A DNA stretch of 64,000 nt from a virus, in IMG/VR virus record IMGVR_UViG_3300013113_000285, positions 1 through 64,000 of that record. One strand, given 5' to 3'. The notes beneath the pieces are model-generated. The model was not told where the DNA came from. It saw nothing but the letters and a program-made list of their open reading frames with translations, and ran no database searches. Of the stretch, positions 1-64,000 are shown in pieces. The position numbers and the translations under genes were made by a program. Each line of letters starts with the position of its first letter. The first letter of the stretch is position 1.

Positions 1-1247
1 CTAAAAAGTTGCGTCAAAGAAGAAGGAGTGATAGGGGCAGCTAAGTCTGCATAACTTCCTGCGTACTGAGACAGAACCCAAGGAGAAGCAGCAGGTGTCG
101 CTGAAGCCTTGTTGCTTCCGTATCCAGATAAATCCTGAACGGAAACTGCGTCGATGTCAGATGATAACTCTGACTCCAAATATTGGTCGAATGTTGCACC
201 GAGGAAGTAGCCCTCTGTAGAAGAAGTGATACTGCTGTTAGTCAGCGTAGGGTTCGTATTCAACACATTTCTGATGTACTTCTTGGAGTTCCTATCGAAG
301 TTTACAATAAAATTCTTGTCTGCGGTAGTGGAGCCGACAGCAGCCGTTCCTTGAGTGATTGCTGCTGCTGAAAGTCCTGTTGCCGCTGTAACAGTAACGT
401 CTAGGACGTTTCCTGCGCTTGCTGTGACCACACCAACACTATCCATGACAAAAGTAATCTCCGCACCGTTTGCTGAAGCAGTTACCTCAAATGCGCCTCC
501 GAGTGCATTGACCTCTTGAGCGATACGAGTAGCAAGTTCAGCCTCAGTTGATATATCAACCGTACCAATGACCAACGTAGTGGCGGTACCTGTTGTTTCC
601 GATTTAGCGTTATCGAAAGAGAGAGTAAATGCCGTTGTTAGATTTTTTGCAATATCAACGGTGTCGTTTTGAGCGTTAGAAAAATCTGAAACTGTCAGAA
701 CCTGTGTCGCAGAAGTACCTGCATCAGCCACACCCTCTTCCGTGATTGTGATTTTGATGTCGTCGCCAGACATAGTAGCGGCAACAGCAGATGCGTTGTC
801 GTAGCTTGTGTAAATCACAGCAGCGAGCTTGCCGTCTGAAGCGTCGCCGTCTGTATCAACGAACAAGCCGAATGCCTTAGACATCGACCAACCTGCTGCT
901 GGAACACCTGTTGATGCTGCGTCTGGGTGAGCTTCGCCCAACAAACGAACAAACGTGATTGGCGAACCATTTCTCAAGTAAGCTTGAGCGGCGAAGGCAC
1001 CGTAGGTCGGTCCAAGTCGGTTTCCCTGTCTCCAAGCGTCGTCTGCTTGGGCACCTGCAATAGGTTCACCAAATGTTTCGACGAACTCTGAAAACGAGTC
1101 AATCTTTACAGGCACCATTGCTGGACCTCTTTCTGCACGACCAATAATAACTGGTCCCATATCTTCTGCCAGTCTTGGCAACTGCGAATTGTCCACCTCG
1201 TTTACGAAAACGCCAGGTGAAACGAACTTAAAACTCTTTACGGACAT
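1..1247 (-). CDS. 18: Tail sheath protein (T4 gp18-like), 3' end outside window
   Basis: The frame is open to the left edge, giving about 415 residues of N-terminal sequence. It starts SVKSFKFVSPGVFVNEVDNS, then MGPVIIGRAERGPAMVPVKI and FSEFVETFGEP, which is the tail-sheath hallmark, with ITFVRLLGEAHPDA after it. Ser/Thr/Ala-rich beta strands (residues about 145-330) suggest a large outer domain. The sheath contracts to drive the tube through the cell envelope. ATG with AAGGAG eight bases upstream. A copy of the shared 18-base late-promoter-like element sits about 65 bases upstream. The tube gene gp19 would be expected beyond position 1. Confidence 0.93.
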   Translation of the reverse strand, partial: MSVKSFKFVSPGVFVNEVDNSQLPRLAEDMGPVIIGRAERGPAMVPVKIDSFSEFVETFGEPIAGAQADDAWRQGNRLGPTYGAFAAQAYLRNGSPITFVRLLGEAHPDAASTGVPAAGWSMSKAFGLFVDTDGDASDGKLAAVIYTSYDNASAVAATMSGDDIKITITEEGVADAGTSATQVLTVSDFSNAQNDTVDIAKNLTTAFTLSFDNAKSETTGTATTLVIGTVDISTEAELATRIAQEVNALGGAFEVTASANGAEITFVMDSVGVVTASAGNVLDVTVTAATGLSAAAITQGTAAVGSTTADKNFIVNFDRNSKKYIRNVLNTNPTLTNSSITSSTEGYFLGATFDQYLESELSSDIDAVSVQDLSGYGSNKASATPAASPWVLSQYAGSYADLAAPITPSSLTQLF

Positions 1248-1306
1248 TTTTTACTTCTCCTTGAATAAAAATAATTTTACTTATCTAAGCCCACAGAGGG
1301 CATTTC

Positions 1307-1324
1307 TTTTCTCTAATAAATAGT
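1307..1324 (-). promoter_or_regulatory. Putative late promoter before tail sheath (shared 18-base element)
   Basis: ACTATTTATTAGAGAAAA on the minus strand is identical to the copy before the scaffold gene and similar to the one before the neck gene. It is preceded by CTAT. Late promoter role is inferred from position and recurrence. Confidence 0.52.
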
Positions 1325-1373
1325 ATAGAATAGTCCCAAACTCATTTTTTGATTGTTATTTTATTTGAAAGGA

Positions 1374-2195
1374 TTAGGATAATCTTTCTGGCTTATAATC
1401 TGGGTCGAGGATTGTTCTTTCTCTCGCTATCTTTACGTCGACGACGGACTCTCTTTTTATATATTTTGGGGATTCTTGATTCACGCTGTCGCCAATGAGA
1501 GGAGCGAGGACTTTCAACTGAATCGTCGTCTCATAGTTGCGCTCGCCCTGCATATCAGATACTGTGTTTTCAAGGGCAAAATCACCTTCCAGAAACGCCT
1601 CGTATGAGTGATTATTGTTCTGGACTGTGAGATAGTTGGTTCCTCCAGGCTCTGTTATGAAAGGGTGAACCATGTCGTTGATTTGCTGCTGATATTCTGC
1701 CCTAAGAGATATCTTATAAGTAATTTCTACATAAACAGGCATTGGAATAGAAATAGTCTCATATACAACCTTTTCTTGCTTTCTTGTGCGAAAGTTCAAC
1801 TTTCCCGTCTTTTGTTTTGACTTAGCATTAGAAAAGTTTCCAGTCTTGTCCTGTTTTATCTTTCTGGCAACTGTTATTGCGCCGCCCTTGTTGTCTCTTC
1901 TATTTGGCAAAGCAGCATAGGCAGTGCCTTTTCTAGCAGGGTCTTTTACCACCGAAGACCTTTCCAAAGTTATCATAGGCATAATGAGAGCACCCGAAGA
2001 GTCACGAAGATTAGGGTTGTTTTTCATCTGAAAAGACTTCTCACCTGCAACCCACTGAACTGGCACTTTTCTAAATCCTTTATTGGTAGTCGTCTTTACG
2101 TCAAGTTGTTCGTTAAGCCAGTTGTAAGTTGCCTGGTCTACGTCCTCTAGCGTGCTTGGAGCAATATCTATCTCTTTCAAATCATCACTTGCCAT
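1374..2195 (-). CDS. Neck / tail-terminator protein (gp15-like position)
   Basis: The product has 273 residues. The N-terminal half contains KGFRKVPVQWVAGEKSFQMK and ALIMPMITLERSSVVKDPAR; then basic residues (KSKQKTGKLNFRTRKQEK); then YETISIPMPVYVEITYKISL with EYQQQINDMVHPFITEPGGT, a pattern typical of tail-completion proteins, which cap the tail tube and sheath before head joining. T4 gp15 has 272 residues, the same size. Gene order capsid, neck, neck, terminator, sheath supports this. I did not identify a catalytic motif. Confidence 0.78.
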   Translation of the reverse strand: MASDDLKEIDIAPSTLEDVDQATYNWLNEQLDVKTTTNKGFRKVPVQWVAGEKSFQMKNNPNLRDSSGALIMPMITLERSSVVKDPARKGTAYAALPNRRDNKGGAITVARKIKQDKTGNFSNAKSKQKTGKLNFRTRKQEKVVYETISIPMPVYVEITYKISLRAEYQQQINDMVHPFITEPGGTNYLTVQNNNHSYEAFLEGDFALENTVSDMQGERNYETTIQLKVLAPLIGDSVNQESPKYIKRESVVDVKIARERTILDPDYKPERLS

Positions 2196-2670
2196 CGAAT
2201 GAACCCTCTCTTGCCTTTCTGCAAGTTGCTGTTATCTCGAACTTGTGTCCTTCTTGACCGAAGAGGTATCTTGGCTGGGACAAGTCTGAAATCTCATAAT
2301 ACTCGTTGTCGTAAAGGATAAAGTCTCCCTCACGGACAAACAAGTCTTGGTCTTCTGTTAATCTTCTTTTATGAAAGTGTACCACAATGTTGCTTATCTT
2401 GTCAACCCCATAGTTGGAATAAGTTCTATCTGTCTCGCCCTTTTCTACAAGAGCATGAACCCTGATAGGTGGAAGATAAGTTTTCTCTATTGCCTCACCA
2501 TAAAGAGGATGAAAGTTGGACCTTTTCATATCCACTGCATAGTAGACAATAGTTTGCCCTATTACCCTCTCGATAAGTTCGTCATTCACCTGCTTTACCA
2601 AATCACGTTCTTTTTTACCTGTGAACATTGGTGGTGGAGGTGCTTCTGGTTGCGACCATTCGTCAGACAT
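2185..2670 (-). CDS. Neck / head-closure protein (gp14-like position)
   Basis: The product is 161 residues. It opens with a proline-rich segment (QPEAPPPPMFTGKKERDLVK), then a beta-rich body (RVHALVEKGETDRTYSNYG, EDQDLFVREGDFILYDNEYY) ending KFEITATCRKAREGSFDGK. The small all-beta layout, about 150 residues, with a 'D-x-x-x-Y-D-x-x-Y-Y-E-I' strand resembles head-closure or stopper proteins of tailed phages. It overlaps the next gene by 11 bases. T4 gp14 is larger (256), so homology is a guess; the neck role rests on order and fold type. Confidence 0.76.
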   Translation of the reverse strand: MSDEWSQPEAPPPPMFTGKKERDLVKQVNDELIERVIGQTIVYYAVDMKRSNFHPLYGEAIEKTYLPPIRVHALVEKGETDRTYSNYGVDKISNIVVHFHKRRLTEDQDLFVREGDFILYDNEYYEISDLSQPRYLFGQEGHKFEITATCRKAREGSFDGK

Positions 2671-2680
2671 CTCTTACCTC

Positions 2681-4036
2681 CTATCCTGTGAAAATGGCTG
2701 TTGGAACCTTCACCATTATTCTGTTTGAGTTCTCGACTGTTTCAGCGTCAGACTCAAGCAGCTTGGTGTAAGTTAATTCGTCAAGAGTTTCCTTTAGTTC
2801 TGCTCGAAGTGCTTCCTGTTCTTCCTTGCCTGCTGATACAAGTGCATCACCGTTCATTGAGATATCGTTTCCTGGAATAGGAATAGATGAGAACTTAGAG
2901 CGAACCAGACCAAGCATTTCTTTGGCAAGGGCAAGACCGAATCTGCGAATCCACTGCTTACCGATAGAGTTAATATTCTTGTAAGGAATGTTCTGTAGGG
3001 GCATGGTATTCATATTGTTTACGCCGTCGGAACCTACATTGCCGTCTGCGCTATCGTCAGACCATGTATCCCTTGGGTAAACGAACTCTATCCATATCTT
3101 CTCTGGATATCCGTTTCCAGTTGGGACTGGGAATATTCTTAGTTTATTGTTTCTCAACTCATAAGAGAAGTGTGAACTTCTCACATAGAGAGATTCCTCA
3201 TATGCCTTGGCTTGTAGTTTATTGTGCCATACTGGAACAATCTCATAAGTTGAGTCATCTGCGTATTGACCGTAAGTTGAAAGATTGCCTAAAACATTTA
3301 CACCGTTATAATAACCATAATAAGACCACATTGCTCTTGGTGTCTTATAGAACACTTTTTTAACAAGAATCTTGTTAGCATCTGATGCTCCAGTAAAACC
3401 AAGTGCTGTTTGCCAATCTGCGTCGGAAGTTATCGCTGCCTGAATGTCGTAGTCTTGAACTCCGTCCTGGACGTCAATGGATGCCGAATAAACAGTTGTT
3501 GAACCACCCACGCCTACTTCCTCTGAAATACCCTCTGATACTCTTCTCGCATAAGCAAAGTCGAACCTTGGGTATTTTAGGGATACGTGAGTCTTTTTGT
3601 TAACAACTTCGTTATCTGTTGTATCCTCGGTTATTGCTCCGTCTTCATTGAAAGAGCCAGTTGAATTACCAAGTGAGTTAGAGAGCGTATTTTTTGTTTG
3701 GTGAATGTTTAGAATGTAAGAGTATTCCAGTATCGCTTCTTCGTATGCAGCAAAGACTTGCTCTTTTGTAAGTTCTATGTCAAGAACATCGCCGCCGAGT
3801 TTTCTATAAGTATAAGCAACCTGGTCGGCAGCGCCTTGAAGAAAAGTATCTACCTGGTCTTGTGAAGTGGTAGTTCCTCCGTCAGCATCGAACCAATAAT
3901 CAACATTGGCATAGATACCAAAAGGAAAAGAAGCGACGAGAGCATCTTTCTCTGCTCCTGCGCCTGGTACTGTGTAGTTCTCTGGTAGCACAATGACACT
4001 CGTAGTTTGTGCTGGTGTTAGTGTAGGTTTCGCCAT
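2681..4036 (-). CDS. Neck / head-completion protein (gp13-like position)
   Basis: The product has 451 residues. The helical core GGDVLDIELTKEQVFAAYEE followed by AILEYSYILNIHQTKNTLSN is characteristic of a neck/adaptor protein group in large phages. The middle is beta-rich (VWHNKLQAKAYEESLYVRSS, KIWIEFVYPRDTWS), and the C-terminal helix (EEQEALRAELKETLDELTYT) is acidic. In T4 the neck proteins gp13 and gp14 attach tails to filled heads; position after the capsid gene fits. The exact T4 counterpart cannot be named from sequence. A variant late-promoter-like element precedes it. Confidence 0.8.
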   Translation of the reverse strand: MAKPTLTPAQTTSVIVLPENYTVPGAGAEKDALVASFPFGIYANVDYWFDADGGTTTSQDQVDTFLQGAADQVAYTYRKLGGDVLDIELTKEQVFAAYEEAILEYSYILNIHQTKNTLSNSLGNSTGSFNEDGAITEDTTDNEVVNKKTHVSLKYPRFDFAYARRVSEGISEEVGVGGSTTVYSASIDVQDGVQDYDIQAAITSDADWQTALGFTGASDANKILVKKVFYKTPRAMWSYYGYYNGVNVLGNLSTYGQYADDSTYEIVPVWHNKLQAKAYEESLYVRSSHFSYELRNNKLRIFPVPTGNGYPEKIWIEFVYPRDTWSDDSADGNVGSDGVNNMNTMPLQNIPYKNINSIGKQWIRRFGLALAKEMLGLVRSKFSSIPIPGNDISMNGDALVSAGKEEQEALRAELKETLDELTYTKLLESDAETVENSNRIMVKVPTAIFTG

Positions 4037-4053
4037 TTAGGGCATCCTCCGCA

Positions 4054-4073
4054 TTTTCTCATAGTAAGTAGTC
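4054..4073 (-). promoter_or_regulatory. Putative late promoter before neck gene (variant element)
   Basis: GACTACTTACTATGAGAAAA on the minus strand differs from the scaffold and sheath copies by two substitutions and one inserted base. It sits just after the capsid/neck boundary and 19 bases upstream of the neck start. Confidence 0.42.
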
Positions 4074-4083
4074 GGGAAGATAC

Positions 4084-4113
4084 AAAAAAAGCCCCAACCT
4101 GATGGAAGGGGCT
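4084..4113 (-). terminator. Rho-independent terminator after the major capsid gene
   Basis: Minus strand AGCCCC-TTCC-ATCA-GGTT-GGGGCT followed by TTTTTT, with a U/U internal mismatch in the stem. It is placed 40 bases after the capsid stop; a small hairpin TTAGAGT..ACTCTAA precedes it. Confidence 0.88.
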
Positions 4114-4151
4114 CATTTGTTAGAGTAAAACTCTAAAAGCTACTGTTCGAA

Positions 4152-5921
4152 TTAACCCTCAAGGTCACGAACAACAACAAGACCGTACATATCAGGTCGT
4201 ACCATCTTCTTACCGTAGCGAGTCATCACAGCCTTACGTGGTGTGAAGTCCTCTGTGTCGAAGATAGTAGGAGTAACCTGCAATGGTACATATGGAGCGT
4301 AAACAAAGCCACTCTCAAGGAATGAACCACCCTTGCGACCTACAAGGATAACATTTCTTGGGAAGTAAGGGTCTACGTGCAAGTCCCACTTCTTGTTGAT
4401 TGAACCGATTTGAACAGCACCAACTGAACCAGTTGCATCGTCGTGAGTGACTGAAGCACGGAAACCAGTTGTGAACTCAAGGATGTTAGCAACCTCTGGT
4501 CCGCAAACCAAGAAGTTAGCACCACCACGAAGAGTCTTTCTGTGGATGTCGGCTGAAACGTCATTGATAGTCTCAATGAGAGTCTCGTACCACTCGCTTA
4601 CTGAACCTGTGAAATCAGGAGGAGAAGCCAATGATGTTGCGTCCTTACCAGTCAATCGGTTAACGAAAAGACCTGGACGACGTGACCAGTACAACTTAGA
4701 TGCTGAAGCACCTGCGATAAGGTCTGAAAGGATTTCCTGGTCGATTTCCAAAGCAATCTGCTCTGAAAGAATACCAGTAAGCTCAACCTCTGCGTCCAAG
4801 TTGTGATAAGCGTTCAAGTCCTGAGCAAGCTCTGGAGTCCAAGAAGCCTTCAACTTACGAGTTACCGCAGTGATAGCTGTTGAATCAACCTTGATTGCGA
4901 TTTCAGGAAGTGCGTCGGAACGCTCCATTTCCCAAGCTGCTGTACCTTCGATTGAACCAAGCTCGTTGCCCTGCTGGAAGTTATCAGCCATTGCGAATTC
5001 GATGAAGTGCTCAGTGTTTGCACCTGGAGCGCCGATAGCTGGTGCGCCTGTGTTGCCCAAAAGGAAGATAGTGAGAGTTGTACCCTCAATCTTGCTCAAA
5101 CGACGAACGATGTTCAACTGAGTGACTGCGCCAGCTGATGTTACTGTACCTGCGTCAACGTGACGAGCGTCTTTTCCACGAAGCTTTCTCAAGTCACCCT
5201 TGCCTTCAAGTGGGTGTCCTGCACAAGTATTGTCGCCTGCGGCTGCAAGAGAAATCTCAACGATTTTAACTTCTGAGTTGTCTGTGATTGCAAGCAAGTC
5301 TGCGTCGAACTCAATCAAAAGAGCGTCTTCGTCTGAAACATTACCGTCAAGAACAACAGTATCTGCTGCTGTGATTGCAGTATTTACACCAAACGAGTGA
5401 ACACCTCTTGCTGCTGAGTGACCATTAACAAGGTTGTACATCTGCTGTGCTGGAAGTACGTCTGGGTTCAATGAAACACCTGAAGACTCGATACCTGAAG
5501 CAACAACGTTACCGCCGTATACTGATGGCTCTTGTGCGGCAAGAAGACCGTCACGAGTTGAGATTTCTGATGGTGTCTGTGGAGTCTGCTTCACGAAGTC
5601 CATGAAGAAGACAAGACCGCTTGGTAAGCTCATTGGCTGAACTGAAACAAGCTTCTGAGCCAAAAGACCGCCGAATACACGACGAACGATTGGGAATGCA
5701 ACTGCTGCGAAACCTTCTACGTCTCCGCTGTTCATTGCATTTGCTTCACGAAGGAGTTCCTTCGCCTGGTTCTCTAAAAGAACCGCCATTTGATTTCTGT
5801 GGAAATCGCCACTGATACCCTCAAGAAGACCAGTCTTATCCCATTTATTGAGAATAGCTTCACCTTCCTTAGAGAGGTCACGGTTAACGATACCTTCTGT
5901 AAGATTTGTTAAAATAGACAT
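4152..5921 (-). CDS. 23: Major capsid protein (T4 gp23-like)
   Basis: The 589-residue HK97-fold capsid protein of the gp23 type has an N-terminal helical pro-sequence (NLTEGIVNRDLSKEGEAILN), presumably cut by gp21, then VQPMSLPSGLVFFMDF, the characteristic RKLKASWTPELAQDLNAYHN (about 352-372), CGPEVANIL (about 472) and VDPYFPRNVILVGRKGGSF (about 512). The end RYGKKMVRPDMYG is also conserved. It is about 70 residues longer than T4 gp23 (521), with beta-rich insertions at about 215-330 that could be surface loops. A rho-independent terminator closes the gene, as expected for the most abundant virion product. Confidence 0.95.
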   Translation of the reverse strand: MSILTNLTEGIVNRDLSKEGEAILNKWDKTGLLEGISGDFHRNQMAVLLENQAKELLREANAMNSGDVEGFAAVAFPIVRRVFGGLLAQKLVSVQPMSLPSGLVFFMDFVKQTPQTPSEISTRDGLLAAQEPSVYGGNVVASGIESSGVSLNPDVLPAQQMYNLVNGHSAARGVHSFGVNTAITAADTVVLDGNVSDEDALLIEFDADLLAITDNSEVKIVEISLAAAGDNTCAGHPLEGKGDLRKLRGKDARHVDAGTVTSAGAVTQLNIVRRLSKIEGTTLTIFLLGNTGAPAIGAPGANTEHFIEFAMADNFQQGNELGSIEGTAAWEMERSDALPEIAIKVDSTAITAVTRKLKASWTPELAQDLNAYHNLDAEVELTGILSEQIALEIDQEILSDLIAGASASKLYWSRRPGLFVNRLTGKDATSLASPPDFTGSVSEWYETLIETINDVSADIHRKTLRGGANFLVCGPEVANILEFTTGFRASVTHDDATGSVGAVQIGSINKKWDLHVDPYFPRNVILVGRKGGSFLESGFVYAPYVPLQVTPTIFDTEDFTPRKAVMTRYGKKMVRPDMYGLVVVRDLEG

Positions 5922-5955
5922 TTTTCTATTACCTCCGAATGATTTATTTTTGTCT

Positions 5956-7035
5956 TTATTGATTATTTATTCCAGCTAATTGCTGCATTCTCTTGGAGAA
6001 TGTGTCTGTCTGCTTCTGAGGAACAACTCCTCTGGAAGCAAACGGCGATACGCTTCTCTTTACTGCTTCACTCAATGTATTTGGCGATGACTTCACTGAA
6101 GCTTCTCTGCTCAACATTGTGTTTTGAAGGGTCTCGAAAATTGTTTTCGCTTCTTCAACAGAACCAGCACCTGTAATGGACTCGACAATTTCATTTCTTT
6201 GTCGCTCATTCAAAGAGGCATTATTCAGAATGCGATTCGTGTACAACAACTTGGCATTGGAAAGATTAACTTCCGCAAGTCGTTGAGTAATTTTGTCGAT
6301 AGCAGAACGATATCTCTGCTGTCGAACATCAAAGCCCTGTGCTTGACTTTGCAACTGAGCAACTTCCTCTTCCAACTCCGCATTACGGGCTGTAAGATTC
6401 TGAATCATTTCTTCTTCCTCGGTAAGAACAGGAGTCTGAACTTGCTCTGTCTCTTCTTCGTCAAGAATAGACGCAACTTCTTCTACCTCTTCCTCTTCTT
6501 CCATAGGAATAGAAATAATATCTTGTCGCTCTGGTTGGTGGTCAATCTCAAGGGCTTCGAGATTAATTTCTTCATCTTCCTCGACGATTTCTAATTCTTC
6601 GCCAAGTGAAATTTCTTCGTCTTCCTGTAGTTCAAGAGTCTCTTCTGCCTCTTCCTGAAGCTCCAACTCTTCTTCTTCACCAGCAGGTTCCAAAGCAGGT
6701 TCTTCTTCTGGCATTCCCATATCCATTCCTGCTTCCTCTTCTTCTGCCTCGATTGCTGCTCTCAACTGAGCAAAGTCAATCTCTTGTGGCTCATCCTCTT
6801 CAGGACAAGGGCAAAGTCTCTCACCGTCAGTGAATGCTGGTGCAGCCATATCTGGGGACATGCCTCCCATAGCCATCTCTTCGTCGAGTTGCTCTTCTTC
6901 CTGCTCTAGAAGACGTGAAACTGCTGAACGCATTTCGTCAGCATATTTCTCTAGTAATTCATTTTCTGCGCTCTTGACTGCTGCCTCTTTTAGGGCTTTT
7001 GCGTCAACAAGTGCTTGCTCTAGTAAATTAGACAT
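5956..7035 (-). CDS. 22: Prohead scaffold protein (T4 gp22-like)
   Basis: The 359-residue product is highly acidic and helical, rich in Glu, Asp and Gln. The opening SNLLEQALVDAKALKEAAVK is a typical gp22 N-terminal helix, and the middle (about 40-215) is an extreme Glu-rich region (DEEISLGEELEIVEEDEEIN). The C-terminal 150 residues are amphipathic (RNAELEEEVAQLQSQAQGFD) and end LAGINNQ. In T4 gp22 builds the prohead core and is degraded by gp21 after capsid assembly. It directly precedes the capsid gene. A copy of the proposed late-promoter element lies about 60 bases upstream of the ATG. Confidence 0.9.
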   Translation of the reverse strand: MSNLLEQALVDAKALKEAAVKSAENELLEKYADEMRSAVSRLLEQEEEQLDEEMAMGGMSPDMAAPAFTDGERLCPCPEEDEPQEIDFAQLRAAIEAEEEEAGMDMGMPEEEPALEPAGEEEELELQEEAEETLELQEDEEISLGEELEIVEEDEEINLEALEIDHQPERQDIISIPMEEEEEVEEVASILDEEETEQVQTPVLTEEEEMIQNLTARNAELEEEVAQLQSQAQGFDVRQQRYRSAIDKITQRLAEVNLSNAKLLYTNRILNNASLNERQRNEIVESITGAGSVEEAKTIFETLQNTMLSREASVKSSPNTLSEAVKRSVSPFASRGVVPQKQTDTFSKRMQQLAGINNQ

Positions 7036-7083
7036 TTAGTCTTTCTCCTCACTTTTGTGCGTTATATATGAAAAAGTCGGGGT

Positions 7084-7101
7084 TTTTCTCTAATAAATAG
7101 T
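7084..7101 (-). promoter_or_regulatory. Putative late promoter before scaffold and capsid (shared 18-base element)
   Basis: ACTATTTATTAGAGAAAA on the minus strand, after CTATAAG. It is the exact partner of the sheath copy and lies between the fibre terminator and the scaffold gene. Confidence 0.52.
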
Positions 7102-7134
7102 CTTATAGAGCGTGAAACGCCAATTTTGATATAA

Positions 7135-7163
7135 TAAAAAAAAAGGGGGGCAAAAGCCCCCCC
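7135..7163 (-). terminator. Strong rho-independent terminator after fibre 2
   Basis: Minus strand GGGGGGC-TTTT-GCCCCCC followed by a run of nine T. It ends the fibre 2 transcript; the rest of the 170-base gap holds an additional small inverted repeat (CAAAACT..AGTTTTG) and the scaffold promoter element. Confidence 0.92.
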
Positions 7164-7205
7164 AAAACTATTCAGTTTTGTGTATTATACTTGCTAAAAA
7201 GCAAA

Positions 7206-9224
7206 TTATACAGTTACTGTACCTTCGTCATCAGCGAATGTGTAGAAAACTGCAAGACCTGTCTTTGTACCCTCGAATGTGAAAGTAACGTCACCAGTTG
7301 ATGCGTTAATCTCCATTGGAGCGATGAATGAAACAAGGTTACCTGATGAGTCTTCTTCGAACAACTGAATGAAACCACCTGTTGATGGGTCGAAACCAGT
7401 TGGGAATGATGAACCGTCAACAACGAGTGAAGACACTGAAGAGAATGCAATCTTGTTGTGTCTGTTGTTCTCTCTTGTCTCAAGTGATGAAAGCTTTGAG
7501 CCCTCTGTTGAGATAAGTGCTGAGTGGTTAGTCTCAAGTGATGAAACTGCTGAAGCTCTTGCTGACTGCTCTACTGAGATAGCTGTCTCAAGTGAAGTGT
7601 CTGCTGCCAATCTTGATGAAGCCTCTGATGAGATAGCTGCATTGATTGAAAGAACATGTGATGCAACCGCTGAGTCGTTTGTAGCGTCAACTGAGTTGAT
7701 GAATGAAACAACTTCTGCGAATGAATCCTTGTCTGCTGATGAACCAGCGAGAATAGCGTCGATACGAGCCTTCTCTGTTGAAACCTCACCTGAGAATCTT
7801 GTCTCAAGTGACTGGTCACCTGCTGCTCTTGCAACTTCTTCTGATGAAAGTCTAGTCTGAAGTGATGAATCACCTGCTGCTCTTGCAACTTCTTCGCTTG
7901 AAAGACGTGTTTCAAGTGAACCGTCCTTAGCGAGTCTTACTGACTCTTCAACTGAAATTCTAGTTGTGACTGATGAAACAGCCGCTGAACGTGTTGACTC
8001 TTCGCCTGAAAGTCTTGTTTCAAGTGAACCGTCTACAACTGCTCTGTCTGATGCTTCTGCTGTGATAGCTGATGCACGTGCGTCTTCTTCGTTTGAGAGA
8101 CGTGTCTCAAGTGAATCGTCTGCTGCCTGTCTCGCTGAAACCTCTGAAGAGATTGATGACTCAAGTGATGAGTCGCCTGATGCTCTTGAAACTTCTTCTG
8201 CTGAAACTCTTGTTGTAAGTGAAGCATCACCTGCCGCTCTTGCAACCTCTTCTGATGAAAGACGAGTTGTGATTGATGAATCAGCGTTTGCTCTTGCAAC
8301 TTCTTCTGATGACAAACGAGTCTCAAGTGAGTCGTCTGCTGCAACTCTTGAAGACGCCTCTGATGAGATGTCTGAGTTGATTGATGAAACTGCTGTAGCC
8401 AATGCGTTGTCGTTTGTTGTATCAACAGCGTTGATGAGTGAAACGATTTCTGCAAATGAATCCTTGTCAGCGTCTGCGCCTGAAAGGATATCGTCTACTC
8501 TGTCTTCCTCAGTTGAAAGACGTGTTTCGAGTGAACTGTCTGCTGCGATTCTTGATGACTCTTCTGATGAAAGAACAACTTCGAGTGAACCGTCCTTTGC
8601 AAGTCTAACTGACTCTTCGTCAGCCAATCTTGTTGTAAGTGATGAGTCAGCCGCTGCACGAGCAACTTCTTCTGAAGAAACTCTTGAAGTCAATGAACCT
8701 TCTGCTGCGATAGCTCTTGACTCTTCTGCTGAAACGTCAGCCGCACGATTAACTTCTTCTGATGAAAGACGTGAAGTTAGTGAAGCTTCTGCTGCAATAG
8801 CTCTTGACTCTTCAGCGTCAACGTCTGCTTCTCTTGCTGACTCTTCTTCTGAAAGACGAGTCTCAAGTGAACCTTCTGCTGCTGCTGCTCTTGATGCCTC
8901 AGATGAAATTGCTGCTGCACGAGCGTCTTCTTCTGAAGAGATTCTTGTTTCAAGTGATGAGTCCTTTGACTCAAGTGAAGAAACGTCAGAATCGTGGTTT
9001 GCCTCTTCGATTGAGAGACGTGTTTCAAGTGAAGTAAGGTCAGCAATGTTACCGAACTCAATCCACTGTGTTGTGGCTGCGTGCCAAACATAAAGCTTAA
9101 CCGCTGAACCGTCAAGCTTCTTGACGATACGACCATCTTCGTGTGATGTTCCTGAAGGCAATGCTGAAACAACTTCGAGTGCGAAGTCCTTTACTGATGC
9201 CTTTAAAATATTAATTCTACTCAT
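7206..9224 (-). CDS. Long fibre protein 2 with 18-residue repeats (paralogue of fibre 1)
   Basis: The 672-residue product is built like fibre 1: N-terminal attachment domain with VKLYVWHAATTQWIEFGNIA, coiled-coil-type 18-residue repeats from about 100 to 580 with two interruptions at about 256 and 499 (ADKDSFAEIVSLINAVD), and a short beta domain at about 590-672 (FIQLFEEDSSGNLVSF ... GLAVFYTFADDEGTV). It lacks fibre 1's large C-terminal domain, so it ends where the hinge of fibre 1 lies. It may be a shorter fibre or a half-fibre that pairs with fibre 1. Starts with ATG and AGGAGG; followed by a G7/C7 terminator. Confidence 0.87.
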   Translation of the reverse strand: MSRINILKASVKDFALEVVSALPSGTSHEDGRIVKKLDGSAVKLYVWHAATTQWIEFGNIADLTSLETRLSIEEANHDSDVSSLESKDSSLETRISSEEDARAAAISSEASRAAAAEGSLETRLSEEESAREADVDAEESRAIAAEASLTSRLSSEEVNRAADVSAEESRAIAAEGSLTSRVSSEEVARAAADSSLTTRLADEESVRLAKDGSLEVVLSSEESSRIAADSSLETRLSTEEDRVDDILSGADADKDSFAEIVSLINAVDTTNDNALATAVSSINSDISSEASSRVAADDSLETRLSSEEVARANADSSITTRLSSEEVARAAGDASLTTRVSAEEVSRASGDSSLESSISSEVSARQAADDSLETRLSNEEDARASAITAEASDRAVVDGSLETRLSGEESTRSAAVSSVTTRISVEESVRLAKDGSLETRLSSEEVARAAGDSSLQTRLSSEEVARAAGDQSLETRFSGEVSTEKARIDAILAGSSADKDSFAEVVSFINSVDATNDSAVASHVLSINAAISSEASSRLAADTSLETAISVEQSARASAVSSLETNHSALISTEGSKLSSLETRENNRHNKIAFSSVSSLVVDGSSFPTGFDPSTGGFIQLFEEDSSGNLVSFIAPMEINASTGDVTFTFEGTKTGLAVFYTFADDEGTVTV
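7560..9020 (-). repeat. 54-bp tandem coding repeats of fibre 2
   Basis: Degenerate 54-base units encode the 18-residue repeat; clear neighbours are spaced exactly 54 bases (for example copies starting at 7817 and 7871). Interruptions near 7730 and 8460 mark the ADKDSFAE inserts. Confidence 0.85.
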
Positions 9225-9275
9225 GTGTTTTTATCCTCCTATAATGTAAAAAACACAGTGCTAAAAGCACTTTAT

Positions 9276-9308
9276 AAAAAGCGAGGGGGTGCCCGAAGGC
9301 ACCACCTC
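9276..9308 (-). terminator. Strong rho-independent terminator after fibre 1
   Basis: Minus strand GAGG-T-GGTGCC-TTCG-GGCACC-C-CCTC followed by GCTTTTT: a ten-pair stem with one mismatch and a stable TTCG loop. A second small hairpin (AGTGC-TTTTA-GCACT then GTGTTTTTT) at about 9250-9272 backs it up. Confidence 0.88.
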
Positions 9309-9351
9309 TAAGATTTTATCAGCTAATGCTGAAATTTATTTATTTACTGAC

Positions 9352-12300
9352 TTAATCCTCTCCGTTACCTGATGAGTAAACGCCTGTAAATGCTGCAATT
9401 GACTGGTCAGGTCTATAGTTCTTGTTCGATGAAGAGTTAGAACCATACTTTCTGTAAGTTATTACAATTGGGAAGTCAGCCTTATCTGAACCTTCATAAA
9501 CCAACTGGAACTCGTACCAACCAGCGTTAGTCCACTTGAAAGGACCATGCGTCGATGCGCCGTTGCCCTTGTCAATCTTCATGCTAAAGCCGTGTCCTGC
9601 ATCTTGATTACCAGTGACATACCCATAATAGGTACCCCAGCTTTCAGTTACGTCGTAAATGTTACCATTACCAATCCACTGGACGTCCTGAGTTGCATAA
9701 GTCGTTGAAGTAGAGTATCTTCTACCATACAACTTCCACTCACCTGGCTGTGCCATGTTGTTTGTAAGGAAGTCATAGGCGATTGGGTCTTTACCATTCG
9801 CTGCGGTATCGTGAGGACCGTAACCGAATGTTACTCTCCACTGGTGATATGAACTTGAAGCGTCAATAGACGTACCTGCATCTGTGTAAAAGCCAAAGCT
9901 GCGACTTGGAACAGATACCGAAGGAACTGAAAGGTTCGATGTGTTGTAGCTGGAATCATGGTCCCACATGATTCTATTAGAAGCATCGAAGCCCAAGTGT
10001 CTAAGTTCCACTCCCATCTCAGTAGATGACGAGTTGAGAGTCATTGGCAAGTCTATTGTTACCGTTGAATAATCAGAGCTAATCGTCATATCGTCATGAA
10101 AATCAACACTATATGCAGTCATAGCTGAACTAAAAGGGTAAACACTACTCATGTAGACATAGTTGCTCGCCGTACCCATGAGAAGGTACTTGTTAGTGGC
10201 ATCTAGACCGTTGAATGATAATGTGATTGCTGTTGATGTCATTGAGACACCTGAAACCTGAGGTGATGAAACAACTTCTGAAGCAGAAGATTCATCTCCA
10301 GCGAATGAATAGAATACTGCGAAACCATCCTTTGCTGTTGAACCAAGGTCAAATGACATAGCACCTGTTGATGCGTCGTAAGATGCTGGTGCAACAAGGT
10401 GACGATAGGTTCCTGATGAAACCTCATGGAAAATCTGAACCATTCCGTTGCCAGCCGTGAAACCTGATGGTAAATCACCCTGAGCGACAGTAAAAGTTGT
10501 CTGGTTTGAGAAGTCGATTCTCAAGTGACGTGCTGCTTCATCTGCCTCAACAACTGCAATGCTTGAACCCTGTGCTGAAATCAAAGCAGAGTGTGATGCC
10601 TCAAGGGAATCAATAGCTGCCTTTCTTACAGAATCTGCTGCTGCAAGGACCGTGTTGAGTGATGACTCTGCTGAAGCCTCTGATGAAGCCTCTGATGCAA
10701 TTGATGAGTCAATTGAAGTAACATAAGAAGCCAAAGCGTCGTCTGACTCTGTGTCTACAGCAGTGATGAAAGAAACAAGTTCTGCGAACGTGTCCTTGTC
10801 TGCTGAAGCTGAATCAAGGATTTCGTCAATTCTTGACTTTTCAGTTGAAACCTCGTTTGAGAATCTCGTCTGTACTGATGAGTCGCCGTCAGCCATAGCG
10901 TCTTCTTCATTCGAAAGTCTTGTTTCAAGTGAAGCGTCCTGTGCAGCCATTACTGATTCTTCTGATGAGAGACGTGTCTCAAGTGAAGTGTCTGCTGCAA
11001 GTCTTGAAGATTCCTCTCCTGAGATATAAGCATTGTGAACTACGATATTCGCTGCTCTCTGTGACTCTTCAGTTGAAAGTCTAACTTCCAAAGAATCGTC
11101 CGCTGCTTCTCTTGAGGAAGCTTCTGATGAAACTGCTGCTGCTCTTGCTGACTCTTCGCTTGAAAGACGAGTTGTAAGAGAAGCATCCTCGTTGCCCTTT
11201 GAAAGAATTGCTGCATTAAGAACTGTTTCAAGTGATGAATCACCTGCTGCTCTTGCAATCTCTTCCGAAGAAACACGAGTTGTAAGTGATGAGTCGCCTG
11301 AAGCTCTTGCTGATGCTGCATCTGAGATGCTTGTAGCAAGTGAACCGTCAGCCGCAAGACGTGCTGACTCTTCTGAGGACATTCTAGCGTCAAGTGATGC
11401 TTCTGCTGAAGCTTCGATTGACTCTTCCGCAGCCATTCTTGTGTTCAATGAACCTTCTGCTGCTGCCTCTGTTGATTCCTCAACTGAAAGACGTGTCTCA
11501 AGTGATGAGTCGTCTGCAATTCTTGCTGCTTCTGCTGAAGCAATTGATGAATCGATTGATGAAATCTCTGTTGATGTCTGAGAATCGTGTGCAACGTCAA
11601 CTGAGTTGATGAATGAAACGACTTCAGCGAATGAGTCCTTGTCTGCTGATGAAGCATTCAAGATAGCGTCAACTCTGTCTTCCTCAGTTGAGAGTCTTGT
11701 CTCAAGTGATGAATCCGCTGATGCTCTTGATGAACCTGCTCCAGCAATAGCTGTTTCAAGTGAACCATCCTTAGCAAGTCTGACTGACTCTTCAGCCGCC
11801 ATTCTTGTGTTGAGTGAGCCTTCTGCTGCTGCTTCTGCTGACTCTTCTGCTGAGATGCGGTTAGTCAATGACAATTCCGCAGCCTCTGCTCTTGTCTCAA
11901 GTGAGTCAACTGCAACTACTCTTGCTGATTCCTCAATTGAAAGTCTTGTTTCGACTGAACCTTCAGCCAAAAGTGCTCTTGACTCTTCAGCGCTAACGTC
12001 TGCTGCTCTCGCAACTTCTTCGCTTGAAAGTCTAGTCTCAAGTGAGCCTTCAGCAGCTACTGCTCTAGTGTTCGCTGATGAAACAGCAGAAGCTCTAGCA
12101 ACCTCTTCTGAAGAAATTCTTGTCTCAAGTGATGAGTCCTTAGACTCAAGTGAGGAAACGTCTGAATCACATTCTGCTTCCTGCTGTGATAAACGAGTCT
12201 CAAGTGATGAAATGTCAGAAGCGTTACCGAACTGAATCCAATTACCTGTGGCGTCGTCCCACATATAAAGGTGAGTACCGTACTTTACGATACGACCGTC

Positions 12301-12396
12301 TGCGTGGTCCCCTGAAGAACCGTTTGCTGGTGCCGATGAGAAAACTTCCAACTTGAAGTCTTCTGCCGTGGCGTTTAAAATATTTATTCTACTCAA
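9352..12396 (-). CDS. Long fibre protein 1 with 18-residue repeats and C-terminal receptor domain (TTG start)
   Basis: The 1014-residue protein starts at TTG; the same MSRINIL N-terminus in the neighbouring fibre and the AGGAGG site support it. N-terminal attachment domain (1-95, HLYMWDDATGNWIQFGNA), then an 18-residue repeat, S-L-E-T-R-L-S-S-E-E-S-A-R-A-A-x-D-S, across about residues 100-620. Two non-helical interruptions occur at about 253 and 533 (ADKDSFAEVVSFINSVD). After a beta hinge at about 633-700 comes a 300-residue beta-rich domain (GVSMTSTAITLSFNG ... WYEFQLVYEG) absent from its paralogue, likely the receptor-binding tip. Trimeric fibre by architecture. Its gene lies in the head cluster and is closed by a strong terminator. 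Confidence 0.87.
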   Translation of the reverse strand: MSRINILNATAEDFKLEVFSSAPANGSSGDHADGRIVKYGTHLYMWDDATGNWIQFGNASDISSLETRLSQQEAECDSDVSSLESKDSSLETRISSEEVARASAVSSANTRAVAAEGSLETRLSSEEVARAADVSAEESRALLAEGSVETRLSIEESARVVAVDSLETRAEAAELSLTNRISAEESAEAAAEGSLNTRMAAEESVRLAKDGSLETAIAGAGSSRASADSSLETRLSTEEDRVDAILNASSADKDSFAEVVSFINSVDVAHDSQTSTEISSIDSSIASAEAARIADDSSLETRLSVEESTEAAAEGSLNTRMAAEESIEASAEASLDARMSSEESARLAADGSLATSISDAASARASGDSSLTTRVSSEEIARAAGDSSLETVLNAAILSKGNEDASLTTRLSSEESARAAAVSSEASSREAADDSLEVRLSTEESQRAANIVVHNAYISGEESSRLAADTSLETRLSSEESVMAAQDASLETRLSNEEDAMADGDSSVQTRFSNEVSTEKSRIDEILDSASADKDTFAELVSFITAVDTESDDALASYVTSIDSSIASEASSEASAESSLNTVLAAADSVRKAAIDSLEASHSALISAQGSSIAVVEADEAARHLRIDFSNQTTFTVAQGDLPSGFTAGNGMVQIFHEVSSGTYRHLVAPASYDASTGAMSFDLGSTAKDGFAVFYSFAGDESSASEVVSSPQVSGVSMTSTAITLSFNGLDATNKYLLMGTASNYVYMSSVYPFSSAMTAYSVDFHDDMTISSDYSTVTIDLPMTLNSSSTEMGVELRHLGFDASNRIMWDHDSSYNTSNLSVPSVSVPSRSFGFYTDAGTSIDASSSYHQWRVTFGYGPHDTAANGKDPIAYDFLTNNMAQPGEWKLYGRRYSTSTTYATQDVQWIGNGNIYDVTESWGTYYGYVTGNQDAGHGFSMKIDKGNGASTHGPFKWTNAGWYEFQLVYEGSDKADFPIVITYRKYGSNSSSNKNYRPDQSIAAFTGVYSSGNGED
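10600..12130 (-). repeat. 54-bp tandem coding repeats of fibre 1
   Basis: The same 18-residue unit is coded here, more degenerate than in fibre 2. A 28-base string at 11231-11258 is identical to 7861-7888 of fibre 2, enough for recombination between the genes. Confidence 0.83.
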
Positions 12397-12447
12397 AGTT
12401 TTATCCTCCTAAAATATGTTATTCATGAAGGTATTATTTTACCCTTC

Positions 12448-12475
12448 ATTATAAAATCTTGAGTAAGATGGACAA
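12448..12475 (-). promoter_or_regulatory. Sigma70-like promoter candidate before fibre 1
   Basis: Minus strand TTGTCC, 16 bases, TATAAT in the 184-base gap before the fibre 1 gene. The -10 is perfect and the -35 partial; such matches occur by chance in AT-rich gaps. The same gap holds two short inverted repeats (GAGAGG..CCTCTT and ATGAAGG..CCTTCAT) and nothing else I can name. Confidence 0.33.
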
Positions 12476-12580
12476 GAGGATAAACCTCTCCCACCTGCCT
12501 TTATTTAGGTTCAAAATAAAGATAAAGAATAGGTTTTTTTTGGGATTGTTGTTTAGAGTTTTGAGAGGGTAAAAATATTT

Positions 12581-12880
12581 TTAATGAACGATGATGACCT
12601 TGTAAGTCTCCTGAACTGTGACTTCTCCGAAGTAGAAAATGATGTCGTTTTCATTTCTAGTAAAGGGGACTACAATATTGTTCTTGTTGGAGTCTATTAG
12701 TTGGATAATGTAGTCAGAGTCTGTAACTCCGAGGTTATGTGTGAGTGTTTCTGAAACAGCAGAGCCTATATTTACAACCAACTCAAAAGAACTCGTCGTG
12801 CCTCCGCCGCCTCCGCCGCCTGCGACGACGGGGCTTCGCAAGCCAGATACTCTATGGTAGCCTCCGCTTTTGCCCGACAT
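12581..12880 (-). CDS. Small glycine-rich fibre-associated protein, unknown
   Basis: The product is 99 residues: an N-terminal basic stretch, an unbroken run of seven glycines at about 21-27, then a beta domain SFELVVNIGSAVSETLTHNL, GVTDSDYIIQLIDSNKNNIV. The T-H-N-L-G-V-x-D followed by a beta strand is common in tip or collar modules of phage fibres. It may be a fibre-tip adaptor or a head-fibre attachment factor for the two long fibres downstream. The GAGG ribosome site overlaps the stop of the previous gene. Confidence 0.73.
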   Translation of the reverse strand: MSGKSGGYHRVSGLRSPVVAGGGGGGGTTSSFELVVNIGSAVSETLTHNLGVTDSDYIIQLIDSNKNNIVVPFTRNENDIIFYFGEVTVQETYKVIIVH

Positions 12881-12889
12881 CTACTTGCC

Positions 12890-13672
12890 TCAGCCGATGC
12901 CGTCGCCAGCACCCCAAATCTTGCGAAGTGTTCGTGTATCAGTGCCGCCGTCTTCAATGACCTTTGAGTTAGGCTCGTTTGCTGCTTGTGAGCCGCCAGA
13001 AGTAGGTTCGTGGTCGAGGACACCTGTAATAAGAATAGATACTGCATCTTGTGCGTGTCCAGTTGCACCCGTACCATTGACGAAAGCAGTGGTTGGAGTG
13101 GTCGCAAGTGTTGGGTCCAAAATATCTCCGTTAAATAACTTTTGAATCATAATGAACACAACTTTTGTTCTTGAAGAAATAGTTGCTGTTTCACCTTGCA
13201 TTACCTCAATATAGTTTCCATTTTGAACTGGCAAGGCTTCAGGTGAATTAGTGTCTGGATTTCCTTCTGTATCGAAGAAATGGGTAAACTGACCATTTGT
13301 TGACCTTTGTGCCGTTAACATGACCTTTAAGCGAATGACTCCTTCACCAGCATTCTGCTTTACGCCAGCAACCCAGGACTCTTCCAAGTTAATTTCCACA
13401 TTTCTCATTGTTGTTGGAAATTCGACCATAAGAAGCTCGCCGCTGTTTCTGTTTCCACTAGCAGTCCAGTTCGTTGAAGATATATCAAAAGTAATTTCAC
13501 CGTCTGATGTTATATCACAAGTATATCCGACACTATCTGGGTGTTTTGTATTATCAACGGTATTTCTATTAATGCCTCCTTGCCCGCCGACACGAACGAT
13601 TCTCTTGAAATAAGGTTTTCCTGCTTGGAGTTGGGTGCCTGCCATACCGCCAAGGATGTAATTTCTTGCCAT
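12890..13672 (-). CDS. Structural protein of the head/fibre block, unknown
   Basis: This 260-residue product begins MARNYILGGMAGTQLQAGKP. It is beta-strand-rich (SDGEITFDISSTNWTASGNR, TTMRNVEINLEESWVAGVKQ), with many Gly, Asn and Thr residues and no coiled coil, signal or membrane segment. It may be a capsid decoration or fibre-attachment protein; it lies two genes before the fibres and ends in GDGIG. An AACTATTTA element precedes it and a GAGG site serves the next gene across a 10-base gap, so it seems to head a transcription unit containing the fibre genes. Confidence 0.76.
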   Translation of the reverse strand: MARNYILGGMAGTQLQAGKPYFKRIVRVGGQGGINRNTVDNTKHPDSVGYTCDITSDGEITFDISSTNWTASGNRNSGELLMVEFPTTMRNVEINLEESWVAGVKQNAGEGVIRLKVMLTAQRSTNGQFTHFFDTEGNPDTNSPEALPVQNGNYIEVMQGETATISSRTKVVFIMIQKLFNGDILDPTLATTPTTAFVNGTGATGHAQDAVSILITGVLDHEPTSGGSQAANEPNSKVIEDGGTDTRTLRKIWGAGDGIG

Positions 13673-13701
13673 TGTAAAAGTCCTCTGTTATAAAGCTAAA
13701 C

Positions 13702-13710
13702 TAAATAGTT
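13702..13710 (-). promoter_or_regulatory. Putative late promoter before the 260-aa head/fibre gene
   Basis: AACTATTTA on the minus strand overlaps the stop region of the S21-like gene, about 30 bases before the next start. Flanking AAATAG/CTATTT also makes a short inverted repeat. Confidence 0.42.
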
Positions 13711-13966
13711 ATCTATTTTGGTTTTGTCGTTGTCGTTTTCTTCTTCTCGCTGCCTCTGCGAAACGACGACGCTCGGCTTGAATCTCTTTATGTTTTTTGC
13801 GAAGTGACTTCTTTGAGATGTCTCTGCAAAGATGATGACCTCGTGAAGGGTCACGAATATCATTCATAACTCCTTCTTTCTTTAGTTTGCGAAGAGCACG
13901 TCTTACGAATGCTTCCGTAGATTCGCCCTTTCTAATTCTCTCTTCAAATAAACCTTTGTCTCTCAC
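13709..13966 (-). CDS. Ribosomal protein bS21-like
   Basis: The product is 85 residues with a GTG start and AAGGAA upstream. The pattern E-S-T-E-A-F-V-R-R-A-L-R-K-L-K-K-E-G-V (residues 15-33) parallels the bS21 core, in which an acid pair is followed by L-R-R-F-K-x5-G-V. The rest is an Arg/Lys-rich helical tail (KKSLRKKHKEIQAERRRFAE) as in S21. Large marine phages are known to carry bS21, thought to enter host 30S subunits and favour phage mRNA. The neighbouring genes are all virion-type; the alternative is a basic DNA-packing protein inside the head. Confidence 0.68.
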   Translation of the reverse strand: MRDKGLFEERIRKGESTEAFVRRALRKLKKEGVMNDIRDPSRGHHLCRDISKKSLRKKHKEIQAERRRFAEAARRRKRQRQNQNR

Positions 13967-13984
13967 TTTTATTTTCCTTTCGTT

Positions 13985-14431
13985 TTATTTTTTGCCCTCG
14001 GCAAGTTTCTTCCAAATCCCGCCAAGATTGCTTGTAAGTTTATCTATGTTGACGCCTGGGTCGTTAGGGTCAACTCCATCGAAGGCTTTGTAGCCGCTGC
14101 CTGATTTACTAGCTGCTCCTCCCTTTTTGAGAGGTTTCGTACCCTCAAAAACATCGATACCATTATAAGAAGAATTACCAATAGCATTTAGAAGTTTCTT
14201 TTTATTTTCTAAGATTTTATTTCTTTCTTCCTCGGAAATAGTATTTTTCTGCTCTTGAACGGTCGGCTGTTGAGCCTGCTGTGGCTGTGCTTGTTCTACA
14301 ACTAGCCCTTTCTGAACCCCTGCTACAACCTCAGAAATAACTGAAGTAAGAAGTCCACTTGTAAGAAGAGCATCCTTTACACACTCTTCTACGATAGGTT
14401 TGATAAGTTGTTTTAATTCTGACTTTTTCAT
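13985..14431 (-). CDS. Head-region protein, unknown
   Basis: The product has 148 residues. The N-terminal 40 residues are a helix pair (KKSELKQLIKPIVEECVKDA, LLTSGLLTSVISEVVAGVQK), then a Gln/Pro-rich linker, another helix (ERNKILENKKKLLNAIGNSS), and a glycine/lysine-rich C-terminal half (KGGAASKSGSGYKAF). Possibly a core or scaffold-associated protein cut by the protease: GIDVFEG and similar sites look loosely like gp21 target sequences, though this is weak. It begins directly after the protease stop with AAGGGA upstream. I know no function. Confidence 0.73.
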   Translation of the reverse strand: MKKSELKQLIKPIVEECVKDALLTSGLLTSVISEVVAGVQKGLVVEQAQPQQAQQPTVQEQKNTISEEERNKILENKKKLLNAIGNSSYNGIDVFEGTKPLKKGGAASKSGSGYKAFDGVDPNDPGVNIDKLTSNLGGIWKKLAEGKK

Positions 14432-14432
14432 C

Positions 14433-15041
14433 TTAGTCCCTTGTAATGTCGTTCAGTAGTCTGTTGATTCTATCTGCCTTGGTGTAGATTTTGTTTATGT
14501 TCTTACCCTCTTTCAAGCTCATGAAAGCTCCGATGGTTGAAGGGTCGGAAACAAAGTCAAAGCAAATAAGGTTGAAGTCTTCCTCAACGATAGTATTACC
14601 CATTCTGTCCTCGTGAACCGAACCCATACCTCGTGAAGAGATGCCGAGTTTCACACCAGAGTGAACGAGAGATTGAAGAATCTGACCTGAAGGAGTATTG
14701 AGTACCTTGCATTTACCCATCACGTTGTCGCCTTCCCACCAGACCTCAGTCATGAGGTGAGATACGTTCTTCAAATTTACGACAGAATCTTCTGGATGGT
14801 CTAACTCACCGAGAGCCCTTTGGTCTCTTACGATTTTCTGATAGTTCTCTATTTCTCTCTCAAGAACATTTCTCGGATAGATTCTACCATTCTGGTTTTT
14901 AGCTTTTGCTCTTTGAATGACGCCAGTAAGATACATAACGCCATCTTCTTTAATCTCTCTCTTTTCCGACTCTGTTAGAAAGTCCTGGCAAAGCCCGCCT
15001 TCGCAAAGCTCATAATATTCTCTCAATAAGAACTTATTCAT
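14433..15041 (-). CDS. 21: Prohead maturation protease (T4 gp21-like)
   Basis: The product is 202 residues, close to T4 gp21 (212). This serine protease of peptidase family S80 cleaves scaffold and capsid proteins inside the prohead before packaging. The catalytic histidine is visible in RALGELDHPED (H82) and the serine in KLGISSRGMGS (S135 or S136), spacing close to T4 His85 and Ser140. The first helix (MNKFLLREYYELCEGG) and VMYLTGVIQRAKAKNQNGRI are typical. It precedes the head gene block as in T4, but here six genes separate it from the scaffold. Confidence 0.94.
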   Translation of the reverse strand: MNKFLLREYYELCEGGLCQDFLTESEKREIKEDGVMYLTGVIQRAKAKNQNGRIYPRNVLEREIENYQKIVRDQRALGELDHPEDSVVNLKNVSHLMTEVWWEGDNVMGKCKVLNTPSGQILQSLVHSGVKLGISSRGMGSVHEDRMGNTIVEEDFNLICFDFVSDPSTIGAFMSLKEGKNINKIYTKADRINRLLNDITRD

Positions 15042-15064
15042 CTTCTATTCTCCAATAAAACTCA

Positions 15065-15154
15065 TTACATAATAAAAGCGGGCGCTACCCGCTTGGGTTT
15101 GCAGCCGTTCTTACAAAGACGAACTGGTTGAATCATCCATTTCTTTACAGCCAT
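15065..15154 (-). CDS. Possible 29-residue microprotein
   Basis: A short frame (MAVKKWMIQPVRLCKNGCKP...) has a good GAGGTG ribosome site seven bases before its ATG and begins 16 bases after the membrane protein's stop. It is very basic and has a C-x3-C pair. Its last codons run through the terminator-like hairpin at 15076-15094, so coding and terminator would overlap. Too short to be sure it is translated. Confidence 0.42.
   Translation of the reverse strand: MAVKKWMIQPVRLCKNGCKPKRVAPAFIM
15076..15094 (-). terminator. Terminator-like hairpin before protease gene
   Basis: Minus strand AAGCGGG-TAGCG-CCCGCTT then TTATT: seven pairs and a short T-rich tail. It overlaps the end of the 29-residue frame and may attenuate transcription into the protease gene. 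Confidence 0.6.
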
Positions 15155-15169
15155 CACAACACCTCACTT

Positions 15170-15469
15170 TCACTTTTGACTTATGCTTATCCCATCATCA
15201 TCAAACACTGTAGAAAGGACATAAGAAGTTGCAGAACTTATACATCCAAGCAAAAATGCCGTGATAGGACTTTCGTCAAAACTAAATAGTTGGGTGTAGG
15301 GGTTTATGCTCCATAAAAATAAACCTACCCAAAAGCCCATACACATAGGACATTTGAATAGTTCCCCAAGCTTTCCCTTGGTGGGACGAATGGGGTCTAG
15401 TATGGAACCATAAATAAGAATCTGAGTGAGCCCAAAGGCTGAAAGTATAAAATAGGTGAGTTCTAGCAC
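15170..15469 (-). CDS. Small integral membrane protein, DUF1360-like (GTG start)
   Basis: The product is 99 residues with two or three membrane segments: about 2-22 (LELTYFILSAFGLTQILIYG), 43-58 around KCPMCMGFWVGLFLW, and 72-90 (ITAFLLGCISSATSYVLST). The C-P-M-C-M-G-F-W-x-G centre is typical of DUF1360 small membrane proteins. The start is GTG with GAGG upstream. A membrane protein among head genes is unusual; it may anchor proheads at the membrane, as T4 heads assemble there, or act in exclusion. Function unknown. Confidence 0.75.
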   Translation of the reverse strand: MLELTYFILSAFGLTQILIYGSILDPIRPTKGKLGELFKCPMCMGFWVGLFLWSINPYTQLFSFDESPITAFLLGCISSATSYVLSTVFDDDGISISQK

Positions 15470-15480
15470 ATAGCCTCTTT

Positions 15481-16020
15481 TCAGTATATTCTGTAATAAG
15501 ACTTTATTGCTGGGTACTTGGGAACTGTTCCCTTGTTCTTTTCTTGTGGAACCTCTCCAAGTTCAGTCGAGTCCTCGTCAGAGGGGTTGAGTTCCACGTC
15601 GAGGATAGCATCTTCCAATGCGTCGTCGTGTGAATAGTAAGGTTTTTCTTCCTCGATGAACTTACCAATAGTGTAAAGCACAACTTCTGTTGCGTCAGCA
15701 CCTATCTTTGACTCTGGATAGGAGCCCTGCATCGAACCATAGACAAAACCAGACTGAACCGAGTCTATAAGAATGGTTCCCTTTTTACGAAGGAAATCGA
15801 ATAATCTGTCCTGTGCCGCATAAACATCATCAGACATTTCATTTTTTGGAAGAGCAAGTACCTGTTTCTTTTCTGGCTGAATGACGATATCCATATCATA
15901 ATGGTCGTAAATAGCAAAGTTGCCATCTAGTGTTTTACGAAGGACCATCTCCATTCTCGGGTTGAAAACCATTGCCTTCTTCTCTGGCTCGCCTATCTGA
16001 ACTTTGATTTCTTCATTCAT
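15481..16020 (-). CDS. Head-region protein, unknown
   Basis: The product has 179 residues. The N-terminal two thirds (PRMEMVLRKTLDGNFAIYDH, DMDIVIQPEKKQVLALPKNE) form a mixed beta domain, and the middle has a helix (AAQDRLFDFLRKKGTILIDS). The C-terminus is acidic, then ends with a basic, tyrosine-rich patch (KYPAIKSYYRIY). No named domain. Encoded between the putative core protein and a small membrane protein and coupled by overlap to the former, it is likely a head assembly factor. Confidence 0.76.
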   Translation of the reverse strand: MNEEIKVQIGEPEKKAMVFNPRMEMVLRKTLDGNFAIYDHYDMDIVIQPEKKQVLALPKNEMSDDVYAAQDRLFDFLRKKGTILIDSVQSGFVYGSMQGSYPESKIGADATEVVLYTIGKFIEEEKPYYSHDDALEDAILDVELNPSDEDSTELGEVPQEKNKGTVPKYPAIKSYYRIY

Positions 16021-16843
16021 TGTTCTCTACCTCACGTACAAGCTCTTGAACCTGCATAATCTTTTTGATAGACTTTTCATCCAACTTCGTGTTCTTCAAT
16101 CCGTCAAGGAAATCGATAACTTCTTGAGTCTTTGCAACCATATGTTCGTCGTTCCTCACTTCTTCTAACTGAAGAGACATATTGACTCTCTCTCGGAGCC
16201 TCTCAATCTCATCATTGAGATAAGTATTCAGAGACACGCCGTTGTCCGAAACAGAAAAGATATATCGAGAAACAACCTTCTGTTGTTCTTCGTGAAGCTT
16301 TCCTGCATAAGTCTTATTGAACTTGTTAGTGAAAGTCTTATACGCAATAGAATCAATGTGCTCCATAATCTCTTTCTCTGTCTTGAGTTCCGCCCTAGTC
16401 ATCTCTTCAAGGATTCTGTCCTCAAGTAAAATCTTTTCTTCCACGGGAACACTTTCTGAAAAGAGTTGTGCGATGGTAGCCATAGTCTTGTAGTTTGGGA
16501 CAAAGTTTGAATAAACACCTTGACCCAACTCTACGTTTATTTTCTTGATAAGTTTCGATTGCTCTGTGAAAACTCTTCCCCTATCGAGCCTATCTCTATC
16601 TCGGCGGACTTCTGAGAGGATTCTTCTTGCAAAGCCTTCTTCTGCCTCTTTCAAGTTGATAAGTGTCTTGTAAGTTTGCAAATCTTTATAAAGAACACCT
16701 CTTTTTTGAAAATGCCTTTTGATGATTCTTGCAATCTTTACCTGGCGTTCATCGTTGTTCTCTACAACTGACTTAGCCATCTCTTTAATAAGAGCCTCGA
16801 ATAAAAAGGCTGTGTTTCTCTTTTTGTTGTGCTTAAACTTCAT
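16013..16843 (-). CDS. Prohead/portal-associated helical protein, unknown
   Basis: This 276-residue, almost fully helical, charged protein begins MKFKHNKKRNTAFLFEALIK. It has long amphipathic helices (RQVKIARIIKRHFQKRGVLY, EIERLRERVNMSLQLEEVRN) and no metal, signal or membrane features. In T4 the genes between portal and protease encode prohead core proteins (gp67, gp68). Position and helical content fit a prohead core or scaffold component, but it is larger and no sequence link is evident. It ends in an eight-base overlap with the next gene. Confidence 0.8.
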   Translation of the reverse strand: MKFKHNKKRNTAFLFEALIKEMAKSVVENNDERQVKIARIIKRHFQKRGVLYKDLQTYKTLINLKEAEEGFARRILSEVRRDRDRLDRGRVFTEQSKLIKKINVELGQGVYSNFVPNYKTMATIAQLFSESVPVEEKILLEDRILEEMTRAELKTEKEIMEHIDSIAYKTFTNKFNKTYAGKLHEEQQKVVSRYIFSVSDNGVSLNTYLNDEIERLRERVNMSLQLEEVRNDEHMVAKTQEVIDFLDGLKNTKLDEKSIKKIMQVQELVREVENNE

Positions 16844-16850
16844 TGTTGTG

Positions 16851-18758
16851 TTATCCCTTTAATTGCTTATTATCTTTCTTCTCAAGTTCTTTCACAAGAG
16901 TCTTTACCTGCCATTCAGTAAGCTCTTGATTGACTTCCAGAAGCAATTTTTCTTCATTGTCAGTGTAAGTAGTTTCCTTACCCTCGTAAATGCCACGAGA
17001 AAGCGTCTTTAGGTCAGACATGCCAGGCATTGTGTTTCTTGGAGTAAAGGAGGCGGTTTCATCGGACCACTTTGATTTTGTAGAACGCTTTCTAGCGCCT
17101 TGTGGTCTAGAGTCAACCTTTTCTGGGTGATATACTTTGCCCTTTGCACCAGGAGTTAGATATCCATCACGCTTACCTGGTGCTGCCAAGAGTGCTGAAT
17201 CTGGCTCATCTCCGCCTTCATCTCCAATATCCCCTTCGAGGTCATCCCCTCCGAGGTCGTCGCCACCAAGGTCATCTCCACCAAAGTCGCCTCCTCCTCC
17301 GCCGCCTTCAGGTGGTGCTTCGCCTGCTGCTTCGATAGCTGCCATGAGCTTAGAGTCGTGAAACATTTCTCGTTCAATGCGAGTAACTTCTTCTTCCGTA
17401 AGACGGAAAATATTTCTATAAATCCAAGCTTTGGAGAAGTATCCCTCAGTCGCTGTATCTGCAACTTCAAACTTAGCTCGTAAGTGCTCCAACTCTTGCA
17501 TAGAAGCAATTTGAGAAGGATTGTTGAGCCTAAGCTTGAACTTAGTCAAGTCTTCGCCACGGTAGCCAAGAGTATAAAGATGGATAATTCCAACCTTCTC
17601 TAATTCTGCCACGACTGAACGCTGAAGTCTTTGAATAGTTCTTGCAAATCGAATATCTTTTTGTGCGAGAGTAGCCTTGTCTTCATCTGCCCCTTCGCCT
17701 CGTGAAAGGTAAGACTGAGGAACCTTGAGTGCCGAGAAGAGCTTGTCTCTCAAGTACTTTACGTCGTCGATGTCGCCAGTAAAAGCTCCGCCTGGCAGAG
17801 TTTCGATTCTTGTGTTCTCTCCTCCACGAACAGGAACAAAATAATCCTCGTCAATAGAGAGTGGGTTGTACCGTAAGTCGACTCTACCTGTAGTTGCGTC
17901 AACAATTTGATTCTTCTTCATCGTTGTGACAACTTTTTGCATATACTGTTCTACGTCTTGTGGTGAAATATTACCAACGTCGACATAGAATACTCTTCGC
18001 TCTGGTGAGCGAGTAATGCGATAAGACATCATAGCATCTTCAATGAGATGAAGCTGTCGCCAAATACGGCGAGCAGGCTCCAAGATAGAAGTTCCATAAG
18101 GAGCATACTTGTCATTTCCAAGAATACGGAAGTGAGCGACCTGCCAATTCTCAAATGTAAGTCCAGCAGAGTTCCACTGGTACTGAATGTAGTTAGGGTT
18201 AGTTGGGTCTTCACCCTCCATCCTCTCGACCTCTGCTGGTGGAAGAGGAATAAAAGACTTTACGCCAATCTTATCATCAATATCAACATAAAGAAAATAG
18301 TCTCCGTACTTACACATTGTACGACACCAGCCATAAAGATTGAAATCTACATTCAAGACGTTATAATAAAGCGCCTCCAAAGTTGACTTTATCTCCTGGT
18401 TAGGGCACTCGATGTTTAACATTCTATTGAGTTCGTTGTGATAGGTCATCTCATCTGCGTAAATATCCAATGAAGAAGCGATGATAGGCTCGAATTCCAT
18501 TTGGTCAAAGTCTACATAACGCTCATTACGAATGCGGTTAGACATAGCATCGCTTGTAATAACCTCGAATGGATTATACTGACTTTTCTGGAACTGCTTT
18601 CCAGAAGCAGAAGTAAAGCGAGTCGCATAGTTATCTAATGCCTTTCTCTTGAACTTTCTTCTGTTTTGCTGCCTTCTGTTTACGATAGGACCAGAGAAGA
18701 GCCTGGTTAGTCTTTTGAATAGAACTGAATCTTCGTTCTTTATGTTATTGTCTGCCAT
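16851..18758 (-). CDS. 20: Portal protein (T4 gp20-like)
   Basis: The 635-residue protein matches the gp20 group: FDQMEFEPIIASSLDIYADE near the N-terminus, then the core LIEDAMMSYRITRSPERRVF, YVDVGNISPQ, and KYLRDKLFSALKVPQSYLSR with the central wing and crown helices. The portal forms the dodecameric DNA channel at one vertex and nucleates head assembly. Residues about 480-520 are an unusual Gly/Asp-rich spacer (GGGGGGDFGGDDLGGDDLGG), absent from T4 gp20 (524 residues), followed by a basic region and an acidic C-terminal helix. The longer tail suggests an added scaffold- or terminase-contact domain. Confidence 0.94.
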   Translation of the reverse strand: MADNNIKNEDSVLFKRLTRLFSGPIVNRRQQNRRKFKRKALDNYATRFTSASGKQFQKSQYNPFEVITSDAMSNRIRNERYVDFDQMEFEPIIASSLDIYADEMTYHNELNRMLNIECPNQEIKSTLEALYYNVLNVDFNLYGWCRTMCKYGDYFLYVDIDDKIGVKSFIPLPPAEVERMEGEDPTNPNYIQYQWNSAGLTFENWQVAHFRILGNDKYAPYGTSILEPARRIWRQLHLIEDAMMSYRITRSPERRVFYVDVGNISPQDVEQYMQKVVTTMKKNQIVDATTGRVDLRYNPLSIDEDYFVPVRGGENTRIETLPGGAFTGDIDDVKYLRDKLFSALKVPQSYLSRGEGADEDKATLAQKDIRFARTIQRLQRSVVAELEKVGIIHLYTLGYRGEDLTKFKLRLNNPSQIASMQELEHLRAKFEVADTATEGYFSKAWIYRNIFRLTEEEVTRIEREMFHDSKLMAAIEAAGEAPPEGGGGGGDFGGDDLGGDDLGGDDLEGDIGDEGGDEPDSALLAAPGKRDGYLTPGAKGKVYHPEKVDSRPQGARKRSTKSKWSDETASFTPRNTMPGMSDLKTLSRGIYEGKETTYTDNEEKLLLEVNQELTEWQVKTLVKELEKKDNKQLKG

Positions 18759-18763
18759 CTATT

Positions 18764-20341
18764 TTACCCCTTAAAAAGACCAGGGAAGTTGGTCATTATT
18801 TCTTTCATTTGTCGAACACCGTCTGGTTTTCCATAGTTTACCATACCTGGTACTGCTGTGTTAAGTTTAGTTTTAGAAGTCGACATTGCGTTCAACAACG
18901 CCTTCTTGTATTCTGCGTCTCTCTGGTTAGAAACCAAAGCAGTATCTCTTACCCAACAAGCAATAGCCATAGACATCACAAGGTCATCATTATAACCTCG
19001 CATAGCCTCGGGTTTACCATTGTTCCAGACAAACGTCTTTAATTCATTATAAAGACGATTTGATGCGATAGTAATTAGGTCATTTCTTATAAATTCTTCT
19101 AACTTGGCAATAATAAGAGGACGAGTCTTCATCGAAGTGGTAAAACCCAATACCGCCCTACTGTTGGAACTTGCTGCCGATGAATCTACAAACTCGTGAG
19201 TTGACTTGACCGAATAGTAGAGATTTGGATAGCCCGTTTCCTCTAGCTTAGTAAGAACTGCATATCCAACATTATTGTTTTCCACTACAAGTAAACAACC
19301 GCCATAAGTCTTGCCAGCATCGGCAAGGAACATAGCATAAGTGTCTAAATCAACTTTGCCTTGGTATTCTGCTGCCTGTGTCATCTGAGTTACATTTATA
19401 ACCTGAAATGCTGAGTAGTCTTTGCCATCTCCTCGTGCAACGTCTGCTACGAGTAGGTAAGATTGCGTTGGGTCGAAGTCTTCCCAAATATAATAGTTTC
19501 TATCAAAGCCTGCTTTGTGGTTTGGGTCACAAATAGTTTTAGACATTTTTTCAATATCCTCGGTGTGAATAACTGTTTCACCCGACATATTGAAGTTACA
19601 CTCCAACTCTTGTGCGATTTGCCTGCGAGACATATTTCTAGTCTCTTTATCAAACCAAGCATCATCTCTATCTGGGTGGACGTCCCAAGGAAGGCAAGTT
19701 GGCTTGAAGTCGTTATTCTCTTCTTCTGCATCAACATAAGTTTGATGAAACCAGTTTCCGACGCCGTTTGGAGTTGAAAGGGCGATGCAGCGACCACCAG
19801 TAGATAGTGTAGGATAGAGACCAGTCCATAGCTCGTCAAGACCTTCGACGTGCGCTGCCTCGTCAATAACCAAAAGGGACAATGCCTCTGAACGACCAGC
19901 GTCTGATGAAGTGGATGTTGCTTTGATTTGTGAGCCGTTAGATAACTCAAATGAAGTTCTATTATCGACAGAGATGTTTGCGATACGCATCCAGTCAGGA
20001 ACATTCCTCATTATGTTCTTTACCTTCTTTACCAAGTTTGCTGCTGTGCCGAACTTTGTAGCCATAACAAGAACATTTTTATCTTTGTGAAAAAGCATCA
20101 TCCAAACAACATAGCCTGCTGTTACAGTTGAAATACCCAACTGACGTGCCTTTAGAATAACATTGAAGCGATGGTCGTTGAAGTCTCGCAATAAATCGTC
20201 CTGAAAGTCATAAGTCCTAAACGGAATAGACCCGTGCATTGGATGTGAAATCTTTGCATAGTTGTTTAGGAAATAAACTGGGTCTTTGCCGCATTGAACG
20301 ATTTCTGATAAAATCTTTTTCTTGGTGAGTTGGTAGGTCAT
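18764..20341 (-). CDS. 17: Terminase large subunit (T4 gp17-like)
   Basis: The 525-residue packaging motor has an N-terminal ATPase with a Walker A-like segment LKARQLGISTVTAGY (about 63-75), Walker B LLVIDEAAHV (about 156-165) and coupling motif CIALSTPNGVGN (about 186-197). The C-terminal RNase H-like nuclease has the metal-binding aspartate in LLVADVARGDGKDYSA (about 298-313) and the later acidic stretch GYNDDLVMSMAIA (about 450). It translocates concatemeric DNA into the prohead and cuts it. It lacks the roughly 80-residue N-terminal extension that T4 gp17 (610 residues) carries. Followed at once by the portal gene, as in many phages. Confidence 0.95.
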   Translation of the reverse strand: MTYQLTKKKILSEIVQCGKDPVYFLNNYAKISHPMHGSIPFRTYDFQDDLLRDFNDHRFNVILKARQLGISTVTAGYVVWMMLFHKDKNVLVMATKFGTAANLVKKVKNIMRNVPDWMRIANISVDNRTSFELSNGSQIKATSTSSDAGRSEALSLLVIDEAAHVEGLDELWTGLYPTLSTGGRCIALSTPNGVGNWFHQTYVDAEEENNDFKPTCLPWDVHPDRDDAWFDKETRNMSRRQIAQELECNFNMSGETVIHTEDIEKMSKTICDPNHKAGFDRNYYIWEDFDPTQSYLLVADVARGDGKDYSAFQVINVTQMTQAAEYQGKVDLDTYAMFLADAGKTYGGCLLVVENNNVGYAVLTKLEETGYPNLYYSVKSTHEFVDSSAASSNSRAVLGFTTSMKTRPLIIAKLEEFIRNDLITIASNRLYNELKTFVWNNGKPEAMRGYNDDLVMSMAIACWVRDTALVSNQRDAEYKKALLNAMSTSKTKLNTAVPGMVNYGKPDGVRQMKEIMTNFPGLFKG

Positions 20342-20358
20342 CTAAGACTCTGCTTTCT

Positions 20359-20730
20359 TTATGATGGCTCGCCTACGAAGCCTGCGTCGATGTTATCAAC
20401 GACTTTAAGCAACAACGATTTGAGTTGCTCGTTAGGGACGCCGCTGTCATGAAGCTCATTCATCAAATCTTCGATTTTAGTTTCACCGTATTCCAGAAGG
20501 GACTCAAGTCGATTTTCGTTCATCTCTTGGCTACCCAATTCTCTTATTTCTTGACCGATGATGAGAGCGATTTCTTCGCCTGATAACTCATAGTCACGCT
20601 CTGCCTTTTGAATAAGGTTCTTGATGTCGTTACGAAGATACTTTCGGAATACTTCTTCAATGTTCTCATTCCTGTAAAGCTGAACTTCTTCTTGAATGAT
20701 TTCTTTTAGTCTTGCTTTTGAAATCTTCAT
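20359..20730 (-). CDS. Small helical protein before the large terminase, possible small terminase
   Basis: The 123-residue product is mostly helical: KISKARLKEIIQEEVQLYRN, then acidic helices with leucine periodicity and an acidic end (VGEPS). The start overlaps the preceding stop (TAATG). T4-like phages encode small terminase gp16 directly before gp17; this gene has that position and a plausible size, and its N-terminus could be a helix-turn-helix, but no gp16 signature can be read. The same type of N-terminal sequence occurs in several unrelated phage proteins, so I treat the small-terminase idea as inference only. Confidence 0.72.
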   Translation of the reverse strand: MKISKARLKEIIQEEVQLYRNENIEEVFRKYLRNDIKNLIQKAERDYELSGEEIALIIGQEIRELGSQEMNENRLESLLEYGETKIEDLMNELHDSGVPNEQLKSLLLKVVDNIDAGFVGEPS

Positions 20731-21263
20731 TATCCGTCCTTCCTTTTGTCGTTAGGTGCTTTGCCCTTTCTTCCAAGCTCAAGCCATTTCTTGATTGCAT
20801 CGTCAACATTATCGACTGAAGGTTCGCCAACAGCAACAACTGCTTCACCGAAACCGCCAATCTTATAAGGTTTGGTTGCCTGGACCCAGCATCGGTGAGC
20901 ACCGACTGTCTGGACGATAGCATCTACATCAGCATCCGAAGAAAGAGTGAGTGCTGAACCAGTAACCTTTTTGTATTCTTTTTTGAGGAAAGAAGAGATG
21001 TCAGCCATCATCTGCTCTAAGTCAGATTCAAAACCCTTATCCTTTGCTTCCTTCATAGTGACTTCTGCGTGATACTTAATCATAAGTGTATCGCCAGCCA
21101 TCTGAACTTTGAAGCCATCCATTACTCGCTTATCAGTAATATCAACTTCTTCTTCTCGCTTCAAACCAATCTTTACTGGTTCTCCGTTTTCATCCATTGC
21201 GCCGTCATAGGCGTTAGCCATAACTTGCGAAATGCCTCTTACGATTTCTAATACATCAGCCAT
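20730..21263 (-). CDS. Conserved-type phage protein of the head/packaging region, unknown
   Basis: The product has 177 residues. The start ATG at 21263 follows AAGGAG, which lies inside the end of the zinc-finger gene. N-terminus MADVLEIVRGISQVMANAYD; the middle GFKVQMAGDTLMIKYHAEVT is a beta pair followed by helices (FESDLEQMMADISSFLKKEY). The C-terminus is Lys-rich. It has no enzyme motif, signal or membrane segment. It is joined to the following gene by a TAATG junction and precedes the terminase, so a minor virion or packaging-accessory role is likely. Confidence 0.75.
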   Translation of the reverse strand: MADVLEIVRGISQVMANAYDGAMDENGEPVKIGLKREEEVDITDKRVMDGFKVQMAGDTLMIKYHAEVTMKEAKDKGFESDLEQMMADISSFLKKEYKKVTGSALTLSSDADVDAIVQTVGAHRCWVQATKPYKIGGFGEAVVAVGEPSVDNVDDAIKKWLELGRKGKAPNDKRKDG

Positions 21264-21264
21264 T

Positions 21265-21657
21265 TTATTTCTCCTTGTTTGGACGCCAGCCAGTCTTCCA
21301 CCTGTCCTCACGACCTTCAACATAATCTACGTAGCAGTTGAAACAGCACTCGAACTTGCTCATGTATAAGTCGTCCTGCTTATTGAATGAATAAGTGGAA
21401 CAAACGGGGCAAGTCCTATTACTATCCTTCATAAGTAGTTTCTTAGTGATAAAAACACCTTCCGCTACTTCTACTTTATCTAACTTGCCTTCAGCCTCTC
21501 TTTGCTTTAGAGCCGCCAAACGAAGTTTTTCCAAGTGTTCTTCTTCTTGCTCGTCAGTCCAACCTTGGGCTGGAGACTTGACAGCCTCTTCTCCATACTT
21601 CTCTTTTATCTGCTTTTCTATCTTAGCAATTAAGTCCCAGTTTTTCTTTTCAGTCAT
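21265..21657 (-). CDS. Zinc-finger protein of unknown function
   Basis: The product has 130 residues. I chose the ATG inside the ATGA overlap with the previous gene; the longer frame would begin with cysteine- and tyrosine-rich residues that read the other gene out of phase. The N-terminal 75 residues are helical and charged. The C-terminal half has C83-x2-C86 (RTCPVCSTYS) and C105-x2-C108 (CCFNCYVDYVEGRED), a four-cysteine zinc site. The ending RWKTGWRPNKEK is basic. It stands between the lysis cassette and the terminase genes; DNA binding or an adaptor role in packaging or transcription is possible. Confidence 0.78.
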   Translation of the reverse strand: MTEKKNWDLIAKIEKQIKEKYGEEAVKSPAQGWTDEQEEEHLEKLRLAALKQREAEGKLDKVEVAEGVFITKKLLMKDSNRTCPVCSTYSFNKQDDLYMSKFECCFNCYVDYVEGREDRWKTGWRPNKEK

Positions 21658-22079
21658 TTGTTCACCGCATAAGTTATTCCAATAGTTGTAGCCACACCAA
21701 GCGCAAAAGAAGCAATAGCAACAATGGGTGTGAACCAAGAGTTGTTATGCTCTTCTATTACTTCTTCTAACTTGCTTATTCTTCTGTTTTTTACCTCGAC
21801 AAATTGTTTCAACCCTTCTACCTCAGCATTGAGAATCTTCTTGTCTTTTTGACATAGAAGGTCTATTTCTCCTTTTTCCAACTTGCACTTATTAGCGCAA
21901 AGCTCGACCTCTAAGCGGAGGTCTGCTTCTATCTTGGAAAGCGCACCTTGAGTTAGCAAAATGCCCGTGAAGGGTGCTTTCTCGCCCTTCTTGAGCCCTG
22001 TTATCTTTAGTTCTTGACTTATAGCATAGCTAGGTAGAAAAGTCAAGCATAAACTTATAAAAATGCTTAATAGTTTCAT
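21654..22079 (-). CDS. Exported, membrane-anchored lysis-cassette protein, unknown
   Basis: This is a 141-residue protein with a signal peptide (residues 1-20, KLLSIFISLCLTFLPSYA; no lipobox cysteine, so signal peptidase I), a periplasmic domain beginning KGEKAPFTGILLTQGALSKI, a coiled-coil stretch (about 80-112) and a C-terminal membrane segment (about 116-138, FTPIVAIASFALGVATTIGI). Cysteines at 61, 65 and 76 could form disulfides. The gene starts directly after the spanin stop. It could partner the i-spanin, or be a one-gene spanin variant, which normally is a lipoprotein; the missing lipobox argues against the latter. I have seen similar starts near phage lysis genes, without an assigned role. 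Confidence 0.7.
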   Translation of the reverse strand: MKLLSIFISLCLTFLPSYAISQELKITGLKKGEKAPFTGILLTQGALSKIEADLRLEVELCANKCKLEKGEIDLLCQKDKKILNAEVEGLKQFVEVKNRRISKLEEVIEEHNNSWFTPIVAIASFALGVATTIGITYAVNK

Positions 22080-22445
22080 TTACACCCTTTCAAGGTTGAA
22101 CCTTTTGGCGAAGTCATCAGCGATTTCTTCTATTGGTTTTTCTTCGTTCTTTTTTATGGTTTCCATAAGCTTGGCTCTATTCTCGAACTTTATTTCTTCT
22201 TCTTTCATTTTATGCTTTTCCTGAAGAAGTTGCAAGGACTTTTTATAGTCTTCGAGAATTTTCTTTTCTTTCTCTCTTCTTTCTTCGAGAAGTTTGAGTT
22301 GTGCCTCATAGTCTTCTCTCTGTGCCTTCATCATTTCCTTCAGGCTTGTCTTTCCTTGACTGCCTGCGAAATAACTAACAATAACTAAAAGAGCAGCGAA
22401 AGGAACAACCCAGTTTGTTTTTAGCCAAATCCAGAACTTCTGCAT
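22080..22445 (-). CDS. Inner-membrane spanin-like (Rz-like) protein
   Basis: The 121-residue protein has an N-terminal in-out membrane anchor at about 9-28 (WVVPFAALLVIVSYFAGSQG), preceded by basic residues, then a periplasmic coiled coil from about 34 to 105 made of Glu/Lys heptads (YEAQLKLLEERREKEKKILE). This is the architecture of the lambda Rz i-spanin, which links inner and outer membranes and fuses them at the end of lysis. Overlap with the candidate holin gene and adjacency to an exported protein support a lysis cassette. Family assignment rests on architecture, since spanins diverge quickly. Confidence 0.72.
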   Translation of the reverse strand: MQKFWIWLKTNWVVPFAALLVIVSYFAGSQGKTSLKEMMKAQREDYEAQLKLLEERREKEKKILEDYKKSLQLLQEKHKMKEEEIKFENRAKLMETIKKNEEKPIEEIADDFAKRFNLERV

Positions 22446-22639
22446 TATCCCTTCAAACTCTTTACTAAATCAACTGCTGCCTGTGAACCAATGTAAACCA
22501 TTGTAAGCTGCGTCCAGTCCGAAGAAGAAAGAACTCCGTATAATGCTAGTGTTGATGCTGCAATCCATGCAAGGAACTTACGAGAGATAAATCTCTCAAC
22601 GTATTTGTCTGCGAATGCTTTTACTTGCTCTGCCATCAT
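22445..22639 (-). CDS. Small membrane protein, holin candidate
   Basis: The product is 63 or 64 residues: there are two adjacent ATG codons, and the second (22636) has the better eight-base spacing from GGAGG. A short amphipathic helix (AEQVKAFADKYVERF) precedes a hydrophobic helix at about 21-37 (FLAWIAASTLALYGVL) and a weaker one near 45-60, ending in a basic tail (SLKG). Size, topology and position before two spanin-like genes fit a small holin, which would open the inner membrane at lysis, but there is no sequence proof. The ribosome binding site is locked in a hairpin, and a late-promoter-like element lies upstream. The stop overlaps the next start (TAATG). Confidence 0.7.
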   Translation of the reverse strand: MMAEQVKAFADKYVERFISRKFLAWIAASTLALYGVLSSSDWTQLTMVYIGSQAAVDLVKSLKG

Positions 22640-22644
22640 ATTAT

Positions 22645-22674
22645 CCTCCTAGAGGGGACATGCCCCTGTAGGAG
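22645..22674 (-). promoter_or_regulatory. Hairpin hiding the holin ribosome binding site
   Basis: The minus strand reads CTCCTA-C-AGGGG-CATGT-CCCCT-C-TAGGAG, two arms of eleven paired bases with one C/C mismatch and a five-base loop. The 3' arm contains most of the AGGAGG for the first lysis gene. Transcripts from upstream would fold and block translation; no U-tract follows, so it is not a terminator. Confidence 0.72.
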
Positions 22675-22683
22675 TAAATAGTT
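22675..22683 (-). promoter_or_regulatory. Late-promoter-like element AACTATTTA before the lysis cassette
   Basis: AACTATTTA ends one base before the RBS-hiding hairpin. If it acts as a -10 element, transcription would start about seven bases downstream, inside the 5' arm of that hairpin, leaving the ribosome binding site free. Confidence 0.5.
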
Positions 22684-25600
22684 TACTGATTCACAAAAGC
22701 GAACTTGTCTTTCTTCTCAATAGAAATCTGCAAGTCCACTGCGTCCTTGAGGGAGTCGAGGTGGGAAATAAGAATAACATTTTTGAAGTGAGATTTCACC
22801 AGTTCAAGAATTCTGATAAAACCTTCCATGTTTTCTTCGTCGAGTGCTGTGCCTGGTTCATCGAGAATGAAGACGTCTCCAATTGGAAGAGAAGACACAT
22901 TAATAAACGCAAGACGAATAGCCATGGAAGCAATGGTCTTTTCTGCACCAGAACCCATCTCCAAAGGGCGAGGCTCAAAGGATGGGTGCTTGATAAGAAC
23001 ATTCAGCCTTCTCTCATCGTTCTCCAAGAAAACTTCGAAGTTAACAACATTAGTAAGAATCTTCGCTATCTCGTCATTGATAATAGGAAGCTCTTTCTTG
23101 ATGATATCGAGCGAGACACCATTGGAGCCCATTGCTTTTCTGTAAAGGTCGTAAGCAGAGTACTCTTTCTGGAAAGTTGCGAGGTCAAGTTCCTGAACCT
23201 GCATCTCATTCAGTCTGCGTTCGTGATTTCCCTGAAGTTTGCTAAGCTTCTTTGTCTCTTCAGAGCACTTATCCAACTTTTTCTTTAGCTGTTGTTTGCT
23301 GTTTAGAAGTTCTCCTCGCTCTCTTGTAAGCTTTGCAAACTCAAGAATAGTTTTTTCATTCTCCTCAAAAACTCTAATCTCTTCTTGCGACTTATTTATG
23401 AGGTCTCGAATTCTAACAATAGTTGTCTTGTTCTGAGCTACCTGAAGTTCAAACTTATTTATCTCTTCCTGCTTTTCTCTTCTTCGCTCAACAAGCTGCT
23501 GATGTTGCTCTAAATATCTAGCAACTGTTTCAGGTTCTATCTCATTTACTTTTGTTTGCAAGCTGTCGAGTTCTTTTTTGAACTTCTTATCATCAGCAAG
23601 AATCTTTTTCTCACTGTCGATAGCAGAGTGAGCGTGTTTGATAAACTTACAATTTGGAAAACTATCCCCACAAGGAACCTGCTGGAGTAAAAGTTTGTTT
23701 TTGGAAATATCGCTCAACATAGATGTCGCTGACTGATTTTTCATCTCTACTTCATTAATAGTAAGCTGTAGCTGGCTTATCTCTGTCTCTTTTTCCTTCC
23801 AACTATTGTAGTCAAACTCTTTCATAAAGTTGTCTATCTTGCCAACAACGCCCTCGTTTAGGACAATAATTTCTTCCAAGGACTTATTATTTTCTTGAAG
23901 AGATTCTAACTCGCTTGTATGCTTTTCTACACTCTGCTTTTCCGACTCAACATCAATAACTCTCTGAACTGGTGCAGAGTCAAGCCTTGTTTCAATTCTG
24001 ATTATCTCGCTTGTGACCTCTTCTAGCTCGGATGTCATGCTTTCGCAAATCTTTTCTTGATTGCGAAGGTCCATCGATGCAGTCTCAATAAGAGCTTCCA
24101 ACTCCATCTTCAGTGCTTCGTAGCCGAGGTCGCCAGCAGAGTCTAAAAGATATTTTATCTTGCCGTCGAGGTCGCTAGACTCCTCTTTTGCAATCTTATC
24201 TTTTGCATCAAAGAGTTCAAGGTCAAGAAACTTCGCAAGAATCTCTTTTCTCTTTGTTGAACCCTCGGCAATAAAGGCAAGTGATTCCAACTGAGATGAT
24301 AGCGAGGTCATAAGGAAGTCTTCCACTGAACTAAAGAACTTTCTGATGTTTTCGTCAGTTTGAGCCCGAGTCTCTCCATTGAGAGGTAGTGCTTCTTCAG
24401 TTGCTAAGTCATAGACTGAGAACTCTACGTTGGTCTTTACTTCTTCTGTCTCTTCGCCCTTTAGACGCTTGATGTATTTATCAGCAGTTCTTTCAATGGT
24501 GTAGTGTCGGTTGTCTAACTCAATAACAACTTTACCCCAAGCAGAAGACCTATTCTGATTAACAATGTCGATAGACTTTCTATTTCGCTTGGTAGTTGTG
24601 TTAAACATAACCCAGAGCAAACTATCGATAATAGAAGACTTTCCTGAAAAGTTCTTTCCGAAGATTCCAATAATGCCTCCGAGGTTATCGAAGTCTATCT
24701 TATTACCCTCGCCGTAGTTAAAGAGGTTGTTCCACTCAAGAGTCTTGAGGCTCCAACTTACATTTCGATAGGAAGCTCGCTCCTGACTTTCAGCTTGTGC
24801 GTTGATTCTTCTGTTTATCTCCATGACTTCTTTCAAGACATTCTTATCTTCTTCTGTGTCTGAAAGATAGTCGTCCAAGTACTCCTTGATAAGTCTTTCC
24901 TGAACTGCGATGTCTCGAAGGTTGTACTTCTCAAAGTCTTCATCAAGATTGACCCGAGAGCGAGAACCAGTTGCTCTGTTTAGAAAAGTAACTGACTCTG
25001 GTTTGAACTTAGTCTTTGCAATATCGATTGCCTTACGAACTTTCTCAATAGGAAGAGTGTGGTTCGTAACAATGCGAAGACGAGCACCTACAGGTGGCTT
25101 GGCTGCTTTTGGAAGTCGTCCAGTCTTTGTAAGTTCAATGGTAATAAAAGGACGTGGGTTCTCTAAAACAAAGTGTCGAACGTCAAAAGTGTCTTTATCT
25201 TTGATGTCCCAGATAAGAAAACCTTTATCGTTTGTCTCTCCAAAGTTTTGCTGAACTGTCGAACCACAATAACGAACTCGACCTTCCGTGTCTAAGATTT
25301 GGTTCGTCTTGTGAATGTCTCCAAGGAAAGCGAAGTCGTGCCCTTCGAAGATACCAACGTCATCTTCACCGTGGTCCATTACCCATCCAATATCCGTTTC
25401 GACACCAGCAATAGCACCATGATAAAGAGCGATATTAATAGATTTTTCATTAGAAGGCTCCACCCAGTTGTCTCTGTCAAATACAGAGAGTACATTAAAG
25501 GTCAAACCCTTTTGAGGTGAAAACTCTCCAGAGTTCTTGAGATAGTGAATAGTGTCCTTGCCTAAAGCTCTTACCACTGGAGTGAGAGCATCTTGACGAC

Positions 25601-25883
25601 TTGAGTTTTTCAGGTTGCCATCGTGGTTGCCCGCAATAAGAACAAGTGGTGCAATGTCCGATAGGCTATCAAAGAAGTCAGCAGCCATTTGAAAAAACTC
25701 TGGTGATAATTGAGTCTTTGTGTGAGCTACATCTCCACAATGAACGATGTAGTCTGGCTTCTCCTCACGAAGAATAGAATACATTTGCTCGAAGCAAGCA
25801 CGATAGTCCTCGTGATATTTCAGATTTCTGATGTGAGTATCACTCACATGAGCCAGACGAAAACTCTTATTTTTCTTAGCCAT
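22683..25883 (-). CDS. Single-chain SbcD-SbcC (Mre11-Rad50; T4 gp47-gp46) recombination nuclease/ATPase fusion
   Basis: The 1066-residue protein fuses two proteins that are separate in T4. Residues 8-320 are a Mre11/SbcD metallophosphoesterase with HVSDTH, HCGDVAH, AGNHDG and a later GDIH. From about 370 it is Rad50/SbcC: Walker A GKNFSGKSS (about 405-416), two coiled-coil arms, a CX6C hook CGDSFPNC (about 738-745), signature MGSGAEKT (about 977), Walker B VFILDEP (about 1004) and H-loop LISHLDS (about 1041). It should process DNA ends for recombination-dependent replication. The linker region (320-370) is helical and frame-continuous, with no internal start obvious, so this is a real fusion in this sequence. 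It is the last gene of the DNA-metabolism island. Confidence 0.93.
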   Translation of the reverse strand: MAKKNKSFRLAHVSDTHIRNLKYHEDYRACFEQMYSILREEKPDYIVHCGDVAHTKTQLSPEFFQMAADFFDSLSDIAPLVLIAGNHDGNLKNSSRQDALTPVVRALGKDTIHYLKNSGEFSPQKGLTFNVLSVFDRDNWVEPSNEKSINIALYHGAIAGVETDIGWVMDHGEDDVGIFEGHDFAFLGDIHKTNQILDTEGRVRYCGSTVQQNFGETNDKGFLIWDIKDKDTFDVRHFVLENPRPFITIELTKTGRLPKAAKPPVGARLRIVTNHTLPIEKVRKAIDIAKTKFKPESVTFLNRATGSRSRVNLDEDFEKYNLRDIAVQERLIKEYLDDYLSDTEEDKNVLKEVMEINRRINAQAESQERASYRNVSWSLKTLEWNNLFNYGEGNKIDFDNLGGIIGIFGKNFSGKSSIIDSLLWVMFNTTTKRNRKSIDIVNQNRSSAWGKVVIELDNRHYTIERTADKYIKRLKGEETEEVKTNVEFSVYDLATEEALPLNGETRAQTDENIRKFFSSVEDFLMTSLSSQLESLAFIAEGSTKRKEILAKFLDLELFDAKDKIAKEESSDLDGKIKYLLDSAGDLGYEALKMELEALIETASMDLRNQEKICESMTSELEEVTSEIIRIETRLDSAPVQRVIDVESEKQSVEKHTSELESLQENNKSLEEIIVLNEGVVGKIDNFMKEFDYNSWKEKETEISQLQLTINEVEMKNQSATSMLSDISKNKLLLQQVPCGDSFPNCKFIKHAHSAIDSEKKILADDKKFKKELDSLQTKVNEIEPETVARYLEQHQQLVERRREKQEEINKFELQVAQNKTTIVRIRDLINKSQEEIRVFEENEKTILEFAKLTRERGELLNSKQQLKKKLDKCSEETKKLSKLQGNHERRLNEMQVQELDLATFQKEYSAYDLYRKAMGSNGVSLDIIKKELPIINDEIAKILTNVVNFEVFLENDERRLNVLIKHPSFEPRPLEMGSGAEKTIASMAIRLAFINVSSLPIGDVFILDEPGTALDEENMEGFIRILELVKSHFKNVILISHLDSLKDAVDLQISIEKKDKFAFVNQ

Positions 25884-25895
25884 TTATTTTCTCTC

Positions 25896-26831
25896 CTAAA
25901 TACTAAAAATAGCTCGTTCTAAAAACGAATCGTTTGTCATAAGTTGAGCGTTCTGCTTTCTTATATCAAACTGCTTCCTAGTCATCTCTCCTACATCAGC
26001 GTAAGGAGTTATGTCTATCTTATACACTTCTATATCTAAAGTCAACATTTTTTTTATCAACCTCATTGCTTTTGCTTCAACATCGGGGTCGAGGGCGATA
26101 TAAACTGGTGTGTCATGTTCTGCAATCTTACGAAGAAGTTTTGAGTCTTCTTTCAATGAAGAGCCGAGGATGGGAACCGCATTGCCTGCGACAATAGCGT
26201 CGAATACTCCCTCGACTATAGTCAGGTCATTGTCAAAGTCAACATAAAGCTCGTTGAATACAATGTCTCTACTTGCTGGTGGGTTTTTGTATTTCATCCA
26301 GTCTCGCCCGTATGACCTTGCGATAAAATAGTTTATGTTTCCATCATCATTGAAAGATGGTATCACAACCCTCTCTTTATATTCTCCTGAAGAACAATAT
26401 CCCATTTTCCACTTTATAATATCCTGTTTGCTTACGCCTCGCTGGTGGAGGAAGCGAAAAATGGGTCTTGTTGCGATAGATAAACTGTCAGAACAAAGTG
26501 TCTTGAACTCTTCTGGAAGGTCAATGACCTGTTCTACCTTTTCTTCCACTTCTTGCTCTGTGGAAAATACATCCTCGAATGAGGCAACCTCAATAGTGTC
26601 ATCTATCTTCGCCCACTCTTGTTGCTGCTGAAAAGAACCAAAGCGTCGAATAAGACGGCGGACACTATTCCCTCGATAGTCGCATATCCAACACTTGTAT
26701 TTATTCTTCTCCAAGTTGACAGATAGCTTCTTTTTGTGATGTTTGCATTTTGGACAAAAGAATAGGATTTCATCACCAGAGTGATAACAACTTCCCATTA
26801 CCTTTTTTAGAATACTTATTTTAGTTGACAA
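25896..26831 (-). CDS. DNA primase, DnaG-type (zinc ribbon plus TOPRIM)
   Basis: The 311-residue primase starts at TTG (GAGG about eight bases upstream). Domains: a zinc-binding domain at 20-55 with C26, C29, C47 and C50 (FFCPKCKHH, CWICDYRG), which reads the template; an acidic linker at 78-105; then a TOPRIM polymerase core from about 150, with E207 (TIVEGVFDAI) and D248/D250 (YIALDPDVEAKAM) binding metal. It makes RNA primers for lagging-strand synthesis. It is short for DnaG and lacks the helicase-binding and helicase domains of the T7 type, so a separate helicase is expected elsewhere. A sigma70-like promoter lies immediately upstream. Confidence 0.9.
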   Translation of the reverse strand: MSTKISILKKVMGSCYHSGDEILFFCPKCKHHKKKLSVNLEKNKYKCWICDYRGNSVRRLIRRFGSFQQQQEWAKIDDTIEVASFEDVFSTEQEVEEKVEQVIDLPEEFKTLCSDSLSIATRPIFRFLHQRGVSKQDIIKWKMGYCSSGEYKERVVIPSFNDDGNINYFIARSYGRDWMKYKNPPASRDIVFNELYVDFDNDLTIVEGVFDAIVAGNAVPILGSSLKEDSKLLRKIAEHDTPVYIALDPDVEAKAMRLIKKMLTLDIEVYKIDITPYADVGEMTRKQFDIRKQNAQLMTNDSFLERAIFSI

Positions 26832-26858
26832 CTATAAACCTCAATTATTATTTTCTAC

Positions 26859-26887
26859 AAGATAGCAGAATAAAAATAATAAGTCAA
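26859..26887 (-). promoter_or_regulatory. Sigma70-like (early) promoter before primase
   Basis: Minus strand TTGACT, 17 bases, TATCTT: five of six matches at -35 and four of six at -10 with ideal spacing, in an AT-rich gap between the RuvC-like and primase genes. It could express primase and SbcDC early, before gp55 is made. Confidence 0.5.
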
Positions 26888-27399
26888 GTATTTTTTTGTA
26901 AGAAACCTGCTTTTGCTATAACCCAGCTATCTGCTCTGTCGAACGAGTCAGGCTTGGGGTTTCCGTGTTTTGTATATTCTACCATAAAAGTAGGCTCGTT
27001 GTCAAGTACATATTGTAAAACAACTGGTTTTGCTTTTTCGCCCTTTGGTATTTTTATGCCACACAGTTTTCGAGCAGAAGTTGCTGCAAGATAGTCAGGT
27101 TCGATATTCCAAAGAGAATAGCACATCCAACTTACAACCCCGTTGAAACGAGAAAGAGTTGATAAGGTCTTTGCCGAAGAAAAGCCTGAGCGGAAAGACT
27201 GAAGTGATTGCTCGATATAAACTTCTTCTACTTTATACTTTTCCGAAATGTTTGTCAAGAAGGATTTTACTTTTTCTGCTTTTTGAAAAAAGTTCTTGTA
27301 CTTTCTCGTATCGATTGCTTCTATGAAAACGACTTCACCATTTTCATTTACTAACGTCGCACCTGTAATAGAGGTGGAGATGTCTAACCCTAATATCAA
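26884..27399 (-). CDS. RuvC-like Holliday junction resolvase / RNase H-fold nuclease
   Basis: This 171-residue protein has the RuvC fold signature. The four acidic residues expected at the metal site are visible: D6 in LGLDISTSITG, E63 in VYIEQ, and D154 and D157 in FDRADSWVIAKAG. These enzymes cut four-way DNA junctions; in phages they debranch replicating DNA before packaging, a job done in T4 by the unrelated gp49. The start codon is probably TTG, with AAGGAAA at good spacing, since no ATG occurs in phase before the first strand. It opens a three-gene DNA-metabolism island together with primase and SbcDC. Confidence 0.85.
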   Translation of the reverse strand: MILGLDISTSITGATLVNENGEVVFIEAIDTRKYKNFFQKAEKVKSFLTNISEKYKVEEVYIEQSLQSFRSGFSSAKTLSTLSRFNGVVSWMCYSLWNIEPDYLAATSARKLCGIKIPKGEKAKPVVLQYVLDNEPTFMVEYTKHGNPKPDSFDRADSWVIAKAGFLQKNT

Positions 27400-27412
27400 T
27401 GTGTTTCCTTTC

Positions 27413-28558
27413 TTAGAAATCGATTTTCATTTTGAATGTGTATTGGCGAGATTCTGTCTTCTTTACTGGAGTTGCTAACTTGGCAATACCTATGAGGTTC
27501 TTATTCTCGTCGTAGATGCCAATCTTAGAGATGTAGGTAGTTTTCTCGAATGAGCCAGAAGTGTTTGAGTAAGGAGACTGCACGACGTTCGCAATACTCA
27601 ACTCTTTTTCTTCTGAAAACTTATTCAATGAAAGAGGTGCCTCCTCTTGCCCGTCATTTCTATCTTCATAGTCAATAAATGTTGGGTTGTTTGAATAGTT
27701 CAAATCACCTTGCTTTGCGTGAGCGAGCATTGTCATAGTTGGGATATAATTCGTTCCAAGAAAGTCAATATCCCAGGAAGAGCTTGGGGCTGCTTCTGAG
27801 CCCCAAAGTTTCCACTTTGGTGTCTCGTTGCCTGAGCCATAATCTTCCGTGTGAGCGTCCAAATCCCAAGAGCCAGTTAGAGCAACAAAGCCTTCGTTAT
27901 AAAGAACGACACCAGCAACCTTTCCTTCGTTTGCATCTGCTGGTAGAGTTTGGATAAGTTCTCCGTTTCTCGCTGTATCCTCAACGGTTGCAATAAGAGA
28001 ACCTGATACATAAAAGTTCAACTTTACACTGCCCTTCTTTACCGAAGAACCGTAAAATATGGAAGGAACAGAAATCAACTTTATATCCTGAGTTGCTTTG
28101 TTCCAATCTGTTGTCTCAAAGTCATAGTGAGGGCTCAAGGTTCTATAATAGTTGAAAGTGTTTTTTAGTGCGTAAATCCTATCTCTGCTCGTTGTCGTAT
28201 AATAATCAGTCGAGATGGTGGAAGTCAAAGGGTATGAGCCTGAAATTTCTGTTCCATAATCAAATGATTGGAAAGTTTCCGTTGATACTGACTTGAAGTT
28301 CCCTAGTGTTCCCTGCTTTGTTATAAAAGGATATACAAGACCATCAGCAGGGTCTCTGTTTATATTCATCTCATATAAACTTATTTGACCCTGTGCTCCA
28401 TCTGGGCTGCCGTCGAGTATTGTCCCGTCTGTGGGACCAGAAGGTAAGACATCATTGTTGTAATAGGTTGTACTATTATTAATGAGAAAATAAGAGCGAG
28501 GATGTGCCTTTATTCTATTTGTGAAGATGTCGTTTTGTTCGAACTTGTAGTAAGACAC
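27413..28558 (-). CDS. Tail/baseplate-type structural protein, paralogue of the previous gene (GTG start)
   Basis: The product is 381 residues and begins at a GTG, supported by AGGAGG seven bases upstream and by alignment to its paralogue. It repeats the paralogue's terminal module (NNPTFIDYEDRNDG ... SKIGIYDENKNLIGIAKLAT) and ends with a basic strand (RQYTFKMKIDF). Compared with its neighbour the N-terminal third is diverged (FEQNDIFTNRIKAHPRSYFL). It ends only 14 bases before the RuvC-like gene, the point where structural genes give way to DNA metabolism genes. Function unknown. Confidence 0.78.
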   Translation of the reverse strand: MSYYKFEQNDIFTNRIKAHPRSYFLINNSTTYYNNDVLPSGPTDGTILDGSPDGAQGQISLYEMNINRDPADGLVYPFITKQGTLGNFKSVSTETFQSFDYGTEISGSYPLTSTISTDYYTTTSRDRIYALKNTFNYYRTLSPHYDFETTDWNKATQDIKLISVPSIFYGSSVKKGSVKLNFYVSGSLIATVEDTARNGELIQTLPADANEGKVAGVVLYNEGFVALTGSWDLDAHTEDYGSGNETPKWKLWGSEAAPSSSWDIDFLGTNYIPTMTMLAHAKQGDLNYSNNPTFIDYEDRNDGQEEAPLSLNKFSEEKELSIANVVQSPYSNTSGSFEKTTYISKIGIYDENKNLIGIAKLATPVKKTESRQYTFKMKIDF

Positions 28559-28576
28559 TTTTAGTCCTCCTAACTT

Positions 28577-29758
28577 TTAGTAGTCAAGGCGAACACGAAG
28601 GGTCATATCGTTCGTTGGGTCTTTACGAAGTGGTTCTGAAAGCTTCGCAACTGCGAGCATTTCGTTGTCTGCTGAGTAGAGACCTACTGTTGTGATATAA
28701 GAAACAGGAGAATCTGTTGTCTTGTTCTTTACACGAATCTTACTGTTCTCCAAGTAAGTTGGATTAGAACTGTAGTTGAAGTCATTGTGTCCGACTCGGC
28801 AGAAGTAAATCGTTGAGTTTAGCTCGGTTGTATTACTGAAGTCGATATCGATAATTCTTCCTCGAATCGCCAGAGCTAGTTCGTCATTTGTATCTGTTGC
28901 CATAACAGTATAAATGTGGTCGCCAGCGCCGTTCATGTTGCAGTCTTCAGTGTGAAGAAAACCAACAGCATGAGTACCAGCGTTATAGGCATTGAATAGT
29001 TCTGGTGTAATTGCAACGATACCAGCTTGATAGAAAATCAATCCACAAGCAGTACCATCTTTCGCTGCTGCAATACCGTTAGCAGAACCAGCGGTAGAAA
29101 GTGCCGAAGCCTTGAGAATTCCGTACTCACCAGCGGGAGAGTTAACTCTGTAATCACTCTCTGCGCCAGAATCTGAGATAGTGATATTCTCTGCACTAGT
29201 AGCAACACTACCTGAAGCTGCCGTAGTATCCAGCTTCATGCTGAATGTTCCCTTTTTCAGTTCGTCCTTTCCAAGAAGACGAGCGAAGTTAAAAAAGATA
29301 AGAGCATTATACTTATCGCCGCCAGTGAGGTCGCCGTCGGCATCGAACTTCCTAATCTCGCCATCGACGCCATGACCGACAAGAACTTGAGCCATTTGAC
29401 CATATAAGTTTTTTCTTTTTGCAAACAAGTCGTTCTCATCAATGTCGTCCGCAGTTCCAGGCATCAAGTTGTCAGTGCCGACAGATACAAGGTCATCACT
29501 ACTATTGTCATAAGTGCCCTGAGTTGTAATTTCTGCTCTGTGTCCAAAAGTCATGTCAAAGATATGATTTGCAGAAGAGCTTGTGTAAGGATAATCATAA
29601 ACAGACTGAAACATTCCATGTCCGTAAGATTTGATATTATTGTGTGTGGCGTATGTTACACCATTGACAATAGAACCTGTAATTGGAATCGCCTCATGAA
29701 GAAGCGTTCTTGTGTTAGCAATGTCGTCGCTTACGAATGTTTTAAATGTTGAAGCCAT
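28577..29758 (-). CDS. Tail/baseplate-type structural protein, paralogue of the next gene
   Basis: The product has 393 residues, mostly beta-strand and small polar residues. The C-terminal pattern NPTYLENSKIRVKNKTTDSP, SYITTVGLYSADNEMLAVAK, LSEPLRK is mirrored in the next gene (NPTFIDY..., TYISKIGIYDENKNLIGIAK, LATPVKK), and both share a middle element (LIFYQAGIVAITPELF versus VVLYNEGFVALTGSW). The two are therefore tandem duplicates. The N-terminus (TFKTFVSDDIANTRTLLHEA) is mixed helix and strand. No known domain name applies. The virion role is inferred from position between baseplate-type genes. Confidence 0.78.
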   Translation of the reverse strand: MASTFKTFVSDDIANTRTLLHEAIPITGSIVNGVTYATHNNIKSYGHGMFQSVYDYPYTSSSANHIFDMTFGHRAEITTQGTYDNSSDDLVSVGTDNLMPGTADDIDENDLFAKRKNLYGQMAQVLVGHGVDGEIRKFDADGDLTGGDKYNALIFFNFARLLGKDELKKGTFSMKLDTTAASGSVATSAENITISDSGAESDYRVNSPAGEYGILKASALSTAGSANGIAAAKDGTACGLIFYQAGIVAITPELFNAYNAGTHAVGFLHTEDCNMNGAGDHIYTVMATDTNDELALAIRGRIIDIDFSNTTELNSTIYFCRVGHNDFNYSSNPTYLENSKIRVKNKTTDSPVSYITTVGLYSADNEMLAVAKLSEPLRKDPTNDMTLRVRLDY

Positions 29759-29777
29759 TTTTTGTTATCCTCTTTTA

Positions 29778-30758
29778 TTATACTGTTCGGTAATATTTCA
29801 TTACCCTGACTGGAATATCGATGCTGCTACCAGTCGTAGCACCTGAAATTCTAACATTTGTATCAATGTAGTAGAATTCATCATCGTCGGATGGTGTAGT
29901 TGCGTTCGCTATAGTCATTACACTACCTGAGCCACCACCGAGTTCAGCAAAAAGTGAAGTACTTGTTTCAATTTCTTCTGAGCGGTAAAGGTTAAACATA
30001 ACCTCTGAACCTTGCGGACCCGATACAACGTCTGGTTGAGTTGTTGGTACTTCCAGTGTTCTAACATATGCAGTATCCGTAACTGAGAAGTAGTAAGACG
30101 CAACCTGGTCGTCATCGATATAAGACACGCTTGCTGCTGTCTGATTGTTATCACTCTTCACAACCTGAGCGAGGCGATTATCAACTTGAATAATATATTG
30201 CGTTTCTCTCAAGTCGCTGCTGATTGCTCTCGTGTATGAGATATCTTCTGTATCCAGACCCTGAATTGCTTTGATGAAAGTCTTAGTTGAATCAAGAATA
30301 CCAGTAATAGAATATCCCTTTAGTTTCGAAAGAGTTTCGTCATCAGCAGGAAGAAGGTATACGCCAGTGCCTGCTGCGCCGACTGTTGTAGTCATATTAT
30401 CTGCTGCTGGGCTGGCGATAGTATTTCCAGTGAAAGCGACAGCGGCGTTAGCTTGGTCGTCTAACTTGACTACTGGAAGATAAAGCAAGTTTGTTTGTGG
30501 CATGGAGATAAGCTTATGCTTTAGTAAAGAAGTATTGTTTGTAAATGCCTCTAAGACTGGAGTCTGCATAATTGCTAGGTCGTAGTATGCTGAACCACTT
30601 GCATGATTCTTATCAAAGAGACCGTAATCAATCTCGTCATCACCAAGAGCAAACTTTACAATCTTGAAAGTGCCGTCGCCTTTTGCTAATCTCATTCTAC
30701 CTGTGTCAGTTAATACTGCGTCGAGAATGATGTCGCCTGAGTTATCTAAAAATGCCAT
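29778..30758 (-). CDS. Structural protein of conserved phage type, unknown
   Basis: This 326-residue product starts MAFLDNSGDIILDAVLTDTG followed by RMRLAKGDGTFKIVKFALGD. This opening is shared by a group of large-phage structural proteins as I remember them, none with a proven role. The rest is beta-rich with small residues, ending in IDIPVRVMKYYRTV. It is the first of three consecutive genes of similar size and similar strand-rich composition, which may form a set of tail or baseplate proteins. The leader holds an AATTATTTA near-match to the proposed late-promoter element and a GGAGG ribosome site. Confidence 0.8.
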   Translation of the reverse strand: MAFLDNSGDIILDAVLTDTGRMRLAKGDGTFKIVKFALGDDEIDYGLFDKNHASGSAYYDLAIMQTPVLEAFTNNTSLLKHKLISMPQTNLLYLPVVKLDDQANAAVAFTGNTIASPAADNMTTTVGAAGTGVYLLPADDETLSKLKGYSITGILDSTKTFIKAIQGLDTEDISYTRAISSDLRETQYIIQVDNRLAQVVKSDNNQTAASVSYIDDDQVASYYFSVTDTAYVRTLEVPTTQPDVVSGPQGSEVMFNLYRSEEIETSTSLFAELGGGSGSVMTIANATTPSDDDEFYYIDTNVRISGATTGSSIDIPVRVMKYYRTV

Positions 30759-30814
30759 TTTGTTCTATCCTCCGCATTATAATTAGTTTTATTATAGAAA
30801 TAATGCCTGAATCG

Positions 30815-30823
30815 TAAATAATT
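30815..30823 (-). promoter_or_regulatory. Near-match to late-promoter element before the 326-aa structural gene
   Basis: AATTATTTA on the minus strand, one mismatch from AACTATTTA, in a 69-base leader just after the 326-residue gene's start. It could serve that gene only if it acts on the following gene, since it lies beyond that gene's stop; it is in the gap before the 769-residue gene's end boundary. Weak candidate. Confidence 0.2.
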
Positions 30824-30827
30824 ATGT

Positions 30828-33137
30828 TTATTCCGAAACTTCTCTGTCCTGTTTTGTATTAAATGTAAAATTAAAGTCTATCTTCTTTCCTGTTGACTTA
30901 GAAGTCAATCTAAGCTTGAACTTCTTACCCCAAGTCGTATCTAGTCCCTCACCGAGAACAACTCTTTGACCGACTTCTGGTCCTTCTGTATCTTCTATCC
31001 CCATTTCTTCTTCATTGGATAGTAAATTTCTAAATGAAGGCTTTATATGTACGAATCTCTTTACGCCTCGGCTAGGTCTCTTTGTCTTTGGCTCCTCGAA
31101 CTCGTAAATCTTACTTACTGGATAAATAGAGCCAGAATCATCTACTACCTCAATTTCATAAACTGGGCTTGGATAAGACAAGTTGTCGTGATAATCCTTC
31201 GCTCTAAGGCAATAGTAATACTTTCTATTAGGTCTTATATCGTCCAAATAAGAGGTGGAAGAGGCTCTATCTGTTTCCAATTCTATTGACTCTCCCTTGT
31301 CCTGAAAGTCTTGATAACTAGTTGGTTTTTCACTCATCTTGTATAAAATGAACTTTTTCACAGAATCATCAGTCTCAAACATTATTTCCTCTTGCTCTTC
31401 TGGCAAGTCCTGTGCTACCTTATACTTTTCCACCAAAGTTGCTTCGTTCGTGTTGAATAAAATTGGCTTTGCCATAGTCCGACCAACAGCAGAGTTAAAA
31501 AAGAATTTCACTTTATCGTTTATGCCTCTGAAAAATATTGGTTCAATTTCTGGTGCTATTGGAGGGTTGTCATAGATTATCACAGATTTTTCAAAAACTG
31601 GAACTTCTATGATTTTAGCAGAAGGTTCGGATATCGCTTTGAATCTTATCCTATCTGGTCTTCCCCTGTTATCTCTCCCGACACTTATAAATTCAAATTT
31701 ATATTTCGTACCTATTACCAAGTTAGAGGAAGTTATTCTATAGCTGTACCTCTTGTCGTATTTGACCTGAGTATCTACAAACTTTATAACGTCTAGCTGT
31801 TCTGTATTTGTAAAATTGAAAGTTTGTAGTAAATTACTCTCTTCGTCATATTTATCAACCCTATAAAACACTGGTTCGCTATATGCTGTCTTTCCTTCTA
31901 ATAGTTCCTTGTAGTCCCTGAATACTCTCTTTTTTATTTTCTCGACTCTACCCTTTGCAATAATAGACATTAGGTTATAGAAAGCCCTGTATTCTGAACC
32001 GTCTAGAACCTCTTCATTAAACAAGAGTTCGTTGCTAGTACCTGGTTCGAACTTTTCCATTACGGAATCAACATCATAAGAAACCCTAGAAGTAATCTCC
32101 GCTGTGGAGGACAACTCACCTTCTAAGAATTTTTGCTGTCCGTCGAAAGGTGAAACTAATTTTTCTGTCCTATCAGTCCTCACCTCCACTAGGTCAAGTG
32201 AGGATGCGTTTGACGGAACTAGGGCACTTCTTAGTTGAGAAGAAAAGTTTGTCTCTTCCAAGGTTGTTCCAAAAAGAGCGTCGTTCTCAACATTGAACTC
32301 TATTGAGTTAAACATTGGAAAAAGCTCTTTGTATTTGTAAAGTTCCTGCAACTTATCATTCTCTTTTTTAGTAAATGAGACTGTTCTCATTTTATAATTT
32401 TTGATAAAGTCTGCCGTATCTCCCTTATAGTCTTCAAAATTCTTAGACCACTTGGTAAAGTAGTTGCTAACTGGTTTTACCTTCTCGCTGATTAAGTTTG
32501 TTGTGTCTCCGAGACGAATTCGACCGCCCAAGCTTAAAATAGAGCTTCTGTCGATTTGCTCCAATATATTCTCGCTTCTAATAAGAAAGTTGTAGAAATT
32601 TGGGAGGTCCAGTTCTCTTATGTTGCCCTCGTAAGAGTTCAAGAAACTTTCATAATTCTTTTCTAAAAAGTTATAGTCTGACTTTATTTCTGCATAGAGA
32701 TTCAAGATGCCCGCTGCTTGCTCCACCTTGTTGTTGCCATCATCATATATATTTACTACAGTTGCGTGGTCGAAGAACTCATTATCTTCTCTAAGAAAAT
32801 CTCTAACCTCTTCGTACTGAGCCGCTGCGACGAATCTATCCTGAAAAGTAATTTCGAATTCTTGTTCGGTAATGCCAACCTCTGGTCGTGTCTCTGTGCT
32901 TATAAGATTGATTCTTCTAATTGGCGTGTTGGGTCTTCCGCTTTTTAGAAAGACTTGCTTACCAGACTCTGGCTTTATCCAGAATGCTGCTGACTTCTTC
33001 CTCAAGACATCTGGTATTTCAGCGTCCGAGTGAAAGATATAATTGACTCTTCCATCTTCCAATGACGCCAGGTCAGATTCTACGATAAATAATTCATCGC
33101 CAGCCTTAGTACTTTTATTTTCTTTATTTCCAGACAT
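30828..33137 (-). CDS. Large (769 aa) structural protein with fibronectin-III-like segment
   Basis: The product is 769 residues with no recognised family. Residues about 1-120 are beta-rich (ISTETRPEVGITEQEFEITF), 120-330 largely helical (YNFLEKNYESFLNSYEGNIR), then mixed. Around 620-690 the stretch RPNRKYYYCLRAKDYHDNLS has the F/G-strand pattern of a fibronectin type III domain, frequent in tail proteins that bind surfaces. A nearby segment at about 540-600 (EPIFFRGINDKVKFFFNSAV) may be a related sandwich. The gene is preceded by AACTATTTA and a strong GAGGG ribosome site, so it may start a late transcription unit. A tail or baseplate role is inferred from neighbours. Confidence 0.78.
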   Translation of the reverse strand: MSGNKENKSTKAGDELFIVESDLASLEDGRVNYIFHSDAEIPDVLRKKSAAFWIKPESGKQVFLKSGRPNTPIRRINLISTETRPEVGITEQEFEITFQDRFVAAAQYEEVRDFLREDNEFFDHATVVNIYDDGNNKVEQAAGILNLYAEIKSDYNFLEKNYESFLNSYEGNIRELDLPNFYNFLIRSENILEQIDRSSILSLGGRIRLGDTTNLISEKVKPVSNYFTKWSKNFEDYKGDTADFIKNYKMRTVSFTKKENDKLQELYKYKELFPMFNSIEFNVENDALFGTTLEETNFSSQLRSALVPSNASSLDLVEVRTDRTEKLVSPFDGQQKFLEGELSSTAEITSRVSYDVDSVMEKFEPGTSNELLFNEEVLDGSEYRAFYNLMSIIAKGRVEKIKKRVFRDYKELLEGKTAYSEPVFYRVDKYDEESNLLQTFNFTNTEQLDVIKFVDTQVKYDKRYSYRITSSNLVIGTKYKFEFISVGRDNRGRPDRIRFKAISEPSAKIIEVPVFEKSVIIYDNPPIAPEIEPIFFRGINDKVKFFFNSAVGRTMAKPILFNTNEATLVEKYKVAQDLPEEQEEIMFETDDSVKKFILYKMSEKPTSYQDFQDKGESIELETDRASSTSYLDDIRPNRKYYYCLRAKDYHDNLSYPSPVYEIEVVDDSGSIYPVSKIYEFEEPKTKRPSRGVKRFVHIKPSFRNLLSNEEEMGIEDTEGPEVGQRVVLGEGLDTTWGKKFKLRLTSKSTGKKIDFNFTFNTKQDREVSE

Positions 33138-33156
33138 TTTATCCCTCTTTATAGAA

Positions 33157-33165
33157 TAAATAGTT
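33157..33165 (-). promoter_or_regulatory. Putative late promoter before the 769-aa structural gene
   Basis: AACTATTTA on the minus strand, about 20 bases before the ATG and in the gap following the 994-residue gene. The GAGGG ribosome site follows after TTCTATAAA. Confidence 0.45.
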
Positions 33166-33186
33166 TGCTAGTAAATTAGCGTGATG

Positions 33187-36171
33187 CTATGTTGAAAGTT
33201 CGTCAATAGCTCTGTTGAGTTCTTGTATTTCAGCCTCTAGCGCAAGGATTGTACCATTTAGTCGCCTGATTTCATTAAAAATATCGTCCATTAGGTCGGT
33301 CTTGGTGGCGTCCCAATCATCATGCAGTAGTTGCAACTCTTCATTGAGTGCTCTCGAAGTTGTAGAAAGTTCTTCTTGCTGCCCTAGTCTTGCGTTTCTT
33401 TCCTCGATTAGACGCAGTAAGTTTTGCTGCCTACGGTTCGACTCGAACAGTGATTGTCTAGACAAGATATCTGCTCCTGGTCCTTCATCAACATTCACAT
33501 TATCTAGCAAAGGTGCTTCGTATCCATCGATGTATTCATACACAAAGTTTCCAACAGGCTTTATAATAAAAAATGCGTCATAAATAGGAGTTCTGGAATT
33601 TGTCGCTCTAATTCCCAACTCCTCCATGTGATAAGGTTTTATTCTACAAAGAAGATTCTTGTCTGTATTGTTCTTGTAAGCGTCTAAAGTCAAGCTTTCC
33701 CATTTTGGAAGACTTACATTTTCTCTCCCTTCCGCTTGCTCGAAGCCAGATAGGAAAGAAACTCTAGTTAGAAATTCAGAACTTACAACAAGCGCTGACT
33801 CTTCTATATCACCCTCTGAAGACGTAGAACTAGATACTACCTGATTAGGTGCCTGCTCTATTGCTTCTCTCTTCTTCACTGGTGTAAGGTTTGAATACGC
33901 TGAACCAGGAACTGGAGCTTGCAAGTTTGCTGCTGACACTACCGCACTTCTTCTTATAGAGGTTTTTATCTCTTTAGCTATCTTATCAAAGACGAACTCT
34001 TCAAAATTCTTTTGAGCTACAAAATCGTCCGAAGCACGTAGGCGAGATTGTCTTTCTAGCACCTCTATAGTTCTATCTGGTAGGTTTCTCGTTCTTGAGG
34101 TTGAATCTGTTCTGCCAGAGTCGTCGTTTAGCAGAGTTTTTTCAGATTCTGAATTTCCGAAAGATGCTCCTTGTTTTGCCAGATAAGATGCTTCCTTCCT
34201 CTCATCTATAGATGGCAATACTGGTACACCTGGAAGATGTCTCTCCATATTTCTAATAATATCATTGTTTATAATAGCCCTGCTTGAAACAGCGTCGTTC
34301 TTGCCAGAGAACACTAAGGGGTCTGCAACTGGGTTTATTGCAGCAGAGACAGTAAGGAACTCTGAGCCAGAAGCTGTCAAAGATACCTTGTTTGCACCTG
34401 GCATGTCATCATCCAAAGCAGGGACGGTGACCTGCCTAGTTCCCGCTGGAAAGAACTTATTTACCTCGTTATCGACCCGACCTTCATATTCTGCGCCATC
34501 AATAACACGTATTCCGACTTCTCCCGAGTCACGGGATAAAGAAGAAACCTCTCTCATCACCTCTTCTGGTGCTTTTTCAGCAAAATTAGAAAGGTACTCC
34601 ATTCCTTCCATTTTTGGAATGTTAGAGTCAAATATCTTATCTGGAGAAGTATAGAATTTTTCTGTTGAAATCCTTATATCCGAAGCAGAGACGTTCTTCT
34701 TTCCAGTGTAATAGTCTGAAGACTCTCCTATAACTGATGCTGCGTTAGCCAGCAGTGTTTCCATAATCTCAATAATCATCTCTAGTTCTTTTGGAGATTT
34801 TATTGTATCCATTCTAAAAAATCGATTTATTGTGGGTAAATTCTTATTGCTTATATTTCCCATAAAAGTCTTATAAACATCGATTACTCTATTCTTTGCA
34901 GTTCTAAATCTTTCTTTCTTTACATCGTCTCCGATAATATCTTCGAGAGGCATTGTGTATAAGTTTGTTCTAGCATTATAAAATTTTGGAATAAGAGACA
35001 TTGATAGAATTTCTTTCATAATAAAAACCCTATCACTAAGTGCTTTTAGCTTTCTTAGTAAAACCTGCCTTGTCGTATCAACGACGTCGAATGAAATTCC
35101 ATAAGAATAGGTACCATCCGTGATGTCAGCAATACTGTAGTCAGTGCCAGTTATAAACAGCAAATTGTTATCATTCAATCTGCTTTGACTGACTCCTGTT
35201 ATGTTTATTTGCATAATAGAGCCAGTTTCCGTAACGACCTTATCAAAGAAGTTATTAGATGCAATCTTTCTTGTTTCAACTATTTCTTCTAAGGAATATT
35301 TATCAGGAAAGTCTATGACGCTTCTTCCGTTCTTGTCACTGACAACCTTCACTCTCTTCCTCATTACCTTTAGAGAAGGAATTTGTATTTGCCTTATTAG
35401 CTCGTATTTTTCTAAAGGGCTGAGTCTTTTGTATATTTCCCTGTATTGGCTGTTCTTTTCAAAAAACGAAACTGCATCAAAGATAAAAACAAATTTAGCC
35501 TCACCTTGAGCGTTTCTTGTAATCCACATATCTGATAAGAAGTCTTTCGACATTTCCATATCAAACTTCTTTTTGGCAGAAACCTCAGTGGCGAGAAATT
35601 CAAAAACTTCTGCTTGTTCTTCAGAGAGTTGAAATTTCTTCAACTCTTCTCTTATTCTAAAATCTTGGACTGGATATTTTAGTTTGGAGTTTTCGAGAAT
35701 AACTATTTCATTTTTCTTTACAGCACTCAACTTGGTTAGGTCAAAAAGGTCTATATCAAAGTCTCGTTCCATCTGACCTACGTTGAATTTTGTCTCTATC
35801 TCAAAGGTTAGATTCTCTGGTTCTTTACCAAGTAAGAAAGTTTTCTCAAATGTAAATTTCTTTACTCTAGAATTGTCCGCCTCTTCTATCAACTCGCCAA
35901 GAGTAGTGTTAGTCAAAACAGGTCGCTCTGCTGACAACTGAGGGAACAGGCTATCTTCTCTAAGAATTGTAGTTACAAGGAAATACTTCTCATACTCTAT
36001 TTGATTGAACCATGTGCCGATAGCGTCTTGCTCTACAACATCAGATATCGAATAAACTATTCTTAATAATATCCCCTGCTCGTCGCCAGTTCTATTGCTC
36101 TCGAAAGTTATACTTTCTATAGTAGCTTCAGGAACAAGAGATTGTAAAATTTCCATTTCTGTTTGAGCCAT
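33187..36171 (-). CDS. Large (994 aa) structural protein, unknown, C-terminal coiled coil
   Basis: The product has 994 residues. The N-terminal half alternates strands and amphipathic helices (FNQIEYEKYFLVTTILREDS, FDIDLFDLTKLSAVKKNE) and appears globular. The middle (about 560-800) is Ser/Asn/Asp-rich, like a linker or flexible arm. The last 80 residues (RQQNLLRLIEERNARLGQQE ... ALEAEIQELNRAIDEL) form a heptad coiled coil, suggesting a trimer or a fibre/wedge stalk. No signal peptide, transmembrane segment or catalytic motif is visible. It is coupled by TAATG to the preceding gene. Gene position suggests a baseplate or tail-fibre attachment protein; I do not recognise a family. Confidence 0.8.
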   Translation of the reverse strand: MAQTEMEILQSLVPEATIESITFESNRTGDEQGILLRIVYSISDVVEQDAIGTWFNQIEYEKYFLVTTILREDSLFPQLSAERPVLTNTTLGELIEEADNSRVKKFTFEKTFLLGKEPENLTFEIETKFNVGQMERDFDIDLFDLTKLSAVKKNEIVILENSKLKYPVQDFRIREELKKFQLSEEQAEVFEFLATEVSAKKKFDMEMSKDFLSDMWITRNAQGEAKFVFIFDAVSFFEKNSQYREIYKRLSPLEKYELIRQIQIPSLKVMRKRVKVVSDKNGRSVIDFPDKYSLEEIVETRKIASNNFFDKVVTETGSIMQINITGVSQSRLNDNNLLFITGTDYSIADITDGTYSYGISFDVVDTTRQVLLRKLKALSDRVFIMKEILSMSLIPKFYNARTNLYTMPLEDIIGDDVKKERFRTAKNRVIDVYKTFMGNISNKNLPTINRFFRMDTIKSPKELEMIIEIMETLLANAASVIGESSDYYTGKKNVSASDIRISTEKFYTSPDKIFDSNIPKMEGMEYLSNFAEKAPEEVMREVSSLSRDSGEVGIRVIDGAEYEGRVDNEVNKFFPAGTRQVTVPALDDDMPGANKVSLTASGSEFLTVSAAINPVADPLVFSGKNDAVSSRAIINNDIIRNMERHLPGVPVLPSIDERKEASYLAKQGASFGNSESEKTLLNDDSGRTDSTSRTRNLPDRTIEVLERQSRLRASDDFVAQKNFEEFVFDKIAKEIKTSIRRSAVVSAANLQAPVPGSAYSNLTPVKKREAIEQAPNQVVSSSTSSEGDIEESALVVSSEFLTRVSFLSGFEQAEGRENVSLPKWESLTLDAYKNNTDKNLLCRIKPYHMEELGIRATNSRTPIYDAFFIIKPVGNFVYEYIDGYEAPLLDNVNVDEGPGADILSRQSLFESNRRQQNLLRLIEERNARLGQQEELSTTSRALNEELQLLHDDWDATKTDLMDDIFNEIRRLNGTILALEAEIQELNRAIDELST

Positions 36172-37184
36172 TAGCAGTCATCTCCGAAAGGTGGTAGTGA
36201 ATCCATGTCCTTGTAGATAGAGCCCATATCACTGTCGCCCTCTGTCTTTCCGCAATCGACTCTAATATAACCTCTCTTGCTGAAGTCTGTTCTATATCCG
36301 AGTCTGCATAAGTCATCGATATCTATCTCGCTATCCAAAAGAACATTCAAGTAATTTTCAATATTTGTTTCGTCAACCTCTACTTCCAAGAGGTCGGACT
36401 GCTTATCAACGTATAATCCATCAACAATATTCTCTTCGTTCTCACGAGTAAAGGATAAAGGAACTAATGTTTCATCAGAGGTGCCCTCTTCTTCCTCTAC
36501 CAAAAAGAATTCTATTTCATAGTTTTCTGACAAAGAGTCTGTATGCAATTCATCTACTTCTATAATAATATCATTGTGCCTTATCATAATTGCGTTGCCA
36601 TTGTCAAAAAACTCTTCTTGAGTAATAGCGTTCGTACCACCAGTTTGTGGGTGTGCGAATTCAACGCCGCCGTTGTCCTCTTCTGATATAACCTTTACTT
36701 TATAGTCAAGGGATTCTAGATTCATTTGAGGTATCGGAAGTACTCTATCGTTGTCCGATGTACTTACGATAAGTTGCTGCTCGAAGTTTGCTCCGTGAAG
36801 AGTAACATCCCAAGAGGGAGCAAAGTCAGAAGCAAGAGAGCTTCGACCGAGAGGAGCAGAGAGAGAATAGTGTCTTTCCTTTGTTGTTTGGAAAGAATCT
36901 TTCAGCTTCTTATCTTGTGTTCTTGACTCTTCTATTTGTTTTTCTATTTCAGTCTCTAAACCAGTATAGGTCGTTTGAACTCTTAATCTTGGAGTCTCAT
37001 CTAGAATTCTTGTTTGAGCGTAGTTTTGCTCTTCTGCCGTTCCAGCATACTCTGCATCATATAGCACGTCATCGTCAAAGAAGGCATAAAAGGTTGGACG
37101 TAACTTTCCCTTTGATAATAGATGCTTGCCATAGGAAGTAAGTTCAATTTCAATAACTTCTTCTTTTTGATTCTTGAAGGTCAT
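36171..37184 (-). CDS. Tail/baseplate-type structural protein, unknown
   Basis: The 337-residue acidic product begins with IELTSYGKHLLSKGKLRPTF and YAFFDDDVLYDAEYAGTAEE, a signature I have seen in large phage structural clusters without an assigned function. The middle is beta-rich; residues about 230-290 are strongly acidic (FFLVEEEEGTSDE). The C-terminus ends with cysteines (FGDDC). It overlaps the giant protein's stop by four bases (ATGA) and runs into the next gene by TAATG, so it is translated as part of a coupled operon with other baseplate-type genes. It is probably a minor virion component attached to the giant LamG protein. Confidence 0.78.
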   Translation of the reverse strand: MTFKNQKEEVIEIELTSYGKHLLSKGKLRPTFYAFFDDDVLYDAEYAGTAEEQNYAQTRILDETPRLRVQTTYTGLETEIEKQIEESRTQDKKLKDSFQTTKERHYSLSAPLGRSSLASDFAPSWDVTLHGANFEQQLIVSTSDNDRVLPIPQMNLESLDYKVKVISEEDNGGVEFAHPQTGGTNAITQEEFFDNGNAIMIRHNDIIIEVDELHTDSLSENYEIEFFLVEEEEGTSDETLVPLSFTRENEENIVDGLYVDKQSDLLEVEVDETNIENYLNVLLDSEIDIDDLCRLGYRTDFSKRGYIRVDCGKTEGDSDMGSIYKDMDSLPPFGDDC

Positions 37185-40100
37185 TCTTCGCTTTCTCCCT
37201 TTCTCTTCCTATATTGTTCTACTGGGTCAATTTCTTTTTCAGCATTTGCTTCGACCTGTATCATTTCCAACATAGTGAAGTAGTCATATGGGTAATTATA
37301 CCCGTACTCAGGTTCTTTCGTACCAACCTCAAAATCAAATTTGAATCTGCTGTCATCTCTTGAGTCTTCAGTCAAGTTGTAATAACTCTTTTCTGCCTTC
37401 TTCTTGACCTTGAAGACCATCCAACGAACACCCTTTGGAATCTCGCCAAGATTACCAAATAATTCGTGCGAGTTGATTTCGTGTGAAATCTCAACAGAGT
37501 CAAGAGACGCTTCCTTAGCAACTTTTGGTTGGAGTCCTTGCCAGATGTTCGACAAGTCTTCTCTATCCAAGGTGTGCTTGAACTCAAAGAAATACATAGC
37601 AAAAGGTGCCTCATCGTAAGTCTCGAAGTCGAAGAGAGGAGGAACATTGTAATTTCTCATACCCTCAATCATATTTGTGATTGAAGTTTGTCTAATCTCT
37701 TCACCAGAATCAGTTGTGTAGATAACTTGATTCTTATCAAAGTCTCTCTTTTGCTTCCTGTATTCAAGATTGTTAATTTTTATAAAGTTTCTATCATCAA
37801 CGTTTATAGTAGCATATACTTGTCTTGACTCTCCACCAAAAAGTCTTTGCTCTGTCGTCAGTGGCTCATCCAAGAAAGGAATCATAAGGACTGCTTCCGA
37901 GATTTCCTTTGAATCGGCAACTCGACCAATCTGTTTTGTTTCTGGAGTAAAGCCGCAGACCTCGATAAGTGAGCCAGTTGTAGCAGATACACCTTGAGGA
38001 AAACTCTCTCTAATAGAGATAGTAACACCCTTTCCATCAACCTGACTACCATATCCCGCCCAAATGCCAGAACCTGTTCTCTTATCTGTAGTGAATCTTT
38101 CCGTATTTGTAGTATCAAGATAAGAAGAAGTGTATTCGTAGTTGTCTGTCGATACTGTTTCTGCCGTATCAGTTGTAATACCAAGTGTCGATAAAGTACC
38201 CTCGTCAGAAGCATTGGATGCCGCAGAGAAGTCAAACAGAGGACACTCGAACTTGCTGTAAATAACCCAAGTATCCAACTCTTCATTGTTAGCTGTAGAA
38301 ATAGAAACTGGATTTCCTTCTTCGTCAAATTCTTGTCTGCTCAAACTTGTCTTACCGAATAGTTCGATACTTGCCGATAGAGGCATTCGAGAACTAAATG
38401 CTACAGAGTCTTGATAATCCCCATCGTCTGGAGATTGAGGCGACCCTGACACAAGACTCTTTCTCACTCTACCAAGAGCTTGATTTGAAAAATACTCATC
38501 AACTTGTGGAGATACTTCCTCTATTTCTGAAAATTTAAAAATTTCATCTAAAGAATACTTCTTTGTTTCGGTTGCTGAAAATGAAACTCTAGCAGTCGTT
38601 GATGCGTAAAAATAAGGAGGAACATAGGGTGCAAACGCAGCATCTGAAATTTTATCCTTCTCATATCCGTAGAAATCAAAACTACCGTCGCCGTCAATCC
38701 ATCTCACTGGTGGTCCGAAATATCTACCTCCGAGACCGCCTGGACTATTCACTGGTAAAAATTCTGAACTCTTATCAAGAACGACGTCCATGTAATAAGT
38801 TGAACCGCTTTCCATCAAATAACCCTCTCCTTGAGGTTTAGCTGAAGCAAAAGAGGACAGACTTTCACCCTTGATAAAAAACTTCGTCGTCTCAGCAATG
38901 AAATTGTTTATAGACAGTTCATACCTATTGTCCTTACTTTGCACTCCCTTTGATATCTCAAAGTACGGATAGTTGTAATTTTTATAGTTTGAATTTGCAG
39001 TATCTTCAGTAACCGTGTATGCGCCTCCAACGGCAGTTATATTATAAGCTACTGGGTCTTCGTAATACGAGGGGTTCATAAGGAAGTGCTGATTTTGATG
39101 CGTCAATATGTGATTAGTCGAATCAGAAACCTGAGTACCGTCTCTACCGTCTAAAAGATATTTGTAAGGGTCGAGAATAGATTCAAATGGCAACCTCTTA
39201 CTAGGAGCCTTTGTAATTATCAAATTCTTTATATTATAATCTACATTGAAATTATTTGGGTCCGTGTAAGAATTCAAAACAGCACCTTCATTAGTAGTTA
39301 TGGATTTACTAAAATCTGTTATCTCAGAAGTAGCTGTTGTTGAATCAACCGATGTTGGCTGAGTAACTAATAATTCCGTAACATCATAAGAACCTGTTCT
39401 ACCGCCAGTATACCACTGCGGAGCCATTCTACTCGAATATTTTAAAACAGAAGTGCCATCTAATGTTTCGTAATATTTCACAGAATCACCAAAGTAGCTT
39501 GGTTCTAACCCACTCTCGTTCGTATAAGACGCCCAGTCGCAAGCAACACCAGCTTTGATTGAGTTATAAAGAATACCAGGAGCAAAGAAGTGTTGTAATG
39601 CCGCCTGGACTGCCTGGTCCTTATAAACTTTTTCATCGTGAATAATATCTGGAGATATTTTTTCAACAAATAAGTTCGCTATCTGCACTACTCTGTCTTG
39701 CGGATAAAACCCTTCATAAGGAAGAAGTTTCTTGATAGCGTTGACTTTTAGCTTCACCGTCTCTGTTGTGTCAACGGCGAGTTCATCGTGTTTTTTATCT
39801 GCCTTCTCAATAAAATTGATATTATCTGTATGAACGTATGAATTGAAGAAGTCACTATCCCATTGACCTTGATTCACAACTTTATCATAACTTGGAACGC
39901 CGATTCTATGCCATACAGGAAGAGATGCTTCTATCAATTGCTGTTCTTCCTTACTATAATTTTCTTCATCAAAATCTGAATACTGTACAAAGGCAGTAGA
40001 ACCTGCTAAAATCTGAATTCTCTGAGCTTCTGCTGCGATATACTGTTCTGCTGTGATTCCAACTTCTGATATTTCAATATCATCAACACCCCAAGTGTCT

Positions 40101-43100
40101 GCGTTAGACGTACTGCTTCCGACTTCTGCATAAGATATCCATCTTAGATAAATTGGATTTGCCTGGCTCTCACCAACGCCGTTTATAGTCCTTGTTACAG
40201 TATTTATTAAATTCCACTGACCAGCGCCTGTAGAGCCTCCTCTATCACCAGCCTGAATAGGTGAACCAGAAGTAGTCCATGTTCCCGCTGTGCCTACCTT
40301 GTATTGTAGCCACAAGTCTTCGCCAGCACTCTTATCTGGAGCCTCGGTCAAGTCATAATCTCCGCTGCTGCGACCTTCATAAACTTTAAAAGAGACTTCG
40401 ATACCAGTTGCAAATACCTGTGGATGCTGTATCCACCTGTAATGGTCATTGGATGCACCTGTTGGACCTGGTGGGTCATCTACATCAGAATGTAAATCTG
40501 AATGTCCTCGAAGACCAAAAACTGAATTTCCAGCGCCTAACGTACTAGCTTGAATGGTTGGTCCGTTAGCTGGAGTTTCATCAGATTCGTTAGTTGTCCA
40601 TCCCAAAGGAACGATATTAGAACCCGATGCGCTTTCAAAATTACTATAATATTTGCCACCAAGGTCAAATTCGCCGTTATCCACAGTCGCAGGAACTGGA
40701 AAGCTATAGACTTGACCTCCCGAGAATATACTTTGATTCACTGTGGTGTCGTATACACAGTTTCCAACGATTTGATTGTTTGCAAGAAGTTCATTAACAT
40801 TATTTGGAATACCGTTGTTAAAAATTGCAGATATAGAATCAGAAGGCAAAATACCTCTAAATATCGTGAACTCGTCAAGGATGCCCTTAAACCTATTTCC
40901 AGTTGAAGCAGAATTATCACGAGACTGATGATAGTTACAGTTTCCTACTACAAAGTTAGAAATAGTAGTAATGCCCTTTAAATTAGCATCTGAGAATGAA
41001 GTATCGTAATCTGCAAACCAAGGTGATGTATCAATGTGTTTCCAATCTCCCATAGGACATGGCGAATAAGCAGAGATAGATTGACCTCCTGAATTTCTTG
41101 AAAGATAATTTGACGAGGTTAATTCTGCTACGTTTACACCATAAAGTTCATCGCCGTTTAACCAAACTTTTATTAGATAATTCAAGTCTTCGCCACCAGA
41201 CGTCGCTGTATAAGAAGGTGGAACTAGTTGAACAACAATGTTATTCATCTTACTCTCACTAAGAAGTGCAATTGACCCGTCTGAATTGAAGAAGGTATAA
41301 ACACTGGAAGTTGCTCCAAGTGTGGTTCCAGGCATACCTTCATCTGGTGTTGCTGTTCCGTCAGACACGACAAAAGTCAAACCAAGGTTTTGATAAGAAG
41401 TGTGTCCGTTCATGTAATAATAGTGGGAGAATAGATTTATTGACCTTTCTCCGCTTCCAGAACCAGCAGACCACATTCCATAAGATGTGTTGGGTGCAAT
41501 TGTTTCTGGTTGTGCCCAAATAGACACGGCGATAGGCATATCATCAAAAGTGGCGTTAGGGTCTACTCTAAAACCATTGGATAGTGGGGGCAAATTATCT
41601 TTCTTAATAGAATTTATATTAACAACAAGATAATCGTTAGTGGTATCTAAATCAAACTTTCCTGCCGCACTAGTCCCATTTTGATATGGCTCAATTGAAG
41701 TATAATTTTCAATACTTGATGCGTTTATTTCTACATTTGAATTTACACTATTAGATATCGAGAAAGTACTATTACTTGGAGCATAAATTGGGTTATATCC
41801 AAAGAACCCTTCTGCATTATTCTTTACAAGTGTATCATCAGAAGACGAAGTTGGATATGCCGTCAGTGTTAGGGAATTATCCTCTTTCTTTATGGAATAA
41901 AAAGAGGAAGTTTCTTTTATGGAAGTTCCACTTGATAATGTGTGAAATTCTCCGTCGTGACTTGCTCCGTCAAGAGTCAAGAAGTCATAATTCTTTGCCC
42001 TAAAATTGCCACCATTCTCTAAAATGTATTTATCCATATGCTCTGATATTCTGAACTCGGATACAAGACCATAGTTTTGTGCTGCAAGCTTGACTTCTTC
42101 TGAGAAAGAGTCATAGTCATTATAAGCTGGTTTATTATCAGAAGTAATTGGTTTTCTATTTATCCAACCTTCAGATTCTTTATAACTCTCGTTATAAGGA
42201 TTATGATAAAGTTGTGGTGAAGGAATTGGTGCCGTCTTATTTCTTTCTATCTCAACAGAAGAATATACAGGTACAATATCACTAGAAGTTGATTCTGCTT
42301 CGCATATCTCCTCAAGCCCTAAGAAACCTACTGGGGTACTTGGGTCATATAATGGATGCTCTGTATCAGTTATATCTAAGTCTTTTCTTGTAATCATATG
42401 GCGTGTTCTGTCTTCGCCCATATAAGTCAAGTCGCCAATTACTTTGTAGTGCTCTTGTTCTGTAGAGCTTGACTGAGAAAAGTGATACCCATCCATAACA
42501 TCTACTGAGAACTTTTGCTTGAATAATCTCTGAAACTCAGGAGTCATTTCATACCCAAGCTTCGTAGTATTAGAGCACTTGACTCTATCGAACATCTTGT
42601 CTTTCCAGAAGAACTTGTAAGTATCAAACTCACTTCTAAATCTTGTCTTCTTTAGACCCACATTCTTGTGCTTTGGAAAGATAAGTTCTCTTGCGACCGA
42701 GCGAGAGAACAGGAGTTCAGCTTTCTTGAATACCTCCATCAAAGTCTCAGAGAATCCACTCTTACTAGTCTTATCAATATCAACTGCCCTTGTCAGTTCT
42801 TCATTAGAAAATACTTCCAAGTTGTTAGAGTAGGAATAGGTCAATGGACTAACATTCTTTCTCAAATCTCCCAAGGTTTCCCCTTGGGCTGCGAGATTTG
42901 AATATTCCTCGTTCAAGACATAGTGAGTGTTTGGTTTGTTCCAGACAACTGCTGGTTCGACAAAAGTACTCACGCTTCTATCTAAGGCTCCATTTCTAGG
43001 AGTTCTGTTGAGTTGAGAATAAGTATTTGTTTTACGCTGACTGATGACCTGGCTGTTTTCTACGTTTCTGATAAATCGATAACCAGCACCTTGGTAGTCT

Positions 43101-46100
43101 GCATAAGATGCTTCGTACCCTTCATCTCCCTTTACAATATGAATATCATCATAGTAACCACTAAAGCGAACTGGTATTGTATCAGCAGCACAATGAGTAT
43201 GAGGGTGCGGATAAGGTGCTTCGCCTGGACGATACTTATCGTAATCAATAGATGCTGTGATAAAAGCATATTGTAAGTCTGACCTTGGAATCTGATGACT
43301 AACATAGGCATTATCATACAGGGTCTTACAACCAGTCTCAAGTGGTCTAAGTGCTGGGTTTCTATTTACTTTATGAACTGAAGGAATACCAGTTGTGGTA
43401 TCTTCATATCCTTGCGAACCTTGATATACACCACTGTGAGTGTAAAGTCTTCTTTGATAATCCAAACGTTCTTCTAAATTTCTAAAATTCACTGAATTAT
43501 AAACACTGAACTCTTCAGCTAATGTATCCAAATAACCTCTAGAGAGAGTTAGTGGGTCACCTGGTGCAGAGAACCTCTCGACAAAAACGTGCTCTGTTCT
43601 TCCTCTGTCTGGTAAAGAAAACTCAACTGTACCCGAAATAAACGGAGAAGTTGTCTCGGTTAGGGATACCCCTTCGTTGCTTACAAACCAACTATTATTC
43701 TTTGTTCTACCTGAAGTTTGTACTATCTCGTAATCTCTCTGGTAATTACCGAAAGGTTGGTCTCCTTCAGTTTTGATATTCTCGATATTTACAGGACGTT
43801 TTGCGAGTTCATCTCTTGTAAATCGAGCAGCAGGAAGATTTGGGTCAACTTCGTGAGGATGTTTCAGTACGCCAGCGTCATCGATATAAAGTTCTGGTCT
43901 ATCTGTCTGTGTCTTATAGAAAATGTGCCTATGCTGATTTCCACCAACCCAAGTCTCAGTAAATGGACCCTGCATTGGTATTTCAGCATCATCACCGTAG
44001 GAATCACTATGTTGTCCTGTAATATATGGAGATGCGTCTCTGAAGTCTGCTCCATAGTAGGGATATGCAAAATCACCATTTAGATATTCTGTAAGACTCG
44101 TCTCTGTGTCTGAGATAGTTATAGTAGTTGTTCTCTTTACCTTATAAAGTTTCTTCCACTCTTCATAAGTTGTTGGATTGTCTCCATTATCAATATCAAT
44201 ACCAACGGTTGCTACACCAGGAATAATTCTAGTTGCTGCTCTAATAAAAGCATTAGGGTCTTTTGTTGTTGGAGAAAAATTGCTTCCACCATGAATGGTT
44301 GGGGCAATATCTAAGTTCAGTCTATAAGGTTTAGCGAGAGCCCTGGTAACATATGCTTGACCTGAATAAGTTGGTCCAGGCACTGCTGGAACGCCAGGTG
44401 ATGCAGGGACCAGTGGAGACTCACGAAGAATCGGCATATCTTGTTCTACACCTGATATAATCTGTGTTCTGCCTGCTGTAGTTCTTGTGGATACTCTTCT
44501 CAATACTTCTCTGTTGTCATCAACATCAGAATCGCCAGTTGTGATGAGTGGGTCGGTACCTTGGACTCTTTGGTCGCCGTATAAGAATTTATCGTCCTCG
44601 ATGGTTTCCGAACCAACAGGTGTATGACCGTCTTTCCAATTGTAAGTAAGTTCATTTATTCCCTTTACAATACCTAGTGGTGGTTCCCCCGCCATTTCCA
44701 AGGTTGGGAACTTCGTCCAATATTTATTTCTCTCTAAGACGTGAGACTCAACCATATTTCGTAAGTCAGCAGAGAAATTGCTTGATACTGGAATAAGCTC
44801 TTGCAGCATTAGTCCGATGGAAGAATCAATCCATTTGTATAATTCGATATACTTCTCTAAACTTGGAACATTATTGACTTTTTCGAAATATCGTGCTCTA
44901 AACTTTTCTAATGCTTTGTATTGTAGTCTATATCTATTGACTGGCTGACCTATCAAATCGTTGAATTCAACAATAGTAGCGAAAAGATTTATCATGTCGT
45001 CAGATATAGTTTGGTACATGCTCTTTTCTGCTGCAAAGAAGTGAGTTACAACTTGTGCGTCTTTTGTAAAAGTTAGGTCATCCTGAGAACGAATCTCAAC
45101 TAAATCTTCCGAGTTGATAACTTCTGGTGTCCTATGTTTTGCAGAATGAATAAACTCCCTGTTAACAATTTGCTTGTCGTCTTCTGTAAAATATACACCC
45201 TTGCCAGTCACCTGATGTCCTACAAGGTCTGTGAACCATCCATAACGTCCTGTGATGATATTATCTGTACTCAGCGTAACTTCATCAACAATAGAAGCCC
45301 CATTCGTAAGCGTACCGTGGTTGGAACCGATATAGTCTTTTATACCATTAGCTCCAGTGGTATCTAAGTCATCGCCCATCTTCCACCAAGAAATGATAGA
45401 ATCCTTATCAGAGAACCTATACATATTCTTCACAGCATTACTGTTGTAAATTTCTGTTACCTCTGCTTGGCTCAATTCTTTATTAAAAATACAGACGTCT
45501 GCTATCTTATCCTCAAATGCTTGACCAGCAGAAGGTGGGTCGTTATTTGTCCTACCAATTATGAGAGGTTCAGAAGTATTTGTCATTCCAGAATATGTAC
45601 CTGAAGTTGATACCGTTGCTGCCTGAGGTGAAGCATCCACATAAAATGTAACGCCTGCTCCAGTGTTACTTCCATCGTAAGTCATTACGACGTTGTGCCA
45701 AGTTGAATTTGTTATCCCAGCAGAGTTTGCAAAAATATTGACTGAGTTGCCGAAGCCGCTGCCGCTGTATAAAAATGCTCGAAGTCTACCAGATTCGTGC
45801 TTGAAAATATATTCAGTTGGTGTTGCGCCGCCAACTGTAGCCTTTGAAACGAAAGGTCCATTGTCGCCACCAGACGCATTCTCAACATAAACCCAAGCTG
45901 AAATTGAAAAAGGTTCGTCATTGCTTGCGCCGTCTGTGAAAGAAAAATCATCACTATCCAAAACTTTAACATGGTCTGTTTGTCCCGCTGTGATATCACC
46001 GTCGAATTGAATCGCTTTTGCGTTTATAGGTATTGTAGATTTATCAAAATCTTCAGACAAGTCATCTACTATGAATTCTCCGCTTCCATCAGTCGTAGTA

Positions 46101-48733
46101 ACCTCGGAAAAGTCCCAGTGCATTGCAAGAGTATCTCTTCTTGGAACCTGTATTGCAGAAGATGTGTCGGTATTGAACTCATCATCAAACATGTATGCTT
46201 CTTCGCTTGGATGCAATCTACCAAAGTTAGATGCGTCGGAAGCGTGTGCTCTCACTTCTTCATCAGTTATATTATCATACCAAAATAAAGTTGATGATAT
46301 CTTTAACCTTGTGTCGTTATCAAGAGATTCTGTCTCTGGGTCGCCTGAAGAGTGAAGGGCACCTATTGATACATATTTATCTTTTGATAACAATGCTCTC
46401 GCATTTGCTTCTGCAATATCTGCTGTTACAAGCTCTTCGTCCTCGACAACATCTGCAAGCATTCTTACGCAGTATAACTCTGCTCTGTAATCGGTCGTAG
46501 AACCCCCAGAAACGACGCCTGAGAGGTTTTTCTTAGGAACCAGTCTAACTGCAAGGTTCCACTTTGAATTTTCATAAACTGACTTAAAATATTCTGTTTG
46601 GAGCGTCTGTCCGTCGAACGTCAAAACAAACCTTACATTCTCAGATAAAGGGTCGCTATTTTCTTTTTCAGCCTTGAGGTCAAATAATTCACTTGCCGAA
46701 TAGCCTGAAGAGTATTCTCCTAGAAATGCAATATGCTCTTCATCATTAGTAGGAGGGTCGTAAGCTGGATGCTCTGTCGATAATCTTTTAGGAAAGATGA
46801 CCTGGGTCTCAAAAGTAAATGAGAGGTTTGGAGTCGCACCGTTGCTGATACCTCTGATGTAAGAAGTTGAATCTGCATTACCAGGGTCAGCCTTTGTGTA
46901 AATAAGACCTTGGTCTCTGTCTGCGTTATTGAAATCAACAAACTTCTTTTTGATAGCAGTCGTTCTTCTAGTGTCCTCTAAGGTATAGTCAGCGCCATCA
47001 GAGTATAAGTTTATCTTTACAAGTTCATCGTCGACACCAAAACAACGGATAAGGTTTCTAAAAGCTTTCTCTGTTCCCTTTGACTTGTAGATATAAGAAA
47101 GGTTGTTATAAATGTTTTGGTAAATGGTGTTCTTTACATCTTGGAGTTTTTCCTCAAATTTCTCTTGTTCTCCTCGTGAGAGAATTTCCTCAAAAGCACT
47201 TGCCTCTGTGAATAAGTCAGGAACAACCATACCTGCTGACTCTAATGTTCTTCTAATAAGAGAATAAGGCTTGCTTGTTCTTTCCTCTAATGTATGGTAC
47301 TCTACTTCTTTGAGGTTTACAAGTTCTTTTATTTTTATTTGTGCTGAGTCGAAGTAGCTGGAAATAACTTGTGAAAGTTCTTTTACGTTCTCGCCCTTCT
47401 CTTCGTCTTCCTCAATAATCCAAGCAGGCATTGTGTGATAGATGCTTGAGTTGTTTGTATAGTCATAAGTCAAGCCTTCCTGCATATAAGTTTCTCTTGC
47501 GGAAACAAAATCAGGATGTGAGGAATAAATAATAGGTTCTTTATCTTCTGAAACCTCAAAGAAGCCAGAAGCGTCGAAAGCTGATACCGTGCTTCTTACC
47601 GAACTGTCGTAGTTCAAAATCTCCCCATTTGATATTCTACCAGAATAATCAAGCACAGTTGAATCGATGTTGGTGTTTCCAGTGATACCCTCATTGAACT
47701 TATAGTAGATGCCAATATCTACTTTTCTGTTCTCTGTGTTGTATTTATTGTCGTCAGTGTTCGTTCCGCCATGAATATGTGTATGCCAGTATCTTCCAAT
47801 TTCCTCTTCTGTTCTTCTTCTTTTCCAAAAACGAAATTCATCGACGTACAAACCGTCAGTCGATAATACCCCATTTGATACTCCGTTTATATTTAGAGAC
47901 AGTTCTGCTTGCGAAACAGAAGTTAAGGCAGTTCCAGTCGTGTTAGTATAAACGAGAGTACCGTTCTTATAGACTTCAAATTTTATCTGCGAACCTTCAT
48001 TTACAGTACAGAATGAAACGTGATTCCAAGAATCTGTAATCAAGTCTGTAATTGTTGTTGATTCTGTTGTAGTATTCCCTGCATCATCTTTAGCGGAAAG
48101 GACTAATAATCCAGTTGAGAAATATGTTGCCGACAATATTGTGGATTGAGCCTCGTTTGCAATATTATAGAGAACCACTCTTCCTGAGAACGTGTTTTCT
48201 AATTTAGCCCAGAACTCTACAGTATTACCCAGACTTCCATCAACATATAAATTAGAATTCCTATAGATTGAGGTGTCCCAAATATTTGAGTTGCCTTGCT
48301 TTACTGGAAACTGTTTGGATAGTTCTTCTTTTTCTCCCTCGATTACGCCAGGCTGGTTGTTTGGACCACCCTTGACGAAAACAGATTGACTTGACCCTAA
48401 GCGGATATGACCTACACTCTTAGGATAAGCATTATCCATAATCCATAGGTCAAGTTCAGAAGAGTCATAGAACCACTTTTCTTTTTCTGATTGCGAACCA
48501 TCATAAGGATAAGTCTGATAGATTCTATTGAAAGAGTCTTCGTAATATTTCTGTGCTGAACCATAGAAGGAAAAGTTCTCTGGTTTAGAATAATCTACGT
48601 GGGAGTGAAATTTATTATTTGCTCTTACGACGTCTCTTGAAAGCTCTGGAGATTCTAAATCAGTTTTGATTTTATCTGCTTGACTTTTTGTAAGAACCTT
48701 GTTACTTTTATTGAATAAGTCTTTTGTACTCAT
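37181..48733 (-). CDS. Giant 3850-residue tail/baseplate protein with several LamG-like domains
   Basis: At 11.5 kb this is the largest gene of the window. The N-terminus contains FSFYGSAQKYYEDSFNRIYQ, a start I associate with huge phage LamG proteins. Concanavalin-like (LamG) domains are readable at about 165-330 (GNTVEFWAKL ... YVDEFRFWKRRRTEEEI), 930-1095 (PFSISAWVYVENA ... IADVCIFNKELSQAEVTEIY) and 2330-2640 (AVSIWAQPETI ... DEFTIFRGILPSDSISAIF); a weaker one may lie at 650-850. Between them are tail-type unknown segments. Such lectin folds usually bind glycans, so a host-contact or peripheral wedge role is likely. No stop or frameshift interrupts it. Its ATGA overlap couples it to the next gene. 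It takes the place where T4 keeps gp7, gp8, gp9 and gp10. Confidence 0.88.
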   Translation of the reverse strand: MSTKDLFNKSNKVLTKSQADKIKTDLESPELSRDVVRANNKFHSHVDYSKPENFSFYGSAQKYYEDSFNRIYQTYPYDGSQSEKEKWFYDSSELDLWIMDNAYPKSVGHIRLGSSQSVFVKGGPNNQPGVIEGEKEELSKQFPVKQGNSNIWDTSIYRNSNLYVDGSLGNTVEFWAKLENTFSGRVVLYNIANEAQSTILSATYFSTGLLVLSAKDDAGNTTTESTTITDLITDSWNHVSFCTVNEGSQIKFEVYKNGTLVYTNTTGTALTSVSQAELSLNINGVSNGVLSTDGLYVDEFRFWKRRRTEEEIGRYWHTHIHGGTNTDDNKYNTENRKVDIGIYYKFNEGITGNTNIDSTVLDYSGRISNGEILNYDSSVRSTVSAFDASGFFEVSEDKEPIIYSSHPDFVSARETYMQEGLTYDYTNNSSIYHTMPAWIIEEDEEKGENVKELSQVISSYFDSAQIKIKELVNLKEVEYHTLEERTSKPYSLIRRTLESAGMVVPDLFTEASAFEEILSRGEQEKFEEKLQDVKNTIYQNIYNNLSYIYKSKGTEKAFRNLIRCFGVDDELVKINLYSDGADYTLEDTRRTTAIKKKFVDFNNADRDQGLIYTKADPGNADSTSYIRGISNGATPNLSFTFETQVIFPKRLSTEHPAYDPPTNDEEHIAFLGEYSSGYSASELFDLKAEKENSDPLSENVRFVLTFDGQTLQTEYFKSVYENSKWNLAVRLVPKKNLSGVVSGGSTTDYRAELYCVRMLADVVEDEELVTADIAEANARALLSKDKYVSIGALHSSGDPETESLDNDTRLKISSTLFWYDNITDEEVRAHASDASNFGRLHPSEEAYMFDDEFNTDTSSAIQVPRRDTLAMHWDFSEVTTTDGSGEFIVDDLSEDFDKSTIPINAKAIQFDGDITAGQTDHVKVLDSDDFSFTDGASNDEPFSISAWVYVENASGGDNGPFVSKATVGGATPTEYIFKHESGRLRAFLYSGSGFGNSVNIFANSAGITNSTWHNVVMTYDGSNTGAGVTFYVDASPQAATVSTSGTYSGMTNTSEPLIIGRTNNDPPSAGQAFEDKIADVCIFNKELSQAEVTEIYNSNAVKNMYRFSDKDSIISWWKMGDDLDTTGANGIKDYIGSNHGTLTNGASIVDEVTLSTDNIITGRYGWFTDLVGHQVTGKGVYFTEDDKQIVNREFIHSAKHRTPEVINSEDLVEIRSQDDLTFTKDAQVVTHFFAAEKSMYQTISDDMINLFATIVEFNDLIGQPVNRYRLQYKALEKFRARYFEKVNNVPSLEKYIELYKWIDSSIGLMLQELIPVSSNFSADLRNMVESHVLERNKYWTKFPTLEMAGEPPLGIVKGINELTYNWKDGHTPVGSETIEDDKFLYGDQRVQGTDPLITTGDSDVDDNREVLRRVSTRTTAGRTQIISGVEQDMPILRESPLVPASPGVPAVPGPTYSGQAYVTRALAKPYRLNLDIAPTIHGGSNFSPTTKDPNAFIRAATRIIPGVATVGIDIDNGDNPTTYEEWKKLYKVKRTTTITISDTETSLTEYLNGDFAYPYYGADFRDASPYITGQHSDSYGDDAEIPMQGPFTETWVGGNQHRHIFYKTQTDRPELYIDDAGVLKHPHEVDPNLPAARFTRDELAKRPVNIENIKTEGDQPFGNYQRDYEIVQTSGRTKNNSWFVSNEGVSLTETTSPFISGTVEFSLPDRGRTEHVFVERFSAPGDPLTLSRGYLDTLAEEFSVYNSVNFRNLEERLDYQRRLYTHSGVYQGSQGYEDTTTGIPSVHKVNRNPALRPLETGCKTLYDNAYVSHQIPRSDLQYAFITASIDYDKYRPGEAPYPHPHTHCAADTIPVRFSGYYDDIHIVKGDEGYEASYADYQGAGYRFIRNVENSQVISQRKTNTYSQLNRTPRNGALDRSVSTFVEPAVVWNKPNTHYVLNEEYSNLAAQGETLGDLRKNVSPLTYSYSNNLEVFSNEELTRAVDIDKTSKSGFSETLMEVFKKAELLFSRSVARELIFPKHKNVGLKKTRFRSEFDTYKFFWKDKMFDRVKCSNTTKLGYEMTPEFQRLFKQKFSVDVMDGYHFSQSSSTEQEHYKVIGDLTYMGEDRTRHMITRKDLDITDTEHPLYDPSTPVGFLGLEEICEAESTSSDIVPVYSSVEIERNKTAPIPSPQLYHNPYNESYKESEGWINRKPITSDNKPAYNDYDSFSEEVKLAAQNYGLVSEFRISEHMDKYILENGGNFRAKNYDFLTLDGASHDGEFHTLSSGTSIKETSSFYSIKKEDNSLTLTAYPTSSSDDTLVKNNAEGFFGYNPIYAPSNSTFSISNSVNSNVEINASSIENYTSIEPYQNGTSAAGKFDLDTTNDYLVVNINSIKKDNLPPLSNGFRVDPNATFDDMPIAVSIWAQPETIAPNTSYGMWSAGSGSGERSINLFSHYYYMNGHTSYQNLGLTFVVSDGTATPDEGMPGTTLGATSSVYTFFNSDGSIALLSESKMNNIVVQLVPPSYTATSGGEDLNYLIKVWLNGDELYGVNVAELTSSNYLSRNSGGQSISAYSPCPMGDWKHIDTSPWFADYDTSFSDANLKGITTISNFVVGNCNYHQSRDNSASTGNRFKGILDEFTIFRGILPSDSISAIFNNGIPNNVNELLANNQIVGNCVYDTTVNQSIFSGGQVYSFPVPATVDNGEFDLGGKYYSNFESASGSNIVPLGWTTNESDETPANGPTIQASTLGAGNSVFGLRGHSDLHSDVDDPPGPTGASNDHYRWIQHPQVFATGIEVSFKVYEGRSSGDYDLTEAPDKSAGEDLWLQYKVGTAGTWTTSGSPIQAGDRGGSTGAGQWNLINTVTRTINGVGESQANPIYLRWISYAEVGSSTSNADTWGVDDIEISEVGITAEQYIAAEAQRIQILAGSTAFVQYSDFDEENYSKEEQQLIEASLPVWHRIGVPSYDKVVNQGQWDSDFFNSYVHTDNINFIEKADKKHDELAVDTTETVKLKVNAIKKLLPYEGFYPQDRVVQIANLFVEKISPDIIHDEKVYKDQAVQAALQHFFAPGILYNSIKAGVACDWASYTNESGLEPSYFGDSVKYYETLDGTSVLKYSSRMAPQWYTGGRTGSYDVTELLVTQPTSVDSTTATSEITDFSKSITTNEGAVLNSYTDPNNFNVDYNIKNLIITKAPSKRLPFESILDPYKYLLDGRDGTQVSDSTNHILTHQNQHFLMNPSYYEDPVAYNITAVGGAYTVTEDTANSNYKNYNYPYFEISKGVQSKDNRYELSINNFIAETTKFFIKGESLSSFASAKPQGEGYLMESGSTYYMDVVLDKSSEFLPVNSPGGLGGRYFGPPVRWIDGDGSFDFYGYEKDKISDAAFAPYVPPYFYASTTARVSFSATETKKYSLDEIFKFSEIEEVSPQVDEYFSNQALGRVRKSLVSGSPQSPDDGDYQDSVAFSSRMPLSASIELFGKTSLSRQEFDEEGNPVSISTANNEELDTWVIYSKFECPLFDFSAASNASDEGTLSTLGITTDTAETVSTDNYEYTSSYLDTTNTERFTTDKRTGSGIWAGYGSQVDGKGVTISIRESFPQGVSATTGSLIEVCGFTPETKQIGRVADSKEISEAVLMIPFLDEPLTTEQRLFGGESRQVYATINVDDRNFIKINNLEYRKQKRDFDKNQVIYTTDSGEEIRQTSITNMIEGMRNYNVPPLFDFETYDEAPFAMYFFEFKHTLDREDLSNIWQGLQPKVAKEASLDSVEISHEINSHELFGNLGEIPKGVRWMVFKVKKKAEKSYYNLTEDSRDDSRFKFDFEVGTKEPEYGYNYPYDYFTMLEMIQVEANAEKEIDPVEQYRKRKGESEE

Positions 48734-50134
48734 TTAGTCAACCCTAAACTTGAAAATCTCTTCCTGTTCTTTCAACTCTCCGTTGATTGAGAACAACAAT
48801 TTGATTCCATACATATATCCCTTTTCTAAAAGGGACATATCAAAATCAAAATAGCTACCCAAGGCATCGTAAGAAACTAGTGTATGTTCGTTATTAGTAC
48901 CGCTTGTTCCAATACCATAGTCAAGAATTACTTCTTCATCTACAAGTCGAACAACCTTGTAGTACATTTTCTCAACAATTAAGTTCTCAATTTCATTACT
49001 TGCTACCGTATAAATAGTTGGATTCCAATCTTTTTGTCTGGTGTAAACCCTGAATTTTGCGGTTTCCTGCCTTGTGTAAGAAGTTTTCAAGTTAGTGATG
49101 TCCGTGACATACTCCGTATCACTTGCGTCTGTTTCGACCTGTCTGCTCAACAATGTTATGGAACCTGTTTTTACCAAGTTTGCATCGGCGGTCCACTTTT
49201 CGTAAATAGTTGATACAGCTACGGTATTTGGTACTGTAACTACTGCCTTATAAACACCTGTTTCAACGTTTGTTATAACACCAGTCGTTATCGATGTCGT
49301 CATAGCTTCGTCCTCAAAAAGCTCTAGTGCAACTGTACCGACAAGGTTCGTCCTTTCACCACCGATGGAGTTATAGAGGTAGATGCTCTGCTCGTTAGAT
49401 GCGACGAAGGGAGAAGCCTTGTAGAACTTGCCTCTATCGTCGCTATTTGTATTTGAGTCCCTTGCCTCAATGACTGGACGTTTGAAGAAGAATTCTGATG
49501 AACGAGAGAAGAATTTCTTTGTATAAAAATTCTGTTCTTGTGAACCATCTGTGAGTGCCCCATCTATTGTGATTATCAATCCGTTGTCGGTTGGTATAGT
49601 ACCATCAAAGATGTCTTCGATATATCCAGTAATATCTACTTCTAAGTTTTCCTCGCCCGTGTCGAACCTTTGAGTTGCAATTTCAGTAACTCCTGCTTCT
49701 AGTCCACCTGCTACAGTCCAAGCGGTTGATACTGCTCTGTTCGTCCAGCTTGCAACATCTTCGTCTTTATAAGACTCCATATCAAGACCATTACCCTCAA
49801 CAAATGAATTCGCAAGATGATAAACCTTTAGGTCATAGTTTCTTGCGAGAGTAAAAGGATGAACTGCGTTGGTAAGTTTTAGTACAAACTTCACATCAGA
49901 AGGAAAAGAGCCGTAGTGACTCACAATGGCAGCAGTATCGAATTTGATAAGAACTCGTGCTTCCTCAAGCTTGTCTGCATCAACAGATGGACTGGGGTGT
50001 TGTCCGAAAATGAAGAACACTTCAAGTGAATCTGAAAGACCCATATTGGCATCAGTCCCTCTTTCCTTTAGACTTTCTTTATAAGCATTTGTGATAGTTG
50101 TATCAGCAGTTGCGTAAAACTTTTTTACAGACAT
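48734..50134 (-). CDS. DNRLRE-like structural protein of the baseplate region
   Basis: The 466-residue product opens KKFYATADTTITNAYKESLK, followed by GLSDSLEVF and EEARVLIKFDTAAI. This 'tandem markers then R-x-L-x-x-F-D' layout is that of DNRLRE-type beta-sandwich domains found in surface and adhesion proteins. Residues 40-220 form this domain; after a linker come two or three further beta-rich domains (TTGVITNVETGVYKAVVTV resembles an immunoglobulin-like strand pair). No signal peptide or enzyme motif is visible. Wedged between gp6 and the LamG giant, it is probably a peripheral baseplate component. T4 has gp7 at this position in the order, but I see no sequence relationship. Confidence 0.75.
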   Translation of the reverse strand: MSVKKFYATADTTITNAYKESLKERGTDANMGLSDSLEVFFIFGQHPSPSVDADKLEEARVLIKFDTAAIVSHYGSFPSDVKFVLKLTNAVHPFTLARNYDLKVYHLANSFVEGNGLDMESYKDEDVASWTNRAVSTAWTVAGGLEAGVTEIATQRFDTGEENLEVDITGYIEDIFDGTIPTDNGLIITIDGALTDGSQEQNFYTKKFFSRSSEFFFKRPVIEARDSNTNSDDRGKFYKASPFVASNEQSIYLYNSIGGERTNLVGTVALELFEDEAMTTSITTGVITNVETGVYKAVVTVPNTVAVSTIYEKWTADANLVKTGSITLLSRQVETDASDTEYVTDITNLKTSYTRQETAKFRVYTRQKDWNPTIYTVASNEIENLIVEKMYYKVVRLVDEEVILDYGIGTSGTNNEHTLVSYDALGSYFDFDMSLLEKGYMYGIKLLFSINGELKEQEEIFKFRVD

Positions 50135-51972
50135 TATACAATCACTCCCTTAATATCAAATTCTGGATAACGAACTTCATATATAACATTTTTAGGCATC
50201 TCGATATATCTTCCGTCAGCAGAGGTCATCTTATCTAAATTAAAAGAAACGTCGGAATAGACTCTATCTCCAACATCTCCATTTCTTCTTGTAATTTTTA
50301 CGTCAGTTACGTCAAGGATTCCCTCGACATTTCTTAATTCTTTATAAATGTCTGTAATGAAAAAAGGCTCGCCAATGTCTGGTAGTCTAGAAAATCTTTT
50401 TTGCAATCTTTCGTATGCTGAAGCTAATACCTCAAACTTTGTTCTCTCTAATGAGCCGACTGCGACAAAATCAATACTGAGGTTTATTACCCTTGCGTCG
50501 AGTATATCGATAGTATCATTTATCATCTTGTTCTTCTGCAACCAAGTCTTTACGTTGTTCTTCATGACATCGTTAGACTCCACAAGAATACCAGATTCTC
50601 CCTCTGAAATGAGATAGAGATTGAGATTTCTCTTGAGAGAATCGTTATCTCTCATGATTCTGCACCTTTTTACTGAGCCGAATTTTGCAGGCATCTGATA
50701 TACGAACGACTCATAATCTTGTTGAGTCACTGCCCTGTTCTGTGTTGCGAATGTATCTCTGATTCTATGCCTCAACTCTTCTGAGTTTGGAATGTCAATA
50801 TCTCCAATTATTGGCTCTTCATTATCCACTTCTAGCGAATTGATGACTTCTGTGACCTTCGCAGCGTTCAAGCTCACTTGGTCGTTGAACTCCATACTGT
50901 ATTCTGAAACCCCTGTTAACTGACCCGTTCTAATATTTACATTCTGTACTGTATTTACCCTGTAAGTTACTGTGAGTGTTGTGTTGGCTGGTGCTATTCC
51001 AAACTTGTCACTTTGGATAAGTCTTGTCGGGTCAAATGAGGTATCTTGTATATAGCTCTTGCCGTGAATATCAAGTATGGACGTTTGCGGTTCAGAAATA
51101 TAATCTTCAGGTATTTCGGAATCAGAACTTGCGCCGAAGACCAACTCTGTTGTTCTAATATTTCTATTCTTGATAAACCTTCTCGGCACAACTACGGGCT
51201 TCAAAATCTCTGCTGCCTGGTCTCCAGCGTTATAGGTCTCACCGCCGCTGCCAGTTGTCTTACTCCTGTTCGTTATACCTTTATATACAACATTTTGGCT
51301 CAAATAATCAACTTCATAATATTCATTTCCTTCGGAATCTACAATAGAGATTATTTCAGATATATCGAGCGCATTTAGAGTTAGCTTATTGAATCTCTTG
51401 TATGAACCAACGTCAATGAATTCTGTTCTAATTTCTCCAGACATTACCTGACCGTAAGTCTTTACTGCATAATGAGTTGGATTTCCAGTGGTTTCATCGA
51501 CACGAGCAACTCTTATGGATGCCGATGGATTTCCAAAATGAACGTCTTGATTCAAGATGAAAGCCGCTCCAGTTGTAGCTGTAAAACTTGCGCCCTGCTT
51601 CAATATTGGAACATAGTTCATGTCTGGTCCGATGCCCGTTGAAGTAGCTGGTACTAAAACATACACCGCCGCTGTTCCATATGAAGATGAAGCTCCGCCG
51701 AACTTATAACCAAGCTGTCTTCCTAACTTGAGTATGTTTTCATATTCAGTAGCTGTTTCTACGAAAGTTTCATTTGCCTGATAGTCGATATAAAAGGAAA
51801 GAATGTCTCCGATATAGGCAACAGTATCTATGACAAGAGAGCCGAATGAAGCCTCGTTAAAGTCTCTGTAGGTATTTGGGTAATATCTCTTGATATAATC
51901 AATTAGGTCAGTCTTGATTGTATCAAACTCACGACTTGTGTATTTTATTGATACTGCTCGCTTTTTACTCAT
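50134..51972 (-). CDS. 6: Baseplate wedge protein gp6-like (baseplate J family)
   Basis: This 612-residue protein has the standard gp6/gpJ opening: YTSREFDTIKTDLIDYIKRY, then NEASFGSLVIDTVAYIGDIL and the helix GRQLGYKF. The central part is a beta-rich J domain, and the C-terminal half has RIRDTFATQNRAVTQQDYES, common to baseplate J proteins, ending with the DIYKELRNVEGILDVTDVKI domain. T4 gp6 forms the continuous ring that controls sheath contraction; the length is close to T4's 660. It lies just after gp25 and its stop overlaps the start of the following DNRLRE-like gene (TAATG-type junction). Confidence 0.93.
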   Translation of the reverse strand: MSKKRAVSIKYTSREFDTIKTDLIDYIKRYYPNTYRDFNEASFGSLVIDTVAYIGDILSFYIDYQANETFVETATEYENILKLGRQLGYKFGGASSSYGTAAVYVLVPATSTGIGPDMNYVPILKQGASFTATTGAAFILNQDVHFGNPSASIRVARVDETTGNPTHYAVKTYGQVMSGEIRTEFIDVGSYKRFNKLTLNALDISEIISIVDSEGNEYYEVDYLSQNVVYKGITNRSKTTGSGGETYNAGDQAAEILKPVVVPRRFIKNRNIRTTELVFGASSDSEIPEDYISEPQTSILDIHGKSYIQDTSFDPTRLIQSDKFGIAPANTTLTVTYRVNTVQNVNIRTGQLTGVSEYSMEFNDQVSLNAAKVTEVINSLEVDNEEPIIGDIDIPNSEELRHRIRDTFATQNRAVTQQDYESFVYQMPAKFGSVKRCRIMRDNDSLKRNLNLYLISEGESGILVESNDVMKNNVKTWLQKNKMINDTIDILDARVINLSIDFVAVGSLERTKFEVLASAYERLQKRFSRLPDIGEPFFITDIYKELRNVEGILDVTDVKITRRNGDVGDRVYSDVSFNLDKMTSADGRYIEMPKNVIYEVRYPEFDIKGVIV

Positions 51973-51995
51973 TATTGTGGTTCTCCAATATATCC

Positions 51996-52388
51996 CTAAT
52001 TAGTTCCAACCTCTATTTCCAGTGAGGTAAAAAGATTGAGTGGAACGATGCGAAAACGAATATCTAGGTTTAGTCCGTTATCACTAGAACCTGATTTATC
52101 AAAGAGAGAATTGAATTCAACCTTTATAACTTCGACAAAGGGCATATAAGCTTTCACTTGTTGCCTTATCTTAGAATCTATATTCGAACGAACAATTTGA
52201 TTGTTATTTTCAAAAAGAAAATTTCTCAACCCAACACCAAAATCTGGATACATCACTCTTTCACCAGGTGCAGTCAGTAAGAGCATTTTTAAATTCTGTC
52301 TTACAAGGTCAATATAATCTTTATTAAGCTCATATCCATCAACTGGGTCTTTTGTTAGTGGAAGCTTTGGTGATAATCCTCTTGACAT
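51996..52388 (-). CDS. 25: Baseplate wedge protein gp25-like
   Basis: This 130-residue product is the normal size for the gp25/GPW family. The diagnostic segment LLLTAPGERVMYPDFGVGLR holds the conserved E-R and the P-D-F-G-x-G-L turn; FNSLFDK and DIRFRIVPLN are the closing strands. In T4, gp25 clamps the sheath's first ring to gp6 at the wedge core, and the homologue in type VI secretion is TssE. It is followed by gp6, as in T4-like genomes. The start follows GGAGGAG at good spacing. A CTATTTAT element of the proposed late-promoter class lies about 20 bases upstream, suggesting a new transcription unit begins here. Confidence 0.94.
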   Translation of the reverse strand: MSRGLSPKLPLTKDPVDGYELNKDYIDLVRQNLKMLLLTAPGERVMYPDFGVGLRNFLFENNNQIVRSNIDSKIRQQVKAYMPFVEVIKVEFNSLFDKSGSSDNGLNLDIRFRIVPLNLFTSLEIEVGTN

Positions 52389-52403
52389 AGTTTTCTCCTC
52401 CTC

Positions 52404-52411
52404 ATAAATAG
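52404..52411 (-). promoter_or_regulatory. Putative late promoter before gp25
   Basis: CTATTTAT on the minus strand, 16 bases before the gp25 start and directly before GAGGAGGAG. It shares the core of the sheath and scaffold copies but has C instead of A before it. Confidence 0.35.
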
Positions 52412-52427
52412 GACGAACTATTTTATT

Positions 52428-55400
52428 TTAGAGTTGTTCTCGAAGAGCTTCTATTTCTTCTAGGAGAGAATCTCTTTCTTCTTCGAGGTCGTCTTTCTGT
52501 GAAGACTTTAACCTTGTATTTCTACCTTGAAGGTTTGCTCGGACTATCTGTGCTGATAAAATCGTTATTTCTTCTGTCAATTCTGACACTCTCAAAGACT
52601 TTTCTAATATTTGACCGTTTATTTCTGTAAGTTCTTGTTCTCTGCGCTCTCTTTCGACACGTTCTTCTTCTGTCTCGGGATTGAGTATTGAGTCTTTTTC
52701 TACAAGAAGGTTTTGTATTTCTCTTCTAAGATTTTCTATCTCTCCTTGCTTTCGTTCATTTTCAGAATCTAATTCTTGTCTTTCTGACCTTATTCTCAAT
52801 TCTAATGCACTGTTGTCGTTCATGAGGGCACGAGCAAGTTCTGCCTGATTCTGTCGAATAGCTTCTTCAATTTCTTCGATACGCTCTTCTGCTTCTCTAA
52901 TTTCGTTTTCTGCTTGAGGTATCCTTGAATCAATCTCCTCAATCCTCGTCTGTTGCTCTGGCTGTAATCCGAGTTGAGCGTAAGTCGTATCGAAGACCTG
53001 ACCGCAATATGGAGGAAGTCTCAGTCCCGCTTCTTCAATCTGATTTCTTGCATCCTGACCTTCTGCGGAATCTGAATTTAACAAAGAGCTTGGTAGGAAT
53101 ACTCCCAATCCCAATGCGTGATATATAGAAGCAAGCGGAGTAAGTGGGAATATAAAAGCTAAAGAAACATTCAGTCCGCCAGCAATCGCACTTGTTGGTA
53201 TATTAACACAAGCGAGTTTAGATAAGAAAGACAAGCGTTTAGCTAGCTTGACCGCTGGGTCAACTCTTTCTACATATCTCTTGAATTCAAGCAAAGCTGC
53301 ATCCCTAGCCATTCTCAATGCTGTTGAGAAAAACCCACCTAGACCCATAAAAGGATTGCCCCAGCAGACCTCGGCTGAACCGAGATTATAAGAAAACTCA
53401 GTACAAGGAGTATCAAAGACATTGTTATTAAAATCAAATAATTTAGTAAGACCGCTGGTACCGCCAACCGATGATAGTGCCTTATTCTCCTTGCCCCAGT
53501 CGTCCTTCTCTGGTGTAATTGCGTAAAATAAAGAAAACAGATTGTCTTTTGTCTCACCGAAAGAAGCAAAGGTTGTCCCCATTGTTGATACTGTCTCCAT
53601 CTCATGAACTGACAATGAAGCAGCATATTCTTCCACTGAAAAGAAGGTTCCAAACAAGGCTTGCTGTACGGTCAATAAATTTAGGTCCGTTCTCTCGACT
53701 ATTGGCACGATATATTTTGCCGTACCATCTGGAAATACATACCTTTGAAAAGATGAAGTCAAATCATCGCTGATAGTCTCTGTTACGAGTGAAAAGTAAT
53801 CTTTTCTGTTTTCTCTCAAATAAATAAAAGGATACATAAATTGACTTACATCTCTTCTGCCGTCGGTGTATGTAAGAAGAGTTCCGAATTCTGGTTCGAG
53901 TGTTGGAACATTTTCAGTTAGAAATGTGTATAATATACCTGATTCTCTAGTATCTGACATTAATAATGCGTCCAAAAATCCATCTGAAATTATTTTATAT
54001 TCTTCCTTTATTGCCTTTCTGAGTAGAGAATTTCCTTCTCCGTTTTTTCCTCCATACACATCTTCTACCTGTTCCACGAAGTCTTCGAAATAACTTGGCA
54101 TGTCTCCAGAGAAAGTATCTGACGAAGTACAAGAACCACCTTCACTTGGCTTTGAGTATCTATTCATGCTCTCATACATTTTATCAATTATATAAGAACA
54201 TTTTAAATCACTAAGCTCGGCTGCACGACCTTCGAAACTTGTTGTAGTCAAGATACTCGTAGATAATACTTCTATAATGTAGTGTCTAAAGGTAGCCTTT
54301 ACACAAGCTTTCATCATTGCCGCCTCAAGTGGGCTGAGTCTTGGTTTATCTTCGCTCTCTGGTGGGTTTAGGTCCAAGCAAAATTGGTCCTTCATAGTAT
54401 TTTTTACTTCTTCCACCAATTGAGATAGTCTTAGCAAATGAGGGTCGCACTGTGGAGTCTGTGTTGGTCCTAAATTGATAAACTCAAGGACATACCTGTC
54501 ATAGGTTGGACCTTCAGATTCCCCGATAGATTGATAATTCAGGTAATTTGAGTTTTTCAAACTTTTCATCAGAATCTTGAATATGTTGTTTCTAACTTCT
54601 TCTGATATCTTTCCAGAAACTTGGCTAAACCCTTCTATTCTTCTTTCCTTTTCTATAGAAGAAATGTTATTCTCCAATTCAAGAGACTTATTGAAGATGG
54701 CTTCCATACAAGTTTTAGAATTCTTTTTTGTATCAGTACCAATGTTATCTTCCATAAATAATACAACATTTTCTGGAATTTCACGCTGAGATATATACTC
54801 TTTTCCCTTTACTAATACAGAACTTCCTATGATGTTTTGACTTTCGCAACCGACTGCTCCGAAATCAATACCTAAGTTCGTCGTTATTCCTGGTGTCGGG
54901 ACTGGTTCTTGAATAGTTATTTCGGGCTTTTCTACTGCAACTATCTTTGCGTCAGGCTCAGCATCACCGCACTCATTACCCTCTAGCCCATCAGTCTTAT
55001 ATTCTATCTGACTCTGCGGTTCAGGAGTTGGTTCAGGAGTTGGTTCTGGCTCTTGCTGCCTATTCAGTATTTCACAATAGTCTAATTCTGAAAACTTAAC
55101 TTTTGTTGTTTCTGCTTCACGCTCCTCGGCAGCAGCTTCCATCTCTTCTCTCATTCTTAGCAGAGTCTGATTTGAAGAAAAGTCTGAATTGTTAAATAAA
55201 CTTTCTACACCATCTGTGCTGCTCTCTAGTATTGATGGAATCTGAATTTCTAACTCAGTCTCTGTAGATTCGCTGAACGTGGGATTGTTATAAAACTCCA
55301 CGAGGTGAGGAACTGGTTTTCTCTTTGTTACAGTAACCTTTTTTGTATACCTAAGTCCAAGTGGTCGTGGTTCTTCTGGTGAGTCGGGAAGTCGTCCGAG

Positions 55401-58163
55401 CATATCATAATCCTGGTCTTCCTGTTCTTCCACTTCCATAAAAAGATTCTGCGAGAATCTTAGACCTTCCTCAGAGAAGGAGTCATAGGTACTACGAAAC
55501 AAACTCCCTAGTGTGGTCTCCAAGGTGTATTCAAACTGGCTATCCATAAAAGGTACATTACCAGGAACGGTGTTTCCTTGTTCGTCTTTTCTGCAAAACA
55601 AGTTTGGACCTTTGCCATCAGCAAGTGCATCACCAAGGAGTTGTTCTGCCAACTTTCTATTTCTATCTCTTTCCCTTTCTATCTGCTCCTTTATCTCTTC
55701 CTTAGTCATTCCTTTTCCGAGCAAGATATTTTCTCTAGCCAGGGAATCTGGAGGGCAAAGAAAATCTTCTGGTAGCCTGTCTATAATAGTACCAAGTTCA
55801 TCACAAATACTCAAGTCCATAGAGCCAGATACTGCTAGGAAAAAGTTTATAATTTGTTCGTCAGTATCCAGCCCAAGCTCACAATAAGAAGATTCCAATA
55901 ACCCTTTTACTACGTCGAGCGTTTCCCTATCTGGCTGACCTCTTAGCAAGTCGCAGAGTTCCCTTAAAGAAAGAAGATTCGTGAGGTCATTCATCAAATC
56001 TCTAAACGTCGTTGGGTCTACGAAACCTGCATCAAATAGGTCTTGCATCTTGTTTTGTAAGTCGCCCAACAAGTCTCCCAACTCTGGTAAGTCAGATGCT
56101 GGTAAGCCACTATCTAAGGACTTTTCTCTATTTCCACAACTAGAAAAGAATGCTCCTAGAAGGTTTCCAACCACTGAAGATATCAAAGAAGATAACATTC
56201 CCTCAATACTTCTGGTTAGTGATTTGAAAAATGCCTCCGATATATCATCTGTTGGCAGGTCGTCTGGCTGTAAGAAGTCTAACAGTTTACCTTCTTTGTG
56301 CTGCTTCTTTATCTTGTTATATTCTTTCTCAAGTATATCAAAGTCTCTTTTAATCAATTCGAAAGACTGAATTGGTATATCAGGGAGTAAACACTTTGTG
56401 GAATTCAAAGCCATCTTCTGTATGTCTACTTTATTCAAAAAATAGTCATAAAGTTCTTCCATATCCTTGCTAACAATTTGCTCTGTCTTTGTTGCGTTTT
56501 GCGGAGACAAGAGAGGTGCATCAACATATTCTGATTGCTGTTCTCTACTCTCTTGTACTTCAATCTTTCTTTCGGTGTTTTGATAAAAGTTATTTTCTTT
56601 CTCCAATTCTTCCTTAGTTTTTACCTTCGGACCCTCGGCTTCTTCAACAGGAACTGGAGGTTCTGGTTTCGGTATTATCTTTACTTCATCGTTAGTAATC
56701 CAGTCTTTTAGAAAACTCTTCCAGGGATAATCATCCCCAGTGTCTTTTACCACAGTTTTTAACCAGGAGAGTAGAAACTGAGTTCTCTTTGATTGAATAC
56801 ACTCTTTTTCTAGAAACTGTTCTAGGCTTTCACGAAACCAAACTTCTTCTCCTACGTCTGGCTTGAACTTTACCATTACTGGTTTCAAATTTTTATTCCA
56901 ATAAAGTTTTAAAAGACCTTTTTCATCAAATATATCTTTGTCAAAACCTTTTGTCTTTTTTGCAAGAGACTCTATCTCTTTAGGTATGTCCTCTATCTTT
57001 TGCTTTTCTTTATCTGCATCAAATTGTAAGACCTGTCCGTCAAAATCTTCTACCTCGTCTCCAACAGAAGATATTTTGTCTTCCAGCTTTTCAAGCATAT
57101 CTTCGAAGTCTTCTGTCCTAAATTCATCAAAGAATTCGAACTCTGGTTCTTGGTCGTCCAATACCGCAATATTTCTTACTGGTATTTTTACCGCAGCCAT
57201 TACTTTTCTTGCCACGCCACGAGGGTCCAAGAAAAGCTCGTATGCTTGTGCTGGTTTATCCCAGGTTTCAGTATCTACAAATTTTTCTTGAATATATTCT
57301 TTAGTTCTCTTCTTTCCTTTGAACTCAAGTATCTTTTCTACGCCCTTATAAAATGCCTCTTCTAAAGCAGCAGGTCTTTCTGCTTTCATCAAAGTCGTTC
57401 TATCAAGATGGACCAAGACATGAACTTCTGCACTTTGAGAAAACTGTTTTGGCTTGTCTTTTGCCAAAGACGTCCAAGGCGGAGTTTCGCCGCCAGTTGG
57501 TATTGCACCTTGTGCTTCTAAGTCATAAGCAGTTGGAAAAGGTGCGTTCTCACGAAAAGCAAAATCTTTTCTTAAAATATAAAAAGTTTTTGCCTCTGGT
57601 CTATCCAATGATTTTGCAAAAGCAAACTTACCGTCCTGACCTACGAAATCATCTATTACTACCAAATTTTCATTACTTCCCAAAGCTCTATGAAAAAAGT
57701 CATCGTTCTCTTCTGGTTTCAGATAGGTCATTGGAAATCCCACAGTGATGTGATGTGATATTTCTGCTATCGGAGGAAATCTTTTATGAATGTCTGGTTG
57801 AGGTATCTCTGGTTGTTGCTCTTGTTCGTTTTGTAATTCGTCCTCTCCGACTTCTTCTGGCTTATCGAGAGTAGAGTTGCCCGCAGCAAGAATATCTGAT
57901 ATCCTGCCTCTCTCTTCGCTTGATGCTTCATTTTGTGGGTGAGCCGCTGAGTAAGCATCTATATCTTCTTGTGAAATACTTATACCGTTAGTTATTCCTG
58001 CCCTGGGAAGAATAGATGGTGATTGTGAAAACTCAATATTTGCTTCTACAAATGATTGTATTTCACTCTGGACCTGTTTGGAATAATCGTACCCAGTCTC
58101 TTCAATATACTTTTGTTTCTTTTTCTCATCAACGAGACGAGATTGCTGAACTGTGATACTCAT
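52428..58163 (-). CDS. Very large (1911 aa) hub/baseplate-region protein, unknown; tape-measure or hub candidate
   Basis: The 1911-residue protein is encoded between spike-type genes and gp25. Visible parts are an N-terminal acidic, helical third; a hydrophobic glycine-containing segment at about 648-678 (MLSSLISSVVGNLLGAFFSS); long charged helical stretches; a Pro/Glu spacer at about 1039-1050 (EPEPTPEPTPEP); a second hydrophobic region at about 1655-1692 (LNVSLAFIFPLTPLASIYHA); and a C-terminal coiled coil of Glu/Arg heptads from about 1750 to the end. Hydrophobic segments inside a long helical tail protein recall tape measures that insert in the host membrane, but T4 gp29 has only about 590 residues. 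It could instead be a huge hub or wedge scaffold. No enzymatic motif was seen. Confidence 0.85.
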   Translation of the reverse strand: MSITVQQSRLVDEKKKQKYIEETGYDYSKQVQSEIQSFVEANIEFSQSPSILPRAGITNGISISQEDIDAYSAAHPQNEASSEERGRISDILAAGNSTLDKPEEVGEDELQNEQEQQPEIPQPDIHKRFPPIAEISHHITVGFPMTYLKPEENDDFFHRALGSNENLVVIDDFVGQDGKFAFAKSLDRPEAKTFYILRKDFAFRENAPFPTAYDLEAQGAIPTGGETPPWTSLAKDKPKQFSQSAEVHVLVHLDRTTLMKAERPAALEEAFYKGVEKILEFKGKKRTKEYIQEKFVDTETWDKPAQAYELFLDPRGVARKVMAAVKIPVRNIAVLDDQEPEFEFFDEFRTEDFEDMLEKLEDKISSVGDEVEDFDGQVLQFDADKEKQKIEDIPKEIESLAKKTKGFDKDIFDEKGLLKLYWNKNLKPVMVKFKPDVGEEVWFRESLEQFLEKECIQSKRTQFLLSWLKTVVKDTGDDYPWKSFLKDWITNDEVKIIPKPEPPVPVEEAEGPKVKTKEELEKENNFYQNTERKIEVQESREQQSEYVDAPLLSPQNATKTEQIVSKDMEELYDYFLNKVDIQKMALNSTKCLLPDIPIQSFELIKRDFDILEKEYNKIKKQHKEGKLLDFLQPDDLPTDDISEAFFKSLTRSIEGMLSSLISSVVGNLLGAFFSSCGNREKSLDSGLPASDLPELGDLLGDLQNKMQDLFDAGFVDPTTFRDLMNDLTNLLSLRELCDLLRGQPDRETLDVVKGLLESSYCELGLDTDEQIINFFLAVSGSMDLSICDELGTIIDRLPEDFLCPPDSLARENILLGKGMTKEEIKEQIERERDRNRKLAEQLLGDALADGKGPNLFCRKDEQGNTVPGNVPFMDSQFEYTLETTLGSLFRSTYDSFSEEGLRFSQNLFMEVEEQEDQDYDMLGRLPDSPEEPRPLGLRYTKKVTVTKRKPVPHLVEFYNNPTFSESTETELEIQIPSILESSTDGVESLFNNSDFSSNQTLLRMREEMEAAAEEREAETTKVKFSELDYCEILNRQQEPEPTPEPTPEPQSQIEYKTDGLEGNECGDAEPDAKIVAVEKPEITIQEPVPTPGITTNLGIDFGAVGCESQNIIGSSVLVKGKEYISQREIPENVVLFMEDNIGTDTKKNSKTCMEAIFNKSLELENNISSIEKERRIEGFSQVSGKISEEVRNNIFKILMKSLKNSNYLNYQSIGESEGPTYDRYVLEFINLGPTQTPQCDPHLLRLSQLVEEVKNTMKDQFCLDLNPPESEDKPRLSPLEAAMMKACVKATFRHYIIEVLSTSILTTTSFEGRAAELSDLKCSYIIDKMYESMNRYSKPSEGGSCTSSDTFSGDMPSYFEDFVEQVEDVYGGKNGEGNSLLRKAIKEEYKIISDGFLDALLMSDTRESGILYTFLTENVPTLEPEFGTLLTYTDGRRDVSQFMYPFIYLRENRKDYFSLVTETISDDLTSSFQRYVFPDGTAKYIVPIVERTDLNLLTVQQALFGTFFSVEEYAASLSVHEMETVSTMGTTFASFGETKDNLFSLFYAITPEKDDWGKENKALSSVGGTSGLTKLFDFNNNVFDTPCTEFSYNLGSAEVCWGNPFMGLGGFFSTALRMARDAALLEFKRYVERVDPAVKLAKRLSFLSKLACVNIPTSAIAGGLNVSLAFIFPLTPLASIYHALGLGVFLPSSLLNSDSAEGQDARNQIEEAGLRLPPYCGQVFDTTYAQLGLQPEQQTRIEEIDSRIPQAENEIREAEERIEEIEEAIRQNQAELARALMNDNSALELRIRSERQELDSENERKQGEIENLRREIQNLLVEKDSILNPETEEERVERERREQELTEINGQILEKSLRVSELTEEITILSAQIVRANLQGRNTRLKSSQKDDLEEERDSLLEEIEALREQL

Positions 58164-58167
58164 TTTA

Positions 58168-59073
58168 TTAATTCACCTTATTATATCTACTGTTGATATA
58201 GCCTCTACCACCTTGAGATAAATAGTTTTTTTCAAAGTTTTCTAAGTTCGTCCTGTTTGTTCTAAGAGACGTCTTTGTTTTAGAAAGGTGCCTTGATATT
58301 GTAATTGGAGCAACCAACTGAAGTGCTGGTGATGTTGAAGTTCTCAGACCTGCACTTGCCGAGATGTGCCAGTGGTCTTTTATTTCTTTGTTGAGTTTGT
58401 CTTGCTCTATAAGAAGACCTTCGACGATTCCATTTAGCTTTGCTACGTGAAGTGTTAACCTCTTCATTGCTTTTACGAGGTTATCCCCCTTTACCATAGG
58501 CTGTAAGTCAGAGTCAGCATTGTTTGCAATAATATCTACCCCAAACTTAGAAGTATCAGTACTGCCTCCTTGAGAATTTTTATTATCGACCCCAGTGACT
58601 ATCTTTATATTTTCTCTAGAAACAAGCCTAAGGGCATCTGCCTTTATGCCGATTGCTGATTTGGTTTTTGCATTGCCGCTGCCTGTGGCAAGACCAAAAT
58701 ATTCATCTATATCAGCCTTTTGACTTATGTATATTCTGGCTGCATCTACTTCAAAGTCTGGGTCAACATATGAAATCTCAGATGGTGCTTCAGCCATTCT
58801 TCCAACAACAATATCTATCATTGAAGCCTGAGTATCGCCTTTACCTCCGTAGCCACTATTACGAGAACTATTTCTGTCTCGCCCCATAACAATGTAATTA
58901 TTGTTTTTACCCTTTAGCTCTACCTCGCAGTCTGCCTGGACGAAGTTCGGTACAGGCTCTACAAGTTCCGAACAAAATACGCCGTTCCTAAGAGCATCGA
59001 AACTCTTATTACCAGTTGATAATGAGGAGGATTTTTCTTCGGTTATTGTTTTTCTATCTACTGCTTTTTTCAT
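58168..59073 (-). CDS. Baseplate spike-associated protein candidate, HxH motif
   Basis: The 301-residue product follows the gp5-type tail lysin directly. The first half has PNFVQADCEVELKGKNNNYI and MGRDRNSSRNSGYGG, then short alternating strands (IGIKADALRLVSRENIKIVT) that look like a beta-helix or beta-prism. Residues about 210-235 are helical, then HWH within KDHWHISASAG. In central spikes such as P2 gpV and phi92 gp138 a His-x-His pair from three chains binds iron at the tip. Position and motif suggest a spike, spike cap or hub protein, but the HxH here is 65 residues before the C-terminus, so the analogy is tentative. I recognise no named family. Confidence 0.7.
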   Translation of the reverse strand: MKKAVDRKTITEEKSSSLSTGNKSFDALRNGVFCSELVEPVPNFVQADCEVELKGKNNNYIVMGRDRNSSRNSGYGGKGDTQASMIDIVVGRMAEAPSEISYVDPDFEVDAARIYISQKADIDEYFGLATGSGNAKTKSAIGIKADALRLVSRENIKIVTGVDNKNSQGGSTDTSKFGVDIIANNADSDLQPMVKGDNLVKAMKRLTLHVAKLNGIVEGLLIEQDKLNKEIKDHWHISASAGLRTSTSPALQLVAPITISRHLSKTKTSLRTNRTNLENFEKNYLSQGGRGYINSRYNKVN

Positions 59074-59089
59074 AATACATTTTCACCTC

Positions 59090-60355
59090 TTATGCGTACT
59101 GTGGGTATTTTCTTCTCTCAGAAGAGGTCAAAGGCATCTTCTTTTCTATTGTTATTTTTTTAGGCTCAGAACTACCATTTCCAGGTGTTATTTCGTGTGT
59201 AGTCCAATTTCTTGCGACCTTGGCTATTTCAAAGCATTTATTCCAAGAGTCTTGTGGGCTGTTTTCAAGCAACCTATGTGCAAAATATAAACAGGGATAA
59301 TTACCATCTCCATGATTTGGAGAAGCAGCAACGTGACTTACAACTCCTGATTTCATACCCTTGCCTACTCCGCCCTTCATACTAAAAAGAAATTTTTGAT
59401 TCTTTTCATCTAAAATAATTTGCGGCATAACAAAAGGTATTCCAGTTATGTCACAAACGTGGTGAACTAGTGCATAACAATTTTCTAGCTTTTCTACAGA
59501 AGGTATATTATACTTGTTCTTCCAGTAAAACCTTGCTGGCTTTAATAAGTTTTCTTTTCCATGATAAGCATGGTTGAACTCTATACCGATAGACCTTCTA
59601 TTGAATCCAGGACAATGTATGAGATAGTGTTCTATCCCTTCATACTGAATTATTTTTGTATCTGTAGCTAAAAAATGTACTCCACAGCCTTTGTTTTTTA
59701 GAACACTTTCCGTAGCCTTGTAGTTGTCTGAGCCAGACTCATGAATAACAATAGCGTCAGGTGGTTGAGCAAATTTGCGGCGTCTGAAACCAGTCAACCC
59801 ATCACTGTTAGTCTGATTGTCGAGTGGACCGCCTCTATATCTTTTTCCCTTGTTGCTTCCATTGGTTCCTTTGTGAGAACTCTTGGGACTTGCAGATTTA
59901 GTGGGCTTTTCTGTGGCTCCCTCCTTATCCAAGATATCTATAATGAAGTTTTTATTAGAAGTATCATCTATTTCTACAAGAACCTTGGCTCCTGCTTTCG
60001 GTATAGTTTGAGCATTCTCTCCCTTTGGAACATATGTTCGGTGCAACTCTATCTTCTGTATTTCAAGCTCTTCAGTTGGCTTTGGAAAACCCGTGGGCTC
60101 TGGAATGTGTGCATCCAACTCTGGTATTCTTACCTTAGCCGTCCATTGCGGACTGAAAAGTGAAGAAAAGAACCCTTGCTCTCCTTTATCGACCCTAAGA
60201 ACATATCCTACATATGGTCCTTGTTTTATCTGAGATTTAGAGTAGTTTTTTACTATTACGTTTTTTATAACATTAGAAGAACTATTATTCTTTACGTCTA
60301 TAGTATCTTGGTCTTTCTTAGTTATTTCTCCGTTGTACTCGCCGTAATCAGCCAT
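59090..60355 (-). CDS. 5: Baseplate hub / tail lysin: gp5-like OB domain fused to N-acetylmuramoyl-L-alanine amidase
   Basis: This 421-residue protein has an N-terminal gp5/VgrG-type OB-fold (about 45-145: GPYVGYVLRVDKGEQGF, WTAKVRIPELDAHIP, GAKVLVEIDDTSNKNFIIDI), a low-complexity Ser/Lys/Gly linker (147-175) and an amidase_2 domain (about 195-385). Likely zinc ligands are H205 (IVIHESGSD), H341 (VSHVAASPNHGDGNYP) and D350 or H348, with E259 (SIGIEFNH) near the active site. It should sit at the tip of the tail tube and cut peptidoglycan peptide crosslinks during entry. T4 gp5 carries a lysozyme domain instead, so the enzymatic module is swapped. It could double as the lysis enzyme, since no separate endolysin is seen in the window. 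Confidence 0.88.
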   Translation of the reverse strand: MADYGEYNGEITKKDQDTIDVKNNSSSNVIKNVIVKNYSKSQIKQGPYVGYVLRVDKGEQGFFSSLFSPQWTAKVRIPELDAHIPEPTGFPKPTEELEIQKIELHRTYVPKGENAQTIPKAGAKVLVEIDDTSNKNFIIDILDKEGATEKPTKSASPKSSHKGTNGSNKGKRYRGGPLDNQTNSDGLTGFRRRKFAQPPDAIVIHESGSDNYKATESVLKNKGCGVHFLATDTKIIQYEGIEHYLIHCPGFNRRSIGIEFNHAYHGKENLLKPARFYWKNKYNIPSVEKLENCYALVHHVCDITGIPFVMPQIILDEKNQKFLFSMKGGVGKGMKSGVVSHVAASPNHGDGNYPCLYFAHRLLENSPQDSWNKCFEIAKVARNWTTHEITPGNGSSEPKKITIEKKMPLTSSERRKYPQYA

Positions 60356-60668
60356 CTTCGTCTTTCGCCTCAGAGTTTAGAAGGTCATATATCTCATCCT
60401 TCTCGGAAGCACTAAGACCTTGCTGCTTGTTTTCTTTCTTTTGAAGAAGAGCCGCAAGTTTGACTATTTGTTCATTTGACCTTTGGAGTGTTTCAACATA
60501 TTTAGATGCGATAAGACCGCACTGCTGAATGGTAGATAGTCCATTTTGCTTTGTCATTTCTTGGACTAATTCTGTTAGTAGGTGGGAAGTGATTGCTCTA
60601 TCGGAGCGAATATTTTCTATTGCTTCTCCAATAAACTCTTCAAGATTTTGATTCTTCTTTTTTGCCAT
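60348..60668 (-). CDS. Possible late-transcription co-activator (gp33-like) or unknown small protein
   Basis: The product is 106 residues, starting MAKKKNQNLEEFIGEAIENI. I chose the internal ATG at 60668 because AAGGGA lies 7-8 bases before it. The protein is all-helical by composition and overlaps the end of gp55 by 29 bases. Its C-terminus, SEKDEIYDLLNSEAKDEDG, places a hydrophobic pair inside acidic residues; T4 gp33 and gp55 end in short motifs of that kind which bind the gp45 sliding clamp. Position and size (T4 gp33 is 112 residues) fit gp33, but sequence similarity is not evident to me, so this is inference. The gene overlaps the following tail lysin start by 8 bases. Confidence 0.6.
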   Translation of the reverse strand: MAKKKNQNLEEFIGEAIENIRSDRAITSHLLTELVQEMTKQNGLSTIQQCGLIASKYVETLQRSNEQIVKLAALLQKKENKQQGLSASEKDEIYDLLNSEAKDEDG

Positions 60669-61404
60669 TATCTGTCCCTTCAATATGGGTGATTCTTCCC
60701 TCATCCCAGTCTGTCTTGAAAGAACGATACTTTACTCGAAGTTTGTTTAGATTATTTACAACCTGTTTTGTATTGAGCCCAGTAAGTTCTCTCAAGTATA
60801 GGTAAATAGCTTTCTTATTAAAAATTTCAATATCGTCAGGTTGCTCCATTAGAATCTTGACTGCCTTATAAACCCGCTCTTCAGTTGGCTTCATAGGCAT
60901 TTCACCCCACTTTTCTATTTCAGACCAAAGAGCGTTCCAGAACTGTTTTTGTTCCATAACATCTTCATATGGATTCTCAGTTGAAAGATACCTTTCCTCG
61001 ATAGTCCGAGGAATATAATCATACTGAATTTCTCTTTGTCTCTGTAAAGAGTGTTTCTTTACTTTATGGATAAACCAGTTCTTTGTAATAACAGAAAAAT
61101 AAGAGAAAGCCTTTGAGCCCTTAGACGGGTCAAACTTTTCAAGAATCGTTGTAAGCCAAATCTTACACTCATCTCGCAACTCATCAATATTAGGAAGTGT
61201 TGTAAATTTGTAAGTGAAAACAATTTTATCAACCATTTCATTCATTGCTGGCTGAATAAGTCCTCTATAAAGCTCTTCTCTCTTCTTTCTATCGCTAGAA
61301 GAACAATACTCAAGGATTGCCTGCTCGTGAACTTCCGTAAAATAAAGTCTTTTAGTTCTTTTACGTCTTCTTCTTTTAATTGGCTTCTTCTTCTGTTCCG
61401 TCAT
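60640..61404 (-). CDS. 55: Late-transcription RNA polymerase sigma factor (T4 gp55-like)
   Basis: This is a 254-residue T4 gp55-type sigma factor, which directs host RNA polymerase to late promoters. After a very basic N-terminus (residues 8-20), the core matches sigma region 2: the DELRDECKIWLTTILEKFDP stretch and GSKAFSYFSVITKNWFIHKVKK, the helix that binds the polymerase clamp and melts the promoter. The C-terminal third holds a long helical extension (KQVVNNLNKLRVKYRSFKTDWDEG), longer than T4's 185-residue protein. The T4 protein ends in a short hydrophobic/acidic sliding-clamp motif; I see no clear copy here, but the next gene ends with a similar sequence. The putative late promoters listed elsewhere would be its targets. 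Confidence 0.92.
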   Translation of the reverse strand: MTEQKKKPIKRRRRKRTKRLYFTEVHEQAILEYCSSSDRKKREELYRGLIQPAMNEMVDKIVFTYKFTTLPNIDELRDECKIWLTTILEKFDPSKGSKAFSYFSVITKNWFIHKVKKHSLQRQREIQYDYIPRTIEERYLSTENPYEDVMEQKQFWNALWSEIEKWGEMPMKPTEERVYKAVKILMEQPDDIEIFNKKAIYLYLRELTGLNTKQVVNNLNKLRVKYRSFKTDWDEGRITHIEGTDNGKKEESKS

Positions 61405-61672
61405 TTTTATCTACTATCACCCTATTCTGAAATTCCTCAGTCCATTCGTGGAAGTCCTTAATAAGTCCTAGTAGTTCTTTAAGGCGAGGTTCTCCATAGA
61501 AAAGGTCCATGTTATAAGTTTCTTCAAGAAAAGTATGAAAAACAGAAAACCTCTCGTTCATCTCAAGAGCTTGTTCTTCCATAATAGAAAGTATTTTTCT
61601 AATATACCAAACCAACAAACCACAAGCAACAATAGAAAGTGGAAATAAAAAATAAATAATAGCTTCAATCAT
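61376..61672 (-). CDS. Small inner-membrane protein, unknown function
   Basis: The product has 98 residues with one strong N-terminal membrane segment (about residues 2-25, IEAIIYFLFPLSIVACGLLV), then a cytoplasmic helical, acidic tail. The start is placed at the ATG inside the ATGA overlap with the zinc-ribbon gene; a longer frame beginning at 61726 would add a very basic leader with no ribosome binding site. The end overlaps the gp55 gene by 29 bases. No known domain is visible. It might anchor a factor at the membrane or be a lysis or superinfection accessory, but nothing in the sequence favours one. Confidence 0.75.
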   Translation of the reverse strand: MIEAIIYFLFPLSIVACGLLVWYIRKILSIMEEQALEMNERFSVFHTFLEETYNMDLFYGEPRLKELLGLIKDFHEWTEEFQNRVIVDKNDGTEEEAN

Positions 61673-61922
61673 TTTCTTTTCTTGCCTCTTCCTTTTGTTG
61701 TTCCAGAACTTCTCGTGAGGTTTCAATGAATTCTTTTACTCGCTCACCAGCAGTGGTCTGCTTGTTCTGTTTCACCTTTACATTTATTTTATCATAAACT
61801 CTTTTGAGTTTATCTTTATTTTCACAACCACAAACCTCACACTGCTCTACTACCTCGTTCATTCCGTGAAAGACTTGAAAGGTAGCTTCGCAGTGTAAGC
61901 ATTTGTAGGAGTAGCGAGGCAT
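61665..61922 (-). CDS. FmdB-like zinc-ribbon protein
   Basis: The product has 85 residues. The N-terminus MPRYSYKCLHCEATF followed by CEVCGC is the FmdB/CxxC-CxxC zinc ribbon, with probable ligands C8, C11, C28 and C31 and the characteristic Y/F-x-C-x2-C start. A basic linker and a long glutamate/lysine-rich helix (residues about 50-85) follow. In bacteria these proteins are annotated as putative regulators; in phages the role is not established. The gene ends in an ATGA overlap with the following membrane protein and lies two genes before the late sigma factor, so a nucleic-acid or transcription role is a reasonable guess. Fold call secure, function open. Confidence 0.85.
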   Translation of the reverse strand: MPRYSYKCLHCEATFQVFHGMNEVVEQCEVCGCENKDKLKRVYDKINVKVKQNKQTTAGERVKEFIETSREVLEQQKEEARKEND

Positions 61923-61925
61923 AAC

Positions 61926-62132
61926 TTAGCTATCCTCGTCGATGATGTTTTCGATGTTGAAATTTGGTGGGTTGGAAACAACAAGTTCGCCGTTTTTGGT
62001 TCCCCATCGCTTTGTTTCCCCATCCTTTGTAAAGTCCAAAGAACGTAAAATAGGAACAATATCTGTTTGCTCTAATAAACTTTTTTGTAGAGCGTTCATA
62101 ATAGCACCGAGTGCTTGGTCACTTAGTTTCAT
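61926..62132 (-). CDS. Small conserved-type phage protein, unknown function
   Basis: The product is 68 residues, beginning MKLSDQALGAIMNALQKSLL. I chose the ATG at 62132 rather than the longer frame because GGAGA stands correctly spaced before it, inside the end of the glycosyltransferase gene. The first half should be a helix carrying leucine/isoleucine repeats; the C-terminal half is polar and acidic (ends ENIIDEDS). Proteins of this look sit near FmdB-like and gp55 genes in T4-like cyanophages as far as I recall, but I know no function. There is no signal peptide, membrane segment or metal motif. It belongs to the tight small-gene block leading into the sigma factor. Confidence 0.75.
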   Translation of the reverse strand: MKLSDQALGAIMNALQKSLLEQTDIVPILRSLDFTKDGETKRWGTKNGELVVSNPPNFNIENIIDEDS

Positions 62133-63282
62133 CAATGTCTCCTTCTGTTGTATCAATAATACTATCTATAATACTATTATACCTCATATTGAGAGTTTGT
62201 TCAGTGAAATTTTCATTTATAAAGTTCTGATGTGTCTTAGCAGACTTTTTATATTTATTTATATTGTTATAAACTTCTCTCATTTGTGTTCTCACAGAAC
62301 TTGTCTTAGGAAAGCACCATTTTGTTCCTGCTTCAAGAACACCTTCCCACACTTGGTGTTCCTCTAGTTCTTTCTCCTCATACTCCAACTCTACAAAAGA
62401 ATCGTTTGAGAAGTCCCTAATCCCGCCCCAGTTGGGCGCAATGACTGGAACGCCATGTTGTGCTGCCTCAAATACAGGAAGTCCAAAACCTTCGCCATGT
62501 GAAGTTGTGATATAAGCAGAGACATTTTTGTTTTTATAAAGTGAAACCATTTCAGCATCAGAAAGAGAGCCATGAAAAAGATAAACTTTACACTTTCTGT
62601 CTTGTACTGTATGACCGAGTAGTGCTTCTAGTCTTTGCTTTGTTTGTTCTCTGTCAATGCGAGAGCCCCCAGTTAGATTAGTCTTTACAACGAGACCAAC
62701 TTCTTCATTTTGAAATTCTTCAATGAATGAGATAATTGTTTGCTCTAAATTTTTTCTTGGGCTCCATTGTGCTACAGTAAGAAAGTTGAAATCTGTCTCT
62801 AGGTCAAAATCTATTTTCTTCGCTCTTAGCTTTTTAGCAGGAAAATTAACAACCTCGACCTTTTCTTGAACTTCCTCCGAGAAACACTCTTTAGAATGTT
62901 GCGATGGTACAATAACCCTATCCATCTCCAAACAAGCTCTACTCCAACTATCTGGTGCTGCTGTAGTTTCAACCCCTGCTGTAATTCCGATATTCTTTTC
63001 ACAAAGTTTCTGCCATTCGCTTGGAAGTTGCACTTGAATAGAAGTCGCAAAATCACGGACACCTGTTTGAATAGCTCTAGCTGTACGCATAATTGTATTA
63101 TCTATCCATTCTCGCTCTTCCGTGTCTTCAGAAATCCAGCCTGTACTTCCCCAGCCTACATTCAATAGATAAACCTCGTTTCTATCATCAGAACGAAGTG
63201 CTCGTAAAACAGAGCGACAATGCTCTCCATAGCCAGAGCGAGATAGGGCTGGTCCTCTTACAAGAATTTTTCTTTTACTCAT
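62119..63282 (-). CDS. Glycosyltransferase, GT-B fold (GT4-like), complete
   Basis: This is a complete 387-residue protein, the normal length for a GT4 enzyme. The N-terminus MSKRKILVRGPALSRSGYGE is the first beta-strand and glycine loop of a Rossmann domain. The C-terminal half has VAQWSPRKNLEQTI, the usual start of the second Rossmann domain, and the donor motif HGEGFGLPVFEAAQHGVPVI with E-x7-E spacing. It is a paralogue-like neighbour of the upstream transferase (same fold and motif order, low apparent identity) and is coupled to it by ATGA overlap. Phage enzymes of this type modify DNA, capsid or tail proteins, or host surface sugars; nothing here decides between them. The 3' end overlaps the next small gene by 14 bases. 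Confidence 0.92.
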   Translation of the reverse strand: MSKRKILVRGPALSRSGYGEHCRSVLRALRSDDRNEVYLLNVGWGSTGWISEDTEEREWIDNTIMRTARAIQTGVRDFATSIQVQLPSEWQKLCEKNIGITAGVETTAAPDSWSRACLEMDRVIVPSQHSKECFSEEVQEKVEVVNFPAKKLRAKKIDFDLETDFNFLTVAQWSPRKNLEQTIISFIEEFQNEEVGLVVKTNLTGGSRIDREQTKQRLEALLGHTVQDRKCKVYLFHGSLSDAEMVSLYKNKNVSAYITTSHGEGFGLPVFEAAQHGVPVIAPNWGGIRDFSNDSFVELEYEEKELEEHQVWEGVLEAGTKWCFPKTSSVRTQMREVYNNINKYKKSAKTHQNFINENFTEQTLNMRYNSIIDSIIDTTEGDIDETK

Positions 63283-64000
63283 AGTTCAATAATCTCCCAG
63301 TTCTGATGTTTTCGACTCTTCCAAGAACCTGCTGTCTTATGAAGTTGTGTGAGTGTTTTTTCCCACTGTTCTGCAAAGTTTTTACTATTATAATTTCTTA
63401 CAACGTGATTGTGTCCTAATTGTCCGAGACGAGTCCTCTCCTCTTTTGATAAAGAATAAAACTTTCTCAGTGCTCCGATAAAATCTTCTTTACTAACTCT
63501 ATCTTGGTAGATATAAGGAACTTGTTGAGAGCCTATAATAGTCCTTGTACTTGGCTCGATACCAATGCCGAAAGTATCCTCGCCATCAGTAATTTGCTCT
63601 TGCAACCCACCTGTTTTATTTACAATAATAGGTGTTCCACAGGCAAGTGATTCCAGTGTAGATAAGCCAAAACCTTCAGCGTCTGAAATGTTGATAGTGC
63701 AATCAGTCGAATTATAAAGCATAGCCATTTTCTCTGGCTCATACTTCAAGGGAGAAAGCATTACTTCTCCATTGTCTAGACCAAGTTCTGAAATGCTTGA
63801 TTGTAAATCTGCACCTGTCTGTTCGTCAGGATTGGTGTGCATCAGTAGCGCTGCTTTATCGTGCCCTACCTCTTCTAAGAATTCCTTGAACCACCACATA
63901 AGAGTTACTGCATTCTTCCTCTGTGTGTTCCTATTATTCCAGAAGAAAATAGTCTTTTCGTCGGGACCGAAATGTTCTTTACGAAATTGTACCACTTCTT
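63279..64000 (-). CDS. Glycosyltransferase, GT-B fold (GT4-like), 5' end outside window
   Basis: The reading frame is open to the right edge, so the N-terminal domain is missing; the visible part is about 240 residues and is the nucleotide-sugar-binding half of a GT-B enzyme. It carries the acceptor-side strand WNNRNTQRKN and the classical donor-site motif DAEGFGLSTLESLACGTP, whose two glutamates seven residues apart (E-x7-E) are typical of GT4 retaining transferases. It should transfer a sugar from a nucleotide donor to DNA, a virion protein or a host glycan; the acceptor cannot be read. Its stop overlaps the start of the next glycosyltransferase in an ATGA junction, so the two are translationally coupled and probably act on the same pathway. 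The family call is firm; the substrate is unknown. Confidence 0.88.
   Translation of the reverse strand, partial: EVVQFRKEHFGPDEKTIFFWNNRNTQRKNAVTLMWWFKEFLEEVGHDKAALLMHTNPDEQTGADLQSSISELGLDNGEVMLSPLKYEPEKMAMLYNSTDCTINISDAEGFGLSTLESLACGTPIIVNKTGGLQEQITDGEDTFGIGIEPSTRTIIGSQQVPYIYQDRVSKEDFIGALRKFYSLSKEERTRLGQLGHNHVVRNYNSKNFAEQWEKTLTQLHKTAGSWKSRKHQNWEIIEL

Follow-up and report, generated by a model that had tools for sequence, protein, structure and literature searches.

A late-promoter-like motif at the base of a hairpin predicted to mask the ribosome site of a candidate lysis gene in an uncultured marine far-T4 phage

The translational switch on the lysozyme gene e of bacteriophage T4 is a textbook case of gene timing. 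In gene e, an inhibitory structure arises in the long early transcripts and lowers lysozyme synthesis about 100-fold, and the RNAs given by late promoters just upstream are without the 5' part of this structure; the review that summarises the switch describes it for close T4 relatives only (PMC3014915). The ribosome site is likewise masked in an RNA helix in the leaders of T4 soc, gene 49 and I-TevI and of mobE of Aeromonas phage Aeh1, and that of I-TevI also has a late promoter within its 5' part (PMC3014915). None of these four is a lysis gene, and that review does not mention a promoter role for every one of them. The late promoters of T4, KVP40 and S-PM2 are known as TATAAATA and NATAAATA (PMC2984593), and the late promoter of Aeh1 is CTAAATA, starting from -12 (PMC1524935).

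The sequence analysed here (the window, 64,000 nucleotides) is part of a 70.9-kb virus record and comes from an uncultured marine T4-like phage of the far-T4 clade. The capsid protein is nearest to those of far T4 relatives, namely Rhodothermus phage RM378, Flavobacterium phage immuto, Microcystis phage Mel-JY01 and uncultured large phages. The phage also encodes terminase, portal and baseplate wedge proteins, and a gp55-like late sigma factor (60640-61404, minus strand; phrog_234, E 2.7e-6) of the kind needed to read a gp55-type late promoter. Of 15 related records, 12 have this sigma factor, and the other three are fragments of 17-40 kb. A search with Pfam PF02916, the T4-type gp45 sliding clamp, returned no match and had no working positive control. 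Two open frames of 3850 and 1911 aa lie among the tail and baseplate genes (37181-48733 and 52428-58163, minus strand).

The locus of interest is on the minus strand, as are all window features given below. It opens with SbcDC, which proved to be a single fused SbcD-SbcC nuclease of 1066 aa (22683-25883), with its TAA stop at 22685-22683. This gene stands upstream of a conserved three-gene cassette with which it would form a read-through unit. The first cassette gene (22445-22639) has its start ATG at 22639, a second ATG following immediately, and encodes a 64-aa holin-like protein with one predicted transmembrane segment. No significant Pfam or PHROG match was obtained for this protein, the holin family phrog_1350 appearing at E 0.17-0.5 only; relatives were present at 91 of the 94 loci examined, and none was found among named phages. 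The second gene (22080-22445) encodes a 121-aa Rz-like i-spanin candidate with an N-terminal transmembrane segment and a charged C-terminal part, the homologues of which match several Rz-like spanin families in PHROG (best E 1.5e-4). The third (21654-22079) is predicted to encode a 141-aa protein with a signal-peptide-like N-terminus and a C-terminal transmembrane segment. The label of lysis cassette used in the earlier note is suggested by the second gene and not by any family match of the first. The lysis role of the cassette, and with it the candidate holin function of the 64-aa protein, is assigned by context only.

The minus-strand letters from 22690 to 22637, ATCAGTAAACTATTTACTCCTACAGGGGCATGTCCCCTCTAGGAGGATAATATG, include a hairpin at 22646-22674 with eleven pairs, one C.C mismatch and the loop CATGT, the two arms being CTCCTA.C.AGGGG and CCCCT.C.TAGGAG (bases 22674-22646). 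TAGGAG at the end of the 3' arm overlaps the Shine-Dalgarno sequence (SD) AGGAGG of the 64-aa gene (22650-22645), such that its first five bases are held in the stem and the final G is unpaired. The eleven-pair, one-mismatch hairpin over AGGAGG claimed from inspection of the letters was therefore confirmed, with five of the six SD bases in it. The element ACTATTTA (22682-22675) directly precedes the hairpin; it had been said to end one base upstream, while in fact its last base, 22675, abuts the first paired base, 22674. In addition, the longer string originally noted, AACTATTTA, takes its first A from the end of the SbcDC stop codon.

The 54-nt leader has a minimum free energy of -17.9 kcal/mol (z -2.5), and 4 of 200 shuffles were equally stable. 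By the shuffle test alone the hairpin is only moderately unusual. Dinucleotide shuffles of single leaders are a weak null by themselves, since a pyrimidine-rich arm retains its pairing with the SD after shuffling. Of the 41 gene leaders scored in the window (median 1.6 kcal/mol), this one needs the most energy, 9.5 kcal/mol, to expose its SD. Folding of both transcripts, as the earlier note had proposed, gave a computed cost of 9.5 kcal/mol in the long read-through RNA, in which the SD is paired as in gene e, versus 0.7 kcal/mol in the predicted late RNA; the identical calculation for T4 gene e gave 13.45 and about 4 kcal/mol, respectively. An Rfam search of the window gave no match.

The nature of ACTATTTA was evaluated across the related genomes. 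In 15 records it occurs 173 times on the coding strand versus 12 on the other (sums over the count table). Of 72 ACTA[AT]TTA sites in the window and two relatives of 185-190 kb, 41 are intergenic versus 2 of 27 for the reversed control, and 41 sit 15-70 bases before a gene start versus 1 of 27. The motif precedes the genes for tail sheath, tail tube, gp25-like and gp6-like baseplate proteins and a head-tail adaptor, and the lysis gene, as expected of a gp55-type late promoter on the sense strand, and also that for PhoH. A logo drawn from 146 other, non-lysis leaders, selected solely for CTA[ATC]TTA, displays at its free positions an A before the C (88%), a T after (60%) and a purine peak 13-14 bases downstream of the C. 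This pattern would fit an element of the -10 type whose C stands at -12, as it does in Aeh1, with ACTATTTA occupying the proposed positions -13 to -6. The same spacing, which is that of Aeh1 and T4 (PMC1524935), puts the predicted late transcription start of the lysis gene at A22669 or A22667.

The T4 consensus TATAAATA has no sense-strand excess in these genomes, and this sets the element apart from the late promoters of T4, KVP40 and S-PM2, which it resembles in being a short -10-only element without a -35 region, presumably read by gp55. The element is not classed as a T4-consensus promoter because it is ACTA[T/A]TTA, near the Aeh1 CTAAATA. With the latter it has in common the C at -12, TA at -11/-10 and at -7/-6, equal spacing and a diverged gp55; the inner two bases are AA in Aeh1 and TT or AT here. 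Overall, it behaves as a promoter-like element of the far-T4 clade, sense-oriented throughout these genomes, and is probably active as a promoter. A T4 promoter on the reverse strand, for which the reverse complement of TATAAATA, TATTTATA, was considered, is ruled out by the 173:12 sense bias and by the lack of a TATAAATA sense excess.

Other leaders in these genomes have related features. In the leader of the gp25-like baseplate gene (leader region 52389-52427), CCTATTTAT abuts the AGGAGG and the start is masked by 6.8 kcal/mol; the start region of T4 gene 25 also has a conserved stem (PMC3014915). Second in the window for masking of the start (7.7 kcal/mol) is the head-tail adaptor-like gene, with ACTACTTA in its leader (4037-4151) and an intrinsic-terminator-like hairpin upstream in the same gap. 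At 7036-7205, ahead of a 359-aa gene, there is a clear intrinsic-terminator-like site, made of a GGGGGGGC-TTTT-GCCCCCC hairpin followed by nine T, after which a late-promoter motif occurs. Small proteins with a common KITKxxLKxIIKEE-like beginning are encoded at many loci (e.g. L082, L180, L195), several of them behind the late motif.

At 26859-26887, ahead of the primase and SbcDC genes, lies a sigma70-like promoter whose -10 is extended (TTGACT-17-TATCTT, with TG in front of the second hexamer). It is conserved in the two closest relatives compared (L014 and L015), and similar elements are present in L080 and L021. The scan from this promoter to the lysis gene disclosed no convincing terminator, the terminator-like sites being no more numerous than expected by chance and located inside genes. 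The conserved early-type promoter and the lack of a convincing terminator support the predicted early read-through into the cassette.

We therefore propose, at a probability of about 0.75, that a timing switch like that of T4 gene e governs the 64-aa lysis gene. In the early phase of infection, sigma70 transcription of the host type from ahead of primase and SbcDC would continue into the lysis cassette, and in this long RNA the bases shortly after the SbcDC stop would pair with the SD of the 64-aa gene and prevent its translation. Late in infection, the gp55-like sigma factor would read ACTATTTA and the RNA would begin within the 5' arm, at about A22669-A22667. This would prevent the six outer pairs from forming and leave the SD free and the lysis gene translated, while the upper AGGGG/CCCCU stem would persist as a small 5'-terminal hairpin. 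Since the predicted late RNA begins past nearly all of the SD-pairing arm, the SD is predicted to be freed, as in gene e. Indeed, the anatomy deduced here appears to match that of T4 gene e, with the SD hidden by a hairpin in the long RNA, a probable late promoter in the region encoding the 5' strand, and a candidate lysis gene downstream. It differs in that the gene e product is a lysozyme while the protein here is a holin-like one of 64 aa, in that the promoter is TATAAATA there and ACTATTTA here, and in that the hairpins vary between relatives. The earlier note had put forward gene e logic at a holin-type gene, and every testable sequence-level prediction of it (the motif, the gp55-like sigma factor, the freed SD, the conserved or rebuilt hairpin, and the early-type promoter followed by no convincing terminator) was supported.

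Comparison with the three nearest relatives (L001-L003) showed ACTATTTACTC unchanged and a stem that differs through paired substitutions and matched deletions. Relative to the window hairpin, six pairs are retained, one is changed on one side (U-A to U-G), two are changed on both sides, two are lost via matched deletions, and none is broken. The pairs were compared by hand on folded structures, since MAFFT put the stem gaps of the four close leaders in the wrong places. In more distant relatives the stems are different ones, with the motif in the loop or 5' arm (L013, L016, L018, L025, L033, L205, L208, L216, L221 and L237) or at the hairpin base (L019). Judged from these sequences, close relatives appear to preserve the hairpin by paired changes and distant ones to rebuild it with other sequences. 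More tentatively, and at slightly less than even odds, a lysis timer with the promoter in the hairpin may have been rebuilt several times with unrelated stems within this one marine far-T4 clade, the late promoter sometimes forming the loop or arm (e.g. L018, L016, L013, L033, L205, L216, L237), as if selection on lysis timing repeatedly fused a late promoter with an anti-SD hairpin. In L040, the late motif and a masked start (3.6 kcal/mol long, 0.1 late) are found at SbcDC itself, which suggests a like arrangement one gene earlier.

The layout extends beyond the single locus first noted to many relatives. Between long and predicted late RNA, masking in the lysis leaders with the motif (n=45) differs by a median of 2.14 kcal/mol versus 0.05 in the other motif leaders (n=146), with p 1.9e-10, or p 0.001 when clustered by protein (10 versus 97 clusters). 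Among 127 distinct SbcDC loci, masking reached 3 kcal/mol or more in 62% of the 42 motif-bearing lysis leaders versus 15% of the 85 without the motif, in which the SD often adjoins or overlaps the stop codon. The motif is present at 35 of 37 loci with a gap of 20-70 bases between SbcDC and the lysis gene, and at none of 33 with a gap of at most 20. Twenty-two masked leaders have an upstream arm, and in each of them the whole arm precedes the predicted start. The motif state changes at least 11 times on the SbcDC tree, and in phylogenetically independent pairs masking goes with the motif by 5.9 to 0.4 on average (median sign-test p 0.06), a borderline support. Swapping the upstream arms between lysis leaders lowered the mean difference modestly, from 2.84 to 2.05 (sd 0.35); this is a poor null, all SDs being alike, and a modest effect is expected if the arms have a common anti-SD character. 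About half of the motif-bearing lysis leaders have a long-late difference below 2 kcal/mol, and the switch is therefore not universal.

The main rival to the timing switch is translational coupling, since ribosomes finishing SbcDC could disturb the 5' arm; they would open it, making translation of the lysis gene dependent on them, and the promoter would be a separate matter. The arm begins eight bases after the SbcDC stop, so that a ribosome ending at 22685 could touch it, it begins 1-21 bases past the stop in most relatives that have the arm beyond the stop, and relatives without the motif often have the SD at most 20 bases from the stop. However, coupling predicts neither the link of motif and hairpin (62% versus 15%) nor the siting of the motif inside many hairpins, the stop-to-arm distance varies, and early synthesis of the lysis protein would be favoured; this explanation is accordingly regarded as unlikely, if the least so of the alternatives.

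That the hairpin arose by chance, or serves only to stabilise the late mRNA at its 5' end without a part in timing, would agree with the modest shuffle result (4/200) and with the upper stem standing at the 5' end of the late RNA; the paired changes in L001-L003, the strongest masking of the window and the excess over the 146 other motif leaders make it quite improbable. Marginally less credit is given to ACTATTTA being an RNA cleavage site, at which a nuclease would release the SD. T4 mRNAs are processed by RNases (PMC3014915), the motif is AU-rich and a cut would yield the identical short RNA, whereas the sense bias, the spacing, the purine peak at the expected start, the Aeh1 likeness and the gp55-like sigma factor of these genomes fit a promoter. 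The G+C-rich stem at a gene end could also call to mind an intrinsic terminator of the SbcDC transcript, but the stem is followed by GATAATATG and not by a T tract, the terminator scan did not list it, and a hairpin with a long T tract sits elsewhere in the window (7036-7205), so this role is most improbable.

If the timing switch is real, gene e logic would operate on a lysis gene unrelated to gene e, from a late promoter that has diverged and through many hairpins unlike one another, which would suggest that lysis timing of this kind is a recurrent solution. The leaders of these phages would offer a natural variant series for testing how much masking is needed, and ACTA[T/A]TTA may be usable as a late-promoter motif for annotating this large group of uncultured marine phages.
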